NCBI GenBank assembly: GCA_037481655.1
Contig: JBBFLF010000014.1
Coordinates: forward strand, 1-64,000
Length of the DNA: 64,000 nt
Source: Desulfobaccales bacterium
GTDB lineage: Bacteria > Desulfobacterota > Desulfobaccia > Desulfobaccales > 0-14-0-80-60-11
Direction: 5' to 3'
Shown: in pieces, positions 1 through 64,000 of the stretch
Position numbering within the stretch: the first letter of the stretch is position 1
Layout of the letters: the number at the start of each line of letters is the position of its first letter
The notes under the pieces: model-generated
Told to the model about the DNA's origin: nothing
What the model saw: the letters and a program-made list of their open reading frames with translations, nothing else
Databases searched by the model: none
Translations under genes and position numbers: made by a program

Positions 1-2
1 TG

Positions 3-53
3 CGCCGCAAGCTGGAGGCCGAAGCCGCCGCCGCCGAAGCCGCCGAAGTGTAA
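3..53 (+). CDS. C-terminal end of an upstream gene (partial)
   Basis: The frame starting at base 3 is open from the window edge and ends at TAA 51-53. It encodes a short Arg/Lys then Glu/Ala-rich tail (RRKLEAEAAAAEAAEV). It lies 72 bp upstream of acsB on the same strand, so it is probably an earlier gene of the acs operon, but the fragment is too short to identify. A hairpin with a 7-bp GC stem (63-69 paired with 76-82) lies in the gap before acsB and lacks a following T-run. It may be an mRNA-stability or processing element rather than a terminator. Confidence 0.5.
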   Translation, partial: RRKLEAEAAAAEAAEV

Positions 54-125
54 GGAGACAGGGGGCCGCTTTCGGGCGGCCCTGGAGAATAATTTCCTTT
101 ACGAAAAAGGAAGGAGTGACAGAGC

Positions 126-2357
126 ATGTCGAGGATCATCATTTCGGCCGCCATCCGCGGTGCTCACAAGATCGTTAACAAATGTGCTGAGGCGCTCTAT
201 CAGGCCCGGGATAAGTATGGGGAAAACCAGGAGATCGGCTTTCCCAACACCGCCTACTATCTCCCCATCATCTACTCCCTCATGGGGGTGAAGATTGAGC
301 GCATCAAAGATGCCATCCCGGTAATGGAGCGCTGCAAATCCCTGCTGCCGCCCATTCCGGCGGAAAAACACTACCTCCCCTATCTGGGACCCGGTCTGGA
401 TGCCGGTCTGGCCACCATCATGGCCGAGGAAATTTATGAGGCTCTGCGCTACCTCACCGACCCCGGTTTTTACATCGGCGGTGAGGACGTCATTGAGAAA
501 GGTGCTGAGAAGATCTGGCTGGGCGCCGCCGAGGACACCATCTTCCGGAAGCGGGGCATCGAGTTCGTGGACGGCTCGGCCCCGGGCTTTGCCGCCATCG
601 TCGGCTCCGCCCCCTCGGTGCAGGAGGCCGTGGATCTGGTCCTGGATTACCAGAAAAAGAACCTCTACATCTTCTGCGCCGCCCGGGACATCGAAGGCAA
701 GACTTCGGTACCGGAGCAGCTTCTGGAGGCGGGCGTCCAGATCGGCTGGCCCACCCGCATCGTGCCCTTCAGCCCGGACATCTCCGGCGCCGTCTTCGCC
801 CTGGGCTTCGCCAACCGGGCCGCCATGGCCTTCGGCGGCGTCAAACCCGGGGCCGCATTGAAGATGCTCCTGTACAACAAAGACCGCATCTTCGCCTTCG
901 TCAATCCGCTGTCCACCATCTCCGATGAGTGGTATGCCAACGCCGCGGGCTGCATCAACTGGGGCTTCCCGGTCATCACCAACCAGGACATCCCCCAGAT
1001 CCTGCCCACCGGTATCTGCACCTATGAGCACGTGGTCTCCAACGTGCCCATGTCGGAGATCAGCCAGAAGTCCATCGAAGTCCGGGGCCTCAAGGTCACC
1101 GTCACTCACATTGACATCCCGGTGAACTTCGGCGCCGCCTTCGAGGGCGAGCGGGTGCGCAAGGATGACCTCTACCTCGAGTGCGGCGGCGGCAAGACCC
1201 AGGCGGTGGAGCTGGTTACCAGCAAGCGCATGGACGAGGTGGAAGACGGCAAGGTGGAGGTCATCGGCCCCGACATCCCGGATCTGCCCAAGGACAAGAT
1301 CCCGGCCCGCCTGCCCCTGGCGGTGGTGGTGGAGGTGGCCGGCCGCAACTTCCAGGCCGACTTCGAGCCCATCCTGGAGCGGCAGATCCACCACCTGGTG
1401 AACTACGCCCAGGGCATCATGCACATCGGGCAGCGGGACATCGCCTGGTACCGCATCGGCAAGGGCGCGGTGGAGAAGGGCTTCACCCTGAAGCACATCG
1501 GCGTCATCCTGCACGCCAAGTTCCACCAGGATTTCGGCGCCATCTTCGACAAGTGCCAGATCAAGATTTACACCGAGAAGGACAAGGTGGACGAAATCAC
1601 CGCCATGGCCCGCAAGGTCTACGCCGAGCGGGATGCCCGCATCGAGGGCATGACCGACGAGACCACCGAGGTCTACTACTCCTGCACCCTGTGCCAGTCC
1701 TTCGCGCCCAACCACGTGTGCGTCATCTCCCCGGAGCGCACCGGCCTGTGCGGCGCCTACAACTGGATGGACTGCAAGGCCTCCTATGAGATCAACCCCA
1801 CCGGTCCCAACCAGCCCATCCAGAAAGGGGAGACCATCGATCCCAAGCTGGGGCAGTGGAAGGGCGTCAACGAGTTCGTCTTCAAAGCCTCCCGCCAGGC
1901 AGTGTCGGCCTACAACTTCTACAGCCTGGTCTATGACCCCATGACCACCTGCGGCTGCTGCGAGTGCATCTCCGCGGTATTGCCCATGTGCAACGGCATC
2001 ATGACCGTGAACCGGGACTACACCGGTGAGACCCCCTGCGGCATGAAGTTCACCACCCTGGCGGGCGTCATCGGCGGCGGTCAGGTCACCCCCGGCTTTG
2101 TGGGCCACAGCAAATACAACATCACCCAGCGCAAGTTCATCGCCGGCGACGGCGGGCTCCTGCGTCTGGTATGGATGCCCAAGATGCTGAAAGAGGAAAT
2201 CCGGGAGCGCCTCATTAAGCGGGGTCAGGAGCTGGGCGTCCCGGATCTCATCGACCGCATCGCCGATGAGACCGTGGGGGTCACCGAGGATGAGATCCTG
2301 CCCTTCCTGCAGGAGAAGAACCATCCGGCCCTGAGCATGGAACCCATCATCGGCTAA
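126..2357 (+). CDS. acsB: Acetyl-CoA synthase catalytic subunit AcsB (CODH/ACS alpha)
   Basis: This is the acetyl-CoA synthase subunit of the Wood-Ljungdahl pathway. It condenses CO, a corrinoid-bound methyl group and CoA at the nickel A-cluster in the cytoplasm. The 743-residue length is normal for bacterial AcsB. The A-cluster ligands are all visible: C520, C523, C532 and C542 for the 4Fe-4S cube, and C609-G-C611 for the distal nickel. These six cysteines sit at a constant +14 offset from the Moorella positions as I remember them (506, 509, 518, 528, 595, 597), which makes the call very secure. The start is ATG with an AAGGAAGGA purine tract about 10 bases upstream. acsC and acsE follow on the same strand. 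The enzyme can run toward acetyl-CoA synthesis or oxidation; the sequence does not say which. Confidence 0.98.
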   Translation: MSRIIISAAIRGAHKIVNKCAEALYQARDKYGENQEIGFPNTAYYLPIIYSLMGVKIERIKDAIPVMERCKSLLPPIPAEKHYLPYLGPGLDAGLATIMAEEIYEALRYLTDPGFYIGGEDVIEKGAEKIWLGAAEDTIFRKRGIEFVDGSAPGFAAIVGSAPSVQEAVDLVLDYQKKNLYIFCAARDIEGKTSVPEQLLEAGVQIGWPTRIVPFSPDISGAVFALGFANRAAMAFGGVKPGAALKMLLYNKDRIFAFVNPLSTISDEWYANAAGCINWGFPVITNQDIPQILPTGICTYEHVVSNVPMSEISQKSIEVRGLKVTVTHIDIPVNFGAAFEGERVRKDDLYLECGGGKTQAVELVTSKRMDEVEDGKVEVIGPDIPDLPKDKIPARLPLAVVVEVAGRNFQADFEPILERQIHHLVNYAQGIMHIGQRDIAWYRIGKGAVEKGFTLKHIGVILHAKFHQDFGAIFDKCQIKIYTEKDKVDEITAMARKVYAERDARIEGMTDETTEVYYSCTLCQSFAPNHVCVISPERTGLCGAYNWMDCKASYEINPTGPNQPIQKGETIDPKLGQWKGVNEFVFKASRQAVSAYNFYSLVYDPMTTCGCCECISAVLPMCNGIMTVNRDYTGETPCGMKFTTLAGVIGGGQVTPGFVGHSKYNITQRKFIAGDGGLLRLVWMPKMLKEEIRERLIKRGQELGVPDLIDRIADETVGVTEDEILPFLQEKNHPALSMEPIIG

Positions 2358-2364
2358 GCCACCC

Positions 2365-2395
2365 GGGCCGGGGGAGCTTCTCCCGGCCCTGTTTT
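2365..2395 (+). terminator. Hairpin with short T-run between acsB and acsC
   Basis: An inverted repeat pairs GGGCCGGGGG (2365-2374) with CTCCCGGCCC (2380-2389) around a 5-base loop, with one G-T wobble. It is followed by TGTTTT. The position inside the operon suggests a partial terminator or an mRNA 3'-end stabiliser that sets the acsB:acsC ratio, rather than a full stop. Confidence 0.45.
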
Positions 2396-2475
2396 CAGCG
2401 CAGTCCCCACCCCCATGGCCGGGAGGTCAGGACCCCGGCCATGCGGGTTATCAGCCACGGATAAGGAGAGTGACG

Positions 2476-3819
2476 ATGGCGTTAACCGGAATTGAAATCT
2501 TTAAGATGCTGCCCAAAACCAACTGCAAAGAGTGCGGCTTCCCCACCTGCCTCGCCTTTGCCATGGCTTTGGCCAGCGGTAAGGCGGAACTGGCCGCCTG
2601 TCCTTATGTCTCCGACGAAGTGCGGGAAAAGCTGGCGGAAGCCTCCGCGCCGCCCATTCGCCCGGTGAAGATCGCCATGAAGGATGCCGAGAAGGTCATC
2701 GGCGGCGAACTGGTGATGTTCCGCCATGAGAAGACCTTCTTCAATCCGCCCCTCATTGCGGGCCTTCTCACCACCGCCATGAGCGACGCGCAGGTGGACG
2801 CCCAGCTGGACGCCTTTGCCAAGATGCAGTATGAGCGCGTCGGCTTGATGCTCCGGCCTGAGATGTTTGCCATCAAGGATGCCGGGGACGGGGCCAAATT
2901 CGCCGCCCTGGCCAAGAAGGTGGCGGACAAGACCGACGCCGCCATCATGCTTATGAGCGACAACGTGGACAACCTCAAGGCCGCCGCCGAGGCCATCAAG
3001 GACCGTAAGCCGGTGCTCTATGCCGCCACCGCGGCCAACGCCGAGGCCCTGGGCGCCCTGGCCAAGGAGCTGGGGGTGCCCCTGGTGGCCAAGGCCGACA
3101 ATTACGACGCCCTGGCCGAGCTCTCCACCAAGCTCACCGGCATGGGTCTCAAGGACCTCATCCTGGACAGCGGCGCCCGCACCATCAAGCAGGCCTTCCA
3201 GGACCAGGTGGTCATCCGCCGGGCCGCCCTGGGGCCCAAATTCCGGCCCTTCGGCTTCCCCACCGTCACTTTCCCCTGTGAGATGACCGACGATCCCATG
3301 AAGGAGATCGCCTACGCCGCCACCTTCATCGCCAAATACGGCGGCATCGTGGTGCTCTCCAGCCTGGAGCCGCACCGGGTCTTCCCGCTTCTCTTGCAGC
3401 GGCTGAACATTTACACCGACCCGCAGAAGCCCATGATCGTCACCCAGGGCATCTACCCCATCAACAACCCGGACGAGAATTCGCCCATTGCCATCACTAC
3501 CAACTTCGCCCTCACCTACTTCATCGTCTCCGGCGAGATCGAGGGCAGCAAGGTGCCCACCTGGTTGTTGATCAAGGATACCGAGGGTCTGTCGGTCATG
3601 ACCGCCTGGGCGGCGGGCAAGTTCTCCGGGGACGACGTGGGTCAGTTCGTCAAAAAGTCCGGCATCACCGAGAAGGCCAAGACCCGCACCCTGATCATCC
3701 CCGGGTATGCTGCGGCCATCAGCGGCGACCTGGAAGAGGAACTGCCCGACTGGAAGATCCTCATCGGGCCCCGGGAGGCCTCCCATATCCCGGCCTTCCT
3801 GAAGTCCTTGCAGCAGTAG
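2476..3819 (+). CDS. acsC: Corrinoid/iron-sulfur protein large subunit AcsC
   Basis: AcsC is the large subunit of the corrinoid iron-sulfur protein, which carries the methyl group from methyl-tetrahydrofolate to AcsB. The N-terminal Fes domain has the 4Fe-4S ligands C17, C20, C25 and C42, exactly the spacing expected in this family. A TIM-barrel and a C-terminal cobamide-binding domain make up the rest (about residues 60-447). I place the start at ATG 2476 (MALTGIEIF), preceded by AAGGAG with good spacing. A GTG at 2470 would add two residues and overlaps the ribosome-binding region. The partner subunit AcsD is not next to it: acsE follows instead. Confidence 0.96.
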   Translation: MALTGIEIFKMLPKTNCKECGFPTCLAFAMALASGKAELAACPYVSDEVREKLAEASAPPIRPVKIAMKDAEKVIGGELVMFRHEKTFFNPPLIAGLLTTAMSDAQVDAQLDAFAKMQYERVGLMLRPEMFAIKDAGDGAKFAALAKKVADKTDAAIMLMSDNVDNLKAAAEAIKDRKPVLYAATAANAEALGALAKELGVPLVAKADNYDALAELSTKLTGMGLKDLILDSGARTIKQAFQDQVVIRRAALGPKFRPFGFPTVTFPCEMTDDPMKEIAYAATFIAKYGGIVVLSSLEPHRVFPLLLQRLNIYTDPQKPMIVTQGIYPINNPDENSPIAITTNFALTYFIVSGEIEGSKVPTWLLIKDTEGLSVMTAWAAGKFSGDDVGQFVKKSGITEKAKTRTLIIPGYAAAISGDLEEELPDWKILIGPREASHIPAFLKSLQQ

Positions 3820-3895
3820 TGGGGACTCCAGCACCGGCACCACGTCAGGGGGCCGTGTCGGCCTCCTGGCGCATCCTGTAAAGAGAGGTCACCCT

Positions 3896-4786
3896 ATGAG
3901 CAAATTCTACCGCATCGGCGAAAACCTGAATGTGGTGACAAAGAAATACGGTCAGGCCATGAAGGACCGGGACCCCAAGCCGCTGCAGGAGCTGGCCCTG
4001 CAGGAGGCCGAAAAAGGGGTGGATTACATTGACGTCAACATCGGTCCGGCCCGCAAGGGCGGCGAAGAGCTGATGGAGTGGATCGTCAAGATCATCCAGG
4101 AGGTGGTGCCCAACATCCCCCTGGCCCTGGACACCTCCAACATCGCCGCCATGGAGGCGGGGCTTCGGGTTCACAAAGGCCGGGCCCTCATCAACTCCAT
4201 CATGGCCCGTCCCGAGCGCATGGACGCCATGATGCCCCTGGTGAAGAAATACGACGCTGACATGATCGGCCTCCTGTGGGGGCCGGAAGGCATGCCCCGG
4301 GATGAGCACGAGCGGGGCATGCTCACCGCCGAGATTCTGGCCAAGGCGGCGGAGTATGACATCGAAAACGAGCGCATCTGGTTTGACCCCATCATCGCGC
4401 CCTTGAACATCCAGCAGCCCCAGCTCATCAGCGTGCTGGAATACATGAAGATGCTCCCCGACATGGCGCCGGGGGCCAAATCCACCTGCGGCCTTTCCAA
4501 CTCCAGCAATGGCGTGCCGGAGCACCTCAGGCCCATCATCAACCGCACCTACGTCATCATGCTGCAGCGCTACGGCATGGTCTCCGCCATCGTGGACGCT
4601 TTTGATGACGAGCTCCGGGATGTGGTGGACGGCAAGAAACCCGAGGCGGTGAAGGTGGTCTACGACATCATGGACGGCAAACCCGTGGACATCCCCTCTC
4701 TCCCCAAGGACCTGCAGAACTACGCCAAGACCGCCCGGGTGATCCTGGGCCAGGTGCTGTTCTCGGATTCCTGGCTGGAGATTTGA
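3896..4786 (+). CDS. acsE: Methyl-THF:corrinoid/iron-sulfur protein methyltransferase AcsE
   Basis: This cytoplasmic TIM-barrel enzyme moves the methyl group of methyl-tetrahydrofolate to the cobalt of the corrinoid protein. At 296 residues it is somewhat longer than the Moorella enzyme (about 262). D79, N100, D164 and N202 fall where the family has its pterin-binding residues (D75, N96, D160, N199 in Moorella), within the motifs LALDTSN, ALINS, WFDPI and GLSNSSN. The ribosome-binding site is AGAGAGGT, eight bases before ATG. It is the last gene of the visible acs operon. AcsD is related in fold but its N-terminus differs clearly, so I favour AcsE. A more general cobalamin-dependent methyltransferase is the only realistic alternative. 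Confidence 0.9.
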   Translation: MSKFYRIGENLNVVTKKYGQAMKDRDPKPLQELALQEAEKGVDYIDVNIGPARKGGEELMEWIVKIIQEVVPNIPLALDTSNIAAMEAGLRVHKGRALINSIMARPERMDAMMPLVKKYDADMIGLLWGPEGMPRDEHERGMLTAEILAKAAEYDIENERIWFDPIIAPLNIQQPQLISVLEYMKMLPDMAPGAKSTCGLSNSSNGVPEHLRPIINRTYVIMLQRYGMVSAIVDAFDDELRDVVDGKKPEAVKVVYDIMDGKPVDIPSLPKDLQNYAKTARVILGQVLFSDSWLEI

Positions 4787-4833
4787 GGAAAGCGATGGGG
4801 GGGATTGTTCCGTCCGCCCCCGAGATTGTCAGG

Positions 4834-4873
4834 AGGGAGGCCAGAAGCCTTGAGCGCTGGCCTCCTTCTTTCT
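4834..4873 (+). terminator. Rho-independent terminator of the acs operon
   Basis: A perfect 9-bp inverted repeat, GGAGGCCAG (4836-4844) and CTGGCCTCC (4857-4865), encloses a 12-base loop and is followed by TTCTTTCTT. It lies 50 bp past the acsE stop codon and reads on the + strand. The next gene is on the opposite strand, which fits an operon end. Confidence 0.85.
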
Positions 4874-4895
4874 TATAATCTCAAGTCCCGCTGGC

Positions 4896-5162
4896 TCAGA
4901 CCGGCTTCCCTATGCCAGCCGCCAGCAAATCTTCTCGGGTGACGGCCCCCCGCTTGCAGCACTCCAGCAATTTCCCCTCTACTGCCACCGCGGGCACCGC
5001 GGTAACGCCATACCGTCTGGCCGCCTCAACCCCTTCCCCCTGATTCAGGTTGTAGATGATGACGTCACAAGTGGGGCACGCACTGGACTTGACTAAATCC
5101 ACCAGGCCGGCGCAAACCGGGCAACCCGCAGTAAAGACCTCCACCTTTCTCTTGTGCATCAT
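4896..5162 (-). CDS. Small thioredoxin-fold protein with two CxxC motifs
   Basis: This 88-residue protein matches the size of minimal glutaredoxin/thioredoxin-like domains. It shows beta-CPVC-alpha-beta architecture with a redox pair C14-P-V-C17, a second pair C29-P-T-C32, a cis-proline-like AVPAVAV segment near residue 56, and a CC pair near residue 67. The start overlaps the merR stop codon (TAATG), so the two genes are translationally coupled. AAAGGAGG lies inside the end of merR. Family members are thiol-disulfide exchange proteins. Pairing with a mercury-type MerR suggests a role in metal or oxidant handling, which is inference. It could also serve as an Hg-binding shuttle. Confidence 0.75.
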   Translation of the reverse strand: MMHKRKVEVFTAGCPVCAGLVDLVKSSACPTCDVIIYNLNQGEGVEAARRYGVTAVPAVAVEGKLLECCKRGAVTREDLLAAGIGKPV

Positions 5163-5581
5163 TATTTTCCTCCTTTAACTTGATTGCGTTCCAGCCGCTC
5201 CCATATGGGGCACAATGCCAAGCCGCCTTCTCCTGGACACTTTTGGATCAGCTCCTGGAGAACTTCTTTGATATCATTCAAGGCCGTTATTTTCCTTTCA
5301 ATTTCCGCAAGTTTGCGCTGGGTCACGGCAAGCATCCGGGAGCAGGAGATGGCCTCGGCATTAGCCAAAGCCAGGAGTTCCTGGATTTCCCGAAGGGTAA
5401 ACCCCAACCTCTGGGCCCGCTTGATGAAGCGGATTTTTAGGATGGCCTCGGGCGGATATTTCCGGTAGCCTTCCGCTGGCCGGGGCGGTAAGGGAAGAAG
5501 CCCGCGGCGCTGATAGTAGCGGATGGTCTCCACTCGTACCCCCGCAGCCCTCGCCAGCGCGCCGATAGTGAGCTCTTTCAT
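5162..5581 (-). CDS. MerR-family regulator with mercury-type metal site
   Basis: The 139-residue protein has the MerR winged helix at the N-terminus (LTIGALARAAGVRVETIRYY) and a long dimerisation helix. C80, C115 and C124 are spaced 35 and 9 residues apart, the same spacing as the Hg(II) ligands of Tn501 MerR (C82, C117, C126). The last two lie in QKCPGEGGLALCPI. Mercury, or another thiophilic ion, is therefore the likely effector. It is first in a two-gene operon with the CxxC protein and has its own MerR-type promoter upstream. No merA, merT or merP is visible nearby, so this is a mercury-type sensor governing a redox protein. The start ATG has a GGGAGG just upstream. Confidence 0.9.
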   Translation of the reverse strand: MKELTIGALARAAGVRVETIRYYQRRGLLPLPPRPAEGYRKYPPEAILKIRFIKRAQRLGFTLREIQELLALANAEAISCSRMLAVTQRKLAEIERKITALNDIKEVLQELIQKCPGEGGLALCPIWERLERNQVKGGK

Positions 5582-5597
5582 TTCCCTCCCTGTTTAA

Positions 5598-5629
5598 TAG
5601 ATAAGGTCTGTACCATAGTGCCGTGTCAA
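5598..5629 (-). promoter_or_regulatory. MerR-type promoter with long spacer and imperfect dyad
   Basis: Reading the minus strand, TTGACA (5624-5629) is followed by a 19-20 bp spacer and a -10 of TTATCT or TATCTA (5598-5604). The spacer holds an imperfect dyad, CGGCAC-TATG-GTACAG. An over-long spacer filled by a dyad is the signature of MerR-activated promoters. Its position just upstream of the merR start implies autoregulation of both genes. Confidence 0.7.
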
Positions 5630-5725
5630 GACGGGGCTCTCTGAAAAAAATTTTCTGATACCAGGGATCCGGGTCATTTGCGCAGAGGTTGTTGGACGGC
5701 GGGGATGTCCGATGGGGTAGCGGGT

Positions 5726-6217
5726 TTACTGCCGCTGAGCCCCCCTCTTTCCCATGCACAACGCCAAGGCCAGGGCCACGGCTTCCTGGGGGGAGGCGGC
5801 CCGCCGGAGGCCGGGCAGATCCCAGTCCACCGCCAGGGCGATAACCGGCTTTCCCAGCTTCAGCCCGATGGCCGCCTCGGAGATGGTGCCGTAGCCGCCG
5901 CCCACAGCAATGAGGGCCTCCGCGGCGTGGGCGATGATCATGTTGCGGGCGTGCCCCAGGTTGGTGGGCAGGCAGTAGGTGAGATGGGGGTTGGCCTGGC
6001 GGCGGTCAGGGCCGGGAAGGATGCCGATGCTCACCCCGCCGGCCTCGGTCGCGCCTTGGGCGGCGGCGGCCATCACTCCCCCCAGTCCCCCGCACAGCAC
6101 CACCGCCCCGGCCTGGGCGATTAAGCGGCCCACCTCCCGGGCCAGGGCCAGAAGCTGCGGGCCGGCCTCACCGGCCCCGATGACCGCCACATAGCATTTG
6201 TGGTAACCGCGGCTCAT
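5726..6217 (-). CDS. LOG-family / TIGR00725-type Rossmann protein
   Basis: This is a 163-residue Rossmann-fold protein of the SLOG/LOG superfamily, seen from the N-terminal AVIGAGEAG strand-loop, the VLCGGLGGVM motif, a DRRQANPHL stretch and the GGGYGTISE motif that replaces the PGGxGTxxE of lysine decarboxylase-like LOG enzymes. Relatives bind nucleotides. Some LOG enzymes release cytokinin-type bases, but the function of this short subgroup is not established. I use the ATG at 6217 (MSRGYHK), which has an AAAGGGA upstream; an upstream ATG at 6283 would add a non-conserved, low-complexity leader. It lies divergent from the M48 gene. Confidence 0.75.
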   Translation of the reverse strand: MSRGYHKCYVAVIGAGEAGPQLLALAREVGRLIAQAGAVVLCGGLGGVMAAAAQGATEAGGVSIGILPGPDRRQANPHLTYCLPTNLGHARNMIIAHAAEALIAVGGGYGTISEAAIGLKLGKPVIALAVDWDLPGLRRAASPQEAVALALALCMGKRGAQRQ

Positions 6218-6535
6218 GTCCGTCCCTTTCCTTTCCCGCTTCTTAGCCTTATGTTGAGACCAAGGGGCCCCCGCCTCTCCCACAAAGTCCTCCCCCGCCG
6301 CCCCCCCCAGGGCTCAGGGAGGGGGCCAGGAGACACCCTTTTTTCGGCCTTTTCTCGGCTATTCTCATCAGCCCGATTTTAGAGGAAAATGGGGCTAAGG
6401 GGTTTGGAGCTTCACAAAATTCGGTTTTCGGCACTCTAAGCCTTAGGGGTTCTGCGGCCAGGGTTGCCAGTTTTTCGGCCCCCCGCCCCCGGCTCGACGC
6501 CGCCCGTTGCCAGGTCCATCATGCCGCGCGGGGAT
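6218..6535. other. Divergent intergenic region, no gene seen
   Basis: This 318-bp gap separates the divergent LOG and M48 genes, so it should hold both promoters, but no confident -35/-10 pair stands out. It contains C-rich and G-rich tracts (6280-6335) that can pair imperfectly and look like a worn copy of the hairpin element found at 7435, 9555 and 61119. Short open frames here have no coding character. Confidence 0.4.
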
Positions 6536-7417
6536 ATGACAATGAGGCCTCGTTCTTTGCTGGCGATTTTTCCGCTGTTGATGCTGCTAACGGCTTGGGG
6601 CTGCAGCACCGTGCCCTATACCGGCCGCACCCAGGTGCTCATGGTCTCCCAGGACCAGGAACTGCGCTTGGGGTATCAGGCCTTCGAACAGATTAAATAC
6701 CGCTCCCGCCCCGCCCGGGACCCCCGCATGCAGGAGGCGGTGCAAAGGGTGGGCCAGCGCCTGGCCCAGGCCGCCGGCCGGCCGGATTTCCGCTGGGAGT
6801 TTGTGGTCATTGAGGACCCAAGCCCCAATGCTTTCTGCCTGCCTGGCGGCAAGGTGGGAGTGTACTCGGGCCTGTTCCGCTACCTGAAAAACGACGCCGA
6901 CCTGGCCACCGTCCTCAGCCACGAAACCGCCCACGTCCTGGCCCGCCACGCCGGAGAGCGCCTCAGCCACAACATGCTGGCCCAGATGGGGGGCACCGGC
7001 CTCAACGTGGCCCTGGCCGGCATGGGAGCCGCGCCCGGAGCCGGCCAGCTCGCCATGCTGGGCTACGGGCTGGGCACCCAAATGGGCCTCTTGCTCCCCT
7101 ACAGCCGCAAACAGGAATTCGAGGCGGACCGCATCGGCCTCATCCTCATGGCCAAGGCGGGTTATGACCCCGCTTTGGGCGTGGACTTCTGGAAGCGCTT
7201 CGCCCAGGCTAAGGGCGACCGGGCCCGGCTGCCGGCCTTCATCTCCACCCACCCGGCGGACGCCGACCGCATCCGCAACCTGGAAGCGGGCCTGGCCGAA
7301 GCCCGGCGCTACTACCAGGCCCCGGCGGAGGTGCGGGACTACGCCGCCATGCCCCCCTCCCCTCCCACCCCCTGGCAGGGCCATCGCAACACGGCCAGGC
7401 CGGCCGCCACCAAATAA
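6536..7417 (+). CDS. M48-family zinc metalloprotease, lipoprotein
   Basis: This is a periplasmic, lipid-anchored M48 peptidase of the BepA/LoiP type, involved in general envelope protein quality control. The N-terminus has a charged start, a hydrophobic segment (residues 8-20) and a lipobox-like AWGC at C23. The catalytic motif H129-E-T-A-H133 and the third zinc ligand E196 in EFEADRIG are intact. Length (293 residues) fits the single-domain family without TPR repeats. The upstream frame is open to 6464, but ATG 6536 gives the best signal peptide; no strong ribosome-binding site is visible for any candidate. The C-terminal 25 residues are Pro-rich. The gene converges on selB with a palindromic element between them. 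Confidence 0.9.
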   Translation: MTMRPRSLLAIFPLLMLLTAWGCSTVPYTGRTQVLMVSQDQELRLGYQAFEQIKYRSRPARDPRMQEAVQRVGQRLAQAAGRPDFRWEFVVIEDPSPNAFCLPGGKVGVYSGLFRYLKNDADLATVLSHETAHVLARHAGERLSHNMLAQMGGTGLNVALAGMGAAPGAGQLAMLGYGLGTQMGLLLPYSRKQEFEADRIGLILMAKAGYDPALGVDFWKRFAQAKGDRARLPAFISTHPADADRIRNLEAGLAEARRYYQAPAEVRDYAAMPPSPPTPWQGHRNTARPAATK

Positions 7418-7434
7418 TCAGCAGGCAAGATGAT

Positions 7435-7568
7435 TTGAGGGGAGGGCCGGGGGACCGGTGGTCCCCCGCCCTCCCCTCAAGCACCCCACCCAACCCCCTT
7501 TAAGGGGTTGGGGGAGAGGGTCTGGGAGAGGGGGCAGGGGTTCCCCGACCCCTGGCCCCCTCTCCCAG
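7435..7568. repeat. Three-hairpin palindromic element, copy 1
   Basis: Three consecutive inverted repeats fill the gap between the convergent M48 and selB genes. Hairpin A is 7435-7480 (21-bp arms with one bulged base). Hairpin B is 7489-7512 (CCCAACCCC and GGGGTTGGG around CTTTAA). Hairpin C is 7522-7568 (about 20-bp arms). The same order and similar sequences recur at 9555 and 61119. It may serve as a bidirectional transcription stop here. It could be a REP/BIME-like or MITE-like family. Confidence 0.8.
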
Positions 7569-7570
7569 AC

Positions 7571-9490
7571 TTACGCTCCCTCCCGCAGGCGGCGGGCCTC
7601 CCCTACCCGCACGGTGAAGCGGGTGGCGTCCAGATACTCCAGCAAGGGGATGGTGAACTTGCGGGAGGTCTGGGTGAGATCCTTGAACTGCAGCACGGTG
7701 ATCTCCCCGTTTTGCCGGAGAAACTCTGTCAGCCGCGCCTTGAGGCGGTTTACGGCCTCCTGATGGAAATAGAGGTCCTCCTTGATCTTCAACAGCCGGC
7801 CTTCATTCACCAGGACGCGCAGGAGCGGCTGCAGACGGGGGAGGGGCAGTTTCAGGGCCGCCTCCACCTCCTTCAGGGTGGGCGGAGTAAGCTCACCCCG
7901 CCGGTATAAGTCCTCCAGTTGCCGGGTGAGCTTCTCGTCTTCGCCCCCCAGGGTCACCTTGTGGGTGCTGAGGCGCACCACCTCCTTGGCCACTGCCAGG
8001 CGGCCGGCCTGGGTCAGCCGGGAGAGGAGAAAGTTGAAGAGCCGGGCCTCCACCCCCTCGGGCAGCTGGGTGCGCAGCTCCTCTTTGGAGAGGCCGGGGA
8101 GCAGGGGGTTTTTGGCATGAAAGGCGGTCAGCAATTCCAGGATGCGCCCCTCCAGCGCCTGGGCGGTGGCGGTGAGGAGATAGCGCTCGTTGTCCGGGTC
8201 ATACTTCAGGATGCTGCCGGCCTGGGTCAACGCAGTCAGTTCCTCCCGCAGGCGGGGCAGATCAAAGGGGAGGAGGGCCGCCAATTCCATGAGGCTGAGC
8301 CCCTTGGGGCCGGCCTCCTCCAGGGCGTGGCTGATATGGACCGCAGGCTCCATCTTCTCCAGGGCCGCCAGGGCCGTGAGGACCTTGTCCTGGAAACGCT
8401 TGCGCTTGGGGGAGTTGACCTGGAGGATGACCCCGCCCCCCCAGGTGAAGGCGGGGGAGAGGTTGCGGATGACATAGCGGTCCCCGGGCTTCAGGGCCAC
8501 CGGATCCCGGAGGAGAAACTGCACATAGCCGCTCTCTTCCCGGCTGAGTTCGTCGGCGTCCAGCAGCAGAGCCACAGCCAGGGTCTCGCTGGTGCCGGTG
8601 TGGAGGCGCACCGCGGTGCGGTGCTTCAGGGGCCTCGGGGCGCTGGGGAGCACCTCCAGGAAGGTGTCCAGGCGGCGGCAGGGCACCAGGGAGCCGGGGG
8701 TGGCCACCACCATGCCCCGCTCCACCTGCTCCTTTTCCAGCCCCTGGAGATTGATGGCGGTGCGGGAGCCGGCCCGGATCTCCTCCACGCTCTGGCCGTG
8801 ACTTTGGAGGCTCCGCACCTTGGCCTTGAAGCCCGGGGGATAGATCATCACCGTCTCCCCCACCTTCAGACTGCCGGTGATGGCGGTGCCGGTGACCACG
8901 GTGCCGAAGCCTTTGATGGTGAAGACCCGGTCGATGGGCAGGCGGAAGATGCCGCCCGCAGGTTTAGGGGGCACGGTGGCGGCCAGCTCCGCCAGGGTGG
9001 CCAACAGTTCCTCTTTGCCCTCGCCGGTCAGGGCCGAAAAGCGCACGATGGGCGCGCCCTCCAGGAAGGTGCCAGTCAAAGCTTCCCGCACCTCCTCCTC
9101 CACCAGATCCAGCCAGTCCGGTTCCACCAGGTCGGTTTTGGTGAGGACCACCAAGCCTTTCTTCACCTTGAGGAGCTCGCAGATCTCCAGATGCTCCCGG
9201 GTCTGAGGCATGACCCCTTCGTCCGCGGCGATGACCAGGGCCACCATGTCCATGCCGGTGGCGCCGGCCACCATATGCCGGACAAAGCGCTCATGCCCGG
9301 GCACGTCCACGATGCCCAGGAGCTGGCCGCTGGGCAGGGTGAGATAGGCGAACCCCAGCTCAATGGTGATGCCCCGGAGTTTCTCCTCCTTGAGGCGGTC
9401 CGGGTCGATGCCGGTGAGGGCCTTGATGAGGGAACTTTTGCCGTGGTCAATATGCCCGGCGGTGCCGAGAATGATGGGTGGCAAGGTCAT
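7571..9490 (-). CDS. selB: Selenocysteine-specific elongation factor SelB
   Basis: SelB is a GTPase that brings Sec-tRNA to UGA codons next to a SECIS hairpin. The 639-residue protein has G1 GHIDHGKS (12-19), the switch [14 protein letters not shown] and TKTD motifs, EF-Tu-like domains II-III, and a C-terminal half (about 380-639) made of winged-helix repeats for SECIS RNA binding. The length is normal. The SelB-specific [10 protein letters not shown] distinguishes it from EF-Tu. Its presence implies that this organism makes selenoproteins, such as formate dehydrogenases common in Wood-Ljungdahl bacteria. selA, selD and selC are not in the window. The gene is followed at its 3' end by palindromic element copy 1 and preceded by copy 2. 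Confidence 0.97.
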
Positions 9491-9554
9491 ATGATCGCCT
9501 GTCAGGGCCGCAAGGGCCCCAAAGTGGAATTCAATATCGGCGCAAATTAGTGGT

Positions 9555-9684
9555 TGGGAGAGGGGGCCGGGGGTTATGGATACCTGCCCCTCTCCCAGGC
9601 CCTCCTCCCGAACCCCTGGCAGGGGGTGGGGTGGGGTGTTTGAGGGGAGGCGGGGGACCCACCGGTCCCCGGCCCTTCCCTCAA
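9555..9684. repeat. Three-hairpin palindromic element, copy 2
   Basis: This copy is inverted in order relative to copy 1. A GGGAGAGGGG...CCCCTCTCCC hairpin (9555-9598) comes first, then a short AACCCC...GGGG centre (about 9611-9625), then a TTGAGGGGAGG...CCTTCCCTCAA hairpin (9640-9684). It lies between selB and the RNase G gene, which are both on the minus strand, and ends two bases from the RNase G stop codon, where it could form a 3' transcript end. Confidence 0.75.
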
Positions 9685-9685
9685 G

Positions 9686-11209
9686 CTATCTTCCCTTGAG
9701 TCCCCGCCAGTCCCGGGTGAGATTGTAGTGGCCCCGGGGAAAGCTGGGCTCCTCCAGGAGGCGGATCTCCACCTGAAACTCTGCGGTGAGCCGGGGCAGG
9801 AGCTCCCGGCCCTCTTCCCGGAGCGTGGCGGCCACCTCCGGGTGGAGCTGCACCGTGAAGCGGCACCCCGGAAATTCCCGGGCCTCGGCGCCGAGCTGAC
9901 GCAGGAGGTCGTGGGCCACCACCAGCGGCGAGAGCAGCGCGCCCTGGCCCTGGCAGCAGGGACAGGCCTCGGTGGCCAGCTGCACCAGGCTGTCCCGCAG
10001 GCGCTGGCGGGTCATCTCCACCAGTCCCAGAGGCGAGATGGGGAGCACCATGGTCTTGGCCCGGTCCTTTTTCAGGGCCGCCAATAGCTCCTCATGCACC
10101 GCCTGGCGGTGGGCCGCCTTGGCCATGTCGATGAAATCAATGATGATCAGGCCACCCAGGTTGCGCAGGCGGATCTGCCGGGCCGCCTCCCGGGCCGCCT
10201 CCAGATTGGTCTGGAGTATGGTCTCCTCCAGGTTGCTTTTGCCGGTGAAGCGGCCGGTGTTGACATCAATGGCGGTCAGGGCCTCGGTGGTGTCGATGAC
10301 CAGGTAGCCGCCGCTTTTCAGCCACACCTGGGGGGCCAGCAGGCGCCGCCAGTCCACCTCCAGGCCGTAATGGGAGAAGATGGGCTCGGCGCCGGTGTAG
10401 CATTCCACCCGGGCCCTGAGCCAGGGGTGGAAGCCCGCCAGATACTCCTCCACCTCCCGGCAGGTGTCCGGGTCATCCACCGCCACCAAGTCCATGTCCG
10501 GTCCGAAGAGGTCCCGGACCAGGCGCACGGCGAACTCCGGCTCCTGATGCAAAAGGGCCGGGGCCCGGCTGGTCTCGCCTTTGCGCAGGATCTTCTGCCA
10601 GCGGGCCACCAGCTGCTCCCGCTCCCGGGCCAGGGTCTCCTGGTCCTGGGAGAGGCTGGCGGTGCGGGCGATGAAGCCGCCCCGCTCCGGCTTGAGCTCG
10701 GTGAGGATGCCCTTGAGGCGCTCCCGCTCGCCTTCCTCGGTGAGGCGCCGGGATACCCCCACCTGGGAGACTGTGGGAGTGTAAACCAGATAGTGCCCCG
10801 CCAGGGTGATGTGGGTGGTGAGGCGGGCTCCTTTGCCGCCCCGGGGCGGCCGGTGCACCTGCACCACCACCTCCTGCCCGGGAGAGAGGAGGTCCTCGAT
10901 GCCGGGCTGCACCTGCTCCCGGGGGGGCTCTCCACCCTCCGCAGCGTCGCTCTTCAGCCAGAGGCTGTAAAAATCGTCCCAGGCGTCGGAAATCTCATCC
11001 ACATAGAGGTAGGCGGGGCGCTCCAGGCCGATGTCCACAAAGGCCGCGGCGATGCCGGGGAGAACCTTGATGACCCGGCCCTTGTAGATATTGCCGGTGG
11101 GGTCCTCTTCTCCCCGGCGCTCCAGGAAAAACTCCACCAGGCGGCCGTCCTCCACCAGGGCGGCCCGGGTATCGCAGGCGGCTTTGCTGATGATGAGCTG
11201 GCTCCCCAT
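9686..11209 (-). CDS. rng: Ribonuclease G/E family endoribonuclease
   Basis: This endoribonuclease cuts single-stranded RNA in rRNA maturation and mRNA decay. The 507-residue protein has an S1-like domain (about 35-130, containing NIYKGRVIKVLPGIAAAFVD), a DNase I-like catalytic domain and a zinc-link. The metal-binding aspartates D315 (IDVNTGRF) and D358 (IIIDFIDM) are 43 residues apart and the zinc-link C416-P-C-C lies 58 residues further. These are the same spacings as D303, D346 and C404 in E. coli RNase E. The long unstructured C-terminus of RNase E is absent, so RNase G is the better name. It sits 20 bp after a TIGR03960-type radical SAM gene, a pairing I recall as recurrent in bacteria. 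Confidence 0.95.
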   Translation of the reverse strand: MGSQLIISKAACDTRAALVEDGRLVEFFLERRGEEDPTGNIYKGRVIKVLPGIAAAFVDIGLERPAYLYVDEISDAWDDFYSLWLKSDAAEGGEPPREQVQPGIEDLLSPGQEVVVQVHRPPRGGKGARLTTHITLAGHYLVYTPTVSQVGVSRRLTEEGERERLKGILTELKPERGGFIARTASLSQDQETLAREREQLVARWQKILRKGETSRAPALLHQEPEFAVRLVRDLFGPDMDLVAVDDPDTCREVEEYLAGFHPWLRARVECYTGAEPIFSHYGLEVDWRRLLAPQVWLKSGGYLVIDTTEALTAIDVNTGRFTGKSNLEETILQTNLEAAREAARQIRLRNLGGLIIIDFIDMAKAAHRQAVHEELLAALKKDRAKTMVLPISPLGLVEMTRQRLRDSLVQLATEACPCCQGQGALLSPLVVAHDLLRQLGAEAREFPGCRFTVQLHPEVAATLREEGRELLPRLTAEFQVEIRLLEEPSFPRGHYNLTRDWRGLKGR

Positions 11210-11229
11210 GGGCTTTGGCTTGCCGCCTC

Positions 11230-13803
11230 CTAGCGACGCTTCCGGCCGCCTGCGGCCCGGAGGCCGCCGGCCCTGGCCTCAGTGACTCGCTCCGGCGGAC
11301 CCGCCGCCGGGAGCGCCCGGGTCTTCACAAGCCTCACCTCCGCCAGCTCGTCGGCGGACAACCCGAAGACCGAAGCGAGGATTTCGGTGATTTTGAGATT
11401 ATCCTTGGCCGGGGTCCGCACGGTGAGCTGGAGGTGATAGGGGTCCGGTACTGTCAAGGTGGCCACCAGTGGCCGGACATCCACCTCCCGGAGGGGCCCG
11501 CCGGGCCGCCGCTTTACAAAGGGGACCGACTCCTGGGCCAGGAAAGCCGCAGCCTTCTCGGCAGCAAAGACCGGGAGCGGGCTTTCCACCTCAAAGCTTG
11601 CCGCCGCGATCTCCGGGGCCTTGGCCCCGGGCGCGAGGCGCGCCGCGGTGAGCGCTTTCAGCCCCTCGGGGAGCACGCTGTTGAGCCGCTCCACCAGGGC
11701 CTCCGGGGGCAAGGGCCGGGTCAGGGCCACATCCAGGCATTCACAGAGGCTTTCCACCCCCACCGGCAGGGCGCCGTGGAAGGCCACCTTGGGGAGGGGA
11801 TGATACCCCCCGGTAAAGGCCAAAGGCAGGGCCGCCCGCCGGAGAGCCCGGTAAATGGCATTGATGAGCTCTAGATGGCTGAGCCAGCGGGCCGGGCCCA
11901 GCTTGGCGTAGCTCAGCCGATAGAGCACCGGCGGGGGCGTCCGATGGAGCTCCGGCGCCGGCCGGGAAGCCACCTCCGGCGTGGCTGCCGGGGCCGGATA
12001 GAGCTTCAGGTCCCGGCAGGGGTCCTCGCAGGCGCCGCAATCCTGGCAGCCGGCCTGACGGCAATCGGGGGTGGCCAAGCCGCTATACGCCCGCTCCCGC
12101 TCGACCAGGAGAAACTCCTGTGTGACGCCGCTGTCCAGGTGGGCCCAGGGGAGGAGTTCTCCGGGGTGCCGCTCCCGCAGATACTCCTCCGGGTCCACCC
12201 CCGCCTCCCGAAAGGCCTCCCGCCAAGGGTCCAGGCGCAGGTGCTCGCTCCAGGCATCCAGGCGGCAGCCCCGGCGCCAGGCGGCCAGAAGCACGTCTGC
12301 CAGGCGGCGGTCCCCCCGGGAGAAGACCCCCTCCAGCCAGCTCTGGGCGGCGGAATTCCATTTTACCTGGACCTGGCGCCGCCGCAGGCGCTCCTTGACC
12401 TCGGCCAGCACCGCCCGGCTCTCGGTGAGGCCGAGCTGGCGCTCCCACTGAAAGGGCGTGTGGGCCTTGGGAATGAAGGTGGAGAGGCTGACGTGCAGCT
12501 CCGGCCGGGCCTCGGGCGCGGTCTCCCGAATGGCCTGCACCAGACGGGTCAATTCCTCCCGGTCGGCCGAGGTCTCCGTGGGCAGGCCCACCATGAAATA
12601 GAGCTTGAGCAAGCGCCAGCCTTGGCGGAAGACCTCCCGGGCCGAAGTGAGGATGGCCTCCTCGCTCAAGTTCTTGTTCACTACCTGCCTGAGGCGCTCG
12701 CTTCCCGCCTCCGGGGCGATGGTGAGGCCGGTGCGCCTCACCCGCTTGATCTGGCAGGTGAGCTCGGGCCCCAGGGTATCGGCCCGCAGAGACGGCAAAG
12801 ACAGGGAGACTTTGGCCCCCTCCAGGCGGTCCATGAGCCGGGCCAGCAGCCAGGGCAGAGGGGCATAATCGCCGGGGCTCAAGGCCAAAAGCGATACTTC
12901 CTCAAAGCCGGTGGCGGCCAGGGCCGCCTCCACCCAGGTGTTCACCGCCTCCGGGTCCCGCTCCCGCACCGGCCGGTAAATGATCCCCGCCTGGCAGTAA
13001 CGGCAGCCCCGGCTGCAGCCCCGGACGATCTCCACGCTCAAGCGGTCGTGGACGATGGGGCAGGTGGGCACCAGCACCGTGGGCGAAAGGGGGATGCGGT
13101 TCAGGTCATCCAGGAGGCGCCGGAAGATTCTTTCCCGCCGGCCCCGAGGCACCATCTCCCGGAGGCGCCCTGCCTCATCCCAGGCGGGGGCAAAGAAGGC
13201 CGGCACATAGACGCCGGAGATCTCCTCCAGGGCCCGCCACAGTTCCTCCCGGCTGCCGCGGGCCTGCCGCCAGGCGGCCACGGTCTTAGCCAGCTCCAGG
13301 ACGGCCTCCTCCCCGTCCCCGAGGAGAAAGGCGTCAAAGAAAGGCGCAAGGGGCTCCGGATTGAAGGCCGCCGGGCCGCCTCCCACCACCACCGGGTCGT
13401 GGGGGCCCCGCTCGGCCGCCAGCAGCGGGATCCCCCCCAGGTGAAGCAGGGTGAGCACGTTGGTGTAGCAGAGCTCATACTGCAGGCTCACCCCCACCAG
13501 GGGGAAATGACGCAGAGGCTCGCCGGATTCCAGGGTGCCCAAGGGCTCGCCCCGGCGGGTGAGCTCCGCCTCCAGGTCCGGGGCCGGGGCAAAGGCCCGC
13601 TCGCACCAGATCTCCGGCTGGCGGTTGAGGACGTCATACAGAATCCCCAGGCCCAGATGGGACATCCCCACCTCATAGAGGTCGGGGAACAGGAGGGCCA
13701 CCCTCAGGCTCACCTCCCGGGGGTCCTTGAGGATGACATTCACTTCCCGGCCCAGGTAGCGGCTGGGACGCTGAACCCGGCTGAGATACGGTTTTTCGGG
13801 CAT
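11230..13803 (-). CDS. Radical SAM protein fused to DUF2344 (TIGR03960/TIGR03936)
   Basis: This 857-residue protein joins a B12-binding-like N-terminal region (residues about 40-190), a radical SAM core with the CSRGCRYC 4Fe-4S motif near residue 265, and a C-terminal DUF2344 domain (from about residue 620, RLSYAKLGPARWLSHLELI). Between them is a Cys-rich segment (CRQAGCQDCGACEDPC) that could bind a second cluster. The family is widespread, often next to RNase G/E, but its reaction is not established. RNA modification is a reasonable guess only. I choose ATG 13803 (MPEKPYLSRVQRPSRYLG) because similarity-bearing sequence starts there; an in-frame GTG at 13833 is possible. Confidence 0.88.
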   Translation of the reverse strand: MPEKPYLSRVQRPSRYLGREVNVILKDPREVSLRVALLFPDLYEVGMSHLGLGILYDVLNRQPEIWCERAFAPAPDLEAELTRRGEPLGTLESGEPLRHFPLVGVSLQYELCYTNVLTLLHLGGIPLLAAERGPHDPVVVGGGPAAFNPEPLAPFFDAFLLGDGEEAVLELAKTVAAWRQARGSREELWRALEEISGVYVPAFFAPAWDEAGRLREMVPRGRRERIFRRLLDDLNRIPLSPTVLVPTCPIVHDRLSVEIVRGCSRGCRYCQAGIIYRPVRERDPEAVNTWVEAALAATGFEEVSLLALSPGDYAPLPWLLARLMDRLEGAKVSLSLPSLRADTLGPELTCQIKRVRRTGLTIAPEAGSERLRQVVNKNLSEEAILTSAREVFRQGWRLLKLYFMVGLPTETSADREELTRLVQAIRETAPEARPELHVSLSTFIPKAHTPFQWERQLGLTESRAVLAEVKERLRRRQVQVKWNSAAQSWLEGVFSRGDRRLADVLLAAWRRGCRLDAWSEHLRLDPWREAFREAGVDPEEYLRERHPGELLPWAHLDSGVTQEFLLVERERAYSGLATPDCRQAGCQDCGACEDPCRDLKLYPAPAATPEVASRPAPELHRTPPPVLYRLSYAKLGPARWLSHLELINAIYRALRRAALPLAFTGGYHPLPKVAFHGALPVGVESLCECLDVALTRPLPPEALVERLNSVLPEGLKALTAARLAPGAKAPEIAAASFEVESPLPVFAAEKAAAFLAQESVPFVKRRPGGPLREVDVRPLVATLTVPDPYHLQLTVRTPAKDNLKITEILASVFGLSADELAEVRLVKTRALPAAGPPERVTEARAGGLRAAGGRKRR

Positions 13804-13884
13804 GGAGGTTATGGTCAGAGGCCCTGGCCGCACACCTACTGTGCGCCCACCAGGCCTGTGTCTGTCTCGGGCGGCCCGCCCCGG

Positions 13885-14610
13885 TCAGCCGGCGGCGACG
13901 CGGATGGCCTCCGTAAGGTCCAGGAGGCCGTCATACAGGGCCCGGCCGGTGATGACGCCGATGACGCCGTAGGGCTCCAGGGCCTTGAGGTCCAGGATGT
14001 CCTTAAGGGAGCTCACCCCTCCGGAGGCGATGACCGGCAGGTCCACCGCTTGCGCCAGGGCCTGGGTAGCCGCCAGATTGGGGCCGGTCTTCACCCCGTC
14101 CCGGGCGATGTCCGTGTAGATGAGGGCGGCGGGTTTCAGGGGTGCCAAAGCCTGGGCCACGGCAACCGCGGTGGCCTCGGTGGTCTCGGTCCAGCCCTCC
14201 ACCGCCAGGCGGCCGTCCCGGGCGTCCAGCCCCACGGCGATGCGGCCGGGGAAGGTGGCAAGCGCCCGGGCCGTCAGCTCCGGGTCTTTGAGCACCGCGG
14301 TGCCCAGAATCAGGCGGTCAATCCCCAAGGCGAAATACTCCTCCATCACCTCCAGGGTGCGGATGCCGCCCCCCAACTGGATGGGGATGGTCACCGCCCG
14401 GCGCAGGCGCTTGATGGCCTCCAGGTTCTGAGGCCGGGAGCTGAAGGCGCCGTCCAGGTCCACCACGTGCAGCCAGGCGGCTCCGGCCGCCTGCCACCGC
14501 TCTCCCATGGCCGCCGGGTCGTCCCCGTACACCGTCTCCTGGTCCGCCCGCCCCTGCTTCAGGCGTACACAGCGCCCGCCTTTGATGTCAATGGCCGGAA
14601 AAATAATCAT
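13885..14610 (-). CDS. hisA: Phosphoribosylformimino-AICAR isomerase HisA
   Basis: HisA is the Amadori-type isomerase of histidine biosynthesis, converting ProFAR to PRFAR in the cytoplasm. The 241-residue TIM barrel matches the family length. It has the acid pair D8 in FPAIDIKGG and the aspartate in YTDIARDG, plus phosphate-binding glycine loops QLGGGIRT and ASGGVSSL. I use ATG 14610 (MIIFPAID) with CAGGGG upstream; the frame is open further but unrelated. No other his gene is adjacent, so histidine genes are scattered in this genome. TrpF/PriA bifunctionality is unlikely here but cannot be excluded by eye. Confidence 0.95.
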   Translation of the reverse strand: MIIFPAIDIKGGRCVRLKQGRADQETVYGDDPAAMGERWQAAGAAWLHVVDLDGAFSSRPQNLEAIKRLRRAVTIPIQLGGGIRTLEVMEEYFALGIDRLILGTAVLKDPELTARALATFPGRIAVGLDARDGRLAVEGWTETTEATAVAVAQALAPLKPAALIYTDIARDGVKTGPNLAATQALAQAVDLPVIASGGVSSLKDILDLKALEPYGVIGVITGRALYDGLLDLTEAIRVAAG

Positions 14611-15065
14611 TGCCCCTGTAAACCCTGGGCCCCCAGAGAGGCCGGTGGATTGTAGTCTAACTCGGAGAATTCCCTCCCCGTTCCCTCTCCACCCCGGCAA
14701 CATGGGAAAATAGAGGGAACGGACCTCGCTTCCCCCAAAAAAGAAGAAGTGGGGAGGGGAGGAGGAGGAGGGGAAGGTGGGGGGTCTTAAAGCCCCCGGC
14801 CTTTCCCCCAGGAAATCTTTCTAACACTGTCAATATAAATGACCAGCGTGCCTGTGACAAGCCATGCGACCTGGAGGGTCAAGGGAGGCCGCCTGCGAGG
14901 CAGGGGGCGGAAAGGCCCTGATGACCAAAAAGTCTGGATTTTTACCCCTGATTGTTTGCATAATAAAATTATCCTCTCTTTTTGTCCCATCCATCGCGAA
15001 TTTAGGAGCCGGCTGCGGCCAGAGCAAAGCCTAAGGAGCCCGTAGCCGCTCACCCGGGAGGCGCC
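14611..15065. other. Divergent intergenic region with G-rich hairpin
   Basis: The region separates hisA from the glucan/trehalose operon and should carry promoters for both. About 14773-14813 can fold as GGGGAAGG...CCTTTCCCC with a TCTTAAAG loop, a degraded relative of the three-hairpin elements. An AT-rich patch at 14940-15000 is the likeliest promoter site for the operon, but no clear boxes are visible. Open frames here look like chance. Confidence 0.4.
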
Positions 15066-15572
15066 ATGCCCTTGCAGAAAAAAATGTCGGAGCTGATGAT
15101 CCCCCTGGAGGATTACCCCCATGTGCCCTTCTGGTTCACCCTGAAACAGGCCATGGCCATCATCCGGGAAGCGGCCATCAAATTCCCGGGGACCTTTGAG
15201 CCCCGGTCGGTGTTGGTCTTTGACGAGAAATACCAGCTGGTGGGGGTCCTGTCCCTGGGAGACCTCCTGGCAGGGATTACCCCACCTCTGCCGGAGCTTG
15301 AGGGTGAGGCCTGGGAGAACCTGGTGAGGCGACTGGAAGCCGACCTCACCGGGAAGTGGGTGGAAGAGAAGGCCAACACCCCGGTGAGCGAGGTCATGAG
15401 CCCCATCACCGCCACCGTGGCCGCCGAGGACACCGTGGCCCGGGCGCTTTTGCTCATGGTCAAGGAAAAGCTCCCCCGCCTGCCGGTGATGCAGGGCTCC
15501 CGGGTGGTGGGGCTCATCCGGCAAAGCGAGTTGTTTCAGGTGATTTCCGACCATGTCCTGAAAGAACGCTAA
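15066..15572 (+). CDS. Two-CBS-domain protein
   Basis: This 168-residue protein consists of a CBS pair: repeat 1 about residues 8-70 (LVGVLSLGDLL) and repeat 2 about 100-160 (VSEVMSPITATVAAEDTVARA, VVGLIRQSELF). CBS pairs bind adenine nucleotides and report energy state. No catalytic domain is attached, so it is probably a stand-alone sensor. The ribosome-binding site GGGAGG is 5 bases before ATG. It opens a six-gene run ending with treY, which suggests a link between energy charge and storage-sugar metabolism (inference). Confidence 0.85.
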   Translation: MPLQKKMSELMIPLEDYPHVPFWFTLKQAMAIIREAAIKFPGTFEPRSVLVFDEKYQLVGVLSLGDLLAGITPPLPELEGEAWENLVRRLEADLTGKWVEEKANTPVSEVMSPITATVAAEDTVARALLLMVKEKLPRLPVMQGSRVVGLIRQSELFQVISDHVLKER

Positions 15573-15640
15573 GCGGCGCCACGCGACAGAGAATTCCGCG
15601 GCAGGCTGCCCGCCGGGATATGCGCCGCAAGGAGATGCCT

Positions 15641-16345
15641 GTGGAACGCGCCGTCGCCTTTGATTACGACCTGCCGGCCAAGGACCCCTTTTGGTTTCGG
15701 GAATGCTTCCTCATGACCATGCCCCTGGGGCGCAAGGCGGTGAACTTAAGGGAGCTCCTCCAGGCCCTGAAGGAAGTGGACACCGAGGTGCTCCACTACC
15801 ACCTCCTGCAATCCCGCCTGGCGGTCACCCAGCCGGTGGTGGAATACCCCAACGACTTCGCCCTCTGGGCCGCCACCGCCCTGCAGGACGTCAAGCTGGC
15901 GGAAAAGCTCAGCTCCTTTGACCCCTTGGAATATGACGATTTGGAGCAGGTGCGCCAGGCCATGGTGGACATCCTGGAGGACTACCTGTGGGACCTCCCC
16001 AGCGTGCCCTGGGCCCGGCCCGGCTTTGAGTTTCACTTCTGCATGGCCTCCATGGTGGTCATCCGCGCCGAAATCCCGGCCACCACGCTCAGGGAATTCT
16101 GCCACGCTATGGGCAAGGTGGGCCTGGACTCGGTTTATTATCATTTCTTCGAAGCCCGCCGCCGCCACGGCAGCCGGCAGGTGGACGACTTTTCCTTCTG
16201 GATCGAAAACAATTTCGGGCTCCCGGAGCTGGTGCAGGCCATCCGGGATATCGACCTGTATTTCTATACCCTGAAAGAAGTGCGGGACACGCTCTTGCAA
16301 CTGATCCTGGAACATCTGGGGGAGATTTGTGGTTACCCTGAATGA
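15641..16345 (+). CDS. DUF5752-type protein of the trehalose operon
   Basis: This protein of about 234 residues is acidic, alpha-helical in character and rich in aromatic residues (FHFCMASMVVIRAEIP, DSVYYHFFEARRRHGSRQVDDFSFWI). I recognise it as DUF5752-like, a family I associate with TreT-type glycosyltransferases; function unknown. AAGGAG at 15629-15634 is six bases before GTG 15641, which I take as the start. ATG 15635 abuts that site and ATG 15620 lacks one. The 3' end overlaps the glycosyltransferase start by 17 bp, so translation is coupled. A regulatory or scaffold partner of the glycosyltransferase is a plausible guess. Confidence 0.7.
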   Translation: MERAVAFDYDLPAKDPFWFRECFLMTMPLGRKAVNLRELLQALKEVDTEVLHYHLLQSRLAVTQPVVEYPNDFALWAATALQDVKLAEKLSSFDPLEYDDLEQVRQAMVDILEDYLWDLPSVPWARPGFEFHFCMASMVVIRAEIPATTLREFCHAMGKVGLDSVYYHFFEARRRHGSRQVDDFSFWIENNFGLPELVQAIRDIDLYFYTLKEVRDTLLQLILEHLGEICGYPE

Positions 16346-17552
16346 TTACGCCCCCATCGTGGGCCCAGAGGTCATCGGTCAGCTGCAGCGGCTGGCGGAG
16401 CGCCTCAAGGACCGGCGTTTCGTGCATATCAACTCCACCCGCACCGGCGGCGGGGTGGCGGAGATCCTCTCCCGGGCCGTGCCCCTCCTCAACCAGATGG
16501 GCCTCAACACCTTCTGGGAGGTGATTCAGGGGGATCCCACCTTCTTTGAGGTCACCAAGGCCTTCCACAATGCCCTGCAAGGGCACGACGTCCGCCTCAG
16601 CCCGGCGCAGCTTCGGCACTATGAGGAGGTGAACGAGGAAAACGCCCGCAAATTCACCTGGGAGGCGGACTATGTGCTGGTGCACGACCCCCAGCCGGCC
16701 TGGCTCATCAAGGTAATGCGTCAGCGGGCTCGGCATTGGATCTGGCGCTGCCACATCGACGTCTCCCGGCCCAATCTCAAGGTTTGGAAATACTTGCGGG
16801 AGATCGTCAGCGGCTATGACGCCTCGGTCTTTTCCATGGCGCAGTTCGCCCAGAACCTGCCGCACCCCCAATACCTCATCCGGCCTTCCATCGACCCCTT
16901 GAGCGAAAAGAACCGGGAGCTCACCCAGGAGGAGATCGACCAGGTGCTGCACCGCCTGGGGATCGAGCGGGACCGGCCCATTGTGCTTCAGGTCTCCCGC
17001 TTTGACTCCTTCAAGGACCCGGTGGGGGTGATCCAGGCCTTCCGCATGGTGCGCAAGCACGTGCCCTGCAAGCTCGTCCTGGCCGGGGGCGAGGCAACCG
17101 ACGATCCGGAGGGCCCCCGCATCTTCGCCGAGGTCATGGAGGCGGCAGAAGGGGAGCCGGACATCCAGGTGCTGCTGCTGCCGCCGGACGCCCACCATGA
17201 GGTGAACGCCCTGCAACGGGCCGCGGACATCATCGTGCAGAAATCCACCCGGGAGGGCTTCGGCCTCACCGTCACCGAGGCCATGTGGAAGGGCAAGCCG
17301 GTCATCGGCGGCGCCGTGGGGGGCATTGTGCTCCAAATCCGGGACTACCACACCGGCTTTCTGGTGCACTCCCCGGAGGGCTGCGCCTTCCGCATCCGCT
17401 ATCTCCTGCACCGGCCGGAGATGGCCCAGCGCATGGGCCGGCTGGCCCGGGAGTTCGTCCGCCAGCACTTCCTCATCACCCGCAACATCCGGGACTATCT
17501 CACTTTGCTCACCCTGGCGGAGAACCCCGGCAGCCGCACCATCGAACTGTAA
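16329..17552 (+). CDS. treT: GT4 trehalose synthase, TreT-like
   Basis: This 407-residue GT-B glycosyltransferase is of family GT4. The N-terminal domain contains HINSTRTGGGVAEIL and HDPQPAWLI. The C-terminal nucleotide-sugar domain has LQVSRFDSFKDPVGVI and the E-x7-E motif in STREGFGLTVTEAMWKGKPV. The HINSTxxGGGVAE motif is typical of TreT, which makes trehalose from NDP-glucose and glucose in one reversible step. It starts at GTG inside the preceding gene. Treating it as trehalose synthase agrees with the TreY and TreZ neighbours. Sucrose-phosphate synthase-like activity is less likely. Confidence 0.85.
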   Translation: MVTLNDYAPIVGPEVIGQLQRLAERLKDRRFVHINSTRTGGGVAEILSRAVPLLNQMGLNTFWEVIQGDPTFFEVTKAFHNALQGHDVRLSPAQLRHYEEVNEENARKFTWEADYVLVHDPQPAWLIKVMRQRARHWIWRCHIDVSRPNLKVWKYLREIVSGYDASVFSMAQFAQNLPHPQYLIRPSIDPLSEKNRELTQEEIDQVLHRLGIERDRPIVLQVSRFDSFKDPVGVIQAFRMVRKHVPCKLVLAGGEATDDPEGPRIFAEVMEAAEGEPDIQVLLLPPDAHHEVNALQRAADIIVQKSTREGFGLTVTEAMWKGKPVIGGAVGGIVLQIRDYHTGFLVHSPEGCAFRIRYLLHRPEMAQRMGRLAREFVRQHFLITRNIRDYLTLLTLAENPGSRTIEL

Positions 17553-17563
17553 AGGAGGCGCAG

Positions 17564-19408
17564 GTGCTGCCGGCGGCGCGCCTGGGGGCCACGTATCTGG
17601 GGGAGGGGCGCACCCGCTTCCTGGTCTGGGCCCCTGTCGCCCGGCAGGTGGAGGTGCACCTGGTGGCCCCCCGGGAGCGGCTCCTGCCCCTGGCGCCCCA
17701 GGAGCAGGGCTATTTCTCCGGGGTGGCGGAAGGGGTGGCGCCCGGCGCCCGCTACTTTTATCGCCTCAACGGCGAACGGGAATTTCCCGATCCTGCCTCC
17801 CGCTCGCAGCCGGAGGGGGTGCACGGCCCCTCGGAGGTCACCGACCCCGCCTTCCCCTGGGAGGATGAGCAGTGGGGCGGCCTGCCTCTGGAGGACTATG
17901 TCATCTATGAACTGCACGTGGGCACCTTCACCCCGGAGGGCACCTTCGAGGCCGTCATCCCCCATCTGGACGGGCTGAAAGCTTTGGGCATCACCGCCCT
18001 GGAGCTCATGCCGGTGGCCCAATTCCCCGGGACCCGCAACTGGGGCTACGACGGGGTCTATCCCTTCGCGGTGCAAGACAGCTACGGCGGCCCGGAGGGT
18101 TTGAAACGGCTGGTGAACGCCTGCCATGCGAAGGGCTTGGCGCTGATCCTGGATGTGGTTTACAACCACTTGGGGCCGGAAGGGAATTACCTCTGGGCCT
18201 ACGGGCCCTACTTCACTGAGCGCTACCGCACCCCCTGGGGCCCGGCCGTGAACTTTGGCGGCCCGGGAAGCGACCAGGTGCGCCGCTTCTTCATCGAGAA
18301 CGCCCTCATGTGGGGGGAGGAGTTCCATGTGGATGCGCTCAGGCTGGACGCCCTGCACGCCATCGTGGATCTGACCCCCCGGCCGTTTGTGGCGGAGTTG
18401 GCGGCGGCGGTGCGCCAGGCCCGGCGGCGCTGGCGGCGGCATTTTTACCTCATGGCGGAAAGCGACCTCAATGATGCCCGCCTGCTCCTCCCCCCGGAGC
18501 TGGGGGGGATGGGCCTGGACGCCCACTGGAACGAGGACTTCCACCACGCCCTGCACACCCTCCTCACCGGCGAGAAAGGCGGCTACTACCAGGACTACGG
18601 CCGCCTGGCGCACCTGGTGAAGGCCTGGAGGGAGGGGTTTGTCTATACCGGCCAGTATTCGCCTTACCGGCAGCGCCGCCATGGCAGCTCCGTGGCCCAG
18701 GTGGAGCCGTCCCGGCTGGTGGTCTTCTCCCAGAACCACGACCAGGTGGGCAACCGCCCCCAGGGCGAGCGCTTAAGCGCCCTGGTCTCCCGGGAGGCCC
18801 TGAAGCTGGCCGCCGGGGTGGTGCTCCTTTCCCCCTTCACGCCGCTGTTGTTCATGGGGGAAGAGTACGGCGAAACCGCACCTTTTCCGTATTTCATCAG
18901 CCACGGGGACCCGGAGCTCCTGGAGGCGGTGCGCCGGGGCCGCCGGGAGGAGCACGCCGCCCTGGCAGCAGTCGGGGAGCTCCCCGATCCGGGGGACCCG
19001 GCCACCTTTGCCGCCGCCACCCTCAATCATGCCTTGAAAGAAGAAGGCTGGCACCGGCAGATGTGGGAGTATTATCGGGAGCTTTTGCTTCTGCGCCGGG
19101 AATTGCGCTCCCGGGCCGGGCTCCAGGCGGGCGCCCGGGAGGTTATGGGCTACGAAAAGGAAAAGCTCCTGGTGGTGCAGCTTCAGGGCGAATCAGGGCA
19201 GGCGGTGATGACTTTCCATTTCGGCGATCTTCCCCTGGACCTCTTCCTGCCCTGGCCGGAGGGGGTGTGGCGCCTGCGCCTGGAGTCCGCCGCCCCCATG
19301 TGGGGCGGGCCGGGCCCCCAGGCCCCGGGGGAGCTCCGCAGCGACGGCCGGGTGCGCTTGAGCCTCCGGCCCCACTCCTTGGCGGTGTATCTGGGGGAGG
19401 AGGGCTGA
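17564..19408 (+). CDS. treZ: Malto-oligosyltrehalose trehalohydrolase TreZ
   Basis: TreZ is a GH13 enzyme that releases trehalose from maltooligosyl trehalose made by TreY. The 614-residue protein has an N-terminal CBM48-like domain (about 1-95), a GH13 barrel and a C-terminal beta domain. Conserved regions are DVVYNHLGPEGN, the nucleophile region DALRLDALHAI, the acid/base MAESDLND and the FSQNHDQVGNR region. These patterns are more TreZ-like than branching enzyme-like. I choose the GTG at 17564, which has a perfect AGGAGG five bases upstream, eleven bases after the treT stop. The frame upstream is open but overlaps treT. Its stop overlaps the next ATG. Confidence 0.95.
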   Translation: MLPAARLGATYLGEGRTRFLVWAPVARQVEVHLVAPRERLLPLAPQEQGYFSGVAEGVAPGARYFYRLNGEREFPDPASRSQPEGVHGPSEVTDPAFPWEDEQWGGLPLEDYVIYELHVGTFTPEGTFEAVIPHLDGLKALGITALELMPVAQFPGTRNWGYDGVYPFAVQDSYGGPEGLKRLVNACHAKGLALILDVVYNHLGPEGNYLWAYGPYFTERYRTPWGPAVNFGGPGSDQVRRFFIENALMWGEEFHVDALRLDALHAIVDLTPRPFVAELAAAVRQARRRWRRHFYLMAESDLNDARLLLPPELGGMGLDAHWNEDFHHALHTLLTGEKGGYYQDYGRLAHLVKAWREGFVYTGQYSPYRQRRHGSSVAQVEPSRLVVFSQNHDQVGNRPQGERLSALVSREALKLAAGVVLLSPFTPLLFMGEEYGETAPFPYFISHGDPELLEAVRRGRREEHAALAAVGELPDPGDPATFAAATLNHALKEEGWHRQMWEYYRELLLLRRELRSRAGLQAGAREVMGYEKEKLLVVQLQGESGQAVMTFHFGDLPLDLFLPWPEGVWRLRLESAAPMWGGPGPQAPGELRSDGRVRLSLRPHSLAVYLGEEG

Positions 19409-21864
19409 TGGAGCGCTACATCTGCATCCATGGGCATTTTTATCAGCCGCCCCGGGAGAATCCCTGGCTGGAGGACGTGGAGCTGGAGGATTCCGCCTAC
19501 CCCTACCACGACTGGAACGAGCGGGTGGCGGCGGAGTGCTACGCCCCCAACACCGTCTCCCGCATTCTGGACGGCGAAGGCCGCATCGTGCGCCTGCCCA
19601 ACAATTACGCCTCCATCAGCTTCAATTTCGGCCCCACCCTGCTGGCCTGGATGGCCGCCAAGGCCCCGGAGATCTATGAGGCCATCCTGGAAGCGGACCG
19701 GCTCAGCCAGCGGCGCTTTTCCGGCCACGGCTCGGCTCTGGCCCAGGCCTACAACCACATCATCCTGCCCCTGGCTACGCCCCGGGACAAATACACCCAG
19801 ATCCTCTGGGGCATCCGGGACTTTGAGCAGCGCTTCGGCCGCCGGCCAGAAGGCCTGTGGCTGCCGGAGACCGCAGTGGACCTGGAGACCCTGGACATCA
19901 TGGCGGAGCTGGGGCTGAGCTTCACCATCCTGGCCCCCCACCAGGCGGCCAAGGTCCGGCCTCCGGGGCAGGAGTCCTGGCACGAGGTCAACGGCGGCCG
20001 CATTGACCCCACCATGGCCTACCGGGTGCGGTTGCCCTCGGGTCGCAGTCTCGCCCTCTTCTTTTACGACGGCCCCATCTCCCGGGCAGTGGCCTTTGAG
20101 AATTTGCTCAGCCGGGGGGAGGACCTGGCGGCGCGGCTGTTGGGAGCCTTCTCCGAAGACCGCCCCTGGCCCCAGCTGGTGCACATCGCCACCGACGGGG
20201 AAACCTACGGCCACCACCATCACCACGGGGACATGGCCCTGGCCTACGCCCTCAATTACCTGGAGGCCCAGGAGGGGGTGCGCCTCACCAACTACGGGGA
20301 GTATCTGGAGCGCCACCCCCCCACCTGGGAGGTGGAGATCATTGAAAACACTTCCTGGAGCTGCAGTCACGGGGTGGAACGCTGGTGGCGGGATTGCGGC
20401 TGCAGTGACGGCGGCCCGCCCCACTGGCGCCAGGACTGGCGCACCCCCTTGCGGGAGGCTCTCGACTGGCTCCGGGACACCCTGGCCCCCCGCTTTGAGA
20501 CCGCGGCCGGGCGTCTGCTCCATGACCCCTGGGCCGCCCGCAACGACTATATCCGGGTCATCCTGGACCGCAGCCCCGAAACCCTGGCGGAATTTCTGTC
20601 GGCCCACGCCCGCCGGGAGCTCTCACCCGAGGAGACCCAGATCGTCCTCAAACTCCTGGAGATGCAGCGCCATGCCCTGCTCATTTACACCAGCTGCGGC
20701 TGGTTCTTTGCCGAGCTCTCGGGCCTGGAGACGGTGCAGGTGCTCAAATACGCCGGCCGGGTGGTGCAGCTGGCCCAGGAGCTCTTCGGCGATGAACTGG
20801 AAGCGGCCTTTCTCAAGCGCCTGGCCGCGGCCAAAAGCAACCTGCCGGAACACGGGGACGCCCGCCGCCTCTATGAAAAATTCGTGCGCCCGGCCATGCT
20901 GGACCTCCTCAAGGTGGGGGCCCATTATGCGGTGAGCTCCCTGTTTGAGGACTACCAGCCCCGGAACCGCATCTTTTGCTACACCGTGGCCCAGGAGGAC
21001 CATCGGGTCTCCGAGGTGGGCAAGGCCAAGCTCGCCCTGGGCCGCATCGAGGTGACCTCGGAGATCACCCTGGAGTCGCTGAAGGTGAGTTACGCGGTGC
21101 TGCACTTCGGCGATCACAATCTCTGCGGCGGAGTCCGGCCTTTCCAGGGGGAAGAGGCCTACGGCCGCCTGGTGTGGGAGATCACCGAGGCCTTTTCCTG
21201 GGCGGATTTCCCGGAGACCATCCGCCGCATCGACCGCCATTTTGGCGAATCCACCTATTCCCTCCGGTCCCTGTTCCGGGATGAGCAACGCAAGATCCTG
21301 GAGCAGATCCTGGCGGTGAGCCTCCAGGAAATCTGGGACCTGTACAGCCGGGTCTTTGCCCACCAGGTCCCCCTCATGCGCTTCCATAAGGAGCTGGGGG
21401 TGCCGCTCCCCCGTCCTTTGCAGGTCACGGCCGAGCTCATTTTGAACTACCAGCTCACCAAAGCCTTTCAGGCACCCCGGCTGGACCTGGAAAATATCCG
21501 GGCCCTGATGGCGGAGGCCAGGCGCCTGGACGTGCCCTTGGAGGGCCGGCGTCTGGAATACGCCGTGCGCCGGGCCGCCGAACGGCTGATGCAGACATGG
21601 TCTCAAGCCCCCGATGATCTGGAAGTCTGCCGAGATTTGCTGGAAGTGGTGCGCCTCTTGCCGGAGCTCTCCTTTGAGGTGAATCTCTGGCGGGTGCAAA
21701 ACCTGTGGTACGAACTGGCAGGCAGCGTTTATCCGGAAAGACAGCGTCGGGCCCAGGCGGGCGACCCCCAGGCCCTAAGGTGGACGGAGCTCTTCCTGGA
21801 CCTGGGCCGGGAGCTGGGCTTCAGCCAGGCGGCCCTGGCGCACCTGGCGGCGGAGGCCCCATGA
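19408..21864 (+). CDS. GH57 family glycoside hydrolase with DUF3536
   Basis: This 818-residue protein has a GH57 barrel (about 1-330) with H8-G-H10-F-Y-Q-P, the nucleophile glutamate in GLWLPETAVD and the acid in HIATDGETYGHHHHHGD, followed by a DUF3536-type helical region. GH57 enzymes act on alpha-glucans (amylase, 4-alpha-glucanotransferase, branching enzyme). The exact activity cannot be told from the sequence. Position between treZ and treY suggests that it trims or reshapes glucan to feed TreY. The start ATG overlaps the treZ stop (TGATG) and its stop overlaps the treY start (ATGA). Confidence 0.9.
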   Translation: MERYICIHGHFYQPPRENPWLEDVELEDSAYPYHDWNERVAAECYAPNTVSRILDGEGRIVRLPNNYASISFNFGPTLLAWMAAKAPEIYEAILEADRLSQRRFSGHGSALAQAYNHIILPLATPRDKYTQILWGIRDFEQRFGRRPEGLWLPETAVDLETLDIMAELGLSFTILAPHQAAKVRPPGQESWHEVNGGRIDPTMAYRVRLPSGRSLALFFYDGPISRAVAFENLLSRGEDLAARLLGAFSEDRPWPQLVHIATDGETYGHHHHHGDMALAYALNYLEAQEGVRLTNYGEYLERHPPTWEVEIIENTSWSCSHGVERWWRDCGCSDGGPPHWRQDWRTPLREALDWLRDTLAPRFETAAGRLLHDPWAARNDYIRVILDRSPETLAEFLSAHARRELSPEETQIVLKLLEMQRHALLIYTSCGWFFAELSGLETVQVLKYAGRVVQLAQELFGDELEAAFLKRLAAAKSNLPEHGDARRLYEKFVRPAMLDLLKVGAHYAVSSLFEDYQPRNRIFCYTVAQEDHRVSEVGKAKLALGRIEVTSEITLESLKVSYAVLHFGDHNLCGGVRPFQGEEAYGRLVWEITEAFSWADFPETIRRIDRHFGESTYSLRSLFRDEQRKILEQILAVSLQEIWDLYSRVFAHQVPLMRFHKELGVPLPRPLQVTAELILNYQLTKAFQAPRLDLENIRALMAEARRLDVPLEGRRLEYAVRRAAERLMQTWSQAPDDLEVCRDLLEVVRLLPELSFEVNLWRVQNLWYELAGSVYPERQRRAQAGDPQALRWTELFLDLGRELGFSQAALAHLAAEAP

Positions 21865-24719
21865 GCGCCGACGCCATCCCCGCCGCCACCTACCGCCTGC
21901 AATTCCACCACGGCTTCCGCTTCATCGCCGCCCAGGCCCTGATTCCTTACCTCCATGATTTGGGGATTTCCCATCTTTACGCCTCCCCCTTTTTCAAGGC
22001 CCGGCGCCGGAGCCTGCACGGCTATTCCGTCACCAACCCCCTGGAAATCAACCCGGAGCTGGGCTCCCGGGTCTCCTTCACCGCCCTCACCCGGGCCCTG
22101 AAGGCCAAGGACATGGGGCTGATCCTGGACATCGTCCCCAATCACATGGCCTTAAGCCCCGACAATCCCTGGTGGCAGGAGGTGCTGGAGGACGGCCCCG
22201 CCTCCCCTTATGCGGTCTTCTTTGACATCGACTGGCAGCCCCCCCAACGCTTCCTCGCCGGCAAGGTGCTGCTCCCCATTCTGGGCAGCCCCTACCACCA
22301 GGCCCTGGAGAATCAGGAGCTCAAGCTCACCCTGGAGCCGGAGGGTTTTGCCGTTCATTACTACGATTTGAAATTCCCTTTAGATCCTCGCACCTACAGC
22401 GTCGTTCTCAGTCACCGCCTGGAGGAGCTCACGGCCGAGCTGGGGCCGGAGGACCCTGCCCTTTTGGCCCTACAGGGGCTCATCACTTTAAGCCGGCACC
22501 TGCCGCCCCGGAGCGCCACCGGCCGCAAAAAGCTTCAGGAACGCCAGCGCACCAAGCAGATCCTCAAAAAAAACCTCTGGCTCAACTACCTCACCCAGCC
22601 CGCCATCCGCCGCTTCGTGGATGGGAATCTGGCCCGCTTCAATGGCATCCGGGGGGAGGCCGCCAGCTTCGATCTCCTGGACCGTCTGCTCAGCCTGCAG
22701 GCCTATCGCCTGGCGTGGTGGCAGGTGGCCCTGGATTTCATCAATTATCGCCGCTTTTTCAGCGTCAACGACCTCATCGGGCTCAGGGTCGAGGACCCCC
22801 AGGTCTTCGAGGCCAGTCATTCCCTTCTGTTTACCCTCATCCGGGAAGACAAGATCGCCGGCCTGCGCATCGATCACATCGACGGCCTCTTTGACCCCGC
22901 CGCCTATCTGGGGCGGCTGCAGGAGCGGCTGGCCGCCTCCAGGGGCGGCGGAAACCCACGATTTTTCGTGGTGGTGGAAAAGATCCTGGCCCCGGAGGAG
23001 ACTTTGCCTTCGGACTGGCCGGTGGCCGGCACCACCGGGTATGATTTTCTCGACCGGGTCACCGGCCTCTTTGTCCACCCCGGCGGCTGGGACAAGGTCC
23101 GGCGCATCTACGCCCGCTTCACCGGCCTGGCGGACTCCTGGCCGGAGGTGGTCTACGAGAAGAAGAAGCTGGTGCTGGAAAGCCTCTTCGGCGGCGAGCT
23201 GGAGAACCTGGGGCATCAATTGCGGCTCCTGGCGGAGCAGGACCGCCAGGCCCGGGACATCCCCCGGGCGGATCTCAAAGAGGCCCTGGAGGAGATCATC
23301 GCCTCCCTGCCCCAATACCGCACCTACATCCGCAGCCTGGAGGTAGGGGCAGCGGACCAGGCCTGCCTGGAGCGGGGCCTGGCCGCCGCCCGCCAGCGCC
23401 GCCCGGAGCTCAATCCCCTGGCCCTCAATTTCCTGCGCCGGGTTCTGCTCCTGGACTTTCCCCCACACCTCCCCGAAGAGCAGAAGCGGGAGTGGCTCCA
23501 GTTTGTCATGCGCTGGCAGCAGTTCACCGGGCCCATCACCGCCAAGGGCCTGGAGGACACCGCCCTCTATGTCTATCATCCCCTGGCGGCGTTGAATGAG
23601 GTGGGCACCGCCATGGAGGCGGTGACGCCGGCGGCCTTCCACGCCTTCAACGCAGCCCGCCACGCTGCCTGGCCCCATACCCTGAACGCCACCTCCACCC
23701 ATGACACTAAGCGCAGTGAGGACGTGCGCCTCCGCCTGACGGTGCTCTCCGAGATCCCCGAGGAATGGGAGGCCCGCCTCAGGCGCTGGCGGGCCCTCAA
23801 CCGCCACAAAAAGCGGCAGGTCCGGGACCGCACCGCGCCGGACGCCAACGAGGAATATTTTATCTACCAGACGCTCCTGGGGGCTTGGCCGCTGTTGCCG
23901 GGGGAGCTCTCCGCCTTCCCCGAGCGTCTGGCCGCCTATCTCATCAAGGCCCTCCGGGAGGCCAAGGTGCACAGTCACTGGACCCATCCGGATGAGGAGT
24001 ATGAAGGAGCCCTGCTGGCCTTTGTCCGGGAGCTGTTGAAGGACACCCCGGAGAATGATTTTCTCCGGGATTTCCTGGAATTCCAGGCCTTGCTCGCCTG
24101 GTGCGGCGCCCTCAACTCCCTCTCCCAGGTGCTCCTCAAGATCACCGCCCCCGGCATCCCCGACTTCTACCAGGGCACGGAGCTGTGGAACCTCAGCCTG
24201 GTGGACCCCGACAACCGCCGGCCGGTGGATTTCCGCCGGCGCACCCAGATGTTACGGGAGCTTAAGCGCAAGGCCGCCCGGGGCAAGACGGCCCTCTTTC
24301 CGGAGCTATGGGCTCACTGGCGCCGGGGAGAGATCAAGCTATATGTCACGGCCATGGCCTTAAACTTCCGCCGCGCCCACCTGCCCCTGTTTCTGGACGG
24401 GGACTATCTCCCCCTGGCGGCCCAGGGACCCCAGGCGGAGCGGCTGGTGGCCTTCGCCCGCCGGCTGGGGGAAGACTGGGTGGTGGCGGTGGCGGGCCGT
24501 TTTTTTGCCGGGTTGGGGGAGGTAGGCCGCTATTCCGGGGGCGATCCCTGGCGGGAGACCGTGCTCCTTTTGCCGCCAGAAGCCCCGTCCCACTTCGAGG
24601 AGGTGCTGAGCGGCCGCCTGCTCACCGCCACCGCCGGTCAGGATACCCGCCATTTGCCCGTGGAAGAGCTCCTGGCGCACCTGCCGGCCGCCCTCTTGCG
24701 GGGCCGCCGGAAATCATGA
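21861..24719 (+). CDS. treY: Malto-oligosyltrehalose synthase TreY
   Basis: TreY is a GH13 intramolecular transglucosylase that converts the reducing-end alpha-1,4 link of maltooligosaccharide to the alpha,alpha-1,1 link of trehalose. The 952-residue length is slightly above typical (700-950). Motifs include PAATYRLQFHHGFRF, DIVPNHMA, the nucleophile GLRIDHIDGLFDP, the acid/base VVEKIL and the late NATSTHDTKRSEDVR. It is the last gene of the operon and its ATG overlaps the GH57 stop by four bases. Together with TreZ this gives the TreYZ route, while TreT gives a second route. No debranching treX is present in the window. Confidence 0.96.
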   Translation: MSADAIPAATYRLQFHHGFRFIAAQALIPYLHDLGISHLYASPFFKARRRSLHGYSVTNPLEINPELGSRVSFTALTRALKAKDMGLILDIVPNHMALSPDNPWWQEVLEDGPASPYAVFFDIDWQPPQRFLAGKVLLPILGSPYHQALENQELKLTLEPEGFAVHYYDLKFPLDPRTYSVVLSHRLEELTAELGPEDPALLALQGLITLSRHLPPRSATGRKKLQERQRTKQILKKNLWLNYLTQPAIRRFVDGNLARFNGIRGEAASFDLLDRLLSLQAYRLAWWQVALDFINYRRFFSVNDLIGLRVEDPQVFEASHSLLFTLIREDKIAGLRIDHIDGLFDPAAYLGRLQERLAASRGGGNPRFFVVVEKILAPEETLPSDWPVAGTTGYDFLDRVTGLFVHPGGWDKVRRIYARFTGLADSWPEVVYEKKKLVLESLFGGELENLGHQLRLLAEQDRQARDIPRADLKEALEEIIASLPQYRTYIRSLEVGAADQACLERGLAAARQRRPELNPLALNFLRRVLLLDFPPHLPEEQKREWLQFVMRWQQFTGPITAKGLEDTALYVYHPLAALNEVGTAMEAVTPAAFHAFNAARHAAWPHTLNATSTHDTKRSEDVRLRLTVLSEIPEEWEARLRRWRALNRHKKRQVRDRTAPDANEEYFIYQTLLGAWPLLPGELSAFPERLAAYLIKALREAKVHSHWTHPDEEYEGALLAFVRELLKDTPENDFLRDFLEFQALLAWCGALNSLSQVLLKITAPGIPDFYQGTELWNLSLVDPDNRRPVDFRRRTQMLRELKRKAARGKTALFPELWAHWRRGEIKLYVTAMALNFRRAHLPLFLDGDYLPLAAQGPQAERLVAFARRLGEDWVVAVAGRFFAGLGEVGRYSGGDPWRETVLLLPPEAPSHFEEVLSGRLLTATAGQDTRHLPVEELLAHLPAALLRGRRKS

Positions 24720-25250
24720 CAGACGGGCCTTGGAGAAGACCTGCCCCTCTCACCCCATCACCTCAAGGTCCGGGCGCAAGGATGATTTCCCCCCGGGCCA
24801 GGTCCTGATCGCAGGCATATTTCCGGCATGCTGTGCCTGCGGGGAGGCGAAAGGCCTTCCATCATTTAGATAAAGGAGCCCCCGGTCCTGGGTCTCACTG
24901 AGGCCCGCTCCCGGCCTCCTTCAGGGCGGGGGCACCCGGGTCCACCGGTTCTATTTAATGAGACAAGGGAAGGGAACCTTGCGGGGAAGGAAACCACCCC
25001 CCTCATAAAGGTAGCGGGCCTGAACCAGGTCTCACGGGGGTCCGGCAGTCCTCCAGTCACCTTAAAAGGCCCAAAGGGGAAAGGCCGATGCTGCGAACCC
25101 TGTAAGAGGGAAACGAAAGGGGAGGAAGCCCTGCTCCAGATATGCCCGTCACACCTGAGCCTAAGGCTTTGGTGGGCCGGTGCAGTTTCGCCACAGGAAA
25201 TCTGGAATTCGGGGGGAGAGCGGGGAACGAAGCCAAGCTCTTGAAATTAC
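24720..25250. other. Intergenic region, no gene seen
   Basis: This 531-bp gap lies between treY and tRNA-Leu(UAA). It is host-like in composition and has short frames without coding character. No clear terminator follows treY, and the tRNA 3' side (minus strand) lacks an obvious hairpin with a T-run. I see nothing else supportable. Confidence 0.4.
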
Positions 25251-25337
25251 TGGTGCCTGGGGCCGGACTCGAACCGGCACGGGGAAACCCCCGAGGGATT
25301 TTAAGTCCCTTGCGTCTACCCGTTTCGCCACCCAGGC
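25251..25337 (-). tRNA. tRNA-Leu (UAA)
   Basis: The minus strand folds as a class II tRNA. The acceptor GCCTGGG pairs with CCCAGGC, the anticodon loop CTTAAAA gives anticodon UAA, a long variable arm CGGGGGTTTCCCCG follows, and the T-arm is GCCGGTTCGAGTCCGGC. The discriminator A and CCA are encoded. Bases 25296-25337 (5' half up to the anticodon loop) are duplicated at 54935-54976, so this gene is the attachment site of the island to its right. Its upstream (promoter) side now lies inside the island. Confidence 0.97.
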
Positions 25338-25339
25338 TT
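25296..25339. repeat. att site, tRNA-proximal copy of 44-bp direct repeat
   Basis: This 44-bp block runs from the anticodon loop to two bases beyond the tRNA 5' end. It is identical to 54935-54978. The bases on both sides differ between the copies, which sets the limits of identity. The strand exchange point is probably in the anticodon loop/stem, a common site for tyrosine integrases. Confidence 0.93.
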
Positions 25340-25389
25340 TGTGTAATTTCAATAAGTTATGGCAACCTCCCCTTTCAGAATCCGAGCCT

Positions 25390-25410
25390 GGTGAATATAT
25401 AGGTGAATAT
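25390..25410. repeat. Putative integrase arm-type site, left end
   Basis: A 21-bp sequence beginning GGTGAATATATAGGTGAATA contains two GGTGAATAT units 12 bp apart. The identical 21 bp occurs at 54798-54818, in the same orientation, near the other end. It lies 51 bp from the repeat and touches the integrase stop codon. Paired repeats near both ends are expected of integrase arm-binding sites. Confidence 0.65.
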
Positions 25411-26507
25411 CATTCCGGTTTTGCTCCTGCAAGGGCTCTTAGCTCGTCCCTGCTCACCGTATTATACCTTTTGAAGACCATCAAGGTCTTGTGGCCGGTA
25501 GCCGCCATGATGCGGAAGTAGTCATGGCCCGCCAGGCGCCAATTGTTGATGGCCGTGTGGCGCAGATCATGAAAGGTGAAGTCCTCAATCCCCGCCCTCC
25601 GGCAAGCAGCCTCGAACGCCTCCCTTATGGACTTGATTTCCCTCCCCTCCTTGGTGAATACCTGGGCGTGGGGCAACCCTCGCGGCATAGCCCGTAACAT
25701 CTCCACCAGCTCCCGATTCAATGGGACCAGCCGTCCCTCATTGGTCTTGGTGTCCTCCGGCCGTAGCCTGATGAAACCATCCCGCAAATCCACCTGGCCC
25801 CAAGTCAGTCCCAGGATCTCCCCCCGCCGCATGCCCGTGTGATAGGCAAGCTTGATAATGGGCTTCAGGTACCCCGGGCAGGCCGCTAACAGCCGGGCAT
25901 ATTCCTCCGGCGTAAGCACCCGGTCTCGCTCATTGTTTTCCTTCAGCAGCCTCACCCCTTGGCAAGGGTTGCGCTCCGCCTTGCCGTTGCGCACCGCCTT
26001 GGAGAAGATGGTTTTCAGGCAGGCCACTTCCCGGTTGACCGTGGCCGGAGTCGTGAGGGTGTACGAGGTGCGCCCGGAGGGTTCCGACAGACGCTTTTGC
26101 CGGTAGGCCTCCACTAGGGCAGGGGTGATGTCCTTCAAATACCTCTCCCCGAAAAATGGGGAAAGGTTCTTTAAGCTCCGGCGATCACGGTCGTAACTCC
26201 TTTTGGCCTTCACCTCCGGCAGGTCCAGATACCAAGCCGCCAGCTCAGAGAACCGCGTCACCGCGTCGGGACTTTTCCGGATATGACGCCCCTCCACCTT
26301 GGCGGAGAGCACCTCCCGCAACCGTTGTTCCGCTGCGGCCTTGTTCGGCCCGATGCGCTCCCGGCGAAGATGCTTTTCATGGTCGTAATATTCGATCCAC
26401 CAGGCCCGGCCGGAGAATTTGGTCAAGGCCAAGCCGCATTTTTTACAGACCTTCTCTTTCTGACCGTTCCGCCGCTTGCAATTTGGGCATTCAATCAGCA
26501 GTCCCAT
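25410..26507 (-). CDS. int: Tyrosine recombinase (phage-type integrase)
   Basis: This 365-residue integrase inserts and excises the island. The N-terminus has a zinc ribbon (C7, C10, C21, C24), followed by an arm-binding-like region (YYDHEKHLRRERIG), a SAM-like core-binding domain (about 85-190) and the catalytic domain. The catalytic set is visible: R in TGMRRGEI, H and R in FHDLRHT, H in GHKTLM and Y in FKRYNTVS. The gene points toward the tRNA, as is usual for tRNA-targeting islands. It overlaps by 17 bp the small HTH gene upstream. The N-terminal zinc ribbon is a less common addition. Confidence 0.96.
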   Translation of the reverse strand: MGLLIECPNCKRRNGQKEKVCKKCGLALTKFSGRAWWIEYYDHEKHLRRERIGPNKAAAEQRLREVLSAKVEGRHIRKSPDAVTRFSELAAWYLDLPEVKAKRSYDRDRRSLKNLSPFFGERYLKDITPALVEAYRQKRLSEPSGRTSYTLTTPATVNREVACLKTIFSKAVRNGKAERNPCQGVRLLKENNERDRVLTPEEYARLLAACPGYLKPIIKLAYHTGMRRGEILGLTWGQVDLRDGFIRLRPEDTKTNEGRLVPLNRELVEMLRAMPRGLPHAQVFTKEGREIKSIREAFEAACRRAGIEDFTFHDLRHTAINNWRLAGHDYFRIMAATGHKTLMVFKRYNTVSRDELRALAGAKPE

Positions 26508-26691
26508 CCTGGCCTCCTTTCTGAAAACGATGTTCGAGAGCCTCCAGAGCCAGGGGCAAAAGCGGGGGGATCTTCCTTTTTCCCCACTCCCAGAAGGCTA
26601 CCGCCATGGGGGTGACCCCCAGGAGGCCTGCCAACTGCCGCTGACTCAAGCCGTGCCGCCGCCGCCAGGCTTTCAGGCCCTCCTTATCCAT
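26491..26691 (-). CDS. Small XRE-type HTH protein
   Basis: This 66-residue protein is almost wholly a helix-turn-helix of XRE/Cro type: residues about 7-30 read LKAWRRRHGLSQRQLAGLLG, followed by VTPMAVAFWEWGKRKIP as the recognition segment. It overlaps the integrase start, so the two are co-transcribed. It may act as a repressor or directionality factor controlling the integrase. An AT-rich tract with TTGTTATATTTTGTCAAG lies just upstream and probably includes the promoter. Confidence 0.8.
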   Translation of the reverse strand: MDKEGLKAWRRRHGLSQRQLAGLLGVTPMAVAFWEWGKRKIPPLLPLALEALEHRFQKGGQDGTAD

Positions 26692-27998
26692 GCTTTAAAA
26701 ATAATACATTGTTATATTTTGTCAAGGAAAAAATTGTAAAAATCTGGCAACCCCTTGAAATCCTCGCGTCCAATTCGTCCATATAAAATTATTTTATTGA
26801 ATTCAACAGGTTATAAAGGACTAACGCCAGGGATGGGACGCGTTCCTCATCGTCCCGGCGATCGGTAAAATAGGTTTCCTCCCTTCGCAATTCCTGACAA
26901 CCTCAGGAACCTCGATAAGTTAATTAATATCTTTATGGGTTAAGTTTTGATCCACTACGCAACGACGCTGAAAACCTCTGAAATCCATGGCATGGAAACC
27001 CGCATCTGCTCTCCCATTAAGAGGTGTTTACCTTGCTGAAAGAGATTCCCCCAGTGGGGTTATTCCCTTTCCTCGACTTTCCAGACTTTATATCAATACG
27101 AACATTGCAGGCTAACAGAAAAGGGAGAAGCCCCCAAAACAGGGTTGCGGCATGGGCCAGGGAAGGGTCGATAGATTATTTTTGCCCACTACCCTTGCAG
27201 CTCCTTAACTGTAATTTAAGTAGAGCTTATGACCTTACGGAAAAGGGCTTTGTGGTGGGGGCTTGTGAACCGACGAATCCGGACGGCCGCGGTGATGTGG
27301 TTTCGGCCGCCAGAGGCAGGGAGGCGGTTTGTAGACAGTCCCCTGAAGTGAGGCGCACCCAGCGATGTGAAGACAGGCTCAATTGCAAAACCGGGGATGG
27401 GACTCCCTCCCCCCCCTGGTTAAATATGGTGGGCAGGGAAATTTCTAATAATTTATCAATGGATATGGAAAAAGTTTTAAAACGGAGGCCCGATGGGACT
27501 TTCCCACCTGGCCTCTTGAAAGCGGTATGAAGAAGAAACTTCAGCGGAAAATAATAAATTATAGCTTAAACAATATATCTTCTATGCTTTTTAAGATAGA
27601 TGATAAATTATAATTTAAGACTAAAATAAAATGGCTAATATAGTCGGGAACTTTTCTAAGGCCATTTTTTTAAACTAATATTATCTTACCTTTATGGAAT
27701 CAGTATATTAAAGCAAATCAATTTATTTTAAATAAATTTAAAGATTAGTAATTCAATTTAGTAATATATTTTTAAATTATAATAATAATTTATTTTTTAA
27801 AAGATATTATTATTTAAATGCATTTCTTTTTTAAATTTTGTTCGCCCAAGATTAAATGTAAACGTTAATATAATGTTGTTTATTTTCATGTCGTTATGTT
27901 TGCCAATTATATTTTGGGTGGACACTATTGGATTCATTTTACTGAGCGCCTGTCAAATGTAGTCTTCATCAATCTTTTTATAAATTGGCATCGAATAA
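26692..27998. other. Island region without a supportable gene
   Basis: This 1.3-kb stretch follows the integrase/HTH pair. It includes a frame of 168 codons on the + strand (27024-27530) whose product is compositionally patchy and unlike any family I know; I judge it a chance or degraded frame. From about 27540 the sequence becomes extremely AT-rich (line 27721-27780 has 4 G/C of 60), with stops in all frames. No RNA gene or repeat family is recognised. Confidence 0.4.
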
Positions 27999-28307
27999 TC
28001 ACCCTATATATCCAAAAGCCATTAGCCTTTCACGTGCAACTTCACGTTCATGGTCTGAAAAAAGGGGGTTCCATTTTTCGTTTAGGATTAAAGCTTCTAC
28101 AGTCAGATCGAGCCTACCGCGTTCCCAGAGTGCAATGTATCCCTCGGAAATACTAGAAGAAAGGAGCTTTTTTGCGGTTTTTACTCCCCCATAACTTTGG
28201 AGCATCTGTAAAAATCTGGTCGCATTATAACCAGTCTCCACTAATGCACGACGGTAAATTTTTAACATTTCCCGATATAATTCTCGTTCAAGTTCATTCA
28301 TATCCAT
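27999..28307 (-). CDS. Conserved uncharacterised protein, about 102 residues
   Basis: I do not know the function. The pattern ETGYNATRFLQMLQSYGGV followed by AKKLL and SEGYIALWERGRLDLTVEALIL is one I recall from short uncharacterised proteins common on plasmids and islands. It is alpha-helical and has no transmembrane segment. I start it at ATG 28307 (MDMNELEREL); an earlier ATG at 28349 is possible, and neither has a clear ribosome-binding site. It stands alone in an AT-rich desert, which suggests selection has kept it or that it arrived recently. Confidence 0.65.
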   Translation of the reverse strand: MDMNELERELYREMLKIYRRALVETGYNATRFLQMLQSYGGVKTAKKLLSSSISEGYIALWERGRLDLTVEALILNEKWNPLFSDHEREVARERLMAFGYIG

Positions 28308-28349
28308 TAAGTGACCCAATTCTACTTGTTTAAATGATATATGGTGCAT

Positions 28350-29459
28350 TTTTTGTTAATGATTTCACTTGCTGACTTCCACACGCAAAATCCAAATGAC
28401 TTCATAAAATTATGGCGCCAAGATCGACTGAATAAGAATATATTAAAGTATAAATATTATTTGCTAATTCACCAGCATGCTAAAAACCAATTTATTTATT
28501 TTTATTAAAATCATATATTGTTAGCCTTTATATATAATATTAATAATAACGCTTTTATAAATAATAAAATTGCTGTTCGAGGTTTCTAATGTTGGGTGAA
28601 AACGCTAAAACATCCAGAAATAATAGATAAAGCACTCATAGAGATAATGATGAAAGCATAGAAAAAAATATTTTAAAGAATCGGAATTGAATATTTTGCC
28701 GCTAATATTTTCATAAAAATGAACCTATATCTGCATTAATGAGTGAGATATAATTTATTGTGGATACGATATTTTATTAATTTTTTATGATAAAAACAAA
28801 ATGTAAATTATTTAATTGATTACAACATTATTTTATCAAAAATAAGTATATTTTTCAATCCCCTTCTAACTTATCATATTAATTCATAAATTCTGATTTC
28901 TTAATTATTTAAGATGGTTATATTTTAAGATAACCCTAAATTGAAATAAGACAGCAATTAAAAGAAGCAGTCGACCTCGTCCTTGATTGTGGTTATTGCT
29001 ATGGCTGAAATGTGATTGACCTAAAGTTGAGTCTTACTTAATTATAATAATATAAGTTTTTTTGATGTATTTTAAAATAAATTATTTATCCTTACGCATT
29101 AAATTGCATTATGCACAAACCATTTTACTTCATATTTGTCATTTTTTATTATAGTCTGTGTCAAAAGTTTTGAGTTGTATATAAGATTTATTACCCCGCA
29201 CATCTCCTTTACCGAGGCCGTGGCTTCGACATATAGAAGGAGGGGTTGTTAGGGGCGGGGGAGGAGCCTCCACACTTCCGATTCTCCCTTCAAATTCGGG
29301 AGAGTCCCCGGAGAAAATCACTTTCCAAACCGCCTGGCGGAGCATCCGCTGCCCCTTGACAAATCATCGATTCGACGGTTTCCGGGGGCAGGGTTTCATG
29401 AATCAAGATGCTATTTTATAATTTACATAATAACAGTAGATGCTATATTATGGACATTA
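28350..29459. other. AT-rich gene desert, then a GC-rich upstream block
   Basis: From 28350 to about 29190 the sequence is strongly AT-rich and has no credible gene on either strand. At about 29200 it switches abruptly to GC-rich sequence that leads into a MerR gene at 29460. The switch marks a composition boundary inside the island, probably an insertion or recombination junction. A 68-codon minus-strand frame across it is not convincing. Confidence 0.45.
29406..29451. repeat. Two direct copies of a 14-bp motif before a MerR gene
   Basis: AGATGCTATTTTAT (29406-29419) and AGATGCTATATTAT (29438-29451) are direct repeats with one mismatch, 32 bp apart centre to centre, ending eight bases before the MerR start codon. 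They are AT-rich and include -10-like TATTTTAT and TATATTAT. They could be operator sites or duplicated promoter elements. Confidence 0.5.
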
Positions 29460-29867
29460 ATGGCCGAAAGGGAATACAGCATCGGGGAGCTGGCGGCGCA
29501 GGCCAAGGTGAGCCGGCGCACGGTGAGGTTCTATGTGGTCCTGGGGCTCATCTCGCCGCCCACTGGGCGGGGCCGAGGCCGCCATTACACCGACCGGCAC
29601 CTGGAGGAGATCCTGGCCACCCGCACCCTACAGGATAGGGGGTTATCGTTGGCGGAGATTCAGGCCCGGAAGGGGTCCGAGGGCTTGACGGCCCTCTTGG
29701 CCGCCACCGGCCCGCCGGTGTTATGCCCCGAGCTTTACACCAAAATCGAGCTCTCCCCCGGGGTGTGGCTGGAGTTCCGCCATGAGGCCGCGGCCTTAAC
29801 ACCGGGGGAAATCATGGAGCTTGCCCGCCGTTGCCGGGAGATCATCACCAGCCAGGGGAGGAAATAG
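29460..29867 (+). CDS. MerR-family transcriptional regulator
   Basis: This 135-residue regulator has an N-terminal winged helix (EYSIGELAAQAKVSRRTVRFYVVLGLISPP, residues about 4-33) and the GRGRGRHYTDRHLEEIL second part. The C-terminal part carries one cysteine (VLCPEL) and no metal-binding cysteine cluster, so the effector is unknown. Base composition is host-like, unlike the AT-rich sequence before it. It lies four bases upstream of a degraded VIT/VWA gene on the same strand and probably regulated it. No good ribosome-binding site precedes the ATG. Confidence 0.85.
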   Translation: MAEREYSIGELAAQAKVSRRTVRFYVVLGLISPPTGRGRGRHYTDRHLEEILATRTLQDRGLSLAEIQARKGSEGLTALLAATGPPVLCPELYTKIELSPGVWLEFRHEAAALTPGEIMELARRCREIITSQGRK

Positions 29868-29870
29868 CCG

Positions 29871-31100
29871 ATGGGAGAGATGGCTGCTGCCGGTTTGCCA
29901 CCGCCGCCGGGGAACCGGTCCCGCTTAGGGGGGTCGCCATCCATGTGGCCGGACGGGGGGCCCGCCGCCCGGGTCAGCGTGGCGCAGAGCTACGTGAACG
30001 AGGAGGCCCAGGCCGTGGAGGTGGTTTATACCTTCCCGCTGCCGGAGGAGGCGGTGGTGGCCGGTTTTCAAGGGTCACCGACGGGCAGGTGGGAAACGAG
30101 GCGGAGAGCCTGGCCCTGGCGCAGCATCATTTGGGGCAGGCGGCCATCTACCCCGTGGGCCTGGGCCGGAGCCCCAACGCTTATTTCATCCGCTCCCTGG
30201 CCAGGCTTTCCGGCGGCGTGGCCACCCTGGTGCATCCCCGGGATCGCCTGGAGCCGGTGATGGTGCGCCTGATAGAAAAGATCGCCACCCCACCCTTCCA
30301 TCCCGTGGAGGTGGACTGGGACGGTCTGACCCCGTAGCTTGAGGCCCCCCAGCCCCTGCCGCCCCTTCACCAAGGGGAGCTACCTCCTGGTCCTGGCGCG
30401 CTTTGCCGGCGCCGCCCCCGGGCGGGTCACGGTCCGGGGGGAAACCATACCTGGAAGCTAGTGCCAGCCGCCGCCGGGGAGGCCATCCGGGAGCTGGAGG
30501 ACCGCCTCCTGGGCAGCTGGGGGTCGCCTCCCTAAGAGGAGCGGGAGCTCAAGGCGCAAGTCTTCTATTTGTCCCGGCGCTATTGCCTCCTCTCTTCCCT
30601 CACCAACTTACTGGTGGTGGCGGAGCGCCCCGGCGAGAAGGCGGGCGACATCGTCATGAGGCGCATCCCGGTGGCCCTGACCCAGGGCTGGGGCGGCATA
30701 GAGGCAAGTGTTCTTTATTCCAGGAATATCACGTCCTTCAGCACAGCCAAGAGAAGCAGAAGCATTGCCCCGTCGATTTACATGCTCAAATCGACTCAAT
30801 CGGCGGCCTGGAACTCTTTAGAATACAATACTACTCCCCCACCGGACCGGGAGGAACAGGACTTGCGACGCCTCATCCAGGCGTCCGGTGTCTGGGAGTT
30901 GACCCCTTGGCTTGCCAAACAGGCGAGGATTAGCTTAAATAGATTGAGGAAACTGGCCCGCCAGCTTTCACTGCCCCGGGCAAAGGCGTAGCAGCTGCTG
31001 GCCACCCTCCTGGCTTGGTATCTTCTGCACACCCGCTTTCAGAAGTGGGAGGCGGAGTGGGCCCTGATGGCGGCCAAGGCGGAACGTTGGCTTCAGGCCC
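29871..31100 (+). pseudogene. Degraded VIT / von Willebrand A domain protein gene
   Basis: Pieces of one protein appear in changing frames. A VIT-domain segment (SVAQSYVNEEAQAVEVVYTF, about 29965-30070) comes first. After a frameshift and an apparent internal deletion comes the end of a VWA domain (VTDGQVGNEAESLALAQ to VEVDWDGLTP, stop near 30337). Then come SRRYCLLSSLTNLLVVAERP (about 30569) and a helical C-terminus (GVWELTPWLAKQARISLNRL), interrupted by TAG at 30989 and continuing as QLLATLLAWYLLHTRFQKWE. Family members are large surface or cytosolic proteins with metal-ion-dependent adhesion sites. Here the early VWA part with its DxSxS motif is missing, so the gene cannot be functional. 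It follows the MerR gene directly. Confidence 0.8.
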
Positions 31101-31255
31101 ATTATCTCACGTTGCCGCCTCCGGGCCCTGTTGTGCTCCCCTGGCTGACGCAGGCCATGGCAGGCTCTCATCAAACCTCGGCGGAGGGATTCGACATGGA
31201 GGACGACAAGCACGGGAAACGCCCCTTGGGAGGACATTTGAGAAGCTAGTAGAAT

Positions 31256-31481
31256 GAAAATCAAAGTAACTTAAACTTTTAAATTTTTTATCTTGAATAA
31301 AGAGATTGTACCTTTCAAGTGCGATAACTAGTTTCTCTACCGGGGCCCCGTAAACATAAATACCAAGCCCATTGCAATCCATAGATTCTCGGCCGTTAAT
31401 TTTTTTAGCCTGGTTTTTGGCAGCAGGTATGGCATAGCTGGGTTCCTCGTAGGATATGGGCCTCCCCACTGTTATAGGCAA
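31256..31481 (-). pseudogene. Possible gene fragment, unknown
   Basis: A minus-strand frame starting at 31481 encodes about 70 residues with protein-like composition (AKKINGRESMDCNGLGIYVY, then EKLVIALERYNLFIQ). It then runs into the antisense of the VIT/VWA remnant and loses coding character. The junction coincides with a switch from AT-rich to GC-rich sequence near 31255. I do not recognise the family. It is probably the N-terminal remnant of a truncated gene. Confidence 0.3.
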
Positions 31482-31734
31482 CGAAGATCATTTTGACCTT
31501 GCTGAATTTTTTGTTTAATTAATCTTTTTGGAGACTTTAATGCTATTACTGTAGCTATTATAGAATTCCAAGGCTATTAGGCTTTAAATATTATTTTATT
31601 TTAAGCCAACATTCAAATAGGTGCTTTTTTAAACAGAATAACTCACTAACAATAATCTTTTTATTCCATTTGTTATTTACTTTATGATTGTTGGGTTCAA
31701 TCGATAAACAGCATTTTTATTATATATATCTATA
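31482..31734. other. AT-rich leader of the BREX locus
   Basis: This 253-bp AT-rich gap precedes brxA and should hold the BREX promoter. Several TATA-like tracts occur and no single promoter can be chosen. No BrxR-type regulator gene precedes it; the nearest regulators in the island are the MerR at 29460 and the XRE proteins at 26491 and 49349. No ribosome-binding site is evident before the brxA ATG. Confidence 0.4.
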
Positions 31735-32526
31735 ATGAAATATAAACATAATAATTATACAACACGACTACAAAAATGTGGAGCGCTATTAGCTGATATG
31801 CGTCTTCTTGTTCGTCATTGGAGCGATAAACTTAATTATGATAAGCAAATTCATGATTTTATCATTGAGAACATTTTAGGAAAAAAAACTAGGTCTCGAA
31901 CAATTGACATATTACAAAGAGCTTTCTTCCAAAGATTTATAAAAGGGAATCCTCCCGAGTCGTGGAAAATTTTGCGACCATTAGAAGACCGTGATGTAAG
32001 TATAGATATCGTAAGTCCTATTTATTTCTGGATAACAAGTAGGTCTGAAAATTTAATATACGATTTTGTTACAGAGTTTCTTTATCATCGAATTAAAAGC
32101 CCCGATTTTTTGATTAGGACAGATGAAACTATACAGTGGCTAAGAAAGCAGCTGGCTGATAGGGGACAAATTTGGTCTGAAGCCGTCACCCTTCGGGTAG
32201 CCCGAGGTCTTTTGGCCGCTCTCCGTGATTTTGGAATTCTTCAGGGAAAATTAATAAAAAAAATCACTCCAATTTATTTGCCTTGTGAATCTTTTGCATA
32301 TTTAGCTTTTGCTTTATTTTCTTTAAGAAACACGGGCAAGCGTCTTGTCATCCATCCCGATTGGCGACTTTTTTTCCTAAGCTCTTCAGGAGTCGAACAT
32401 CTTTTTCTTGAGGCGCACCAAAATGGTTTCCTTCGGTATGCCGCAGCTGGGGAGATTCACTGCATAGAATTCCCGACGCAATCATTTGAGGGAATGGCCG
32501 ATGTCATCCTTGGCAGAAGAGTTTAA
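31735..32526 (+). CDS. brxA: BREX protein BrxA (DUF1819)
   Basis: This 263-residue protein matches BrxA/DUF1819 in size, position and the N-terminal signature YTTRLQKCGALLADMRLLVRHW. BrxA is a small DNA-binding, winged-helix type component needed for BREX defence; its precise role is not settled. The sequence is AT-rich relative to the host. The 3' end overlaps the brxB start by 26 bp, and the order brxA-brxB-brxC matches type 1 BREX. The ATG lacks a clear ribosome-binding site. A few in-frame alternatives exist, but the YTTRL signature close to the N-terminus supports this start. Confidence 0.88.
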   Translation: MKYKHNNYTTRLQKCGALLADMRLLVRHWSDKLNYDKQIHDFIIENILGKKTRSRTIDILQRAFFQRFIKGNPPESWKILRPLEDRDVSIDIVSPIYFWITSRSENLIYDFVTEFLYHRIKSPDFLIRTDETIQWLRKQLADRGQIWSEAVTLRVARGLLAALRDFGILQGKLIKKITPIYLPCESFAYLAFALFSLRNTGKRLVIHPDWRLFFLSSSGVEHLFLEAHQNGFLRYAAAGEIHCIEFPTQSFEGMADVILGRRV

Positions 32527-33100
32527 CGTCCTCGAGAATGATCTCATAAGCCAGCCCATGCGAATCAGCGCTTATCATGATCTTCCCTTTGCCATATTCC
32601 GCTATGACCCTAAAGATGAATTTAAGTGTCGCAAGCATATCAGGCTCCTATCCCTTTCTCTTGAAGCTAAACTTAATAAGAAAGTGACTTTAATATCCTT
32701 AGGGAAAATCCTCTGGAAGATTGTCGACGAGACTGAAGGCATGGATGCAATTATCAATACTGAAAAACAATTAGGTTTTACACGTGCCCAACAGACAGTA
32801 AATAGCCTTTTATTAGATCAGGATTTCCTCCCCTTAACTGATATTCTGGAATATCGCCTAAATAAATTAAATCCTGCCATTGATATCGTTTTTTTAGTGA
32901 GAGTCGGGGGCATTTCCCCAGCCATATATCGATGCTCTGCTTTATTAGATCAATTGCATGGCCGGGTTTTAGTGCCCATCATCCTTTTTTATCCAGGTTC
33001 CATCGAAGGCCAGACTTCACTTCGCTTTATGAACCTGCCTAATCGGAATAATGTGGGCTCTTACAATTACCGGGTAAAGATTTATGGAGGTAAATCATGA
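32501..33100 (+). CDS. brxB: BREX protein BrxB (DUF1788)
   Basis: This 199-residue protein has the DUF1788 features: a central VTLISLGKILWKIV strand-helix and the strand AIDIVFLVRVGGISPAIYRC followed by RVLVPIILFYPG near the C-terminus. BrxB is required for type 1 BREX, but its biochemistry is unclear; interaction with PglZ has been suggested. I use ATG 32501 (MSSLAEEFNV) because GAGGGA is spaced well before it; an upstream ATG at 32486 adds five residues. The 3' end overlaps brxC by four bases (ATGA). Confidence 0.9.
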   Translation: MSSLAEEFNVLENDLISQPMRISAYHDLPFAIFRYDPKDEFKCRKHIRLLSLSLEAKLNKKVTLISLGKILWKIVDETEGMDAIINTEKQLGFTRAQQTVNSLLLDQDFLPLTDILEYRLNKLNPAIDIVFLVRVGGISPAIYRCSALLDQLHGRVLVPIILFYPGSIEGQTSLRFMNLPNRNNVGSYNYRVKIYGGKS

Positions 33101-36100
33101 CAATACGGGAACTCTTTGCAAAACCGATTGATCGCAAAATAGAAGAAGTTATCAAGGTTGAACAACATAATGAAGAAACTGTTTTAAATGAATTAAAAGA
33201 ATATATTGTTACTCATTCAATCAAAGAACATTTTATTCATATTTTTGATGAGATTATTGAAGGTCATCTAAGCCCCAGGGAAGGCATCGGTATTTGGGTT
33301 TCTGGGTTCTTTGGTTCAGGAAAATCATCTTTTGCCAAAATATTAGGGTATACAACCGCAGCTATACCTGTCTACCAAAAGCCTGCCAGCGAAATATTTA
33401 AAGAACATGTCAAAGATGAAAAAATTAGCGGGCGGTTGGATGTTATCACCAGAAGCATACCAATGGACGCAGTCATCTTTGATTTGTCCATGGACCGCGG
33501 TGTGCGAACCGCCTCAGAACGCATTACTGAAATCATGTATAAGGCCCTTTTAAGAAAACTGGATTATGCCGAAGATTTTGATTTGGCGGAACTAGAGATT
33601 ACCCTCGAACAAGATGGCTTATTAGAGACCTTCGTTAACCGCTTTGAGGAAATACACGGTAAGTCATGGAAGACCAGGCGCAAGCTGGGCTTGGCTATCA
33701 ATGAAGCCAGCGTTGTTTTACATCAATTAGACCCAAAGACTTATCCACAAGCAGATTCTTATGCCCGCTCTATAGGCACAGGTAGAGCCGACATTACCGC
33801 CAATAAATTGGCGGAGAGGGCCTTCGAATTGGCAGAGCGCAGGCGCCCTGGCAAGGCCCTCATTTTTATTATCGACGAAGTCGGGCAATATGTCTCCCGC
33901 AGTGTCGAAAAAATGTTGGACCTCCAAGGTTTGGTGCAGGCATTTGGCATGGAAGGGAAAAATCGGGTGCAACAGAGGAAAGCCGTCTCTCCTTTCTGGA
34001 TCGTTGTTACCTCTCAGGAGAAACTTAATGAGATTGTTGACGCCCTGGATTCCAAGAGAATCGAACTGGCCAGATTACAAGACCGCTTCCGTATTACCAT
34101 TGATATAAAACAATCAGATATTCCTGAAATTACTGGTGAACGCATTTTAAAGAAGAACCCTATTGGTTACCAAAAACTGTCCGAACTTTTTGAGGCCAAC
34201 CAGGGGCGGCTTAATACTTTCTGCAAACTGGAGCGCACTAGCCGGAAAACCTCAATCGATAAGGATGAATTCATCAGACTCTACCCCTACCTGCCTTATC
34301 AAATTGATCTCTGCATTGACATAGTAGCTGGGTTGCGACTCAAGAGGGGAGCATATCGTCATATCGGAGGTAGCAACCGCACCATCATCAAGCAGGCCCA
34401 GGAGATGATGATAAATCCCCGCACTATGTTGGCTGATGCCCCCATCGGCACGCTGGTCACTTTAGATAAAGTTTACGAACTCTTATACCTGGGGAATCTT
34501 CTACCAACTGAAACCACCCGGGAAGTTGACGAAGTGCCTAAACTCCTCCCTGGCAATGATATGGCATTGAAAGTAGCCAAAGCCATCGCCTTGCTCGAGA
34601 CAGTCAAAGACCTTCCTAAAACCGTGCATAACCTGGCAGTAGTGCTTCATCCCTCGGTGACCTCTGACTCCGTCAAATCAGAAGTGGAAAATGCAATAAA
34701 GGCTTTGGAAAAGGCCCAGGTTATTCGCGACTCTGAGGAAGGTTATAAGTTGCTTACTGTTCAGGAAAAAAATTGGGATACCAAAAGAAGAGGATTGGAA
34801 CCCAAGCCTGCGGACCGTAAGCGCCTTTTGAAAGAAATTGTAAAGGAAATTTTCAGCGATCCCAAGATCCGAACCTATAGGTATAAAAACCTCAAATTAT
34901 TTAAACTGTCTCTTTCGGTGGAAGGCGACATTGTAGATGCCGAAGGTCAAGTTCCCCTCCAAATATTGATAGCGGAGGAACCGGAAAACCTGGACGTTCG
35001 GATAAACGAAGGGCGGGAGGCCAGCATCGAAAAGACTGGTGAAATTTATTGGATAATCACTATTGGCGAGGATATCCATGAAAATATAACGGAACTCTTT
35101 AGATCGAGCGAAATGATCGGAGAGTATGAACGCCTTGCTGCCCAAGGAAAACTTACTCCCGAAGAAATATCTTGTTTAGTGGAGGAAAAAAATCGTCGGG
35201 AACGTTATCAGCGAGAGCTACGCACAGCATTGAGTCAGGCCTTGCAATCCGGGAGCGGGTTTTTCCGTGGAGTTCAACGGGATGGCTCATCCCTAGGCCA
35301 ATCCATCTCGGAAGTCTTCGGTCAGCTGATGGATTGGACTATACCCGCTCTCTACCCCAAGTTGGAAATGGGGGTTCGCCATCTAAAGGGAGATGAGGCG
35401 GAAAAGTTCCTCACAGCCGCCAACCTGAATGCTCTTCCACCCGTCTTTTACGATGGGAATCAGGGATTGAACCTGGTAACTAAAGAGGGTGCCAAGTTTG
35501 TCCCCAATCTCTCTGCCGAGATCTGCAAGGAAGTGCTTGCCTATTTAGTCCGAGAACATAAATATGGCAACAAGATAACCGGCAAGACGCTAGAAACTCA
35601 TTTTCAAGGACCCGGCTATGGCTGGGACTTGGATGTGATCCAATTGGTTATGGCAGTACTCCTCCGGGGAGGTGCGGTGGAGGTAACCTACCAAGGACGT
35701 AGATATAGCAACTACTTAGACCATTCGGCTCGGTTACCCTTCACCACAAAACCCGCCTTTCGTTCTGCCTCTTTTGCCCCCCGGGAGCCCCTTGATCTTC
35801 GAACCTTGGCCGAGGCCGCTCGGCAGTACGAAGAAATCACCGGCAAGGAAGTAGATGTGGAAGAAGGTGCCATAGCCCAGGCCTTCAAAAAACTAGCCGC
35901 AGAAGACCGGGAGCAATTATTGCCCCTGGTAGCTCGCATGCATGCCTTAAAACTGCCAGGTCTGGAATTCATGGAGACCTACCTCCAGAATGTTGAAGGC
36001 ATCCTGGAGATGCCCGCCGACACCTGCGTAAAGACCTTGGCCGCCGAGGGCAAAAGTTACCGGGAAGCCCGTTGCCGGAGCGGGCGCTTGGCCGAGGCTA

Positions 36101-36750
36101 CCTCCGAAAAGAATCTTGAAATTATTAAGAATGCCCGTGAGCTCCAGATCATGTTCACCCGCTCGCCTGGGTTATTGGATAAGCTCCAAACTGATGGGAA
36201 TATTAAATTAAAATTCCAGGAACTCGTTGACATCCTTAATTCTGAGACCTTTTATGAATCCTTAGAAGCTTTGCGTCTGGCTTCGGCCTATATTACCAAG
36301 GCTTACGGCGATCTTTACCGGGAAACTCATGTACGTCGTGCTGAGGTATATGGCCAAGCCTTAGAAAGTGTCAAAGGTATGCCGGAATGGGCGGCTATCT
36401 CGGCAGACCCCTCCATCAGCGAGACAGAGCGCCAGGCTGTGCTCTTACCCCTGACTCAACGCGCAGAGCATGACCTGGATTTCCCCGAGGGAGCTGAGAC
36501 TTGCGGAGCCTGTGGAGCTACCATCTCCCAGATGGAGACCGACATCAGCGTCGTGGAGGCTATCAAGGACGGCGTCGTTAAACGGGTTTTAGAATTGTTC
36601 GCTCCGGAAGAGAAAATCGAGCGGGTTCGGGTCTCCACTTTGTTTTCCGGGAAGCTGGAAACTCTAAATGACGTGAACACGGTTATCGAACAATTAAGAG
36701 ACTACCTTGAAAAACTGGTCTCCCAGGGCGTCAAGGTGCTATTGGAGTAA
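33097..36750 (+). CDS. brxC: BREX P-loop ATPase BrxC
   Basis: This 1217-residue protein matches BrxC/PglY. It starts TIRELFAKPIDRKIEEVI, has a Walker A G70-F-F-G-S-G-K-S77, a Walker B-like ALIFIIDEVGQYV near residue 265, and a long C-terminal region with a CGAC pair near residue 1150. BrxC is an AAA+-like ATPase thought to act with PglX and PglZ on DNA. The length matches the family. GC content rises from the AT-rich brxA toward the 3' end of this gene. The frame is intact. Confidence 0.95.
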   Translation: MTIRELFAKPIDRKIEEVIKVEQHNEETVLNELKEYIVTHSIKEHFIHIFDEIIEGHLSPREGIGIWVSGFFGSGKSSFAKILGYTTAAIPVYQKPASEIFKEHVKDEKISGRLDVITRSIPMDAVIFDLSMDRGVRTASERITEIMYKALLRKLDYAEDFDLAELEITLEQDGLLETFVNRFEEIHGKSWKTRRKLGLAINEASVVLHQLDPKTYPQADSYARSIGTGRADITANKLAERAFELAERRRPGKALIFIIDEVGQYVSRSVEKMLDLQGLVQAFGMEGKNRVQQRKAVSPFWIVVTSQEKLNEIVDALDSKRIELARLQDRFRITIDIKQSDIPEITGERILKKNPIGYQKLSELFEANQGRLNTFCKLERTSRKTSIDKDEFIRLYPYLPYQIDLCIDIVAGLRLKRGAYRHIGGSNRTIIKQAQEMMINPRTMLADAPIGTLVTLDKVYELLYLGNLLPTETTREVDEVPKLLPGNDMALKVAKAIALLETVKDLPKTVHNLAVVLHPSVTSDSVKSEVENAIKALEKAQVIRDSEEGYKLLTVQEKNWDTKRRGLEPKPADRKRLLKEIVKEIFSDPKIRTYRYKNLKLFKLSLSVEGDIVDAEGQVPLQILIAEEPENLDVRINEGREASIEKTGEIYWIITIGEDIHENITELFRSSEMIGEYERLAAQGKLTPEEISCLVEEKNRRERYQRELRTALSQALQSGSGFFRGVQRDGSSLGQSISEVFGQLMDWTIPALYPKLEMGVRHLKGDEAEKFLTAANLNALPPVFYDGNQGLNLVTKEGAKFVPNLSAEICKEVLAYLVREHKYGNKITGKTLETHFQGPGYGWDLDVIQLVMAVLLRGGAVEVTYQGRRYSNYLDHSARLPFTTKPAFRSASFAPREPLDLRTLAEAARQYEEITGKEVDVEEGAIAQAFKKLAAEDREQLLPLVARMHALKLPGLEFMETYLQNVEGILEMPADTCVKTLAAEGKSYREARCRSGRLAEATSEKNLEIIKNARELQIMFTRSPGLLDKLQTDGNIKLKFQELVDILNSETFYESLEALRLASAYITKAYGDLYRETHVRRAEVYGQALESVKGMPEWAAISADPSISETERQAVLLPLTQRAEHDLDFPEGAETCGACGATISQMETDISVVEAIKDGVVKRVLELFAPEEKIERVRVSTLFSGKLETLNDVNTVIEQLRDYLEKLVSQGVKVLLE

Positions 36751-36753
36751 GCC

Positions 36754-37583
36754 ATGCACGCCCTTACCCTTTTCAACCAGAATTTTGCGGTGGCCGAGAG
36801 CCTCTTGGAGCTCTATCATCTATTCCATGGACTGCAGAGGAAGGACTTGCATGAGGATCTGCGGCTGGCCATCTGCTCTTTTTGGGGTGCCCCCGAGAAT
36901 ACCGCCATCCGTCCGCACGTGAACGACCGGGTGCTGCTTTTGGCCAGGGCTGTCACTGCCGTCCCGGAATCACTTACCCTGGAAGGTGCCTTGACTTTCT
37001 CTTGCGGCAGACGGTAGTAGTGGCCTGTACCGCCCTGGAGGCCTTCTTTTGGGATGTGCTGCGGGAAAATGTTCTCACCGTGGTCAAGGCCAGGCGGACC
37101 GGCGCGGATGAATCACTGCGCAACCTGACCTTTACCCTCGGCGACTACATTTCCATTCAGCAATATGACGATCCGGATCTGAGGCTCAAGCAGATCATCC
37201 TGAAAAATTTCGAGCGAGGCACACTCTATGATGTCAATTCCATCGATAAAGTAGTCCAGACCCTGACCGTGAGAAATTTTTGGGAACAGATTGAAAAAAA
37301 CACCAAGACTCCCGCTGGCGAATCGCGCCGCTACATCGAGGACCTTATTTGGCGCCGGAATCAAATCGCTCACCGCGCCGACCGGCCTGACGAAGGTGAG
37401 GAAGCCGATCCTTTAGGGCTCCGCGCCATTTCTTTTGCCTGGACCAATCAGCGGGTGCAGACGTCCAGGACCCTGGTGACCGCCAGTGCCAACCTGTTTC
37501 GCCGGGTCATCAAACGCCTGGAAGACGATATCCGGGTGGCGGAAGAGCAGGCCGAGGCCCGGCGGCTGGCCAAGTTGGGCTGA
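36754..37583 (+). pseudogene. HEPN-domain gene with one-base frameshift, inside the BREX operon
   Basis: Two frames read as one protein. Frame 1 (36754-37017) ends SLTLEGALTFSCGRR-stop. The -1 frame continues LLRQTVVVACTALEAFFWDV and runs to 37583. Restoring one T in the TTT at 36996-36998 gives a continuous product of about 276 residues. The C-terminal half has helices and R-N-Q-I-A-H (in DLIWRRNQIAHRADRP), which fits the RX4-6H motif of HEPN ribonucleases. HEPN proteins are often RNases in abortive infection and toxin systems. The gene lies between brxC and pglX, three bases after the brxC stop, with GGAG seven bases before the ATG. It may be dead, shifted in translation, or a sequencing error at a homopolymer. 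Confidence 0.75.
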
Positions 37584-37644
37584 GTTTAGCATCATCGCCT
37601 CCATGCAACTTTAGGCACGCTTAAGGACTTAGAAGGAAATATCA

Positions 37645-40600
37645 ATGCGGGCGGAAACCATCAGCAAGGTGCATGATTTCACCCTGGAAGCCAGGGCGCT
37701 GCTGCAAAAAGAGGTGGAAGAGCAACTGGAGGGCATATACGGCTTGCTGCCCAACGGCCGCTGGGAGCCGGCGGACCGATACCCCGCGCTCCAGCAGATA
37801 GAGGAGGCGAAGGTTACCCGGAGCCGGCTGGAGCACTTTCTCCGGGATGAGCAGGCCGCAGGGGTGCAACCCGCCGACGCCCGGGACAAGCTGGTGCGGG
37901 AAGCTGCCTTCACCTGGCTTAACCGTCTGGTGGCCTTCAAGATGATGGAGGCCCGGGGGCTGATCCGGCAGAGCGTATCTAAAGGCCCTCAGTCCAATAT
38001 GTTCAAATTCTGGCTGACGGAGCCGGGGAACGAGACCCATTACGAAAAGTATGAAAAAGGGGATTTGCCCCAGAACCCTCGGGGGGAAGGCCCACGGCAG
38101 GAGGCCTACCGCCATTTTCTCCTCTGGCAGTGCGGCCAATTGGCCCGGGAGATCCGGGTCCTTTTTGATCCCGACGACTTGGCCAGCCGCCTCTGCCCCC
38201 GCCCCCGGGCCCTCGCCCAGCTCATTGAATGGATGAATGCCCCGGACCTGGAGGAGGCCTGGGCCCCGGGCAATGAAGAGACCATCGGATGGGTTTATCA
38301 ATATTTCCATGAAAAGGAGAAAAAGGAGGTTTTTGAGCGGTTATACCGGGAGAAAAAGAAAATACGCAAAGAAGATATTCCTGCGGCCACGGAACTGTTT
38401 ACGCCACGGTGGATCGTCACCTGGCTGGTGCATAACAGCCTGGGCCGCTATTGGCTGCAGATGCATCCTGACAGCACCCTGGCTGATCGCCTTGAGTATC
38501 TGGTCCCCTTAGCGGGCGATGTACCCCCGGTTCCATTGAAGAAAGTCCGTGAAATCAAAATGCTGGACCCAGCCTGCGGCACCATGCATTTCGGGCTAGT
38601 AGCCTTTGACCTGTTTGCGGAGATGTACCGGGAGGAACTGGCCAAGGCAGGAACCCCCGGGTGGCCGGCTGAGCCCTCCGTGTCCCGGGAAGAGGAAATC
38701 CCTGCCGCCATTATTGGCCATAATCTTTATGGGTTGGATATAGACTTGCGTGCTGTGCAGCTTGCGGCCCTGGCCCTGTATCTCAAAGCCAAATCCCTCA
38801 ACAGGGATGCCCAGATCAGGGAATCCCACCTGGCCTGCGCCTCGGTGCTCCCCTTTGACAAGGCGAAATTCTCTCATTTTCTGGAAGACCTGAGAGCAAA
38901 GAATGCCATTTACGCCCGCATTTTTGAGGGCATGTGGGAACATTTGCGGGACCTGGAGCAGGCGGGGAGTTTGAAACGGCTGGAGGTCCGGCTGCGCGGT
39001 CTGATTGCCGAGGAAAGAAAGAAGCTGGGGAACCAGCTGCCCCTGCTTTTGGGAGTGTCCCCCCAAGAATGGGAGGCCAACGGTGGCCGGCTGGAATTCT
39101 GGGACGCCGTGGAGAAACAGCTCATAGGGGTTCTGCATGATTTTTATCAGGCGCAAAAAAACCAAGGGCAGGACGAATCCCTGTTTACCCTTGAGACCCA
39201 AAAAGGCTTCCAGGTCTTGGATATCATGCGGCGGCGCTATGATCTGGTGGCCACTAATCCCCCCTATATGTCCCGGCGGAACATGAACGAGTGCCTGGCC
39301 GCCTTTTTGGCCAGGGAGTATCCTTATAGCAAAGGTGATCTCTACGCGGCCTTTATTGAACGCTGTGCCGAATTGTTACAGGAGCAAGGGCGGCTGGGCA
39401 TGATCACCCAGCAATCCTTCATGTTTATCTCTTCCTATGAAAAGATGCGGGGAGAATTGCTGAGCCAGCACGCCATCGAAACCATGTGCCATGTGGGGCC
39501 GCGGGCCTTTGAAACCATTTCCGGCGAAAAAGTCAATACCACCCTTTTCATCCTCAGACGGGAGCCCAGGAGCGAACAACGCCAGGCGGCGGTGGGCACC
39601 TATTTCCGGCTGGTGAAGGAACCGGATGGCGAGAGCAAGCGCCGGCGCTTTGAGGTGGCGTTGGCAAAAGTCAAGGCGGGGGAGGACGACCCCCTGGTCT
39701 ATCGCTATCGCCAGAGCGATTTCCCTGCCATTCCGGGAAGCCCTTGGGTTTATTGGATTAATAATAGTTTAAGAAGCTTGTTTGAAAACTTGCCTAAGTT
39801 ACAAGACTTGGCCCCCCCTCGGCAAGGATTAGCAACATCAGATAACTTTCGTTTCCTTAGGTATTGGTGGGAAACAGGGATATCAAACATAGCATTTGAT
39901 TGTCAAGACAGTAACGATGCTATAAATAGCAAAAAGAAATGGTTTCCACATATTAAGGGTGGAGGATTTAATCGATGGTATGGCAACTTAGAATATGTGG
40001 TTAATTGGTTACATGATGGCAGAGAGTTAAAATCTATTGTACCAGCATCTGTAATAAGAAACCCAGATTGCTACTTCTTGGAAGGGTTGACATACTCAAG
40101 GGTAGGGTCTGCAACACTTAATACAAGATTATCACCTCAAGGATTTATTTTTGACTCGGGCGCAGTATCAATTTTTAGATGCGACACCTTCTTGTTTTTA
40201 GCTATCATGAATTCAAAGATTGCAAATTATTTTGCAAGATTGATAAATCCAACTATCAATTTTCAGGTGGGGGATATAAAAAGAATTCCAATATGTTTAA
40301 ATAAGAGTGAGAATCTAAAGGAATATGTCAAAGAAGCAATCTTATTAGCGAAAAGAAAAACTCAGCAGGAAGAGAATACTTATGAATTTATATGTCCGCC
40401 TGATTGGTTAAAGGGGATTGAAGAAAGGGCCACTCTTTACAAACTCGAGGTTGAGGTCCAGGGGAAAATTGATCAGGAGGTTTATCGACTTTACGAAATC
40501 AGTGAAGCTGACCGTGAAGCCATTGAAGACGAATTAGCTGAGGCCAAGATTGCCGAAGAAGAAACAGATGAGGGAGAAAATGAAAGCGAAACGGCCTCAC

Positions 40601-41475
40601 CAGAAGAGACGACAGAAGAAGCCCCTCTCACCCAAGAAGACTTAGCCCGCCAATGGCTCAGCTATGCCGTGGGCATCGTGCTGGGGCGCTTTGCCCCGGG
40701 GGTGGAGGGCGCCTTGGGCCGGGGCAATTTTGCCCCGGAGGTGGCGGCCCAGTTGCGGGCCCTGGCGTCTCCGGAGGGCATTTTGGTCATGGATGAAGGC
40801 CACCCTGACGACCTGACGGCCCGGGTCCTTAAGGCCCTGACCCTCATGGTGGGGGAGGAGGAAGTGGCCCCCCTGGTGCAGGCCGCCACAGGCAAAGGCG
40901 GCCCCCCTGAAGAACTCCTGCGCCAGTATCTGGAGCGGGAGTTTTTCAAGCGCCACATCCAGCAGTACCGCAAGCGGCCGGTGTACTGGTTCTTGCAATC
41001 GCCCCGGAAGAAATATGGCCTCTGGCTCTTCCACGAAAAACTGACCGCCGACACCCTCCTGCGCCTGCGGTCCCACTACGTGGAGCCCAAGATCAATCTC
41101 TTGCAAAGCCGCCTGAAGGAACTCCAGGGCCAACGGGACCGAGCCGAAGGCCGGGAGCGGCGGCGTTTACAAAAGAAAATCGAAGAAATCCAGGACCTTC
41201 TGGAGGATGTGCGCCAGTTCAACAAGCACCTCACCTTCATCAGTGAAGTGCGGGGCTATCGCCCCCACCTGGACGACGGCGTGCTCCTGAACATGGCCCC
41301 CCTCTGGGAGCTCATCCCCTCCTGGCAGGCTGAGCCCAAGAAGGCCTGGCAGGAACTGGAGGCGGGCAAGTACGACTGGGCCTATCAGGCCATGGACCAC
41401 TGGCCGGAGCGGGTCAGGGAAAAGTGCAAGACCAATAAGTCTTACGCCATTGCGCACGGCCTGGACTTTGAGTAA
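37645..41475 (+). CDS. pglX: BREX adenine-specific DNA methyltransferase PglX
   Basis: This 1276-residue protein is the BREX methyltransferase that marks host DNA by N6-adenine methylation at a non-palindromic site. The SAM-binding motif D308-P-A-C-G and the catalytic N538-P-P-Y541 are intact. C-terminal coiled-coil helices follow near residues 1150-1190. Residues about 704-930, where the target-recognition region is expected, are encoded by AT-rich DNA (40201-40260: 16 of 60 G/C) while flanks are GC-rich (39001-39060: 34 of 60; 40681-40740: 45 of 60). An acidic low-complexity linker (EETDEGENESETASPEET) follows. The frame is intact, so the gene is probably functional with a replaced specificity segment. 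Confidence 0.96.
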   Translation: MRAETISKVHDFTLEARALLQKEVEEQLEGIYGLLPNGRWEPADRYPALQQIEEAKVTRSRLEHFLRDEQAAGVQPADARDKLVREAAFTWLNRLVAFKMMEARGLIRQSVSKGPQSNMFKFWLTEPGNETHYEKYEKGDLPQNPRGEGPRQEAYRHFLLWQCGQLAREIRVLFDPDDLASRLCPRPRALAQLIEWMNAPDLEEAWAPGNEETIGWVYQYFHEKEKKEVFERLYREKKKIRKEDIPAATELFTPRWIVTWLVHNSLGRYWLQMHPDSTLADRLEYLVPLAGDVPPVPLKKVREIKMLDPACGTMHFGLVAFDLFAEMYREELAKAGTPGWPAEPSVSREEEIPAAIIGHNLYGLDIDLRAVQLAALALYLKAKSLNRDAQIRESHLACASVLPFDKAKFSHFLEDLRAKNAIYARIFEGMWEHLRDLEQAGSLKRLEVRLRGLIAEERKKLGNQLPLLLGVSPQEWEANGGRLEFWDAVEKQLIGVLHDFYQAQKNQGQDESLFTLETQKGFQVLDIMRRRYDLVATNPPYMSRRNMNECLAAFLAREYPYSKGDLYAAFIERCAELLQEQGRLGMITQQSFMFISSYEKMRGELLSQHAIETMCHVGPRAFETISGEKVNTTLFILRREPRSEQRQAAVGTYFRLVKEPDGESKRRRFEVALAKVKAGEDDPLVYRYRQSDFPAIPGSPWVYWINNSLRSLFENLPKLQDLAPPRQGLATSDNFRFLRYWWETGISNIAFDCQDSNDAINSKKKWFPHIKGGGFNRWYGNLEYVVNWLHDGRELKSIVPASVIRNPDCYFLEGLTYSRVGSATLNTRLSPQGFIFDSGAVSIFRCDTFLFLAIMNSKIANYFARLINPTINFQVGDIKRIPICLNKSENLKEYVKEAILLAKRKTQQEENTYEFICPPDWLKGIEERATLYKLEVEVQGKIDQEVYRLYEISEADREAIEDELAEAKIAEEETDEGENESETASPEETTEEAPLTQEDLARQWLSYAVGIVLGRFAPGVEGALGRGNFAPEVAAQLRALASPEGILVMDEGHPDDLTARVLKALTLMVGEEEVAPLVQAATGKGGPPEELLRQYLEREFFKRHIQQYRKRPVYWFLQSPRKKYGLWLFHEKLTADTLLRLRSHYVEPKINLLQSRLKELQGQRDRAEGRERRRLQKKIEEIQDLLEDVRQFNKHLTFISEVRGYRPHLDDGVLLNMAPLWELIPSWQAEPKKAWQELEAGKYDWAYQAMDHWPERVREKCKTNKSYAIAHGLDFE

Positions 41476-41481
41476 AGGGAT

Positions 41482-44079
41482 ATGGGCAAAGTTGTAGAGC
41501 ATCTCCTCGCCCTGATCCAAAAGCAGGTGGATGAGCACGGCATCGTGGTCTGGTATGACCCTGGGGGGGTCTATGCCGAGGTGGCAAAGGAGCTGACCCT
41601 CCCTGACACTGCGGTGCTCCACTTTCAGGACAGCTTCTTTCGCCTGCGCCGGGAGATCGAACCCTTCCTGGAATTCGTGGATGACGAGGGCCGCATGCGG
41701 CCTGACAGTCACATCCCACCCCGCCTGGTGGTCTATGTGCCCTTGGCTCAGGCCGACACGGAATACGCCCTAGTGGAAGTGGAAAGCGCCGGGGTGGTCA
41801 TGGCCCCTGGGGCTACGCCCTGGCAACGCAATACGCGTCTTAGAGTCATCGCCGAGCACGTCTTCAAAAAGATTGCCCCGGAAAGTGCCGCGGACATCGC
41901 CCGCCAAGTGGAGGAAGGCCGCCTGAACCTCCGAGACCTGGACCAACTGTCCAGCGAAGTTGAACAAATAAGCACCGGCACTTTGAAGCTCATTTTCGGC
42001 ACCGCCTCCCCTCAGGATGTGCTCCTGATGTTTGTTGCCACTCCGCAATATGATGAAGAACTGGAGAGGCGACAAGCCTTGCCGGAGTTGGCCAAGGTTA
42101 TAAAAAGGGAGTTGGGGATCGAGGTGGAGGAGCAGGCCTCTCCGGCCATGGCCCGCCATGCGGTGCGGCGGACACTCTTGTTGACGGACTTTCTGGCCCC
42201 TCTGGCCTTGGCGGAGCACCCTGCTGTTTTCTCCCAGGTTCCCTTGCCTCAGGAGGAGCAACATTGCAGGAACGCCTGCCAACTCTGTCATGTCTGGCGC
42301 CAGCGCCTGGATTTTTTGGAAGCCTACCTGGCGGCCGCCCGCAACGTGGAGCAGGAGTTGGGGCTGGCGGCGTTGGACCTTCCCTGGGAAAACTTGGCCG
42401 CCGGCGAGACTTTTCCGGTGCTGGAAACCAAGCTCCTGGCCCAGGCGGAATCCCAAATTCTGGAGGGAAATCCCTTAAACGCGCTACATCTGGCCGAAAG
42501 GCGGAAAAACAGCTTCTGGGCCCGGCAGGAACCGTCCCTGCAACTGCGCTGGACCCTGGTGGAAAACAGTGCCCGAGTTATGATTTTGGGAGAGGCCATC
42601 AGGACCGAACTATCCAAGGTGAAAAAGGCCCCGGAAGCTCTATTTCGCTTATACACCCGGGAGACGGACCCCTGGTGCCAGCTGGACCGGTTGTATCGCC
42701 ATTTGGAGCGGCAATATGCTAGCTTCGATCTGGAGCACCACCAGGACCCCGATCTGTTGGAAAAGGTTGTCGTACAGGTCCGGCAGCATTACAGCCTGAC
42801 CGTAACGCAATGCACCGAGGCCCTGACCCAAGCCTTTGAAAAAGCTGGATTTAAGGTTTCCGGTTTTTTATCCCAAAGAAATATTTACCAGCAACAAGTC
42901 TTTCCTCGCCTCTTGGATAGGGAAAAAACGGCGTATGTCTTGGTAGACGCGCTTCGCTATGAAATGGGCCAGGAACTGGCGGAAGGACTACAGGAAGAAT
43001 TCGAGGTGACTCTGACGCCGGCCATCGCCCAATTGCCCACAGTGACGCCGGTGGGGATGGCTGCGCTAATGCCGGAAGCAGAAAAAGGCCTGGAGATAGT
43101 GGAGGTTGCTGGCGGCAATGTGGCGATAACGGTGGGGGGCGCGGTGCTGAAAGATCGAGCCGCCCGAGTCAAATATTTGCAAGAAAAGGTCTCGAGAAAA
43201 ATTGCGGTTTTAAAACTAAGGGACCTGCTTAAACCATCAAAGAAGCATCGACAGGAGATCAAAGAAGCAGACCTAATCCTGGTGACCTCTCAGGAAATTG
43301 ACCGCTGGGGGGAGGAGACGGAAGACGAAAGCGAAGCCCGCCTTTACATGGACGAGGTTTTGGATAAGCTTCGGCGCGGAATCCGCCGGTTAGCCTCAAT
43401 GGGAGTCCCCAACCTCGTGATCACGGCAGATCATGGGCATCTGTTTGGGGAAGCATTTGAAGGTGGGGCGGAGATGGACCCACCAGGTGGTAAGACTATC
43501 GCTCTTCATAACAGGGTCTGGATCGGCCAGGGGGGTAAAGCTGGGGATGGTTATGTAAGGGTTCTGGCTCATCATCTCGCAATGGGCGGCGATTTGGAAC
43601 TGGCTTTCCCCAAGGGTTTGGCAGTGTTCAAGACCAGGGGGGTCACGGGGGCATATTGCCATGGCGGTATTTCCTTTCAGGAAATGGTCATTCCCGTAAT
43701 TTCTTTGCGAGCTAAAGAACTGAGGCCCTATGTCCCCAAGACCACCAAGGTCTTGTTGGAAATGGATAAGACCAAGGTTACCACGCGGTTTTTCTCTGTA
43801 AAAGCCACTTATGGCCTGACAGGGCTGATGGGTGCTGAAGAGATCAGGATAAACCTCTCAGTTAGGGCTAACCGGAAGGAGGTGGGTTTTGCCGTCATGG
43901 CAGCCTATGGCTTTGAAGAGGGGACCAGAGAAATCGTGCTGCGACGAGATAAACCAAATGCCATCACCATTATGATAACCGAAGAGAACTTGACTAGCAT
44001 CTCCGTGCATGCCTTAGATGCCATCTCTCAGGTGGAACTGGCCCGCCTGGAAAATATTCCGGTGGCCATTTACATCTGA
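41482..44079 (+). CDS. pglZ: BREX alkaline phosphatase-like protein PglZ
   Basis: This 865-residue protein has the PglZ domain, an alkaline-phosphatase-like fold, in its central to C-terminal part. D489 lies in VLVDALRYEMG and D650-H651 in ITADHGH, the expected metal-binding positions. PglZ is essential in BREX, and nuclease or phosphodiesterase activity has been reported for some members. The gene starts six bases after the pglX stop and has AAAGGGATATG as ribosome-binding region. Composition is host-like through the first half and more mixed at the 3' end. The frame is intact and the length normal. Confidence 0.95.
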   Translation: MGKVVEHLLALIQKQVDEHGIVVWYDPGGVYAEVAKELTLPDTAVLHFQDSFFRLRREIEPFLEFVDDEGRMRPDSHIPPRLVVYVPLAQADTEYALVEVESAGVVMAPGATPWQRNTRLRVIAEHVFKKIAPESAADIARQVEEGRLNLRDLDQLSSEVEQISTGTLKLIFGTASPQDVLLMFVATPQYDEELERRQALPELAKVIKRELGIEVEEQASPAMARHAVRRTLLLTDFLAPLALAEHPAVFSQVPLPQEEQHCRNACQLCHVWRQRLDFLEAYLAAARNVEQELGLAALDLPWENLAAGETFPVLETKLLAQAESQILEGNPLNALHLAERRKNSFWARQEPSLQLRWTLVENSARVMILGEAIRTELSKVKKAPEALFRLYTRETDPWCQLDRLYRHLERQYASFDLEHHQDPDLLEKVVVQVRQHYSLTVTQCTEALTQAFEKAGFKVSGFLSQRNIYQQQVFPRLLDREKTAYVLVDALRYEMGQELAEGLQEEFEVTLTPAIAQLPTVTPVGMAALMPEAEKGLEIVEVAGGNVAITVGGAVLKDRAARVKYLQEKVSRKIAVLKLRDLLKPSKKHRQEIKEADLILVTSQEIDRWGEETEDESEARLYMDEVLDKLRRGIRRLASMGVPNLVITADHGHLFGEAFEGGAEMDPPGGKTIALHNRVWIGQGGKAGDGYVRVLAHHLAMGGDLELAFPKGLAVFKTRGVTGAYCHGGISFQEMVIPVISLRAKELRPYVPKTTKVLLEMDKTKVTTRFFSVKATYGLTGLMGAEEIRINLSVRANRKEVGFAVMAAYGFEEGTREIVLRRDKPNAITIMITEENLTSISVHALDAISQVELARLENIPVAIYI

Positions 44080-44111
44080 GGGTGATTTATTGAAGGGGAA
44101 AAGTTTGACTT

Positions 44112-46139
44112 ATGCCTGAACTTGATCGCAAAGCCACTTCAGTGTTTGCCGGGAAGGTAGTACGCAAAGATTTGGTCCGTAAAGTAAAAGTAGGTGCCAA
44201 TGTGCCGGTTTTTGTGCTGGAGTATCTCTTGGGCAAATACTGCGCCACTGATGATCCTCTGGCCATTGAAGCGGGCTTAAGGGTGGTCAACTCTACCTTG
44301 GCGGAAAATTTTGTCCGCGCTGATGAGGCAAATAAAGCTCAATCCTTTGTCCGGGAGAAAGGCCGACATACCCTCATTGATAAGATAAAGGTACGATATT
44401 TATCAGAAGATGATAAATATTGGGCTGAGTTTTTGAACTTCGGACATAAATATGTACACATTCCAGAGAAATATATACGTGACTATGAGAGGTTGCTAAT
44501 GGGGGGAATATGGGCCCAGGTAAACCTGCGCCATGAGTATGATGAGGAGGTTAAAGGGAAAAGGAGCCCATTTTGGATCGATGACTTGAAGCCTATTCAA
44601 ATCGCCACCTTTGACCTGGATGAGTATCGCCATGGTCGCCTCCAATTCACCACAGATGAATGGCTTGATCTTTTAGTTCGGAGCATAGGTTTAGAGCCGG
44701 CACATTTCAATCGCAGACTCAAGCTTTTGTTTTTAGTAAGACTTATTCCCCTTTGTGAAGAAAGATATAATTTAATAGAACTTGGCCCCCGGGGAACTGG
44801 AAAATCATATGCCTATCAAGAACTCTCCCCTTATGTGATCCTTCTTACCGGACCCACCACTGTGGCCAACCTCTTTTACAATATTGCTACCGGCAAAATG
44901 GGCCTTGTAGGTTTGTGGGATGCGGTTGCCTTTGATGAAGTGGCCGATCTACAGAAAATGCCCAAAGAGGTTATAACCACCCTGAAAACTTATTGTGAAT
45001 CAGGAGTTTTTGCCAGGGGAAAAGAGGCCCTCTCGGGAACCGCCTCTATCGCTTTTTTTGGTAATACCAACCAACCCATTGAGGTGATGACCCGTTATTC
45101 ACACCTATTTACCCCCATGCCTGAGATCATTCGGGAGGATATGGCATTTTATGATCGCCTTCACTTTTATCTGCCAGGTTGGGAGGTTCCAAAAATGCGT
45201 ATGGAGTTTTTCACTGGTCATTATGGATTTGTAGTAGATTACCTGGCTGAGGCCTTGAGGGAATTGCGCAAGCACAACTTTACCGAATTGTTGGATCGGC
45301 ATTTCTCTATGGGTTTGCATCTGAACGCTCGGGATGTCAAAGCGGTGCGGAAGACGGTGTCCGGTCTATTGAAGCTTATCTATCCCCACGGCGAGGTGCC
45401 GAAATATGAGTTGGCGGAGCTGTTGGAATTAGCCATGGAAGGGCGCCGGCGGGTGAAAGAGCAATTAAAAAAAATGGGGTCCTTTGAATTCCACCAGACC
45501 TCATTCTCATATATTGATCACGAGACCCGGGAAGAGCGCTTTGTAGGAGTACCGGAGGAAGGCGGGCGGAATTTGATTTCCACTGATCCATTGGCACCAG
45601 GCTCTGTGTATATTGCTTCGGTTGACGATCAAGGCAAAGTGGGACTCTACCGCTTGGAAGTTGGCTGTTCAGCCGGCACCGGTAAACTTAAAGTTGCAGG
45701 AGGACTGGACAGCACCATGAAGGAATCCATTCAGAGAGCGTTTGCATATCTCCAAAGTCATAAAGTTAGCATGGGGATTGCCCAGGCCATTGATATGACT
45801 GATTTCCACGTCGAGGCTATAGACCTGTTGGCCAACAAGGTTTCATGTGAAGCAGGCATCGGGTTACTGGTAGCAATTTATTCATCGATAAAAAAGCACA
45901 GCGTTCTGCCAGCCCTCCTTATTCTTGGTGATCTTAGTATCCAAGGAAACATTAAACCAGTCCGCTCATTGGCGGAACCGCTCCAGATTGGGATGGACAA
46001 CGGCGCCCGTCGTGCTCTAATACCAATCGAGAATAAACGCCATTTCCTTGATGTACCTTCCGATATTATCGAAAAAGTAGACCCAATATTTTATAGTGAC
46101 CCACTGACGGCAGCCATTAAAGCTTTAGGGGTGACCTAA
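44112..46139 (+). CDS. brxL: BREX AAA+ protein BrxL with Lon-like C-terminus
   Basis: This 675-residue protein has an AAA+ domain with Walker A G225-P-R-G-T-G-K-S232 and Walker B VAFDEVAD, and a Lon protease-like C-terminal domain (from about 480). In that domain the Lon motif G-P-S-A-G reads S-C-E-A-G (E580 in place of the catalytic Ser) and the G-G-L-K motif reads R-S-L-A (A621 in place of the catalytic Lys). It therefore appears unable to work as a Lon-type Ser-Lys protease. BrxL marks type 1 BREX and is needed for phage exclusion in studied systems. A ribosome-binding GAAGGGGAAAAG lies upstream. It ends the operon. Confidence 0.95.
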   Translation: MPELDRKATSVFAGKVVRKDLVRKVKVGANVPVFVLEYLLGKYCATDDPLAIEAGLRVVNSTLAENFVRADEANKAQSFVREKGRHTLIDKIKVRYLSEDDKYWAEFLNFGHKYVHIPEKYIRDYERLLMGGIWAQVNLRHEYDEEVKGKRSPFWIDDLKPIQIATFDLDEYRHGRLQFTTDEWLDLLVRSIGLEPAHFNRRLKLLFLVRLIPLCEERYNLIELGPRGTGKSYAYQELSPYVILLTGPTTVANLFYNIATGKMGLVGLWDAVAFDEVADLQKMPKEVITTLKTYCESGVFARGKEALSGTASIAFFGNTNQPIEVMTRYSHLFTPMPEIIREDMAFYDRLHFYLPGWEVPKMRMEFFTGHYGFVVDYLAEALRELRKHNFTELLDRHFSMGLHLNARDVKAVRKTVSGLLKLIYPHGEVPKYELAELLELAMEGRRRVKEQLKKMGSFEFHQTSFSYIDHETREERFVGVPEEGGRNLISTDPLAPGSVYIASVDDQGKVGLYRLEVGCSAGTGKLKVAGGLDSTMKESIQRAFAYLQSHKVSMGIAQAIDMTDFHVEAIDLLANKVSCEAGIGLLVAIYSSIKKHSVLPALLILGDLSIQGNIKPVRSLAEPLQIGMDNGARRALIPIENKRHFLDVPSDIIEKVDPIFYSDPLTAAIKALGVT

Positions 46140-46287
46140 TTGCGCAATTAGTTTGCTTTGAGGGGAGAACTTATTAAAAAATTAGTGATTGACTCAGAAT
46201 ATGAATGACGTCCGATTGCTTAATTAAAAGGTTCAGGAAATTCATGGCTTGTTGTAACATAATCTTTTAATAGATGCTCATTGATTA

Positions 46288-46994
46288 CTATGCATCATTT
46301 TGACAAGCTGGAGCAGGAGCACGGCAATGGACCACGTAGCCACTCCCCTTGATCTCCGGCGGCTGGCGAACCTTGAAGGAGCCCCGGGCAATCTCGCCGA
46401 TCTCGGGGACCAGTGGATGTTTCTCCCAATAGTCGGGAACGGGACTGAAGCGCTCACTTGAGAGCTCCTCTTTGCTGGCGCCAAAAACCACTCCCACCAT
46501 GAGGGCCCCCAGATAGCGGCACGCGTCCACGCATATCAACAGGGCATGGGTGGTGCGGGAACTCTCCCCGGACAGGCGGATGGCCTCTTCAGGGGTGCGG
46601 GCGAAAAACAGGGGCACCGGCGCCAAGCGCATGAGGCTGCCATTGCCGGCGGAGCGGGGGTGGGTGGCGCCGGCCATAGGCTCCCCGGTACGCTCAAAGG
46701 CGAGGAGCGCGGCTCTGACAGTGGTGCCGATGTCAAAGCACCTCCCGGTGTTGCTCAGATACCCTTCCCGATACCACCTGAGATAACGGGCCATCTGATC
46801 CGCGGGGTCAAAAACCCTTAGGCAATCAGGCTCCCCGCCAGGCACAGGGCCATGGAGGTATCATCGGTCCACTCCTCTGGCTTAAGGCCAAAGGTGCCTC
46901 CGCCCACCATGTCCTCAATATGTGTGAAAGTCCCGGGAGGACGGAATTCCAGGGTGGTGCCCAGGGCGTTCCCCACCGCCAGCCCCAGCATCAT
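46288..46994 (-). pseudogene. ADP-ribosylglycohydrolase (DraG-like), truncated and frameshifted
   Basis: The minus strand reads [20 protein letters not shown] through [20 protein letters not shown] and stops at TAA near 46819. The homologous sequence continues in another frame as FDPADQMARYLRWYREGYLS and SAGNGSLMRLAPVPLFFA. The N-terminus lacks the usual lead-in before GLAVGDALG, and the C-terminus ends in unrelated sequence soon after GSGYVVHC. Family enzymes remove ADP-ribose from proteins using two Mg ions, and the WTDDTSMAL motif that binds them is still readable. With a frameshift and loss at both ends it is a pseudogene. Confidence 0.85.
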
Positions 46995-47023
46995 TATCTA
47001 GTAAAATTTAATTACTTCCCATC

Positions 47024-47544
47024 GTGCTCAAACGACACAACCCCGAAACTGAACACACTGTCTACCTGTTCCTCGACACATCCAACACCTTCATCATCAA
47101 ACAAAAAAAGGGCGCCGAGCCCATCGGCATCCTCGCCAGCGTCCACTACCGCACCTTGCGTTTCGATACCCACAACCCACTGCGCATCGTGGGCATCAAA
47201 AACACCCCCTATCCTGGGACTTCGACCTCCTTAACCCCTTCGCCGGACTCATCCCCAGCGTCCTGGAGGAGCACATCACCGCCTGGCTCAAAAAGTTTCA
47301 CCGGGCCCTCATGCGCTTCTGGGAAATCCACCTGCGCCCCCCGGGAACCAACGAGTTCATCGCCTTCATCCGAGAATACCTGGACTACCACAACCTCAAA
47401 GAAATCTACCGCCTCCTGCGCCTCGGCCTCGGCAAATTCTGGACCGTCCGCTTCGAGAACCACAAAACCAACCCCAAAGCCAGACGGTGCTACTACTACT
47501 ACCCCGTCTCCTCCACCGCCTCCGGCCTCGGCGACCAAAAATGA
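47024..47544 (+). pseudogene. Unknown gene with a frameshift
   Basis: Frame 1 from GTG 47024 encodes a protein-like segment (ETEHTVYLFLDTSNTFIIKQ to RIVGIKNTPYP). Near 47212-47218 the sense shifts by one base and continues as WDFDLLNPFAGLIPSVLEEH, then AWLKKFHRALMRFWEIHL, ending at TGA 47544. One missing base would restore a protein of about 173 residues. I do not recognise the family. The coding strand is unusually C-rich. The last 46 bp overlap the convergent unknown gene on the minus strand. It may be a degraded gene or a sequencing error. Confidence 0.5.
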
Positions 47545-48110
47545 CGACCCTTCTCAACGCCCATCTCTTCAGGCTTCTCCTCCTCTTCTCCCTCCTCAGA
47601 ACTCCATGACTCTACCGTCCTATCGTAAGACTTCCCCTTCCTATCCTGGTGCCGCTCATACTCCTCCTGCTCCGACTTCGGCATGTATAAATTGAAACGA
47701 AACGCCTCTATCCGGGGCCCATCCTCCTCAAATAACGTCAAGAAAAACATTCGACACAAACGGGACAACCCCAATTCGTTCAACAACAATATCATCAACT
47801 TGGTTAACTCCATCCATACCGCCCACCCCGTATACGTGTCGTCTTCCCATGACGTCATTATCTGCTCAATCTGCGCCATGTAGTGGTTCTCTAAATCTAC
47901 CCAATCCTCCTCCTTCCAATTCAGCGGATACTTCCGCTCCTTCATCTTGGGCGACTCAAGATTTGTCTCCGGCCTAACCTTCTCAGGCGGTATCGGCTCA
48001 TAATCCTTGGAAAACCCACCATAACCGAGCTCCTTATAATCCTTCTGACCGCCCTCCATCTTGCCCACCTGCATCTCTGCATCTTCGGACTTCCACCTTT
48101 CATCCGCCAT
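47499..48110 (-). CDS. Uncharacterised acidic protein, 203 residues
   Basis: I do not recognise this protein. The N-terminal third is charged and proline-rich, the centre has helical segments (ENHYMAQIEQIMTSWEDDTY, LTKLMILLLNELGLSRLCRM), and the C-terminus is a Glu/Lys-rich tail. It overlaps by 11 bp the end of an upstream HAD-like gene on the same strand, which suggests an operon. The start ATG has GAGGGTC upstream. Codon use is GC-rich and unlike the AT-rich BREX genes. The intact reading frame, next to several broken genes, suggests it may still be in use. Confidence 0.55.
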   Translation of the reverse strand: MADERWKSEDAEMQVGKMEGGQKDYKELGYGGFSKDYEPIPPEKVRPETNLESPKMKERKYPLNWKEEDWVDLENHYMAQIEQIMTSWEDDTYTGWAVWMELTKLMILLLNELGLSRLCRMFFLTLFEEDGPRIEAFRFNLYMPKSEQEEYERHQDRKGKSYDRTVESWSSEEGEEEEKPEEMGVEKGRHFWSPRPEAVEETG

Positions 48111-48471
48111 GACCCTCTTCCTCCCTCTTCCAATACGGTCTGAAACCCTTCACCGCCTCCAGGACGTCCTCAAACGACCCCCGAAAGCATATCGCCCGGT
48201 CATTTATATACGCCAAAGCCGGTATCTTCTCCTTCGTCACCTTCGACACCAGCTTGAACATCCCATGGTCCTTCAGCCAATTCCGTATGAGCAGAGGCTC
48301 CCGGGTCGTGTGCACCACCACACGATACCCCATCCGCACCATCTGCACCAAAAACTCCTTCGCCCCCTCCATCGGCCTCCCCAACACCGACGGCCCCCTC
48401 CATCCATCATATTCCGTCAGAACCCCGTCAAAGTCAACGCAGATATGCTTCGGCTTCTGCTTGTAATAACT
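48100..48471 (-). CDS. HAD-like phosphatase, 5' end without a usual start codon
   Basis: The frame from 48471 down to 48100 encodes KPKHICVDFDGVLTEYDGW, then GYRVVVHTTREPLLIRNWL and AYINDRAICF, a compact HAD fold with motif I DFDGV (D nucleophile), motif II HTT and an acidic region near ND. Such small HAD proteins occur in phages and islands. No ATG, GTG or TTG lies between the upstream stop (48472-48474) and motif I. The first in-frame starts are GTG 48390 and TTG 48387, which would delete motif I. Either an unusual start (such as ATC or CTG) is used, or the 5' end is lost. It is followed directly by the 203-residue unknown gene. Confidence 0.6.
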   Translation of the reverse strand, partial: SYYKQKPKHICVDFDGVLTEYDGWRGPSVLGRPMEGAKEFLVQMVRMGYRVVVHTTREPLLIRNWLKDHGMFKLVSKVTKEKIPALAYINDRAICFRGSFEDVLEAVKGFRPYWKREEEGHGG

Positions 48472-48787
48472 TTAACAAACCCCCTTGTATTCCATTATGT
48501 CCGCATAATCACTCATCAACTTCCAGTAAAGACATTTTCTATGATAATATACTTTTTTATATGCCTTATAAAAGTCCAAGAGAAGCTATTTAACTTTCGC
48601 ATTGTTTATCATTAATTTGTATAACATTTTTAAAAAAGGTAATTTGATATTATCATAATTAATTAACTCATATGAGAAGATGCGCAGTAAATATCCAGTA
48701 TAAAGAGCTAATGACTCGCAAATTTACGAATGTTGAACGTGAATAATCCTCGGAAGGAAATGAAAGCCAGGGTTATTGGGGCCATAT
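48472..48787. other. AT-rich intergenic region, nothing recognised
   Basis: This 316-bp stretch between the HAD-like gene and a small broken gene is AT-rich in its middle and has short frames only. Promoters for the HAD gene may lie at its left edge. No repeat or RNA gene was seen. Confidence 0.35.
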
Positions 48788-49119
48788 TTAGGCCTTCATC
48801 CGCTTCCACGTGCCTGGGTCAAAGGGCCAGCCGTGTTGGACGTAGATGAGGCGGCCTTTCCAGATCATTTCGGTGCCGCGCTCGGCGGGGTCATAGCGGC
48901 GGAGGGCTTGGGTGGGGACTCCTGGTCTGGCAGGGCGATATGCTCTTGCTGGATAGAGTCCCAGGCGAACCACAGGCCCTCCTGGAGGTAATACCCGTCC
49001 CAGGATTCGTGGGGCTTGTCAGGGTTTATTGTCTTGGCCTCCGCTAACCTCCCTTCGGCCAGCCGTATTCCCCTTAAAACGGGAAATGAGTATATTGACT
49101 TTGCGAATTTTGAACTCAT
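48788..49119 (-). pseudogene. Small unknown gene with a frameshift
   Basis: The minus strand from 49119 reads SFPVLRGIRLAEGRLAEAKT to QEGLWFAWDSIQQEHIALPD, then drifts into Pro/Ala-rich sequence. In another frame the product continues LRRYDPAERGTEMIWKGRLI and YVQHGWPFDPGTWKRMKA before a stop at 48788. Together they give about 105 residues. The family is not known to me. The split suggests decay, as for several neighbours between 46.3 and 49.1 kb. Confidence 0.4.
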
Positions 49120-49348
49120 ACCATATCCCTTTGGGAATCAACCACACTCATGTTACTCATAGGACTAGGGTCAAATTACCTTCAGAAACAAATTATGGGT
49201 CTAATCTGTAAGAAACCTTACATTTATTCTATTATAAGTGTTAAATATTGACAAAATTAAATATTATTACTTCTACAAAGAATATATTATTTTTATTAAT
49301 ATGTTTAATCTGGAGGCAGTATAGTAAAATATTCGCTATAAATCTGCC

Positions 49349-49699
49349 TCATTTCTCATAACTAAAAAAGAACATGAAATCACGAAGGGCCTTTTCAGGG
49401 GTGAACCCATGACGCGCACAGGCCCGGCGAAAATCCCTTAGGAGCCGGGCGTCCATGAGGCGGAGATACAAAAGATCGTGGATTTCTAGTAAATCCAAAC
49501 GATAAAACCGAAGCAGTTTACTTAGACGAGGCCAGGACAGCATCACCCGGCCATGTTCAAAGTCACAGAGGTTGCCCGGACTAATGCCAGTACCCTTCTC
49601 GACCTGCCGAAAGGTTAACCCTTTTTCTTTCCTTAGGCGCCGCAGTCGGTCCAGATCGATAACGTTACTTATATCTGATGTTTTTCTGCCTCGGGACAT
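49349..49699 (-). CDS. XRE-family HTH regulator
   Basis: This 116-residue protein has an XRE helix-turn-helix (about residues 18-65): RRLRKEKGLTFRQVEKGTGI, with the recognition helix ISPGNLCDFEHGRVM. A helical C-terminal half (LLDFRRACARHGFTPEKAL-like) follows. It lies at the upstream side of the replication module and faces the decayed gene zone. Its likely job is a repressor that keeps the element silent, which is inference from context. A GAGGATGAG sequence precedes the ATG. Confidence 0.85.
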   Translation of the reverse strand: MSRGRKTSDISNVIDLDRLRRLRKEKGLTFRQVEKGTGISPGNLCDFEHGRVMLSWPRLSKLLRFYRLDLLEIHDLLYLRLMDARLLRDFRRACARHGFTPEKALRDFMFFFSYEK

Positions 49700-49843
49700 G
49701 GCTCATCCTCCTGTGTTTCATCTATTTCCTGAGCAAATATCATTATGTATAGCCATCAGTAACCGACCTAAGATCATATGTCGAGGTCTCCTGCATAGCA
49801 GCAACCCGAGCATTTGTATGATAGGCAAAGAGATCTAATAACC

Positions 49844-50401
49844 TCATGGTCCGTTCACCATCCTTCTATCGGCAAAAAGTTCGCAGGCCCGAGCTATACC
49901 ATAACGGCCTTTCTTCATATTCCGGCAAAAGCCCCATGCCTGGGTGGGGTTGGGAGAAAAATCTGCAGGGTCAAAAAAGTAGCATTCAAAGCAGCTAATT
50001 TTAGGGTTCAAGTCCGGAGGGTTGAGATTGCTTCTTTCGGGACCAGGGTTTTTAATCCCCCCCAGCTTCGGATCCGGTACTCGCCCTACCCGGCGGTCTC
50101 GGCATTGGCCATTATTAGTCGCCAGGTGATTCCAGCTCCAGCCGCACCATAGAGGTAGATCCGGGTAAAAAGTCCAGGGATTGGGCATGCACCAGGGACA
50201 AGAAGTGCAAAATAATGGATCCTCTTTAACCCTAAGATAATCCAAAACTGTTGGCTTCTGGGCTTTCATACTAACCAACAGAGATTCCGCCTCTGCATCC
50301 GGCTCCCCAGGGCCCATATATTTATAACGAATATTTTCGCCATCCGGTTCCAAACGATATCCCATATTGACCAGGATAGTTATTATCTCTATAATGTTCA
50401 C
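49844..50401 (-). CDS. Cys-rich protein with TubC-N-like N-terminus
   Basis: This 185-residue protein begins with a short alpha-beta unit (IITILVNMGYRLEPDGENIR, then LLVSMKAQKPTVLDYLR), reminiscent of the TubC N-terminal docking domain found in many mobile-element proteins. A cysteine-rich part follows: CTSCPWC near residue 65, WCGWSW, then CFECYFFDPADFS with CRNMKKGRYGIARACELF. The cysteines could hold zinc or iron-sulfur. It overlaps the helicase-like gene by four bases (ATGA) and is last in the primase operon. Its function is unknown; small Cys-rich proteins of this type occur beside primases on integrated elements. Confidence 0.65.
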   Translation of the reverse strand: MNIIEIITILVNMGYRLEPDGENIRYKYMGPGEPDAEAESLLVSMKAQKPTVLDYLRVKEDPLFCTSCPWCMPNPWTFYPDLPLWCGWSWNHLATNNGQCRDRRVGRVPDPKLGGIKNPGPERSNLNPPDLNPKISCFECYFFDPADFSPNPTQAWGFCRNMKKGRYGIARACELFADRRMVNGP

Positions 50402-52179
50402 AGCACCCCCTCGCGGAGGTCCAACCCCTCCATAGGTCCCTCCTCAGCAGAGCGCTTTTCCTCATGCTGATCTTGATATTCCTGGCCATCTTTCACTTTT
50501 CCAGATGACTCATCTAATCCAGGGGACACAGAAGGACGCGTTCCTGAACTGCTGTGTGTCTCATGCAAGCCTTCATCACTTCTATCATTTACCGTAAAGG
50601 ACGGAGAGGACACACCATTTTGGGGGAATTCTCGAATATAAGTTTTCCAAATTCGAATGACATGCTGAGGGTCAAAGAGATATGGCTGAACTTTTCGCCG
50701 GCGGTCTCCTTCAACATTTCGGCGGGGGAGTTTTTTGGCATATAGGCTAAACCGTGACAAAGCATTGCCTAGCCAAATCCGGCCAGGCTTGGCTTCCCCG
50801 TTTATACCCATGGCATCCAGGATTTCTTCGCTTGTCATCTGAAATGGACCTTTGGCGGCCATAGCTTTTTCCCGCAGTGTCTCCAGGAGCGCTTCCTCCC
50901 AAGGGTCTACTTCGTGGCGATTTTCGGCAGCCCCGTCAAGAAAAAATCTTTCAATGTCCTTTATTTCCTGGAGGTCAGCCCTGAGCACCTGGAGTACGGC
51001 TCCGATGGGCCGCCACAATTCCCGGACACGGGTACTAATGCCTGGGATTGCCGCATAGGCCCGAGCCACCTCATGGAAGCAGAGGAGGGTGAACCGGTAA
51101 CAAGCATCTCTGAGTTCCCCCCACACCGGCTCCCACCCCTCTAGATCCGGGAGGCGCTTAAGGGTTCGCGTCATGGGAAGACGTATGCAACGGTCAGCCA
51201 AGTCCGGATCTAAAGCCTTGGTGCTGGCAAATGCCTTGGGTCCGTAAGGAGAAAATTCCAACACTGTGCGCACTCCCTTTATAATCATCACCACCCGTCG
51301 TTTACCACCGGCTTTTTTGTAGCTATCTGCTAAAATTCCCACGAGGTGACCATTACCGTTGTCCCCTTGGCACAAACGTTCAGCCTGGTCAAAGAGCACC
51401 GTACCCCGCTGGCCATCGCAGGTATCCCCCAAGGCCGCCACGCTGATGTCACGGCCCTTGAAAGGATTAAAGCAGAGGTGCAACATGGTTTCCAAGGCCT
51501 TGGTCTTGCCACTCTCTTTGGGGCCCAGTAGGTGGAGGAAGGGATAGGCAGCAAACTGGTGGGCCATATACGTCCCCACTACCCAGGCAGCCATAAGGCC
51601 ATATGTCGGTTCAGGCATATCAAGATATATGGCCATGGTTTCTTTCAGTTGGCTAAAGAGGTCTACAGGAGGAACTGGATTCTTTATAAAACTTTTTAGT
51701 TTCGGCAAACTCCATCGGTCCGGAAGCCATGGCGGAGTGCCTGAGCCCAGGGTCCATGGCATGCCTTGAAACTCCAGTGAGTCCGGATTGACATGAGCCT
51801 GAACAGATGCGCCGTCGGAGCTTAGAAGCAGCAAGTTTTCGGCATTAGGCCCTTCCACCCGAAAACCCAGGGTCATGTAACGGCCTTGGGGGGGGAAATC
51901 TACTGCCGGATGCAGACGGTATGATTCCCTCAGATCCTCCACTTTTGTGGTCGAGCACTCGGCCCGGGCTTGAGTGATCTCCTTTTTATAGGCTTTGAGC
52001 CAGGACTTACCCAAACAAGTGCAGTCCGCAAGCCAGAAAATAGCGTCCTCAATCTCCGTGGGACTTAAGTCCACAAATAATGACTTAGCCTGCCTAAGGA
52101 AACCCTTGGCCTCCTCCTCGGACATTTCTTCACGGAGAGTCCCCAGAACTTTATAAAGGTTTTCCAATTTCTTTGTCAT
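50398..52179 (-). CDS. Helicase-like P-loop ATPase of the replication module
   Basis: This 593-residue protein has a Walker A in LLGPKESGKTKALETML (about residue 220), a Walker B-like GTVLFDQAERL and an arginine-rich sensor region (DPDLADRCIRLPMTRTLKRL), followed by a C-terminal winged-helix-like part and a Ser/Glu-rich low-complexity tail (about 530-593). Such ATPases are coupled to Prim-Pol primases in plasmids and satellites and probably unwind DNA at the origin. The start overlaps the Prim-Pol stop by four bases. DUF3631-like assignment is possible but not certain. The frame is intact. Confidence 0.8.
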   Translation of the reverse strand: MTKKLENLYKVLGTLREEMSEEEAKGFLRQAKSLFVDLSPTEIEDAIFWLADCTCLGKSWLKAYKKEITQARAECSTTKVEDLRESYRLHPAVDFPPQGRYMTLGFRVEGPNAENLLLLSSDGASVQAHVNPDSLEFQGMPWTLGSGTPPWLPDRWSLPKLKSFIKNPVPPVDLFSQLKETMAIYLDMPEPTYGLMAAWVVGTYMAHQFAAYPFLHLLGPKESGKTKALETMLHLCFNPFKGRDISVAALGDTCDGQRGTVLFDQAERLCQGDNGNGHLVGILADSYKKAGGKRRVVMIIKGVRTVLEFSPYGPKAFASTKALDPDLADRCIRLPMTRTLKRLPDLEGWEPVWGELRDACYRFTLLCFHEVARAYAAIPGISTRVRELWRPIGAVLQVLRADLQEIKDIERFFLDGAAENRHEVDPWEEALLETLREKAMAAKGPFQMTSEEILDAMGINGEAKPGRIWLGNALSRFSLYAKKLPRRNVEGDRRRKVQPYLFDPQHVIRIWKTYIREFPQNGVSSPSFTVNDRSDEGLHETHSSSGTRPSVSPGLDESSGKVKDGQEYQDQHEEKRSAEEGPMEGLDLREGVL

Positions 52180-53093
52180 GACAAGCCCTCCCGTATCCCG
52201 GCCTTGAGTCCGCTTCGGATAGTCTTCTTTACCTCGTGTTCACCTAAGCCAATGTAGCCCCCCAGCATATATAGAAGGTCCGCTACCAGCGACTCCTGCA
52301 GGTGTCCAAGGGCCACCAACTTCCCCAGCATAAAGCTGGCCCGGTTGAGAGCGTTGTTGCGGTTTCCTTGCGGGGTCTCGGCCAATCGGGCCAGCTCGCG
52401 CCGCAGCGCCGCCCGACCATAGGGGGTGCCGTAAGCTCCCCCTGTGCAAAAAGATATTTCTTGTATTATTTTGGTAAAGCTGGTCTTGGCGATGGCCTCC
52501 AGCAGCCAATCAGGGCAAACGGCAAGGGAAGTATCCTCAGGGGATATTTCCCACCGGTAGCGATTTCCGTAGACATGAACAGATAGCGGGGCCACTACAT
52601 AACCTCCAGACCCTTTCAGGTCAACACCAGGGGAGCCAGGTAAGACTTTGGGGAGATGCTTAATACTCTCAGGCCAGGCTAAATAGATATGCCAGCCTCC
52701 GCTACCGGTTCGCACCGTCGGAGTGCGAGGGACCGGTCCTGGCAGAAGCTCCGGACGGCCCCCATGGCGGGGATCGAGATCCATTACCAGCAGTCCGGAC
52801 ACAGGGCCAGTTGCCACGCCGACATTGGCCTGGGGAAAGAGCCGCCACCAGCCTGTGAGAATTTCCTGGTCTTTGCTTGCTTCCTTTACTCCATGGGGAA
52901 CCAAACTTCCCAGGGGGTGTTTTCCCGGGCTACCACAATCCTTTGCACCACAGGCACAACCCTTTTTTTTCGGCCACCATAAAGGCAATACCGGCCAGCC
53001 ATGCCGGGCATACTGTAAGGCTATACAGGTGGACCCAGATCCGAGGGCTATTGAATTTCGTTCATCTCCCACGTTGTCCCTTTGATGGCTCAT
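52176..53093 (-). CDS. Bifunctional primase-polymerase (Prim-Pol) domain protein
   Basis: This 305-residue protein has the N-terminal Prim-Pol fold: ALQYARHGWPVLPLWWPKKK, a CACGAKDCGSPGKHP segment, the metal-binding VMDLDPRHGG and SGGWHIYLAWP with the conserved His, and GSGGYVVAPLSVH. A helical C-terminal part binds the partner or primes. It makes primers for replication of the element. I start it at ATG 53093 (MSHQRDNVG), where GGGAGGGA lies about nine bases upstream, rather than at the upstream ATG 53156 that overlaps the excisionase gene. It overlaps the helicase-like gene by four bases. Confidence 0.9.
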   Translation of the reverse strand: MSHQRDNVGDERNSIALGSGSTCIALQYARHGWPVLPLWWPKKKGCACGAKDCGSPGKHPLGSLVPHGVKEASKDQEILTGWWRLFPQANVGVATGPVSGLLVMDLDPRHGGRPELLPGPVPRTPTVRTGSGGWHIYLAWPESIKHLPKVLPGSPGVDLKGSGGYVVAPLSVHVYGNRYRWEISPEDTSLAVCPDWLLEAIAKTSFTKIIQEISFCTGGAYGTPYGRAALRRELARLAETPQGNRNNALNRASFMLGKLVALGHLQESLVADLLYMLGGYIGLGEHEVKKTIRSGLKAGIREGLS

Positions 53094-53094
53094 C

Positions 53095-53286
53095 TTATTT
53101 CTCCCTCCCGATGTCTGCTTTCGTACGCCGGGCTTGCAGGTAGGCTTCCAGGTCATCGGGATGGACTAATATCCGACGAGCCACCCGTACACAAGCAATA
53201 TTTTTCCGGTAAATCTCCATGCGTACGGTGTAATGACTAACCCCGAGCAGTTCTGCTACTTTTCTAACATCCAGCAAGGCTTTCAT
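53095..53286 (-). CDS. Excisionase-like HTH protein
   Basis: This 63-residue protein is a MerR-like winged helix of the HTH_17/excisionase family: LLDVRKVAELLGVSHYTVRM, then the wing RRILVHPDDLEAYLQ. AAGGAG lies seven bases before ATG 53286 (MKALLDV). It is first in the primase operon, one base before the Prim-Pol start, so it may act both as directionality factor for the integrase and as transcription regulator. An upstream ATG at 53331 is less likely. Confidence 0.85.
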   Translation of the reverse strand: MKALLDVRKVAELLGVSHYTVRMEIYRKNIACVRVARRILVHPDDLEAYLQARRTKADIGREK

Positions 53287-53930
53287 AATTTCTCCTTTTT
53301 GGTGCTTATCTTTTAGACATATTCTATTCATTCAAGTTAAGCGATGCAACCCACGATAAAAGTAGCACCTATTTCATGGAAAATATTAATTTATTACCAG
53401 ATGATTTCGCTCCAGGCTTTCAAATATAAGATATATATATATTTAAATCAGACATTGGCTTCTCTCATAATTTATATATTTGATCCTGATAGCTTACTGG
53501 ACCACAGCCATCTTGGATGATTGGTGTGGCAAAGGGTAAAGGAGGCCTCAAAGGGGTTCTTCCAAACCTTCCTTGCCTCAATCGCCAGGTAGGGCCCCCT
53601 ACTTTTTCGACGGGGTACCTACCGCAGGCTTTTTTCCTTTAGGGGAATGGCTATCCCCCAGAGCTTGATAAACAAATAAATGGGAAGCACCCGATCGCGG
53701 GTCCCAGGCCTCTCGGAGACCTTAAAAAAACAAGCGGCTTGCGCCGCCCGTAATCACCCGTAATCATATGGAGGAAATATTCTGTTAATTAAAAACCAAA
53801 GGTCAGATCAGGTGAGGTGATTTCGTCGCACCATCGGTCAGACTGATCCGTCTGTGCTAACCAAGGGAGTCAAATCGTCCTTTCGGAGAGGCCCATAACC
53901 CCTGGTTTTCATCCGCCTATGATGGCTAAT
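53287..53930. other. Non-coding region with tandem 10-bp repeat; possible origin
   Basis: This 644-bp gap upstream of the excisionase/primase operon has no credible gene. It holds an AT-rich tract with TATATATATATT near 53430 and two tandem copies of CCCGTAATCA (53747-53756 and 53757-53766). It also holds several small dyads, for instance around 53641-53660. A gap upstream of a primase operon is where a replication origin would be expected, but this is inference. Confidence 0.4.
53722..53747 (-). terminator. Rho-independent terminator of the 266-residue gene
   Basis: Read on the minus strand, GCGGC-GCAA-GCCGC (53734-53747) is followed by TTGTTTTTTT. The short perfect stem with a run of T's is a good terminator, 180 bp beyond the stop codon of the minus-strand gene at 53931-54731. 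Confidence 0.75.
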
Positions 53931-54731
53931 TCACCAGAAAGAGGAGGCTGAGCGGGGATTAATGGAAGATATAATTTTTTTGGCTTTTTTATAATCTCTT
54001 TCAACCTTTCTCAAAAGACGTCGGGCATTTGGATCAAAGTTATCATGAAAGCTATCAGGACTTCTTTTTGCTATATTTGGATATATTTCTTTGGTTATTT
54101 CCCAGAATTTTTTCCTTTTAAATTTATATTTTTCATATATTTTAAATATATTAAAATCAATTTTCTCCTTTCTTATTTTTGTCTTTTTGCCCAACCGCTT
54201 TCTTTCATTAAGCACAATATTCATTATATTATCTAAACTTGCCATTATCTCTTTTTTGGGATACTCTAAATTAATTTTTATGCCAATTTTATCATTTTTA
54301 ATTTCATATGAAGCTAAGGCACATATATGGTTTATTAAAAAAATATTTTTTTCTTCAATATACTTTATTATAGGAATTTCTAATGAGATTAAGTTGCTCT
54401 CTAATATAATTTCATTATAATGAAAAGGAAAAGGGAGATTGTATTTTTCTATAAGTTGAAAAGCTTCCGGTGAAAGGCAATATTGTTGGAGGACATATGG
54501 ATTTTTTTCAGGACTTTCAATTAGTTCCCTCGGTTGGCATGCGGATTTGTTCTCATTGTCTTCCCTGGATTCCATAAAATTCATTTTGTTAAGGGTTTGG
54601 CGCTCCCTCGCCCAAAATTCGGCAAAAGCTTCATCCGTGTCCCGCCGGAAGCCAGGATGAAGACTTAGGGCTGTGATAAACCATAAGCAGCGCTGGAGAA
54701 GAGAATCACATAAGCGCTCTTTTTTGGTCAT
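53931..54731 (-). CDS. Uncharacterised island protein, 266 residues
   Basis: I do not recognise this protein. The first third (to about residue 90) has host-like composition; the remainder is AT-rich and Lys/Ile-rich (KRLGKKTKIRKEKIDFNIFK and KKFWEITKEIYPNIAKRSPD). It is basic and probably DNA- or RNA-associated, which is a guess from charge only. It is the last gene before the attR end, points inward, and has its own terminator. The strong codon-use change inside one frame suggests a fusion of two sequences or a foreign origin for the C-terminus. Confidence 0.6.
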   Translation of the reverse strand: MTKKERLCDSLLQRCLWFITALSLHPGFRRDTDEAFAEFWARERQTLNKMNFMESREDNENKSACQPRELIESPEKNPYVLQQYCLSPEAFQLIEKYNLPFPFHYNEIILESNLISLEIPIIKYIEEKNIFLINHICALASYEIKNDKIGIKINLEYPKKEIMASLDNIMNIVLNERKRLGKKTKIRKEKIDFNIFKIYEKYKFKRKKFWEITKEIYPNIAKRSPDSFHDNFDPNARRLLRKVERDYKKAKKIISSINPRSASSFW

Positions 54732-54797
54732 GGATGCAGGCTCCTCAGCAAAATTCCCGGGCGAAGAGAAAGATTATGAACTAATGCTTGATATTTA

Positions 54798-54818
54798 GGT
54801 GAATATATAGGTGAATAT
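54798..54818. repeat. Putative integrase arm-type site, right end
   Basis: These 21 bases are identical to 25390-25410 and in the same orientation. An additional partial unit (ATATTTAGGTGAATAT) gives a third half-site on the left. It lies 117 bp inside the right att repeat, within an intergenic region that has no other function I can assign. Confidence 0.65.
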
Positions 54819-54890
54819 TTACCCCACAAAAAGGACTATTTTAAGCCATCTCTAGCACAATATCACAATCGGCAACTTGGCAAATAAACT

Positions 54891-54934
54891 AAAAAAAGGC
54901 AACTTGGCATAATTCCTGCAAAGTTGCCTTTTTT
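54891..54934. terminator. Strong bidirectional hairpin at the island edge
   Basis: AAAAAAAGGCAACTT and AAGTTGCCTTTTTT form a long stem around a 12-base loop, directly against the att repeat. A-run before and T-run after make it a terminator on both strands. The GGCAACTTGGCA in its left arm also occurs at 54871-54882. It would insulate the island from host transcription. Confidence 0.8.
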
Positions 54935-54978
54935 GGATTTTAAGTCCCTTGCGTCTACCCGTTTCGCCACCCAGGCTT
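54935..54978. repeat. att site, distal copy: 5' half of tRNA-Leu(UAA)
   Basis: The 44 bp are identical to 25296-25339 and correspond to the tRNA 5' half, from its first base (54976) to the anticodon loop. To the right lies the host sequence that presumably carried the original tRNA promoter. To the left is island sequence, so this half-tRNA cannot form a functional tRNA. Confidence 0.93.
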
Positions 54979-55287
54979 GTTTCCTGCTCGGCGTCTTCTC
55001 CCTTCAAAGAGACTCTATTCAGTACCGCTGCGGGTGAAGCAGCGCTCCGTAGCGAGTCATACGGGACCAGAAGGCAGAGTGCGTGCCTGAGGGTTCCCTT
55101 GCATTATACGCAGGGGGGGCCAGGCTTGCAACGCCGGCTTTCGCCTGAGGCCCAAGAGTCTTCCTATGGTTGCCTGCCCTGCAGGTCCGGCGCAGCGTCG
55201 TTTTGTAAGGGCTGGCGTCACGGAGGGGCCTAATAGGGCAACGGAGGGGAGATAAAAAATAAGGCCAGCAAGCGGCCTGGTTTTTCA
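54979..55287. other. Host intergenic region between tRNA genes
   Basis: This is the old spacer between tRNA-Leu(CAA) and tRNA-Leu(UAA). It is host-like and has no coding frames of note. The minus-strand terminator after tRNA-Leu(CAA) lies at its right edge. Any original promoter of tRNA-Leu(UAA) should be just right of 54979 but is now cut off from the intact gene by 29.7 kb. Confidence 0.5.
55253..55281 (-). terminator. Terminator of tRNA-Leu(CAA)
   Basis: On the minus strand, AGGCC (55274-55278) pairs with GGCCT (55262-55266) across a 7-base loop and is followed by TATTTTTTATC. It begins about ten bases after the tRNA 3' end. Confidence 0.6.
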
Positions 55288-55375
55288 TGGTGCCGGAGGC
55301 GAGACTCGAACTCGCACAGGGCCGTGCCCCGGGGGATTTTGAGTCCCCTGCGTCTACCCATTCCACCACTCCGGC
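55288..55375 (-). tRNA. tRNA-Leu (CAA)
   Basis: The minus strand folds as a class II tRNA: acceptor GCCGGAG with CTCCGGC, anticodon loop CTCAAAA (anticodon CAA), long variable arm, T-arm GCGAGTTCGAGTCTCGC and encoded CCA. It was originally upstream of tRNA-Leu(UAA) in a two-tRNA array now split by the island. A TAAAAT lies about eight bases upstream as a possible -10 box. Confidence 0.96.
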
Positions 55376-55712
55376 TTGTTCTCATTTTACCGTGGCGGCC
55401 CAGGGCAGGCAAGGGGTTTGTGCGGGCCGGGTCCTCACCAGGGGCCAGGGGCAGGGGAACACGGTGAGCCGCGGCTCCGGCGGGGAGGCGGGCCGCTCCT
55501 GGGCCAGCCGGCCGAGGGTCTGCCTCGGCAAGACCTGCGGCAGCAAAGAGTGACCCGCAGGCGGAGAGGCGAAGAGAAAGGATTATCTAAACCGGGAGGC
55601 TAAGCCCGGATTGTCCCGCCGGGAGAAGAGGTCGCTTGCTGATCCGGCCCTTGGCAGAGGTCGCACGAAAAAAGAAGGCGTGAGGTGAGTCCCAGCCTTG
55701 TCCGCCCCCGCC
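55376..55712. other. Host intergenic region, no gene seen
   Basis: This 337-bp GC-rich gap between tRNA-Leu(CAA) and the 3' end of a minus-strand operon has only short, unlikely frames. It should carry the tRNA promoter at its left edge. No other element was seen. Confidence 0.4.
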
Positions 55713-56246
55713 TCAGGGATTGGGCCGCATCACCGGTAACTCCCGGGGCGGTGTCACCGGCTTGGCGGCTTTGGGAGAGGTCTTGAGCTCCCGGGCCTCG
55801 GTGGCCACCTGACGGCGCAGGCTCATGAGAAACATGAGGTAGCGGGCCTGCTGCACCGGGGTGAGGAGACTCATCTCCTCCTGAAACTGCCGCTGCTGGA
55901 GGGCCAGAGTCTCTTCCCGGGTGCGCATCATGCGCTCCAGGATGGCCTGCACCTCCTGGTCCGTGGGATTGGGTTTGCTCATCACCTGCTGGAGCTGCTG
56001 GAAGGCCAGCATGGCCTCCTGCTTGGCCCGCTCCTTTTGGACCCGGTATTTTTGGTCAATCTGGAGCAGGAGGTCCACGGTGCGCTGGTCCACTCCCAGG
56101 GCCGGCCCCAGTTTGGTACGCTTGACCTCGGCCTGGTAGCGGTCCATGGGGTCCGCCGGCTCGAAGCCCTGGGAAGCCGCCGGGAGCCCCAGGAAGAGGG
56201 TGAGCAGAAATGCCAGGCTGCCAAGCCGGGCAAGATAGGTCTTCAT
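55713..56246 (-). CDS. Periplasmic Spy/CpxP-like helical protein
   Basis: This 177-residue protein has a signal peptide (MKTYLARLGSLAFLLTLFLG, cleavage near ASQG) and a mature part of long charged helices (LLLQIDQKYRVQKERAKQEA, AILERMMRTREETLALQQRQ), with an LTPVQQARYL segment resembling the LTXXQ motif of Spy/CpxP. Relatives are periplasmic chaperones or metal-stress proteins. It overlaps the anti-sigma gene by four bases, so it is part of the same operon and likely a target or modulator of envelope-stress signalling. The C-terminus is Pro-rich. Confidence 0.75.
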   Translation of the reverse strand: MKTYLARLGSLAFLLTLFLGLPAASQGFEPADPMDRYQAEVKRTKLGPALGVDQRTVDLLLQIDQKYRVQKERAKQEAMLAFQQLQQVMSKPNPTDQEVQAILERMMRTREETLALQQRQFQEEMSLLTPVQQARYLMFLMSLRRQVATEARELKTSPKAAKPVTPPRELPVMRPNP

Positions 56247-56872
56247 GGTTCTCCCCCCATCAGTTTCCGGGCCAGCGCCTCCCGCTCCTGAGGCGAAAGA
56301 TCCCCCAGCACCGGGTCCATGTCCCAGTTCACCACCAGGTCCTCATCCCAGAGACCCTCGTCAATGCCGGCATATAGGACCTTTTCCGGTCCCGGCGGGT
56401 GGGCGGCGCCCGGACCATGGGCTGCCAGCTCCACGCTGCTGTCCTCATGCACCGGAGCCGGTGCCACGGCGGTCTCCTGCCCCGGGACCTTCAAAGCCGG
56501 TGCCGGCCGCCCCGGCAGATACCCCCGCCACACCCCCACCGCCACCAGGAGCACCGCCAGGGGCGCGGCCGCCACAATCATCCGGAGCGGCACCGGCAGG
56601 GGGCGCCGCTGCGGCTGCGGGTGCGGCTCTTCCTTCAGTTGCACCAGCTTGAGATGCAGCTCCCGCTGGAAAGACTCCCAAAACTCCGGGCCCGGATCCG
56701 GCACCGGGTGCGCTTTCAGCAGACGCACGGTGGCCTCCAGCTCCGCCAGCTCCTGGCGGCAGTCAGGGCAGCGCTTCAGATGCCGGGCCACCAGCCGGTT
56801 GCGGACCCCCCCGTCCTCAGCGTCGAGATATCCGGGGAGCCACCTTTGGATAAGGGCGCACCGCCACGTCAT
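56243..56872 (-). CDS. Membrane-anchored zinc-finger anti-sigma factor
   Basis: This 209-residue protein has a cytoplasmic N-terminal zf-HC2 domain with the HLKRCPDC motif (H-x3-C-x2-C near residues 31-38), a single transmembrane segment (MIVAAAPLAVLLVAVGVW, about 98-115) and a periplasmic C-terminal region with low-complexity Pro/Ala. Such proteins hold an ECF sigma factor until an envelope signal releases it. Its gene overlaps the sigma factor gene upstream by 56 bp, a strong sign of coupled expression. Confidence 0.88.
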   Translation of the reverse strand: MTWRCALIQRWLPGYLDAEDGGVRNRLVARHLKRCPDCRQELAELEATVRLLKAHPVPDPGPEFWESFQRELHLKLVQLKEEPHPQPQRRPLPVPLRMIVAAAPLAVLLVAVGVWRGYLPGRPAPALKVPGQETAVAPAPVHEDSSVELAAHGPGAAHPPGPEKVLYAGIDEGLWDEDLVVNWDMDPVLGDLSPQEREALARKLMGGEP

Positions 56873-57488
56873 GATCGTGCTCGCTCACTAACAGTTTCTT
56901 CAAGCGTTTGAGGGCCTGGCAGTAATTCACCCGGGCGGCGCCCGCCGTGCCCCCCAGCACCTGAGCAATCTCCTGATAGGAAAGATTCTGCTCCAGCTTC
57001 AGGGTGATCACCGCCCGCTGCTTGGCCGGCAGTCTCTCCAGGGCCTGGTAGAGCCGGGCCCGCTCCTCTTCGGCGATCAGGTCGGCTTCCGGGGAGTCCT
57101 CGGCCTCCAGCACCAGGTCCCCCACATCCACCGGCTCGCCGTAGCGCTTCCGCCCCTTCAAGAAGTTGTAGCATTGATTCAGGGTGATGCGGAACAGCCA
57201 GGTGCGGAAGGCGGAGTGGCCCCGAAAATCCCGGATATGCAGAAAGGCTTGCAGCAAAGCCTGCTGCATGACATCCCGGGCCTCCTCGACGTCGCTCACC
57301 ATCCGGCAGGCCAAGGCATAGATGTCCCGCTGATAGCGTTTCACCAGCTCCTCGAAGGCCGGCAGGTCCCCTGCTTGCGCCCGGGTCACCAGCTCGACAT
57401 CCGATACCAGGTGATATTCCCCGGGCTTCACTGGATTAGACCGGCCCCTGCCGCAGATGTTAAAGTGGGCATGCGGAATTTTTCTCAC
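56817..57488 (-). CDS. ECF sigma factor, RpoE-like
   Basis: This RNA polymerase sigma factor has sigma2 (FEELVKRYQRDIYALACRMV to FRTWLFRITLNQCYNFL) and sigma4 (LERLPAKQRAVITLKLEQNL, YQEIAQVLGG). The annotated frame of 223 residues starts at GTG 57488, but similarity begins near SDVELVTRAQAG, so GTG 57431 or a later codon may be the true start; neither has a strong ribosome-binding site. The C-terminal 20 residues extend past the sigma4 domain into the overlap with the anti-sigma gene. It drives the small operon and probably autoregulates. Confidence 0.9.
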   Translation of the reverse strand: MRKIPHAHFNICGRGRSNPVKPGEYHLVSDVELVTRAQAGDLPAFEELVKRYQRDIYALACRMVSDVEEARDVMQQALLQAFLHIRDFRGHSAFRTWLFRITLNQCYNFLKGRKRYGEPVDVGDLVLEAEDSPEADLIAEEERARLYQALERLPAKQRAVITLKLEQNLSYQEIAQVLGGTAGAARVNYCQALKRLKKLLVSEHDHDVAVRPYPKVAPRISRR

Positions 57489-57666
57489 TTTGATAAAAAT
57501 TCCGGCGCCGCTCGGAGGCGCTTGCCTCCACTATACCCCGCTTTGCCTCCGGACGGAAGGCCCGGGAAGCGGGCCTGAAACGAACGGCCCCCTTCCACCT
57601 GGCTCCTTTGCCGGCTCTCAAAAAATTATTCCCCAGGAAGGGGAGAAATTTCACTATAATTAAAAT

Positions 57667-58935
57667 ATGTTGTCCCATGACCGGGAACCTGGGGCCCCGC
57701 AGCCGGTGATCGTCCCCCGGCCCGAGCACACCCTGTCCCGCAAAGACATTTCCGTGGAGGCCCTCAAGGTCCTCTACCGGCTGCATTATGCCGGGTACAC
57801 GGCCTACCTGGTGGGGGGCGGGGTGCGGGATCTGCTCCTGGGCAAACAGCCCAAGGACTTCGACGTGGTCACCGACGCCCGCCCCGGAGAGATCCGCAAA
57901 CTCTTCCGCAACAGCCGCATCATCGGGCGGCGCTTCCGGCTGGTGCAGGTCTTCTTCCGGGGCGGCAAGATCGTGGAGGTCTCCACCTTCCGGCGGCGCT
58001 CGGAATTCGATCTCACCCCCGAGGGCGAAGACGGCAAGAACCCCACCTACGGCACCCCGGCGGAGGACGCCCAGCGCCGGGACCTCACCATCAACGCCCT
58101 CTTCTATAACATCGGGGACTTTTCCCTGGTGGACTATGTGGGGGGCCTGGAGGACCTGCGGCGGGGCTACATCCGGGTGATCGGCGACCCGGCGGTGCGC
58201 TTTGTCCGGGACCCGGTGCGGATGCTTCGGGTGCTGCGCCATGCCGCCCGCACCGGCTTCACCATTGACCCCCAGGCCTGGGCCGAAATCCAGGCCAAGG
58301 GGGATCTCATCCGCACCTGCCCGCCGGCCCGGGTGCGGGATGAGCTGCTCAAGGACTTAAAAAGCGGCGCCGCCCGCCCCTTTTTCCAGCTGATGCTCCA
58401 AAGCGGCCTCTTTTACGCCATCTTTCCCGGGTGGCGGGACCGGCTGGGGCCGTCAGGGGAGGCCCGCCTGCTGGAGCTGGCCGAGCGCCTGGATATTTTA
58501 AGCCAGGCGGACCGCCCCCTCCCCGACAGCCTCATCTGGGCCCTCTTTCTCCTCCCTTATCTGGAGGCCGAACCCTGGCCCAGCGGCACTCAGGAGCTGA
58601 GGGAGTTTTTCCCGGCCAGAATCCGGGAAGCGCTGGGCGGCATTGAATTTCCCCGGCAGCGCCAGGAGGAGGTGGTGCAGCTTTTGGCCCTCACCGCCGC
58701 GGTGGCCCACCATGCCCGGCAAAAGCGCCCCTTCCCCAGCCGCCTGACGCGTCTCACCGCCTTTCCCCAGGCCTACCTGCTGCACCGCCTCCTGACGGCC
58801 CCTCCCGAGGCTCTCCTGGCGGAGCTGCCGGGCCCCGAGGAGCCCCTGGAGGCTGTCCTCCCGCGACGCCGCCGCCCCCGGCGCCGCCGCCCTCGCAAGC
58901 GGGGGGAGACCCGCCCGGAGCCTCAAAAATCCTGA
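57667..58935 (+). CDS. pcnB: Poly(A) polymerase / tRNA nucleotidyltransferase family protein (PcnB-like)
   Basis: This 422-residue class II nucleotidyltransferase has YLVGGGVRDLLLG and the metal-binding DFD in KDFDVVTD, RRDLTINALFYN and the FVRDPVRMLRVLRHAARTGF helix. It adds A residues to RNA 3' ends (PcnB, linked to mRNA decay). CCA-adding activity cannot be excluded by eye, but both tRNAs in this window already encode CCA, which fits PcnB. The C-terminus is an Arg-rich tail ([15 protein letters not shown]), common in PcnB and likely RNA-binding. A TATAAT lies only six bases before the ATG and may be fortuitous. Its 3' end overlaps the convergent Tim44-like gene by 13 bp. Confidence 0.88.
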   Translation: MLSHDREPGAPQPVIVPRPEHTLSRKDISVEALKVLYRLHYAGYTAYLVGGGVRDLLLGKQPKDFDVVTDARPGEIRKLFRNSRIIGRRFRLVQVFFRGGKIVEVSTFRRRSEFDLTPEGEDGKNPTYGTPAEDAQRRDLTINALFYNIGDFSLVDYVGGLEDLRRGYIRVIGDPAVRFVRDPVRMLRVLRHAARTGFTIDPQAWAEIQAKGDLIRTCPPARVRDELLKDLKSGAARPFFQLMLQSGLFYAIFPGWRDRLGPSGEARLLELAERLDILSQADRPLPDSLIWALFLLPYLEAEPWPSGTQELREFFPARIREALGGIEFPRQRQEEVVQLLALTAAVAHHARQKRPFPSRLTRLTAFPQAYLLHRLLTAPPEALLAELPGPEEPLEAVLPRRRRPRRRRPRKRGETRPEPQKS

Positions 58936-59828
58936 ATATCCTGCAACTGCCAGGGAGAGGCGGGGTCGGGCCGCTCAAAGAGCCAGGACTCCCGGAGCTC
59001 GATGGGGTAGGTCATGCTGCCGGAAAGGAGCTTGTAGGTGCGGGTTTGCAGGACATAATCCAGAACCTGGCCCTCCACCCACACGGTGACGGTCTGCCGC
59101 TGGGGCTCCACCTCTGCCTGCACCACCGCCAGGCGCTTCAGGCTCAGGTCCTCCAGACGGCTGATCTCCCGGCGCAGGGCCAGGATTTTCAGGCCCATCT
59201 CCAGAAACCCCAGGAGATTGTCGGAGAGCTTGCCTTTCAGGCCGCCCAAATCCTGATGGTTCCAGGCGTCGTGGACTTCATAGATGAGATTGCGGACGAA
59301 AGTGCCGAAGGACTCCAGCGTGAACTGCGGGTCCTGGGCTCTCAGCCGCTCCACCCCGGCCTGGGCGGTCTTTTCCACCTCCAGGGGCACCGGGTTTTTG
59401 GCCGGGCGGCTGAAGCGGGGGGTGGGCCGGCCGATGGCAGCCCGTTGCTCCCACCAGCGCTGGGCCGCCACATAGCCTCCATATAAGGCGGTGGCCACCA
59501 CCGTGACATCCAGCAGGCCCAAAGGAAAGCCGTCTGACAGCCCCAGACCGTAAAGGGGATAGCCAAAAAGCGTCGACCACAGCAGGGCTGCCAGGAACCC
59601 CCCGGCCAGAAACCGCCACAGCTTTTGCCCCGGCGTGGGAGTGGCCTGAGGGCGTGATGGGGGGCGATCTCGGGGTGGATCGGCTGGGATGGCGCTCAAG
59701 GCAGGCCCGGGAGTGGTCGGCAGGGCCCACGTCGGGGGGCCGGCGGGGGTCTCCGTTGCCCCGGACCCTGCCGGCGCCAGCAGACACCAGATGACCACCG
59801 CAGCCACTAGCAGGACCGGCCGCGCCAT
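58923..59828 (-). CDS. Tim44-like domain membrane protein
   Basis: This 301-residue protein has a signal-like N-terminus (ARPVLLVAAVVIWCLLAPAG), a Pro-rich linker, two hydrophobic segments (about 72-95 FLAGGFLAALLWSTLFGYPL and 100-120 LGLLDVTVVATALYGGYVAA) and a C-terminal Tim44-like domain (about 150-295, FTLESFGTFVRNLIYEVHDA). The fold has been linked to membrane association and translocation. Function in bacteria is unclear. The gene ends over the pcnB stop (convergent) and lies 37 bp downstream of the tyrS stop, in the same direction as tyrS, so it may be the second gene of a tyrS operon. Confidence 0.8.
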   Translation of the reverse strand: MARPVLLVAAVVIWCLLAPAGSGATETPAGPPTWALPTTPGPALSAIPADPPRDRPPSRPQATPTPGQKLWRFLAGGFLAALLWSTLFGYPLYGLGLSDGFPLGLLDVTVVATALYGGYVAAQRWWEQRAAIGRPTPRFSRPAKNPVPLEVEKTAQAGVERLRAQDPQFTLESFGTFVRNLIYEVHDAWNHQDLGGLKGKLSDNLLGFLEMGLKILALRREISRLEDLSLKRLAVVQAEVEPQRQTVTVWVEGQVLDYVLQTRTYKLLSGSMTYPIELRESWLFERPDPASPWQLQDIQDF

Positions 59829-59865
59829 GCTTCCTCTAATCCCCGAGATCTCGGCTGCTTTCTCC

Positions 59866-61092
59866 TTATCTATCGGCTTTCAGCGTCACGCGCTTAAACC
59901 GTCTTTTGCCCACCTGCAGCAAAATCGGTTGATTTTCAGGCACTTCCCAGTTCACCGCAGTCACTTTTTCGCCGTCGGCCTTCACCCCACCTTGGGTGAT
60001 GAGGCGCCGGGCCTCAGAGGTGGTGGCCGCCAACCCGGCCGCCGCCATGACATTGGGGAGCAGGCGGTCCTGGGGCCCCGCGGGAGTCAGGGTCACCTCT
60101 TCAATCTCCTCAGGCAAACCCCCCTCCCGAAAGATGTGGGCGAACTCCGCCGCCGCCTTGGCCGCCGCCGCCTCGCCGTGATAGCGGGCCACGATCTCCC
60201 TGGCCAGGGCCTCCTTGGCGTCCCGGGGATTGACCGCGCCTGAGTCCAAATCCCGCTTGAGCTGCGCCAGCTCCTGAGGACTGATGTCGCTCAACAGCTC
60301 GTAATACCTGAGCAGCAGGGCATCGGGCAGGCTCATGAGCTTGCCGAACATCTCCCGGGGCGGCTCATCAATGCCCACATAATTCCCCAGGGACTTGCTC
60401 ATCTTCTGAACCCCGTCCAGCCCTTCCAGAAGCGGCAGGGTGATGACCACCTGGGGCTCCTGGCCGTACTCCCGCTGGATCTCCCGGCCCACCAGGAGGT
60501 TGAACTTCTGGTCCGTGCCGCCCAGCTCCACATCGGCCCTCAAAGCCACCGAATCATAGGCCTGGATGAGGGGGTAGAGGAACTCGTGAATGGCAATGGG
60601 GGTGTGGCTTTGATAGCGCTTGTGAAAGTCCTCCCGCTCCAACATGCGGGCCACGGTGTAGCGGGCCGCCAGGCGGATGAGGTCCTGGGCGCTCATGGCC
60701 TTCATCCACCGGCTGTTAAAGTCAATGATAGTGCGCTCCGGGTCCAGCACTTTGAAGATCTGGCGCTCATACGTGGCGGCATTGGCCCGGACCTCCTCCT
60801 CCGTCAGGGGCGGCCGGGTCTCGCTCTTCCCCGACGGATCCCCGATGAGCCCGGTGAAATCCCCGATGAGAAAAATCACCTGATGCCCCAGGTCCTGAAA
60901 ATGCTTCAGCTTCTGGATGAGCACCGTGTGCCCCAGATGCAGATCCGGCGCCGTGGGGTCAAACCCCGCCTTGACCCGCAACGGCACCCCCGTGGCCACC
61001 GAGCGCGCCAGCCGCGCCTTCAATTCCTCTTCCCGAATGATCTCCTGCACGCCCTTCTTGATGAGCGCCAACTGCTCGTCCACTGATTTCAC
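59866..61092 (-). CDS. tyrS: Tyrosyl-tRNA synthetase
   Basis: This 408-residue class I synthetase attaches tyrosine to tRNA-Tyr. It has the HIGH-like HLGHT (in [11 protein letters not shown]), the KMSKS motif ([10 protein letters not shown]) and a C-terminal S4 domain (about 345-405, [20 protein letters not shown]). The length and the motif sequences match the TyrRS type with a compact N-terminal half (TyrZ-like class). It reads toward the Tim44-like gene, and its upstream region is a three-hairpin palindromic element that may hold or lie next to its promoter. No T-box leader was seen. Confidence 0.96.
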
Positions 61093-61118
61093 TGGAATCT
61101 CCGATGGTGTAGTGGTAG

Positions 61119-61241
61119 CTGAGGGAGGGGACCAGGGGCCGCAGGCCCCTGCCCCCTCCCTCAGCCTCCCTCCCCCAACCCCTTAAAGGGTTGGGAGGGG
61201 GGTGGGGGAGGGCAGGGAACGGTGTTCCCTGGCCCTCCCCC
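61119..61241. repeat. Three-hairpin palindromic element, copy 3
   Basis: Three inverted repeats occupy the gap between tyrS and the nitroreductase. The first is CTGAGGGAGGGG...CCCCTCCCTCAG (61119-61164). The second is a CCCAACCCC/GGGTTGGG hairpin with CTTAAA at its centre (about 61174-61195). The third is GGGGGAGGGCAGGGAAC...GTTCCCTGGCCCTCCCCC (61204-61241). The order and central hairpin match copy 1 at 7435. Here both neighbours are on the minus strand. Confidence 0.78.
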
Positions 61242-61259
61242 ACATCCTGCTTCGCCTCC

Positions 61260-61832
61260 CTAAAACCCCAGCCAGCGGATGGGGCGGTCTTTGCGGGGGG
61301 GGACGGGTGGTTCTTTGGCGGAGTAGCCGATGGGGGTGATGGCCAGGAGGTGCTGGTCGGGTTTCCCCAGGTAGTCCAGCAGTTCCTGGGCCACGTAGTT
61401 GGGGCCGGTCATCCAGCAGGTGCCCAGGCCCTCGGCGTGGGCGGCCAGCAGCAGGTTCTGCATCAGGGCGGCCCCGGACTGGATGTTGGCCTCCATCATG
61501 CCCGGGTCCGGGCTCTTGTAGACCGTGACCACGATGACCACCGGCGCGCCCCCCAGGTTCTGGAAGAACTTGATGACCAGCTCCTGGCCTTTTTCGGGGA
61601 TCTGGGCGGCCTGCATCAGTTGTCGCATATGGGCGATGCAGTGGGTCACCCGCTCCACGAATTCATCCCGGAAGCGGCCGGCCAGGACGTCGATCTCCCA
61701 GGGCTGGGCGTTGGTGCCGGAGGGCGCCCAGAGGGCCGCCTGGATGACCCGCTCCAGCACCTCCCGGGGGGGCATGTCCGGTTTATAGAAGCGATGGCTG
61801 CGCCGGTTCATGATGGCTTCATACAGGTCCAT
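61260..61832 (-). CDS. Nitroreductase-family flavoprotein
   Basis: This 190-residue protein matches FMN-dependent nitroreductases by the N-terminal [16 protein letters not shown], the FMN-binding [10 protein letters not shown], and the C-terminal [10 protein letters not shown]. These enzymes reduce nitroaromatics or quinones with NAD(P)H; the natural substrate is unknown. I start it at ATG 61832 (MDLYEAIMN), with GGGAGG upstream; ATG 61844 is possible. The start lies inside the 3' end of a DNA methyltransferase gene, overlapping by 14 bp (26 bp from the longer start). Confidence 0.88.
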
Positions 61833-62691
61833 AATGCCTCCCAAAAAGTGGTTGCGCGTGGACGAAGCTCTCTATTCTTTCCACCGCGGTTTGAAAATAG
61901 ATGGGATCAATCTCAAACCCGAGACACGACACCCCCAGCCTGAGGCAGGCCAGGGCGGTGGTGCCGATGCCCAGGAAGGGGTCCAGCACCAGTTTCACTT
62001 TATCCAGGCCATGGAGCCGAATGCACATCTCCGGCAGTTTCACCGGGAAGGTGGCGGGGTGGGGCCGCTCCTTTTCCCGGCTCTGGATGGTGTCATAGGG
62101 GATGAACCAGGTGTTGCCCCGGCAGCGTTTGTCCTGGGTCGCCTGCTTCCAGCGGCCGATGTTGGATTTGTCCTGATACGGCACCCCGATGGCCAGCCGG
62201 TCGAGTTTTACATTTCCAGATTTGGTCAAATGGAAAATATATTCATGGCAGTCATTAAGAAATCTATTTCCTCCTATGGGTTTATAATGCCCAAAAGATA
62301 CGTCTGACAAACTACCATTCTCTTTTGATATCGCAATGGATTTAATCCAATGGATAACATTCTGTAATACAAAATATTTTCTTATCTTTTGTAATATATC
62401 AAAGGGGATCCATGGGTCAGTAGGTTTTCCCCCAACATTAAGAAAAAATGACCCTTCATCATTTAATATTCTTTGTATTTCTTTAACAACTTCCTCAATC
62501 CAACACAAATATTCATCCCGTGGCTTTTTATCAAAATATTGCGAATAACTTACACCAATATTATATGGAGGAGATGTTACGACTAAATCGATAGTTTTAT
62601 CTTTTAAATAATTTTTTATTCCAAATAGGCAATCCTTATTAAAAATTTTAATCATTTGTCCTTTGTTTAAATTTATTGAATAGTCTTGCAT
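61819..62691 (-). CDS. DNA methyltransferase, SPPY type (beta-class order)
   Basis: This 290-residue enzyme transfers a methyl group to an amino group of A or C (N6 or N4). Motif IV is TSPPYNIG (residues about 39-46). The SAM-binding motif [15 protein letters not shown], follows near the C-terminus, so the order is IV-then-I, typical of beta-class enzymes, with the target domain between. The 5' part of the gene is AT-rich (62581-62640 has 13 of 60 G/C) while the 3' part is host-like (61981-62040 has 32 of 60), with a break near 62205. No restriction nuclease was recognised nearby. It may be an orphan enzyme or the remains of an R-M system. Confidence 0.92.
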
Positions 62692-63138
62692 AAAAATATT
62701 TCCTCAAATCATTTTTAGATTGTCTTTTTCGTTTTTTTTTGAGCCAACTCAAGTAATCTTAAATTTATTATCCTGCTAGTATTTATTTTTACCTTTTATT
62801 CCATTTTTTACTGCAATTCCATGTCGTTACCTTATGTTGCTGCCACTTAAGTCCCTGTTTATGGCTCAGGAAAACACCTTCTCTCGCTTCAAGGAAGCTG
62901 ATTGGAGTTGGGGGCCTTTTTACCGGCGCTCCCTGATCTTCTCGGAGCGGCGGCTTGCGTGGTCCCAAACTTCCCGGGACAACTGCCTGATCCTGGGCAG
63001 CTTAGTCCTCCCCAAAAGGGGCAAAAGCCGGAATAACCTGAGCTCCCTGGAGAAAACCACCAATTAAGAGCTATGGGATTCTGGCTCTGGGATTGCTAAC
63101 GCTCCGGAACTTCTACACCTATGTGTTGAAACTCAATA
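62692..63138. other. Intergenic region with unexplained GC-rich patch
   Basis: The left third is AT-rich and includes T-runs. From about 62870 to 63060 there is a GC-rich patch with a 67-codon + strand frame (starting near 62861) of low plausibility. Nothing similar is known to me. It may be a remnant of host or mobile sequence left between two AT-rich genes. Confidence 0.35.
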
Positions 63139-63594
63139 TTAAATTGAGTTTTTCGCAGAGTCGCTATTGATTCTTAATGTATGAATAATATTGTAAAAAC
63201 GTGTATGAACTGTTAATCCTTCCAAGTTTAACAACTCCGAGCATACCCTAGAAATAACCTGAAGACAAACTTCTCTTATATCCGATTCACTGCAAGGAAT
63301 AAATACACCACCTTGACGTCCAGGATAAACAAATGTTGCAACTATACCTTGTCTTTTTAGTTCAGTCAAAATATTGTTCTGAAATTCTTCCCGAGACATA
63401 TAAATATTATTTTGGTATAGATGTTGCAAAATATCATCTATTTTCACTCTATTACTTGCTCCACAATAGCCTTCGTTTAATAAAAATTGAACTGTTATTC
63501 TGTGCTCATTTGGTGTTGTGGCATTTTGAATATAATTGTTTGCCCGTAGAACCCAAGGGCTATTTTGACAATTCATACAATTTCCTCCATTCAT
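63139..63594 (-). CDS. Uncharacterised small protein upstream of the methyltransferase
   Basis: I do not recognise this 151-residue protein. It has an N-terminal CMNCQ pair of cysteines, then a helical region (RVKIDDILQHLYQNNIYMSR and FQNNILTELKRQGIVATFVY) and a turn GRQGGVFIPC that resembles a winged helix. It is AT-rich like the 5' part of the methyltransferase. Both candidate starts (ATG 63594 and ATG 63576) have good ribosome-binding sites (GAGGAGGGA and GGAGG). Orientation and composition suggest it arrived with the methyltransferase. A regulator or restriction partner is possible but unproven. Confidence 0.55.
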   Translation of the reverse strand: MNGGNCMNCQNSPWVLRANNYIQNATTPNEHRITVQFLLNEGYCGASNRVKIDDILQHLYQNNIYMSREEFQNNILTELKRQGIVATFVYPGRQGGVFIPCSESDIREVCLQVISRVCSELLNLEGLTVHTRFYNIIHTLRINSDSAKNSI

Positions 63595-63607
63595 TTTATT
63601 CCCTCCT

Positions 63608-64000
63608 CTAAGGCTTTATTATTTTACCAAAGGTTTTAATCAAAAACATTGATTGTAAATTGTATAAATAAGTCGCGGCTTCGGCCAGCTTCCCCCGCTT
63701 GGCGCAGCCCTGGGCGTAGATGCGGCACTTGTCCGCCAGCGTCCGGCGCACCGCCTCCCGGTAGGGCGCCGGCAGCTCCGGCTCCTTAAGGAGCTTGAGC
63801 AGGGCCCGAATGCGGTAGCGGTCCAGGCCCCACTGCCGGGAGAGCTGATCCGGGTGGCCGCCCCGCTTCACCACCAATGGTTCGGGCACCAGACCGATGT
63901 CGTGGCGCCAGGCGAGCCGCAGCCACAGGTCGTAGTCCTCGCAGGCGGGGAGGCTCTCGTCAAAGCCCCCCGCCTCCCAGAAGAGCCGTCGGCACAGCAT
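63608..64000 (-). CDS. GT2-family glycosyltransferase, C-terminal part (partial)
   Basis: The frame is open at the right window edge and ends at 63608. It shows GGFDESLPACEDYDLWLRLA, the acceptor-binding ED-Y-DLW-R motif of GT2 glycosyltransferases, followed by a helical C-terminus. The catalytic DxD region would lie beyond the window. It probably belongs to a surface polysaccharide cluster. The last 60 bases before the stop turn AT-rich, matching the AT-rich unknown gene that follows. Confidence 0.8.
   Translation of the reverse strand: MLCRRLFWEAGGFDESLPACEDYDLWLRLAWRHDIGLVPEPLVVKRGGHPDQLSRQWGLDRYRIRALLKLLKEPELPAPYREAVRRTLADKCRIYAQGCAKRGKLAEAATYLYNLQSMFLIKTFGKIIKP

Follow-up and report, generated by a model that had tools for sequence, protein, structure and literature searches.

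A probable REPIN/BIME-like family of palindromic repeats in a Desulfobaccales genome

Results

Three copies of one palindromic element in the window

The window, which is the whole stretch of 64,000 nucleotides that was analysed, carries palindromic DNA at three intergenic sites, and these were confirmed by matches to model R1 to be copies of one element of about 134 bp. The architecture originally proposed, of two long hairpins with a short one between them, also held, including the central CCCAACCCC/GGGGTTGGG pairing in copies 1 and 3. The features, with neighbouring genes assigned by Pfam, are as follows.

7434 to 7568, plus strand: copy 1, full element (Y hairpin, central hairpin, Z hairpin), model R1 144 bits, E=3.8e-27, fold z=-9.3; in the spacer where the convergent genes for an M48 peptidase and selB meet
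7435 to 7480, plus strand: Y hairpin of copy 1, with a bulged C in its 5' arm (pair counts, fold)
7489 to 7512, plus strand: central hairpin of copy 1, CCCAACCCC / GGGGTTGGG, made of two heads facing one another (fold, half analysis)
7522 to 7568, plus strand: Z hairpin of copy 1, inverse to Y, with a bulged G in its 3' arm (pair counts, fold)
9554 to 9685, minus strand: copy 2, full but worn, reversed, model R1 71.7 bits; flanked by the end of an RNase E/G gene and by the selB start
14677 to 14812, minus strand: worn copy, its Y half recognisable at 14730-14810, model R1 28.9 bits, E=2e-4, profile E=8e-6
61119 to 61245, minus strand: copy 3, full, second subfamily, reversed, model R1 113.2 bits; a nitroreductase gene ends on one side of it and a class I (W/Y) tRNA synthetase gene, probably tyrS, starts on the other

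Folding z-scores against dinucleotide shuffles were -9.3, -2.6 and -8.3 for copies 1, 2 and 3 respectively, copy 2 being the most worn of the three. The position of the bulged bases shows that copies 2 and 3 are inverted with respect to copy 1, which the original prediction had missed. Two worn relatives had also been proposed, of which 14773-14813 falls in the worn copy listed above, while 6280-6335 was rejected, as neither the profile nor the model matched it and its fold was unremarkable (z=-0.55). Searching the window against Rfam at gathering score returned two tRNAs and no match to the element; sub-threshold matches to GC-rich hairpins under permissive settings, mostly of miRNA type, were taken as chance.

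The element is made of two facing halves and is present in many copies

When oriented, the element consists of a Y hairpin (47 nt, with a bulged C; T-GAGGGGAGGG-c-CGGGGGAG..loop), two G-rich heads which face each other in a central stretch (ACTCCCCTCCCAACCCCC-TTTAA-GGGGTTGGGGGAGAGGG), and a Z hairpin (47 nt, with a bulged base; T-GGGAGAGGGGG-CAGGGG..loop..CCCCTG-g-CCCCC), and a second subfamily carries the arms TGGGGGAGGGCCAGGGA and GGGGGTAAGGG. Each half is thus a G-rich head (AAGGGGTTGGGGGAGAGGG-type) joined to a hairpin of some 47 nt with one bulged base, and it is probable that this half is the basic unit, the usual element being a head-to-head heterodimer of one Y and one Z half. A likeness between the Z arm and the P. 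fluorescens GI REP (GTGGGAGGGGGC) appeared, from the letters, to be one of low complexity.

The host genome (2.87 Mb) was found to hold at least 150 full-length copies as well as solo halves, this being the number of full-length matches to a covariance model built from 53 copies. Full-length matches were also obtained by blastn with copy 1, at 87-93% identity, which extends the likeness beyond low-complexity G/C runs, and dozens of full-length copies were among the matches listed for copies 1 and 3 (the best 40 candidates per search being scored). In a 443-kb sample (contigs C1 and C9 and the window), 62 profile matches were found, from which head-to-head pairing gave 30 dimers; this extrapolates to about 190 full elements genome-wide, a figure that is slightly biased because C9 was picked for its tandem copies. 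A low-complexity artefact was rejected, since the pairing and the arrangement of parts hold over the full length and slid controls fail. Among the 150 best model matches, about 13 fall at the ends of contigs (C1, C2, C5, C18, C28, C31, C33, C35, C36, C37, C41, C46 and C48), suggesting that the repeat probably breaks the host assembly and that its copy number is underestimated; in practical terms it probably breaks assemblies across the host's order.

A dimer was taken to be two halves in head-to-head arrangement; by this definition 28 of the 30 were Y-Z and 2 were Z-Z, and Y-Z accounted for 26 of 27 short-linker dimers. The 26 solo halves (21 Z and 5 Y) start at the central loop, and they score lower than paired halves (medians of 37.2 vs 50.1 bits, p=0.01). 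Some solo Z halves are intact, however, and so the dimer may not be the sole active unit.

In long-linker forms the Y and Z halves are separated by a further palindrome whose sequence varies. Many of the best matches in one related genome (G006) are of this kind, which is also present in three more (G010, G013 and G014), with examples at L209, L212, L214, L225 and L228 in relatives and at L055:1389-1566 and L017:1557-1720 in the host's own genome; the extra palindrome has a recurring core like AAGGCGGGGCC..GGCCCCGCCTT in which pairing is retained.

Pairing and covariation in the stems

Across 53 distinct copies, 97.1% of cells in the paired columns were paired. Two-sided changes were seen in 21 pairs (203 cells, vs about 21 one-sided), a result equalled in none of 500 shuffles and compared with 2-9 pairs in slid controls, although these cells are non-independent events because two subfamilies account for part of the two-sided signal and the copies were chosen as best matches. 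G-U or one-sided states are few in the stems. Two options had been proposed, selection on the structure or copying of each arm as a palindrome. The covariation itself is genuine, and the two-sided excess suits arm copying or a substrate of single-stranded DNA. Template switching is known to homogenise the arms of inverted repeats at the DNA level (PMC8604942, PMC7202029), and covariation alone is therefore no proof of an RNA function.

The bulged base has a conserved position, at column 14 in Y and column 134 in Z, which could be fixed because the adjoining pair covaries (C-G to T-A); its place in the 5' arm of Y and the 3' arm of Z means that the two hairpins are inversely oriented. The outermost pair of both hairpins varies freely between T-A, G-C and C-G (and A-T in Y) but is still paired in 70-72% of copies, vs 33% expected, and pairing stops sharply there. 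On either side of each stem the flanking bases differ between copies, with no conserved tag such as GTAG or near variants like GTGG.

The suggestion that these are REP/BIME-like units is supported by this anatomy, of two inverse imperfect palindromes that face one another with one bulged base each, and by their high copy number and intergenic sites; solo halves and tandem clusters (see below) back it further.

Distribution of the element and the search for a mover

Of the 29 genomes searched from the host's order, 25 carried the element. Outside the order, 285 genomes sampled from the phylum gave no match, the best two candidates per genome being scored there. Taken with its anatomy, this makes it probable that we are dealing with a high-copy, non-autonomous, REPIN/BIME-like family of mobile palindromic repeats, confined among the searched genomes to one order.

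RAYT transposases are thought to spread and maintain REPINs, and movement by a RAYT had been suggested for this family also, but the Y1_Tnp domain (PF01797) had no match in the host genome or in two congeners (G000, G001 and G002), with an E. coli control positive. It was likewise without a match in G011, G022 and G023, and all six of these genomes carry the element. Conversely, four genomes (G024, G026, G027 and G028) have Y1 genes and no match to the element model, so that within the order the distribution of Y1 transposases does not follow that of the element. The surroundings of 38 Y1 loci of relatives, 103 kb in all (mostly from the host's order, with some from other families and a few that overlap), yielded a single half-element, which lies about 950 bp from the gene. 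A RAYT protein search of six genomes, also without a match, had no positive control and was given no weight. On these grounds the mover in the host genus is, in our judgement, probably not a recognisable RAYT. Many genomes of the family have several divergent Y1/RAYT-like genes (L197-L204, L236-L255), which show no association with the element.

It is tentatively suggested, at rather less than even chances, that REPIN-like palindromes persist throughout the order without a cognate RAYT, by way of an unrecognised nuclease or of replication-repair (hairpin template switching), with arms renewed as palindromes; if so, REPIN spread would be uncoupled from Y1 transposases.

An unlikely alternative to the reading favoured here is that a cognate RAYT spread the element in the classical REP/BIME manner and that its gene was then lost from the host genus. 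The inverted pairs of bulged palindromes, high copy number, intergenic sites and tandem clusters would all be expected of such a family, many relatives of the host have Y1 genes, and there is precedent for loss, as REPtrons are reported to have been lost in many E. coli strains (PMC3733652). Against this, the lack of a Y1_Tnp match extends beyond the three congeners to three further carriers of the element, and the GTAG tag is absent. REPs typically adjoin their RAYT, which the relatives' Y1 loci, with their single half-element, do not bear out.

Turnover between species and tandem clusters

Syntenic regions of the two congeners (85.6% and 88.4% identity) were compared with the host. Of 8 comparisons of orthologous spacers, 6 showed no counterpart to the intact host copy and 2 showed a worn one; one spacer (C1:144321-144496) measures 174 bp in the host vs 17 and 41 bp in the congeners. 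As intact copies are mostly missing or worn at the matching sites, the family turns over, on evidence that is between-species only. Worn copies share sites more often, in 4 of 17 and 5 of 11 cases vs 5 of 74 and 2 of 38 for element-free spacers. At 85-88% identity the congeners are too diverged for clean empty sites, from which an exact insertion junction could be taken, to be readable.

Worn or different GC-rich hairpins occupy the selB spacers of relatives (L081 and L082) that match copies 1 and 2, a possible hint that old sites are renewed, and different, worn hairpins are sometimes carried by other orthologous spacers too. Site-specific renewal, or a function at the site, would account for such hairpins as well.

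Tandem duplications of 279-304 bp, comprising the element and adjoining DNA, were found on two contigs, with duplicated intervening DNA on both (C1 and C9), and a third contig (C41) has two copies at similar spacing.

C1:81335-81755, C9:121728-122468 and C41:8524-8935, host genome (G000): tandem clusters of two or three copies, 279-304 bp apart

Tandem clusters that include host flanks have been described for REPINs (PMC3116915).

Genomic placement

Genes in the 443-kb sample were called with a simple codon-model gene caller. None of 61 elements lay inside a gene, and at least 35 of 72 neighbouring gene 3' ends were within 17 bp of an element or overlapped it. Divergent spacers, making up 18% of spacer length, held 5 elements and convergent spacers, making up 13%, held 16; in tandem spacers there was no preference in orientation (21 vs 19).

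Very stable hairpins on both strands, so often within 17 bp of a gene 3' end and sometimes matched by other hairpins in orthologous spacers, could be functional 3'-end structures, acting as mRNA stabilisers or bidirectional transcription stops under selection with their spread being secondary. We regard this as improbable, since a U-tract follows the hairpin at only 7 of 106 ends, orientation is unbiased, the same gene ends in congeners mostly lack intact copies, and G-U and one-sided states are few, unlike typical RNA helices; purging near starts and promoters is enough to account for the placement.

The short length, intergenic sites and ends resembling inverted repeats would suit a MITE mobilised by an ordinary DDE transposase, encoded by an insertion sequence that has the same ends. 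This is very improbable, as no direct repeats of 2-8 bp that would mark a target-site duplication were found above shuffles at the flanks of 53 copies, and as the element has solo halves, several linker forms and three internal hairpins instead of simple terminal repeats.

Discussion

In the REPIN-like reading that we favour, recognition would take place on the folded single strand of the element, probably while the DNA is replicating, and a trans-acting nuclease would copy or insert the element at new intergenic sites. Insertions in genes, start regions and promoters would be purged, leaving survivors just after stop codons and in convergent spacers, and old copies would decay as fresh ones arise elsewhere. 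The mover may be another enzyme, a host repair route or an enzyme recently lost. Counting against this reading are that no mover was found and that some solo Z halves are intact.

The element has the anatomy and behaviour of REPINs/BIMEs. Like the REPINs of Pseudomonas fluorescens (Bertels and Rainey 2011, PMC3116915) it has two inverted palindromic halves with a short spacer, is extragenic and high in copy number, has dimers better conserved than solo halves and forms tandem clusters with host flanks; unlike them it is conserved throughout and not in 16-mers only, has Y and Z halves that differ, is without a RAYT, and has a form in relatives with an extra palindromic linker. With the Y and Z REPs of the E. 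coli REP/BIME system (PMC8266576) it shares pairs of inverse imperfect palindromes, a conserved stem bulge, intergenic sites and mosaic linkers, but its stems are longer, it has no GTAG tag, and a RAYT is absent in the host genus and not neighboured by the element in relatives. It is not classed as a GTAG REP because both the tag and an association with RAYT were looked for and neither was found. The CGTC REPs (Di Nocera et al. 2013, PMC3733652), high-copy palindromes which are often dimers and flank no transposase gene, are a precedent for such repeats without a dedicated transposase, although the element consensus has no CGTC tag and differs in sequence and size. ERIC/RU-1 and BOX repeats are alike by description in being about 130-150 bp, intergenic and folded. 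We know of no established mover for either, and ERIC, a single long palindrome, and BOX, with its variable number of boxB units, are both unlike the three-hairpin element. No description of this three-hairpin family was found in the literature searched, coverage of which was partial.

The family is large, structurally clean and order-specific, and the element and Y1 transposases are uncoupled in related genomes both with and without Y1, so that the question of what moves REPs that have no RAYT becomes testable. With its strongly two-sided covariation and few one-sided states, the family could also serve to test whether selection or copying maintains the arms of palindromes. Each half, at 7435-7568 in the window and in all copies, always has four or more runs of at least three G on one strand, and G-quadruplex formation is therefore predicted to be possible.

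Follow-up and report, generated by a model that had tools for sequence, protein, structure and literature searches.

We found that an AT-rich block within the pglX (brxX) gene of a Desulfobaccales bacterium encodes the DNA recognition module of PglX, the adenine methyltransferase of a type 1 BREX system, and that PglX genes have a reduced GC content over this same module in almost every host. The block lies in contig JBBFLF010000014.1 (assembly GCA_037481655.1), of which we analyzed positions 1 to 64,000, here called the window. In the reading that we favor and hold to be probable, the block is the specificity module of a PglX protein encoded on a tRNA-Leu island and is an exchangeable cassette of the PglX family, with a GC content below that of its chassis owing to a separate history.

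The pglX gene (37645 to 41475, forward strand; PADLOC PglX model, 3.7e-226) is a single open reading frame of 1,276 amino acids without interruption, so the frame stays open across the block, as first reported. G+C counts per 60 nucleotides fall along the gene from 34 (39001 to 39060) to 20 (39901 to 39960) and 16 (40201 to 40260) and then rise to 45 (40681 to 40740), in exact agreement with the four counts of the original prediction. The block as first named (39755 to 40560) has 37.3% GC, and the lowest-GC single segment of the gene runs from 39748 to 40584 (GC of 0.37 inside and 0.59 outside). A change point search on GC at third codon positions (GC3) placed the block at codons 692 to 1000 (39718 to 40644; GC3 of 0.34 inside and 0.74 outside; log-likelihood ratio [LLR] of 79). 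Thus, the predicted location was right but the predicted extent was too short, as the GC3 segment extends beyond it by about 12 codons upstream and about 28 codons downstream; the residue range of about 704 to 930 also needs correction, since position 40560 falls in residue 972. In 20,000 codon shuffles of pglX, no 309-codon run fell below a GC3 of 0.53, and an observed GC3 of 0.29 compares with an amino acid-matched expectation of 0.71 (z = -13.9), so that the deficit is not explained by amino acid composition. None of 29,991 segments of 806 nucleotides from the chromosome outside the island was as AT-rich as the block (minimum, 0.557); within the island, 9.9% were, because brxA, brxB, and other parts of it are also AT-rich. 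The GC3 of 215-codon runs in pglX ranges from 0.31 to 0.82, the widest spread of the 29 open reading frames compared. The unusual feature is therefore the GC step within one gene and not AT-richness as such.

The identity of the block is supported by sequence and by structure prediction. The window's PglX has an N6-adenine methyltransferase core with an NPPY catalytic motif (N538 to Y541; 39256 to 39267), Pfam matches to Eco57I (4.2e-26) and N6_Mtase, and PDB sequence matches to 8c45, 8zek, and 9ewz (E values of 3e-135 to 7e-133). We modeled residues 500 to 1276 with AlphaFold2 (36 sequences; pLDDT of 89.7); the closest solved folds were 8c45 (Z score of 29.5) and 9ewz (Z score of 28.4), with a Foldseek E value of 2.4e-44. 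In the model, the recognition domain is followed by spacer helices and then by a C-terminal domain from residue 997. The target recognition domain, equivalent to residues 651 to 837 of E. coli BrxX (EcBrxX), the borders given in PMC11842806, was mapped by alignment to residues 695 to 888 (39727 to 40308), with support from the model and fold search. The next segment (residues 889 to 974; 40309 to 40566) has predicted helices at residues 889 to 906, 924 to 949, and 954 to 974, the last two being long spacer helices by analogy to Salmonella PglX (PMC11341690), and it runs into an acidic linker modeled with low confidence (residues 972 to 991; 40558 to 40617; pLDDT under 50). Conserved motifs mark both edges of the block: IPGSPWVYW upstream (39730 to 39756; invariant P697, P700, Y703, and W704) and the start of the C-terminal domain downstream (S1006 to R1015; 40660 to 40689; invariant S1006, G1010, G1014, and R1015). 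In the predicted structure, block edges 692 and 1000 coincide with the domain borders at about 695 and 997, and the GC3 segment comprises the recognition domain, the spacer helices, and the acidic linker. The alignment to the EcBrxX domain, the AlphaFold model, and the fold matches thus agree that the block is the DNA recognition domain, as had been proposed, and a location outside this domain in a structure model is excluded.

The Salmonella and E. coli HS PglX/BrxX proteins (8c45 and 9ewz) have the same fold over window residues 520 to 1236 and share with the window's protein the domain order, the NPPY motif, and the succession of recognition domain and spacer helices, at about 30% identity. 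Two of the five EcBrxX base contacts are kept in the window's protein (R751, here R805, and N823, here N872), and the other three are changed (K681 to Q727, D684 to A730, and Q784 to S838), so this PglX is expected to recognize another site of the 6-bp nonpalindromic kind that PglX enzymes methylate; as a weak guess from the two kept residues, with R805 reading the first G and N872 the A at position 4, the site is perhaps GNNAAN. High variability of the PglX recognition domain has already been published (PMC11842806).

The BREX system is complete in the window, with all six type 1 genes identified by PADLOC models and arranged on the forward strand in the order brxA (31735 to 32526; GC3 of 0.30), brxB (32486 to 33100; 0.42), brxC (33097 to 36750; 0.50, with merely 0.22 in codons 7 to 110), a HEPN gene, pglX, pglZ (41482 to 44079; also by Pfam; 0.65), and brxL (44112 to 46139; also by Pfam; 0.47). 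The HEPN (RiboL-PSP) protein gene between brxC and pglX (36882 to 37583; PF18735, 4.1e-11; GC3 of 0.66) has a counterpart with 57% identity at the equivalent site in genome G038 and may serve as a backup effector in this branch of BREX. The operon belongs to an island about 29.7 kb long that is flanked by exact 44-bp direct repeats, of which the left copy (25296 to 25339) lies nearly entirely within a tRNA-Leu(taa) gene and is likely an attachment site, and the right copy (54935 to 54978) marks the other end. The island's tyrosine integrase gene adjoins the left repeat (25410 to 26507, reverse strand; PF00589, 9.3e-26). Open reading frames outside the island mostly have GC3 values of 0.8 to 0.9, and those on it range from 0.30 (brxA and also the frame at 53931 to 54731) up to 0.75 (the integrase gene); the island is thus foreign in composition and uneven. 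A related operon, locus L020, is even in composition, unlike the widely differing BREX genes of the window. Outside the island, at 61819 to 62691, we also noted an AT-rich gene (GC3 of 0.46) for a type II-like DNA methyltransferase (PF01555) in GC-rich surroundings.

We compared 67 PglX genes by searching each for its best low-GC3 segment. The set includes 28 of 38 viral loci, excluding four short partial ones (L075, L077, L078, and L079), five with frame changes, and the duplicate L049; 20 of 308 matching plasmid records, hand-picked, without sight of their domain composition, for high and then low host GC; and genome hits other than those that were incomplete or broken (G213, G304, G252, G466, G474, G572, and the second G514 copy). 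A segment with an LLR above 10, an uncalibrated limit that was also passed by 2 of 22 brxC, pglZ, and brxL genes from eight operons, was found in 60 of the 67 PglX genes, in every case over the recognition domain. The seven without one are G319, G104, vL048, two Paraburkholderia genes, and those of Halorarius and L. salivarius. Both controls that passed the limit are from the window (brxC, 19.0; pglZ, 12.4), and pglX passed it in six of the eight operons, in which the mean LLR was 49.7 for pglX versus 7.0 for brxC, 5.1 for pglZ, and 6.0 for brxL. The GC3 of the domain is lower than that of the N part in all 59 measurable genes; against the C part, this holds for 56 of 58 genes. When only fourfold sites are counted (vL072 dropped here and from the regression below), GC is lower in the domain than in the N part in 66 of 66 genes and than in the C part in 64 of 66. 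The family means are 0.61 for the N part, 0.39 for the domain, and 0.61 for the C part. For the 25 of 67 genes with a GC-rich N part, mean GC3 along the gene passes from 0.77 to 0.80 down to 0.47 to 0.53 and back to 0.75 to 0.81. These measurements demonstrate that low GC over the recognition domain is a family-wide property, and a search of the literature found no title or opening abstract that reports such a near-universal deficit in PglX.

The low-GC segment starts at a median residue of 545 across the family, often directly after NPPY, and at residues 700 to 709, near the window's edge, in G038, G493, G442, and L. plantarum. In the window's pglX, the linker at residues 601 to 690 is GC-rich (GC3 of 0.76), and it is low in most relatives; the block has sharper edges than the family average, and its drop ranks 2nd of 38 GC-rich PglX genes at fourfold sites (-0.60) and 3rd of 32 such genes by GC3 (-0.39). 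The deficit is found in GC-rich and moderately AT-rich hosts and is gone in L. salivarius, which is at the AT floor and has a flat profile of about 0.19. Domain GC3 tracks that of the host with a slope of 0.56 (r = 0.71) in a regression that ignores relatedness. The two Paraburkholderia genes have no dip (GC3 of 0.80 and 0.77), and therefore protein function does not require low GC. Fast divergence was rejected as a cause of the dip, as the methyltransferase insert at residues 401 to 520, although more variable still (16% identity), has a high GC content (0.75 in GC-rich genes). With a low-GC3 segment present in 60 of the 67 genes, the dip is no proof of recent exchange; where relatives for comparison are lacking, reduced GC over a recognition domain must not be taken for a recent swap.

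Evidence for exchange came instead from identity and phylogeny. In all 174 PglX pairs whose flanks share 60% identity or more, the domain is less similar than the flanks (mean of 34% versus 69%); for example, the A. baumannii and A. indicus proteins are 96% identical in the flanks and 40% in the domain. In the 14 closest pairs, identity drops mostly at residues of about 540 to 620, after NPPY, and recovers at about 900 to 1000. Domain and flank trees (the large ones built without vL072, Halorarius, and G499) disagree for several members. In approximately unbiased (AU) tests on 22 hand-picked rows of 64, a joint domain clade was rejected for E. coli and Klebsiella, which are sisters in the flanks (P = 0.027), not clearly rejected for A. 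baumannii and A. indicus (0.082) or three viral-contig proteins (0.131), and not rejected at all for G381 and vL064 (0.621); thus, on the domain alone, coinheritance was rejected for one flank-sister group of four. As judged from these alignments and trees, recognition modules have been replaced wholesale within the family, as demonstrated in lineages other than that of the window. The module edges, from NPPY or IPGSPxxYW to the C-terminal domain, suggest natural cut points in PglX and would be useful for designing proteins with new BREX sites.

We also observed PglX genes with other arrangements. In five viral contigs (L055, L056, L058, L059, and L068), a frame change near residues 600 to 690 places the methyltransferase part in one frame and the recognition and C-terminal parts in another, resembling separate M and S subunits, with a 7-nucleotide overlap between the two matches in L056. 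The G028 gene changes frame near residue 690 (L019, about 5870 to 5890). In G572, the gene is split around residue 733 between two contig ends (L027 and L038) with a common 8-bp repeat, as expected after an insertion, and one viral contig carries two PglX-like genes in tandem (L071, 2853 to 9706).

For the window's own copy, the original prediction of a probable swap is borne out as far as domain identity and wholesale replacement in the family are concerned, but low GC does not serve as a marker of a swap in this gene. The nearest kin of the window's PglX is genome G028 for both the flanks (58%) and the domain (53%), and domain identity between the two (54% over residues 691 to 890) ranks first among 675 pairs with flanks 40 to 65% identical, the 665 of these that lie outside the window's clade having a mean of 34%. 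An identity plot against close homologues had been suggested as a check, with uniform identity counting against a swap; against G028 it is roughly even (bins of 43 to 73%) with no drop confined to the block, at a flank identity of 58% that is too distant to settle the matter, and its lone low bin (26%) lies in the methyltransferase insert. A joint position of the window and G028 in the domain tree is acceptable (AU test, P = 0.553). The 22-row domain tree groups the window, G028, G038, G319, and L001 (support of 91, not starred); in the 64-row tree, the long-branch Azospirillum and G514a sequences intrude among these five. We found no conflict between domain and flanks for the window, since both the flank and the small domain trees give the nearest kin as G028 and the same five-member clade, and these sequence comparisons give no indication that an unrelated module was exchanged into its lineage. 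Transfer of the domain across clades was considered for L030 to L035 (domain identity of 39 to 44%, flanks of about 23 to 31%) and dropped, as the domain tree keeps the window in its own clade. Searches for closer relatives found pglX only in the window's own genome among three genomes of the genus, no other copy in 29 genomes of the order, no relative above 58% flank identity, and no second copy in the window's genome; a block-only donor search of viral contigs gave 10 pattern matches with no relative among them, and a DNA-level search of E. coli genomes gave no match.

Several explanations of the block were weighed against these data. That a single recent event replaced the recognition domain of this pglX with AT-rich donor DNA is possible, though we doubt it. 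The sharp edges at conserved motifs, the high rank of the drop, and the GC-rich linker, by which the edges are not simply those of the family, would fit such an event and may leave room for a swap with edges of its own, from IPGSPWVYW to the C-terminal domain start; against it stand the family-wide dip, the shared nearest kin of domain and flanks with a domain pair that tops all 675, and the lack of a donor in the viral-contig scan with the module alone. Replacement of the window's own module, at whatever date and from whatever source, is plausible as an extension of the demonstrated points rather than as one of them; such a replacement may, as first suggested, alter the methylated motif in a single step. 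It is rather unlikely, in our view, that there was no swap and that the module was inherited with its chassis, its low GC reflecting missing GC-biased gene conversion or selected codon choice. A link between recombination and GC is reported in bacteria, and GC-biased gene conversion has been proposed there (PMC4450053). Congruent kinship of domain and flanks in the window's clade agrees with inheritance, as do the low domain GC3 values throughout that clade (window, 0.31; G028, 0.43; G038, 0.45; G319, 0.37; L001, 0.20), the lasting deficit with which domain GC3 follows host GC3, and the vL061 and A. baumannii domains, which are 52% identical and have GC3 values of 0.56 and 0.23 beside N parts of 0.81 and 0.41. 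The absence of a dip from the two Paraburkholderia genes argues against it, as do the window's sharp edges, which it does not predict, and gene conversion is hypothetical here.

The reverse history, which we hold to be improbable, would make the block an original part of an AT-rich BREX island and the HEPN gene, pglZ, and GC-rich chassis later arrivals. The GC3 values of brxA, brxB, brxC, and brxL are closer to that of the block than to that of the chassis, but this history would need separate replacement of both flanks of the block, and the L020 operon is even (0.68 to 0.70 for brxA, brxB, brxC, and brxL and 0.66 for pglZ) and still has the dip in pglX only. We give almost no credence to ordinary amino acid composition of a DNA-binding domain, or to chance: in 57 of 66 genes, the AT enrichment of the domain extends to codon positions 1 and 2, but the signal is in third positions and fourfold sites, and the amino acid-matched expectation and the 20,000 shuffles described above refute both.

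In the favored reading, that of an exchangeable specificity cassette with its own history, the recognition domain, spacer helices, and linker are predicted to read the first bases of the BREX site and would form a cassette bounded by conserved motifs, its GC falling short of that of the chassis in nearly all hosts. The GC-rich chassis on both sides, conserved across the family, would comprise the helical N-terminal domain and methyltransferase and the C-terminal domain. Recombination would bring in new alleles of the module from other BREX islands, and these would be too divergent to recombine internally, so that they would be fitted only slowly to host composition and their GC would not be raised with that of the chassis. 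The reason that the module is always AT-rich most likely lies in this history of its own. Exchange inside the PglX family alone cannot lower the family mean GC, which leaves either steady import from AT-richer mobile DNA or a force that keeps modules AT-rich. Import from one common pool of AT-rich donors, followed by partial adjustment to host composition, was disfavored, as it would need an implausible donor GC3 of about 0.10 (bootstrap range, -0.16 to 0.21) in a regression that ignores relatedness. We consider it unlikely, though worth stating, that a standing force keeps the module AT-rich in nearly all hosts even when it is coinherited, with diversity blocking recombination and hence GC-biased conversion; were this true, a GC3 step within any gene would flag an exchangeable module, and such steps would allow GC-biased gene conversion in bacteria to be tested in nature. 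The near-universal deficit thus raises a testable question, namely, why exchanged modules stay AT-rich.

The proposed cassette can be compared with known exchange systems. In HsdS of type I restriction systems, the exchange unit is said to be a recognition domain with a helical spacer, a point mentioned in passing in PMC10273834. HsdS recognition domains resemble those of PglX in having lower GC3 than neighboring open reading frames in 18 of 23 loci, in a rough control with simple neighboring frames (26 of 30 loci taken, 3 of these skipped), but the deficit is weaker (-0.10 on average and -0.165 beside GC-rich neighbors), and the PglX module lies inside the methyltransferase chain, whereas HsdS is a specificity subunit. 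The nearest known parallel is the Rhs genes, in which a conserved GC-rich chassis carries an exchanged low-GC module; in Serratia, the core has 67.7% G+C and the A+T-rich C-terminal tips have 46.4% (PMC2935791). Rhs tips are terminal, whereas conserved domains enclose the internal PglX module on both sides, and, unlike Rhs, the window's pglX has no spare modules downstream. The region from 36000 to 47000 contains no repeats save one imperfect 18-nucleotide inverted pair, and features of a phase-variable cassette are missing at the window's pglX, which has no second copy, no such repeats, and no adjacent recombinase, the integrase gene at the island end being 11 kb away. On L. brevis (L100, 7483 to 10852) and L. 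plantarum (L101, 10388 to 13844) plasmids, pglX and pglZ are separated by a recombinase gene and a second, partial pglX in inverted orientation. An identical stretch of 30 residues at about residues 210 to 240 of these Lactobacillus proteins, upstream of the whole methyltransferase and not at the recognition domain, is a likely candidate for the exchange site. Such Lactobacillus cassettes, like those described for L. rhamnosus (PMC7513527), show that exchange of PglX specificity parts occurs in nature.
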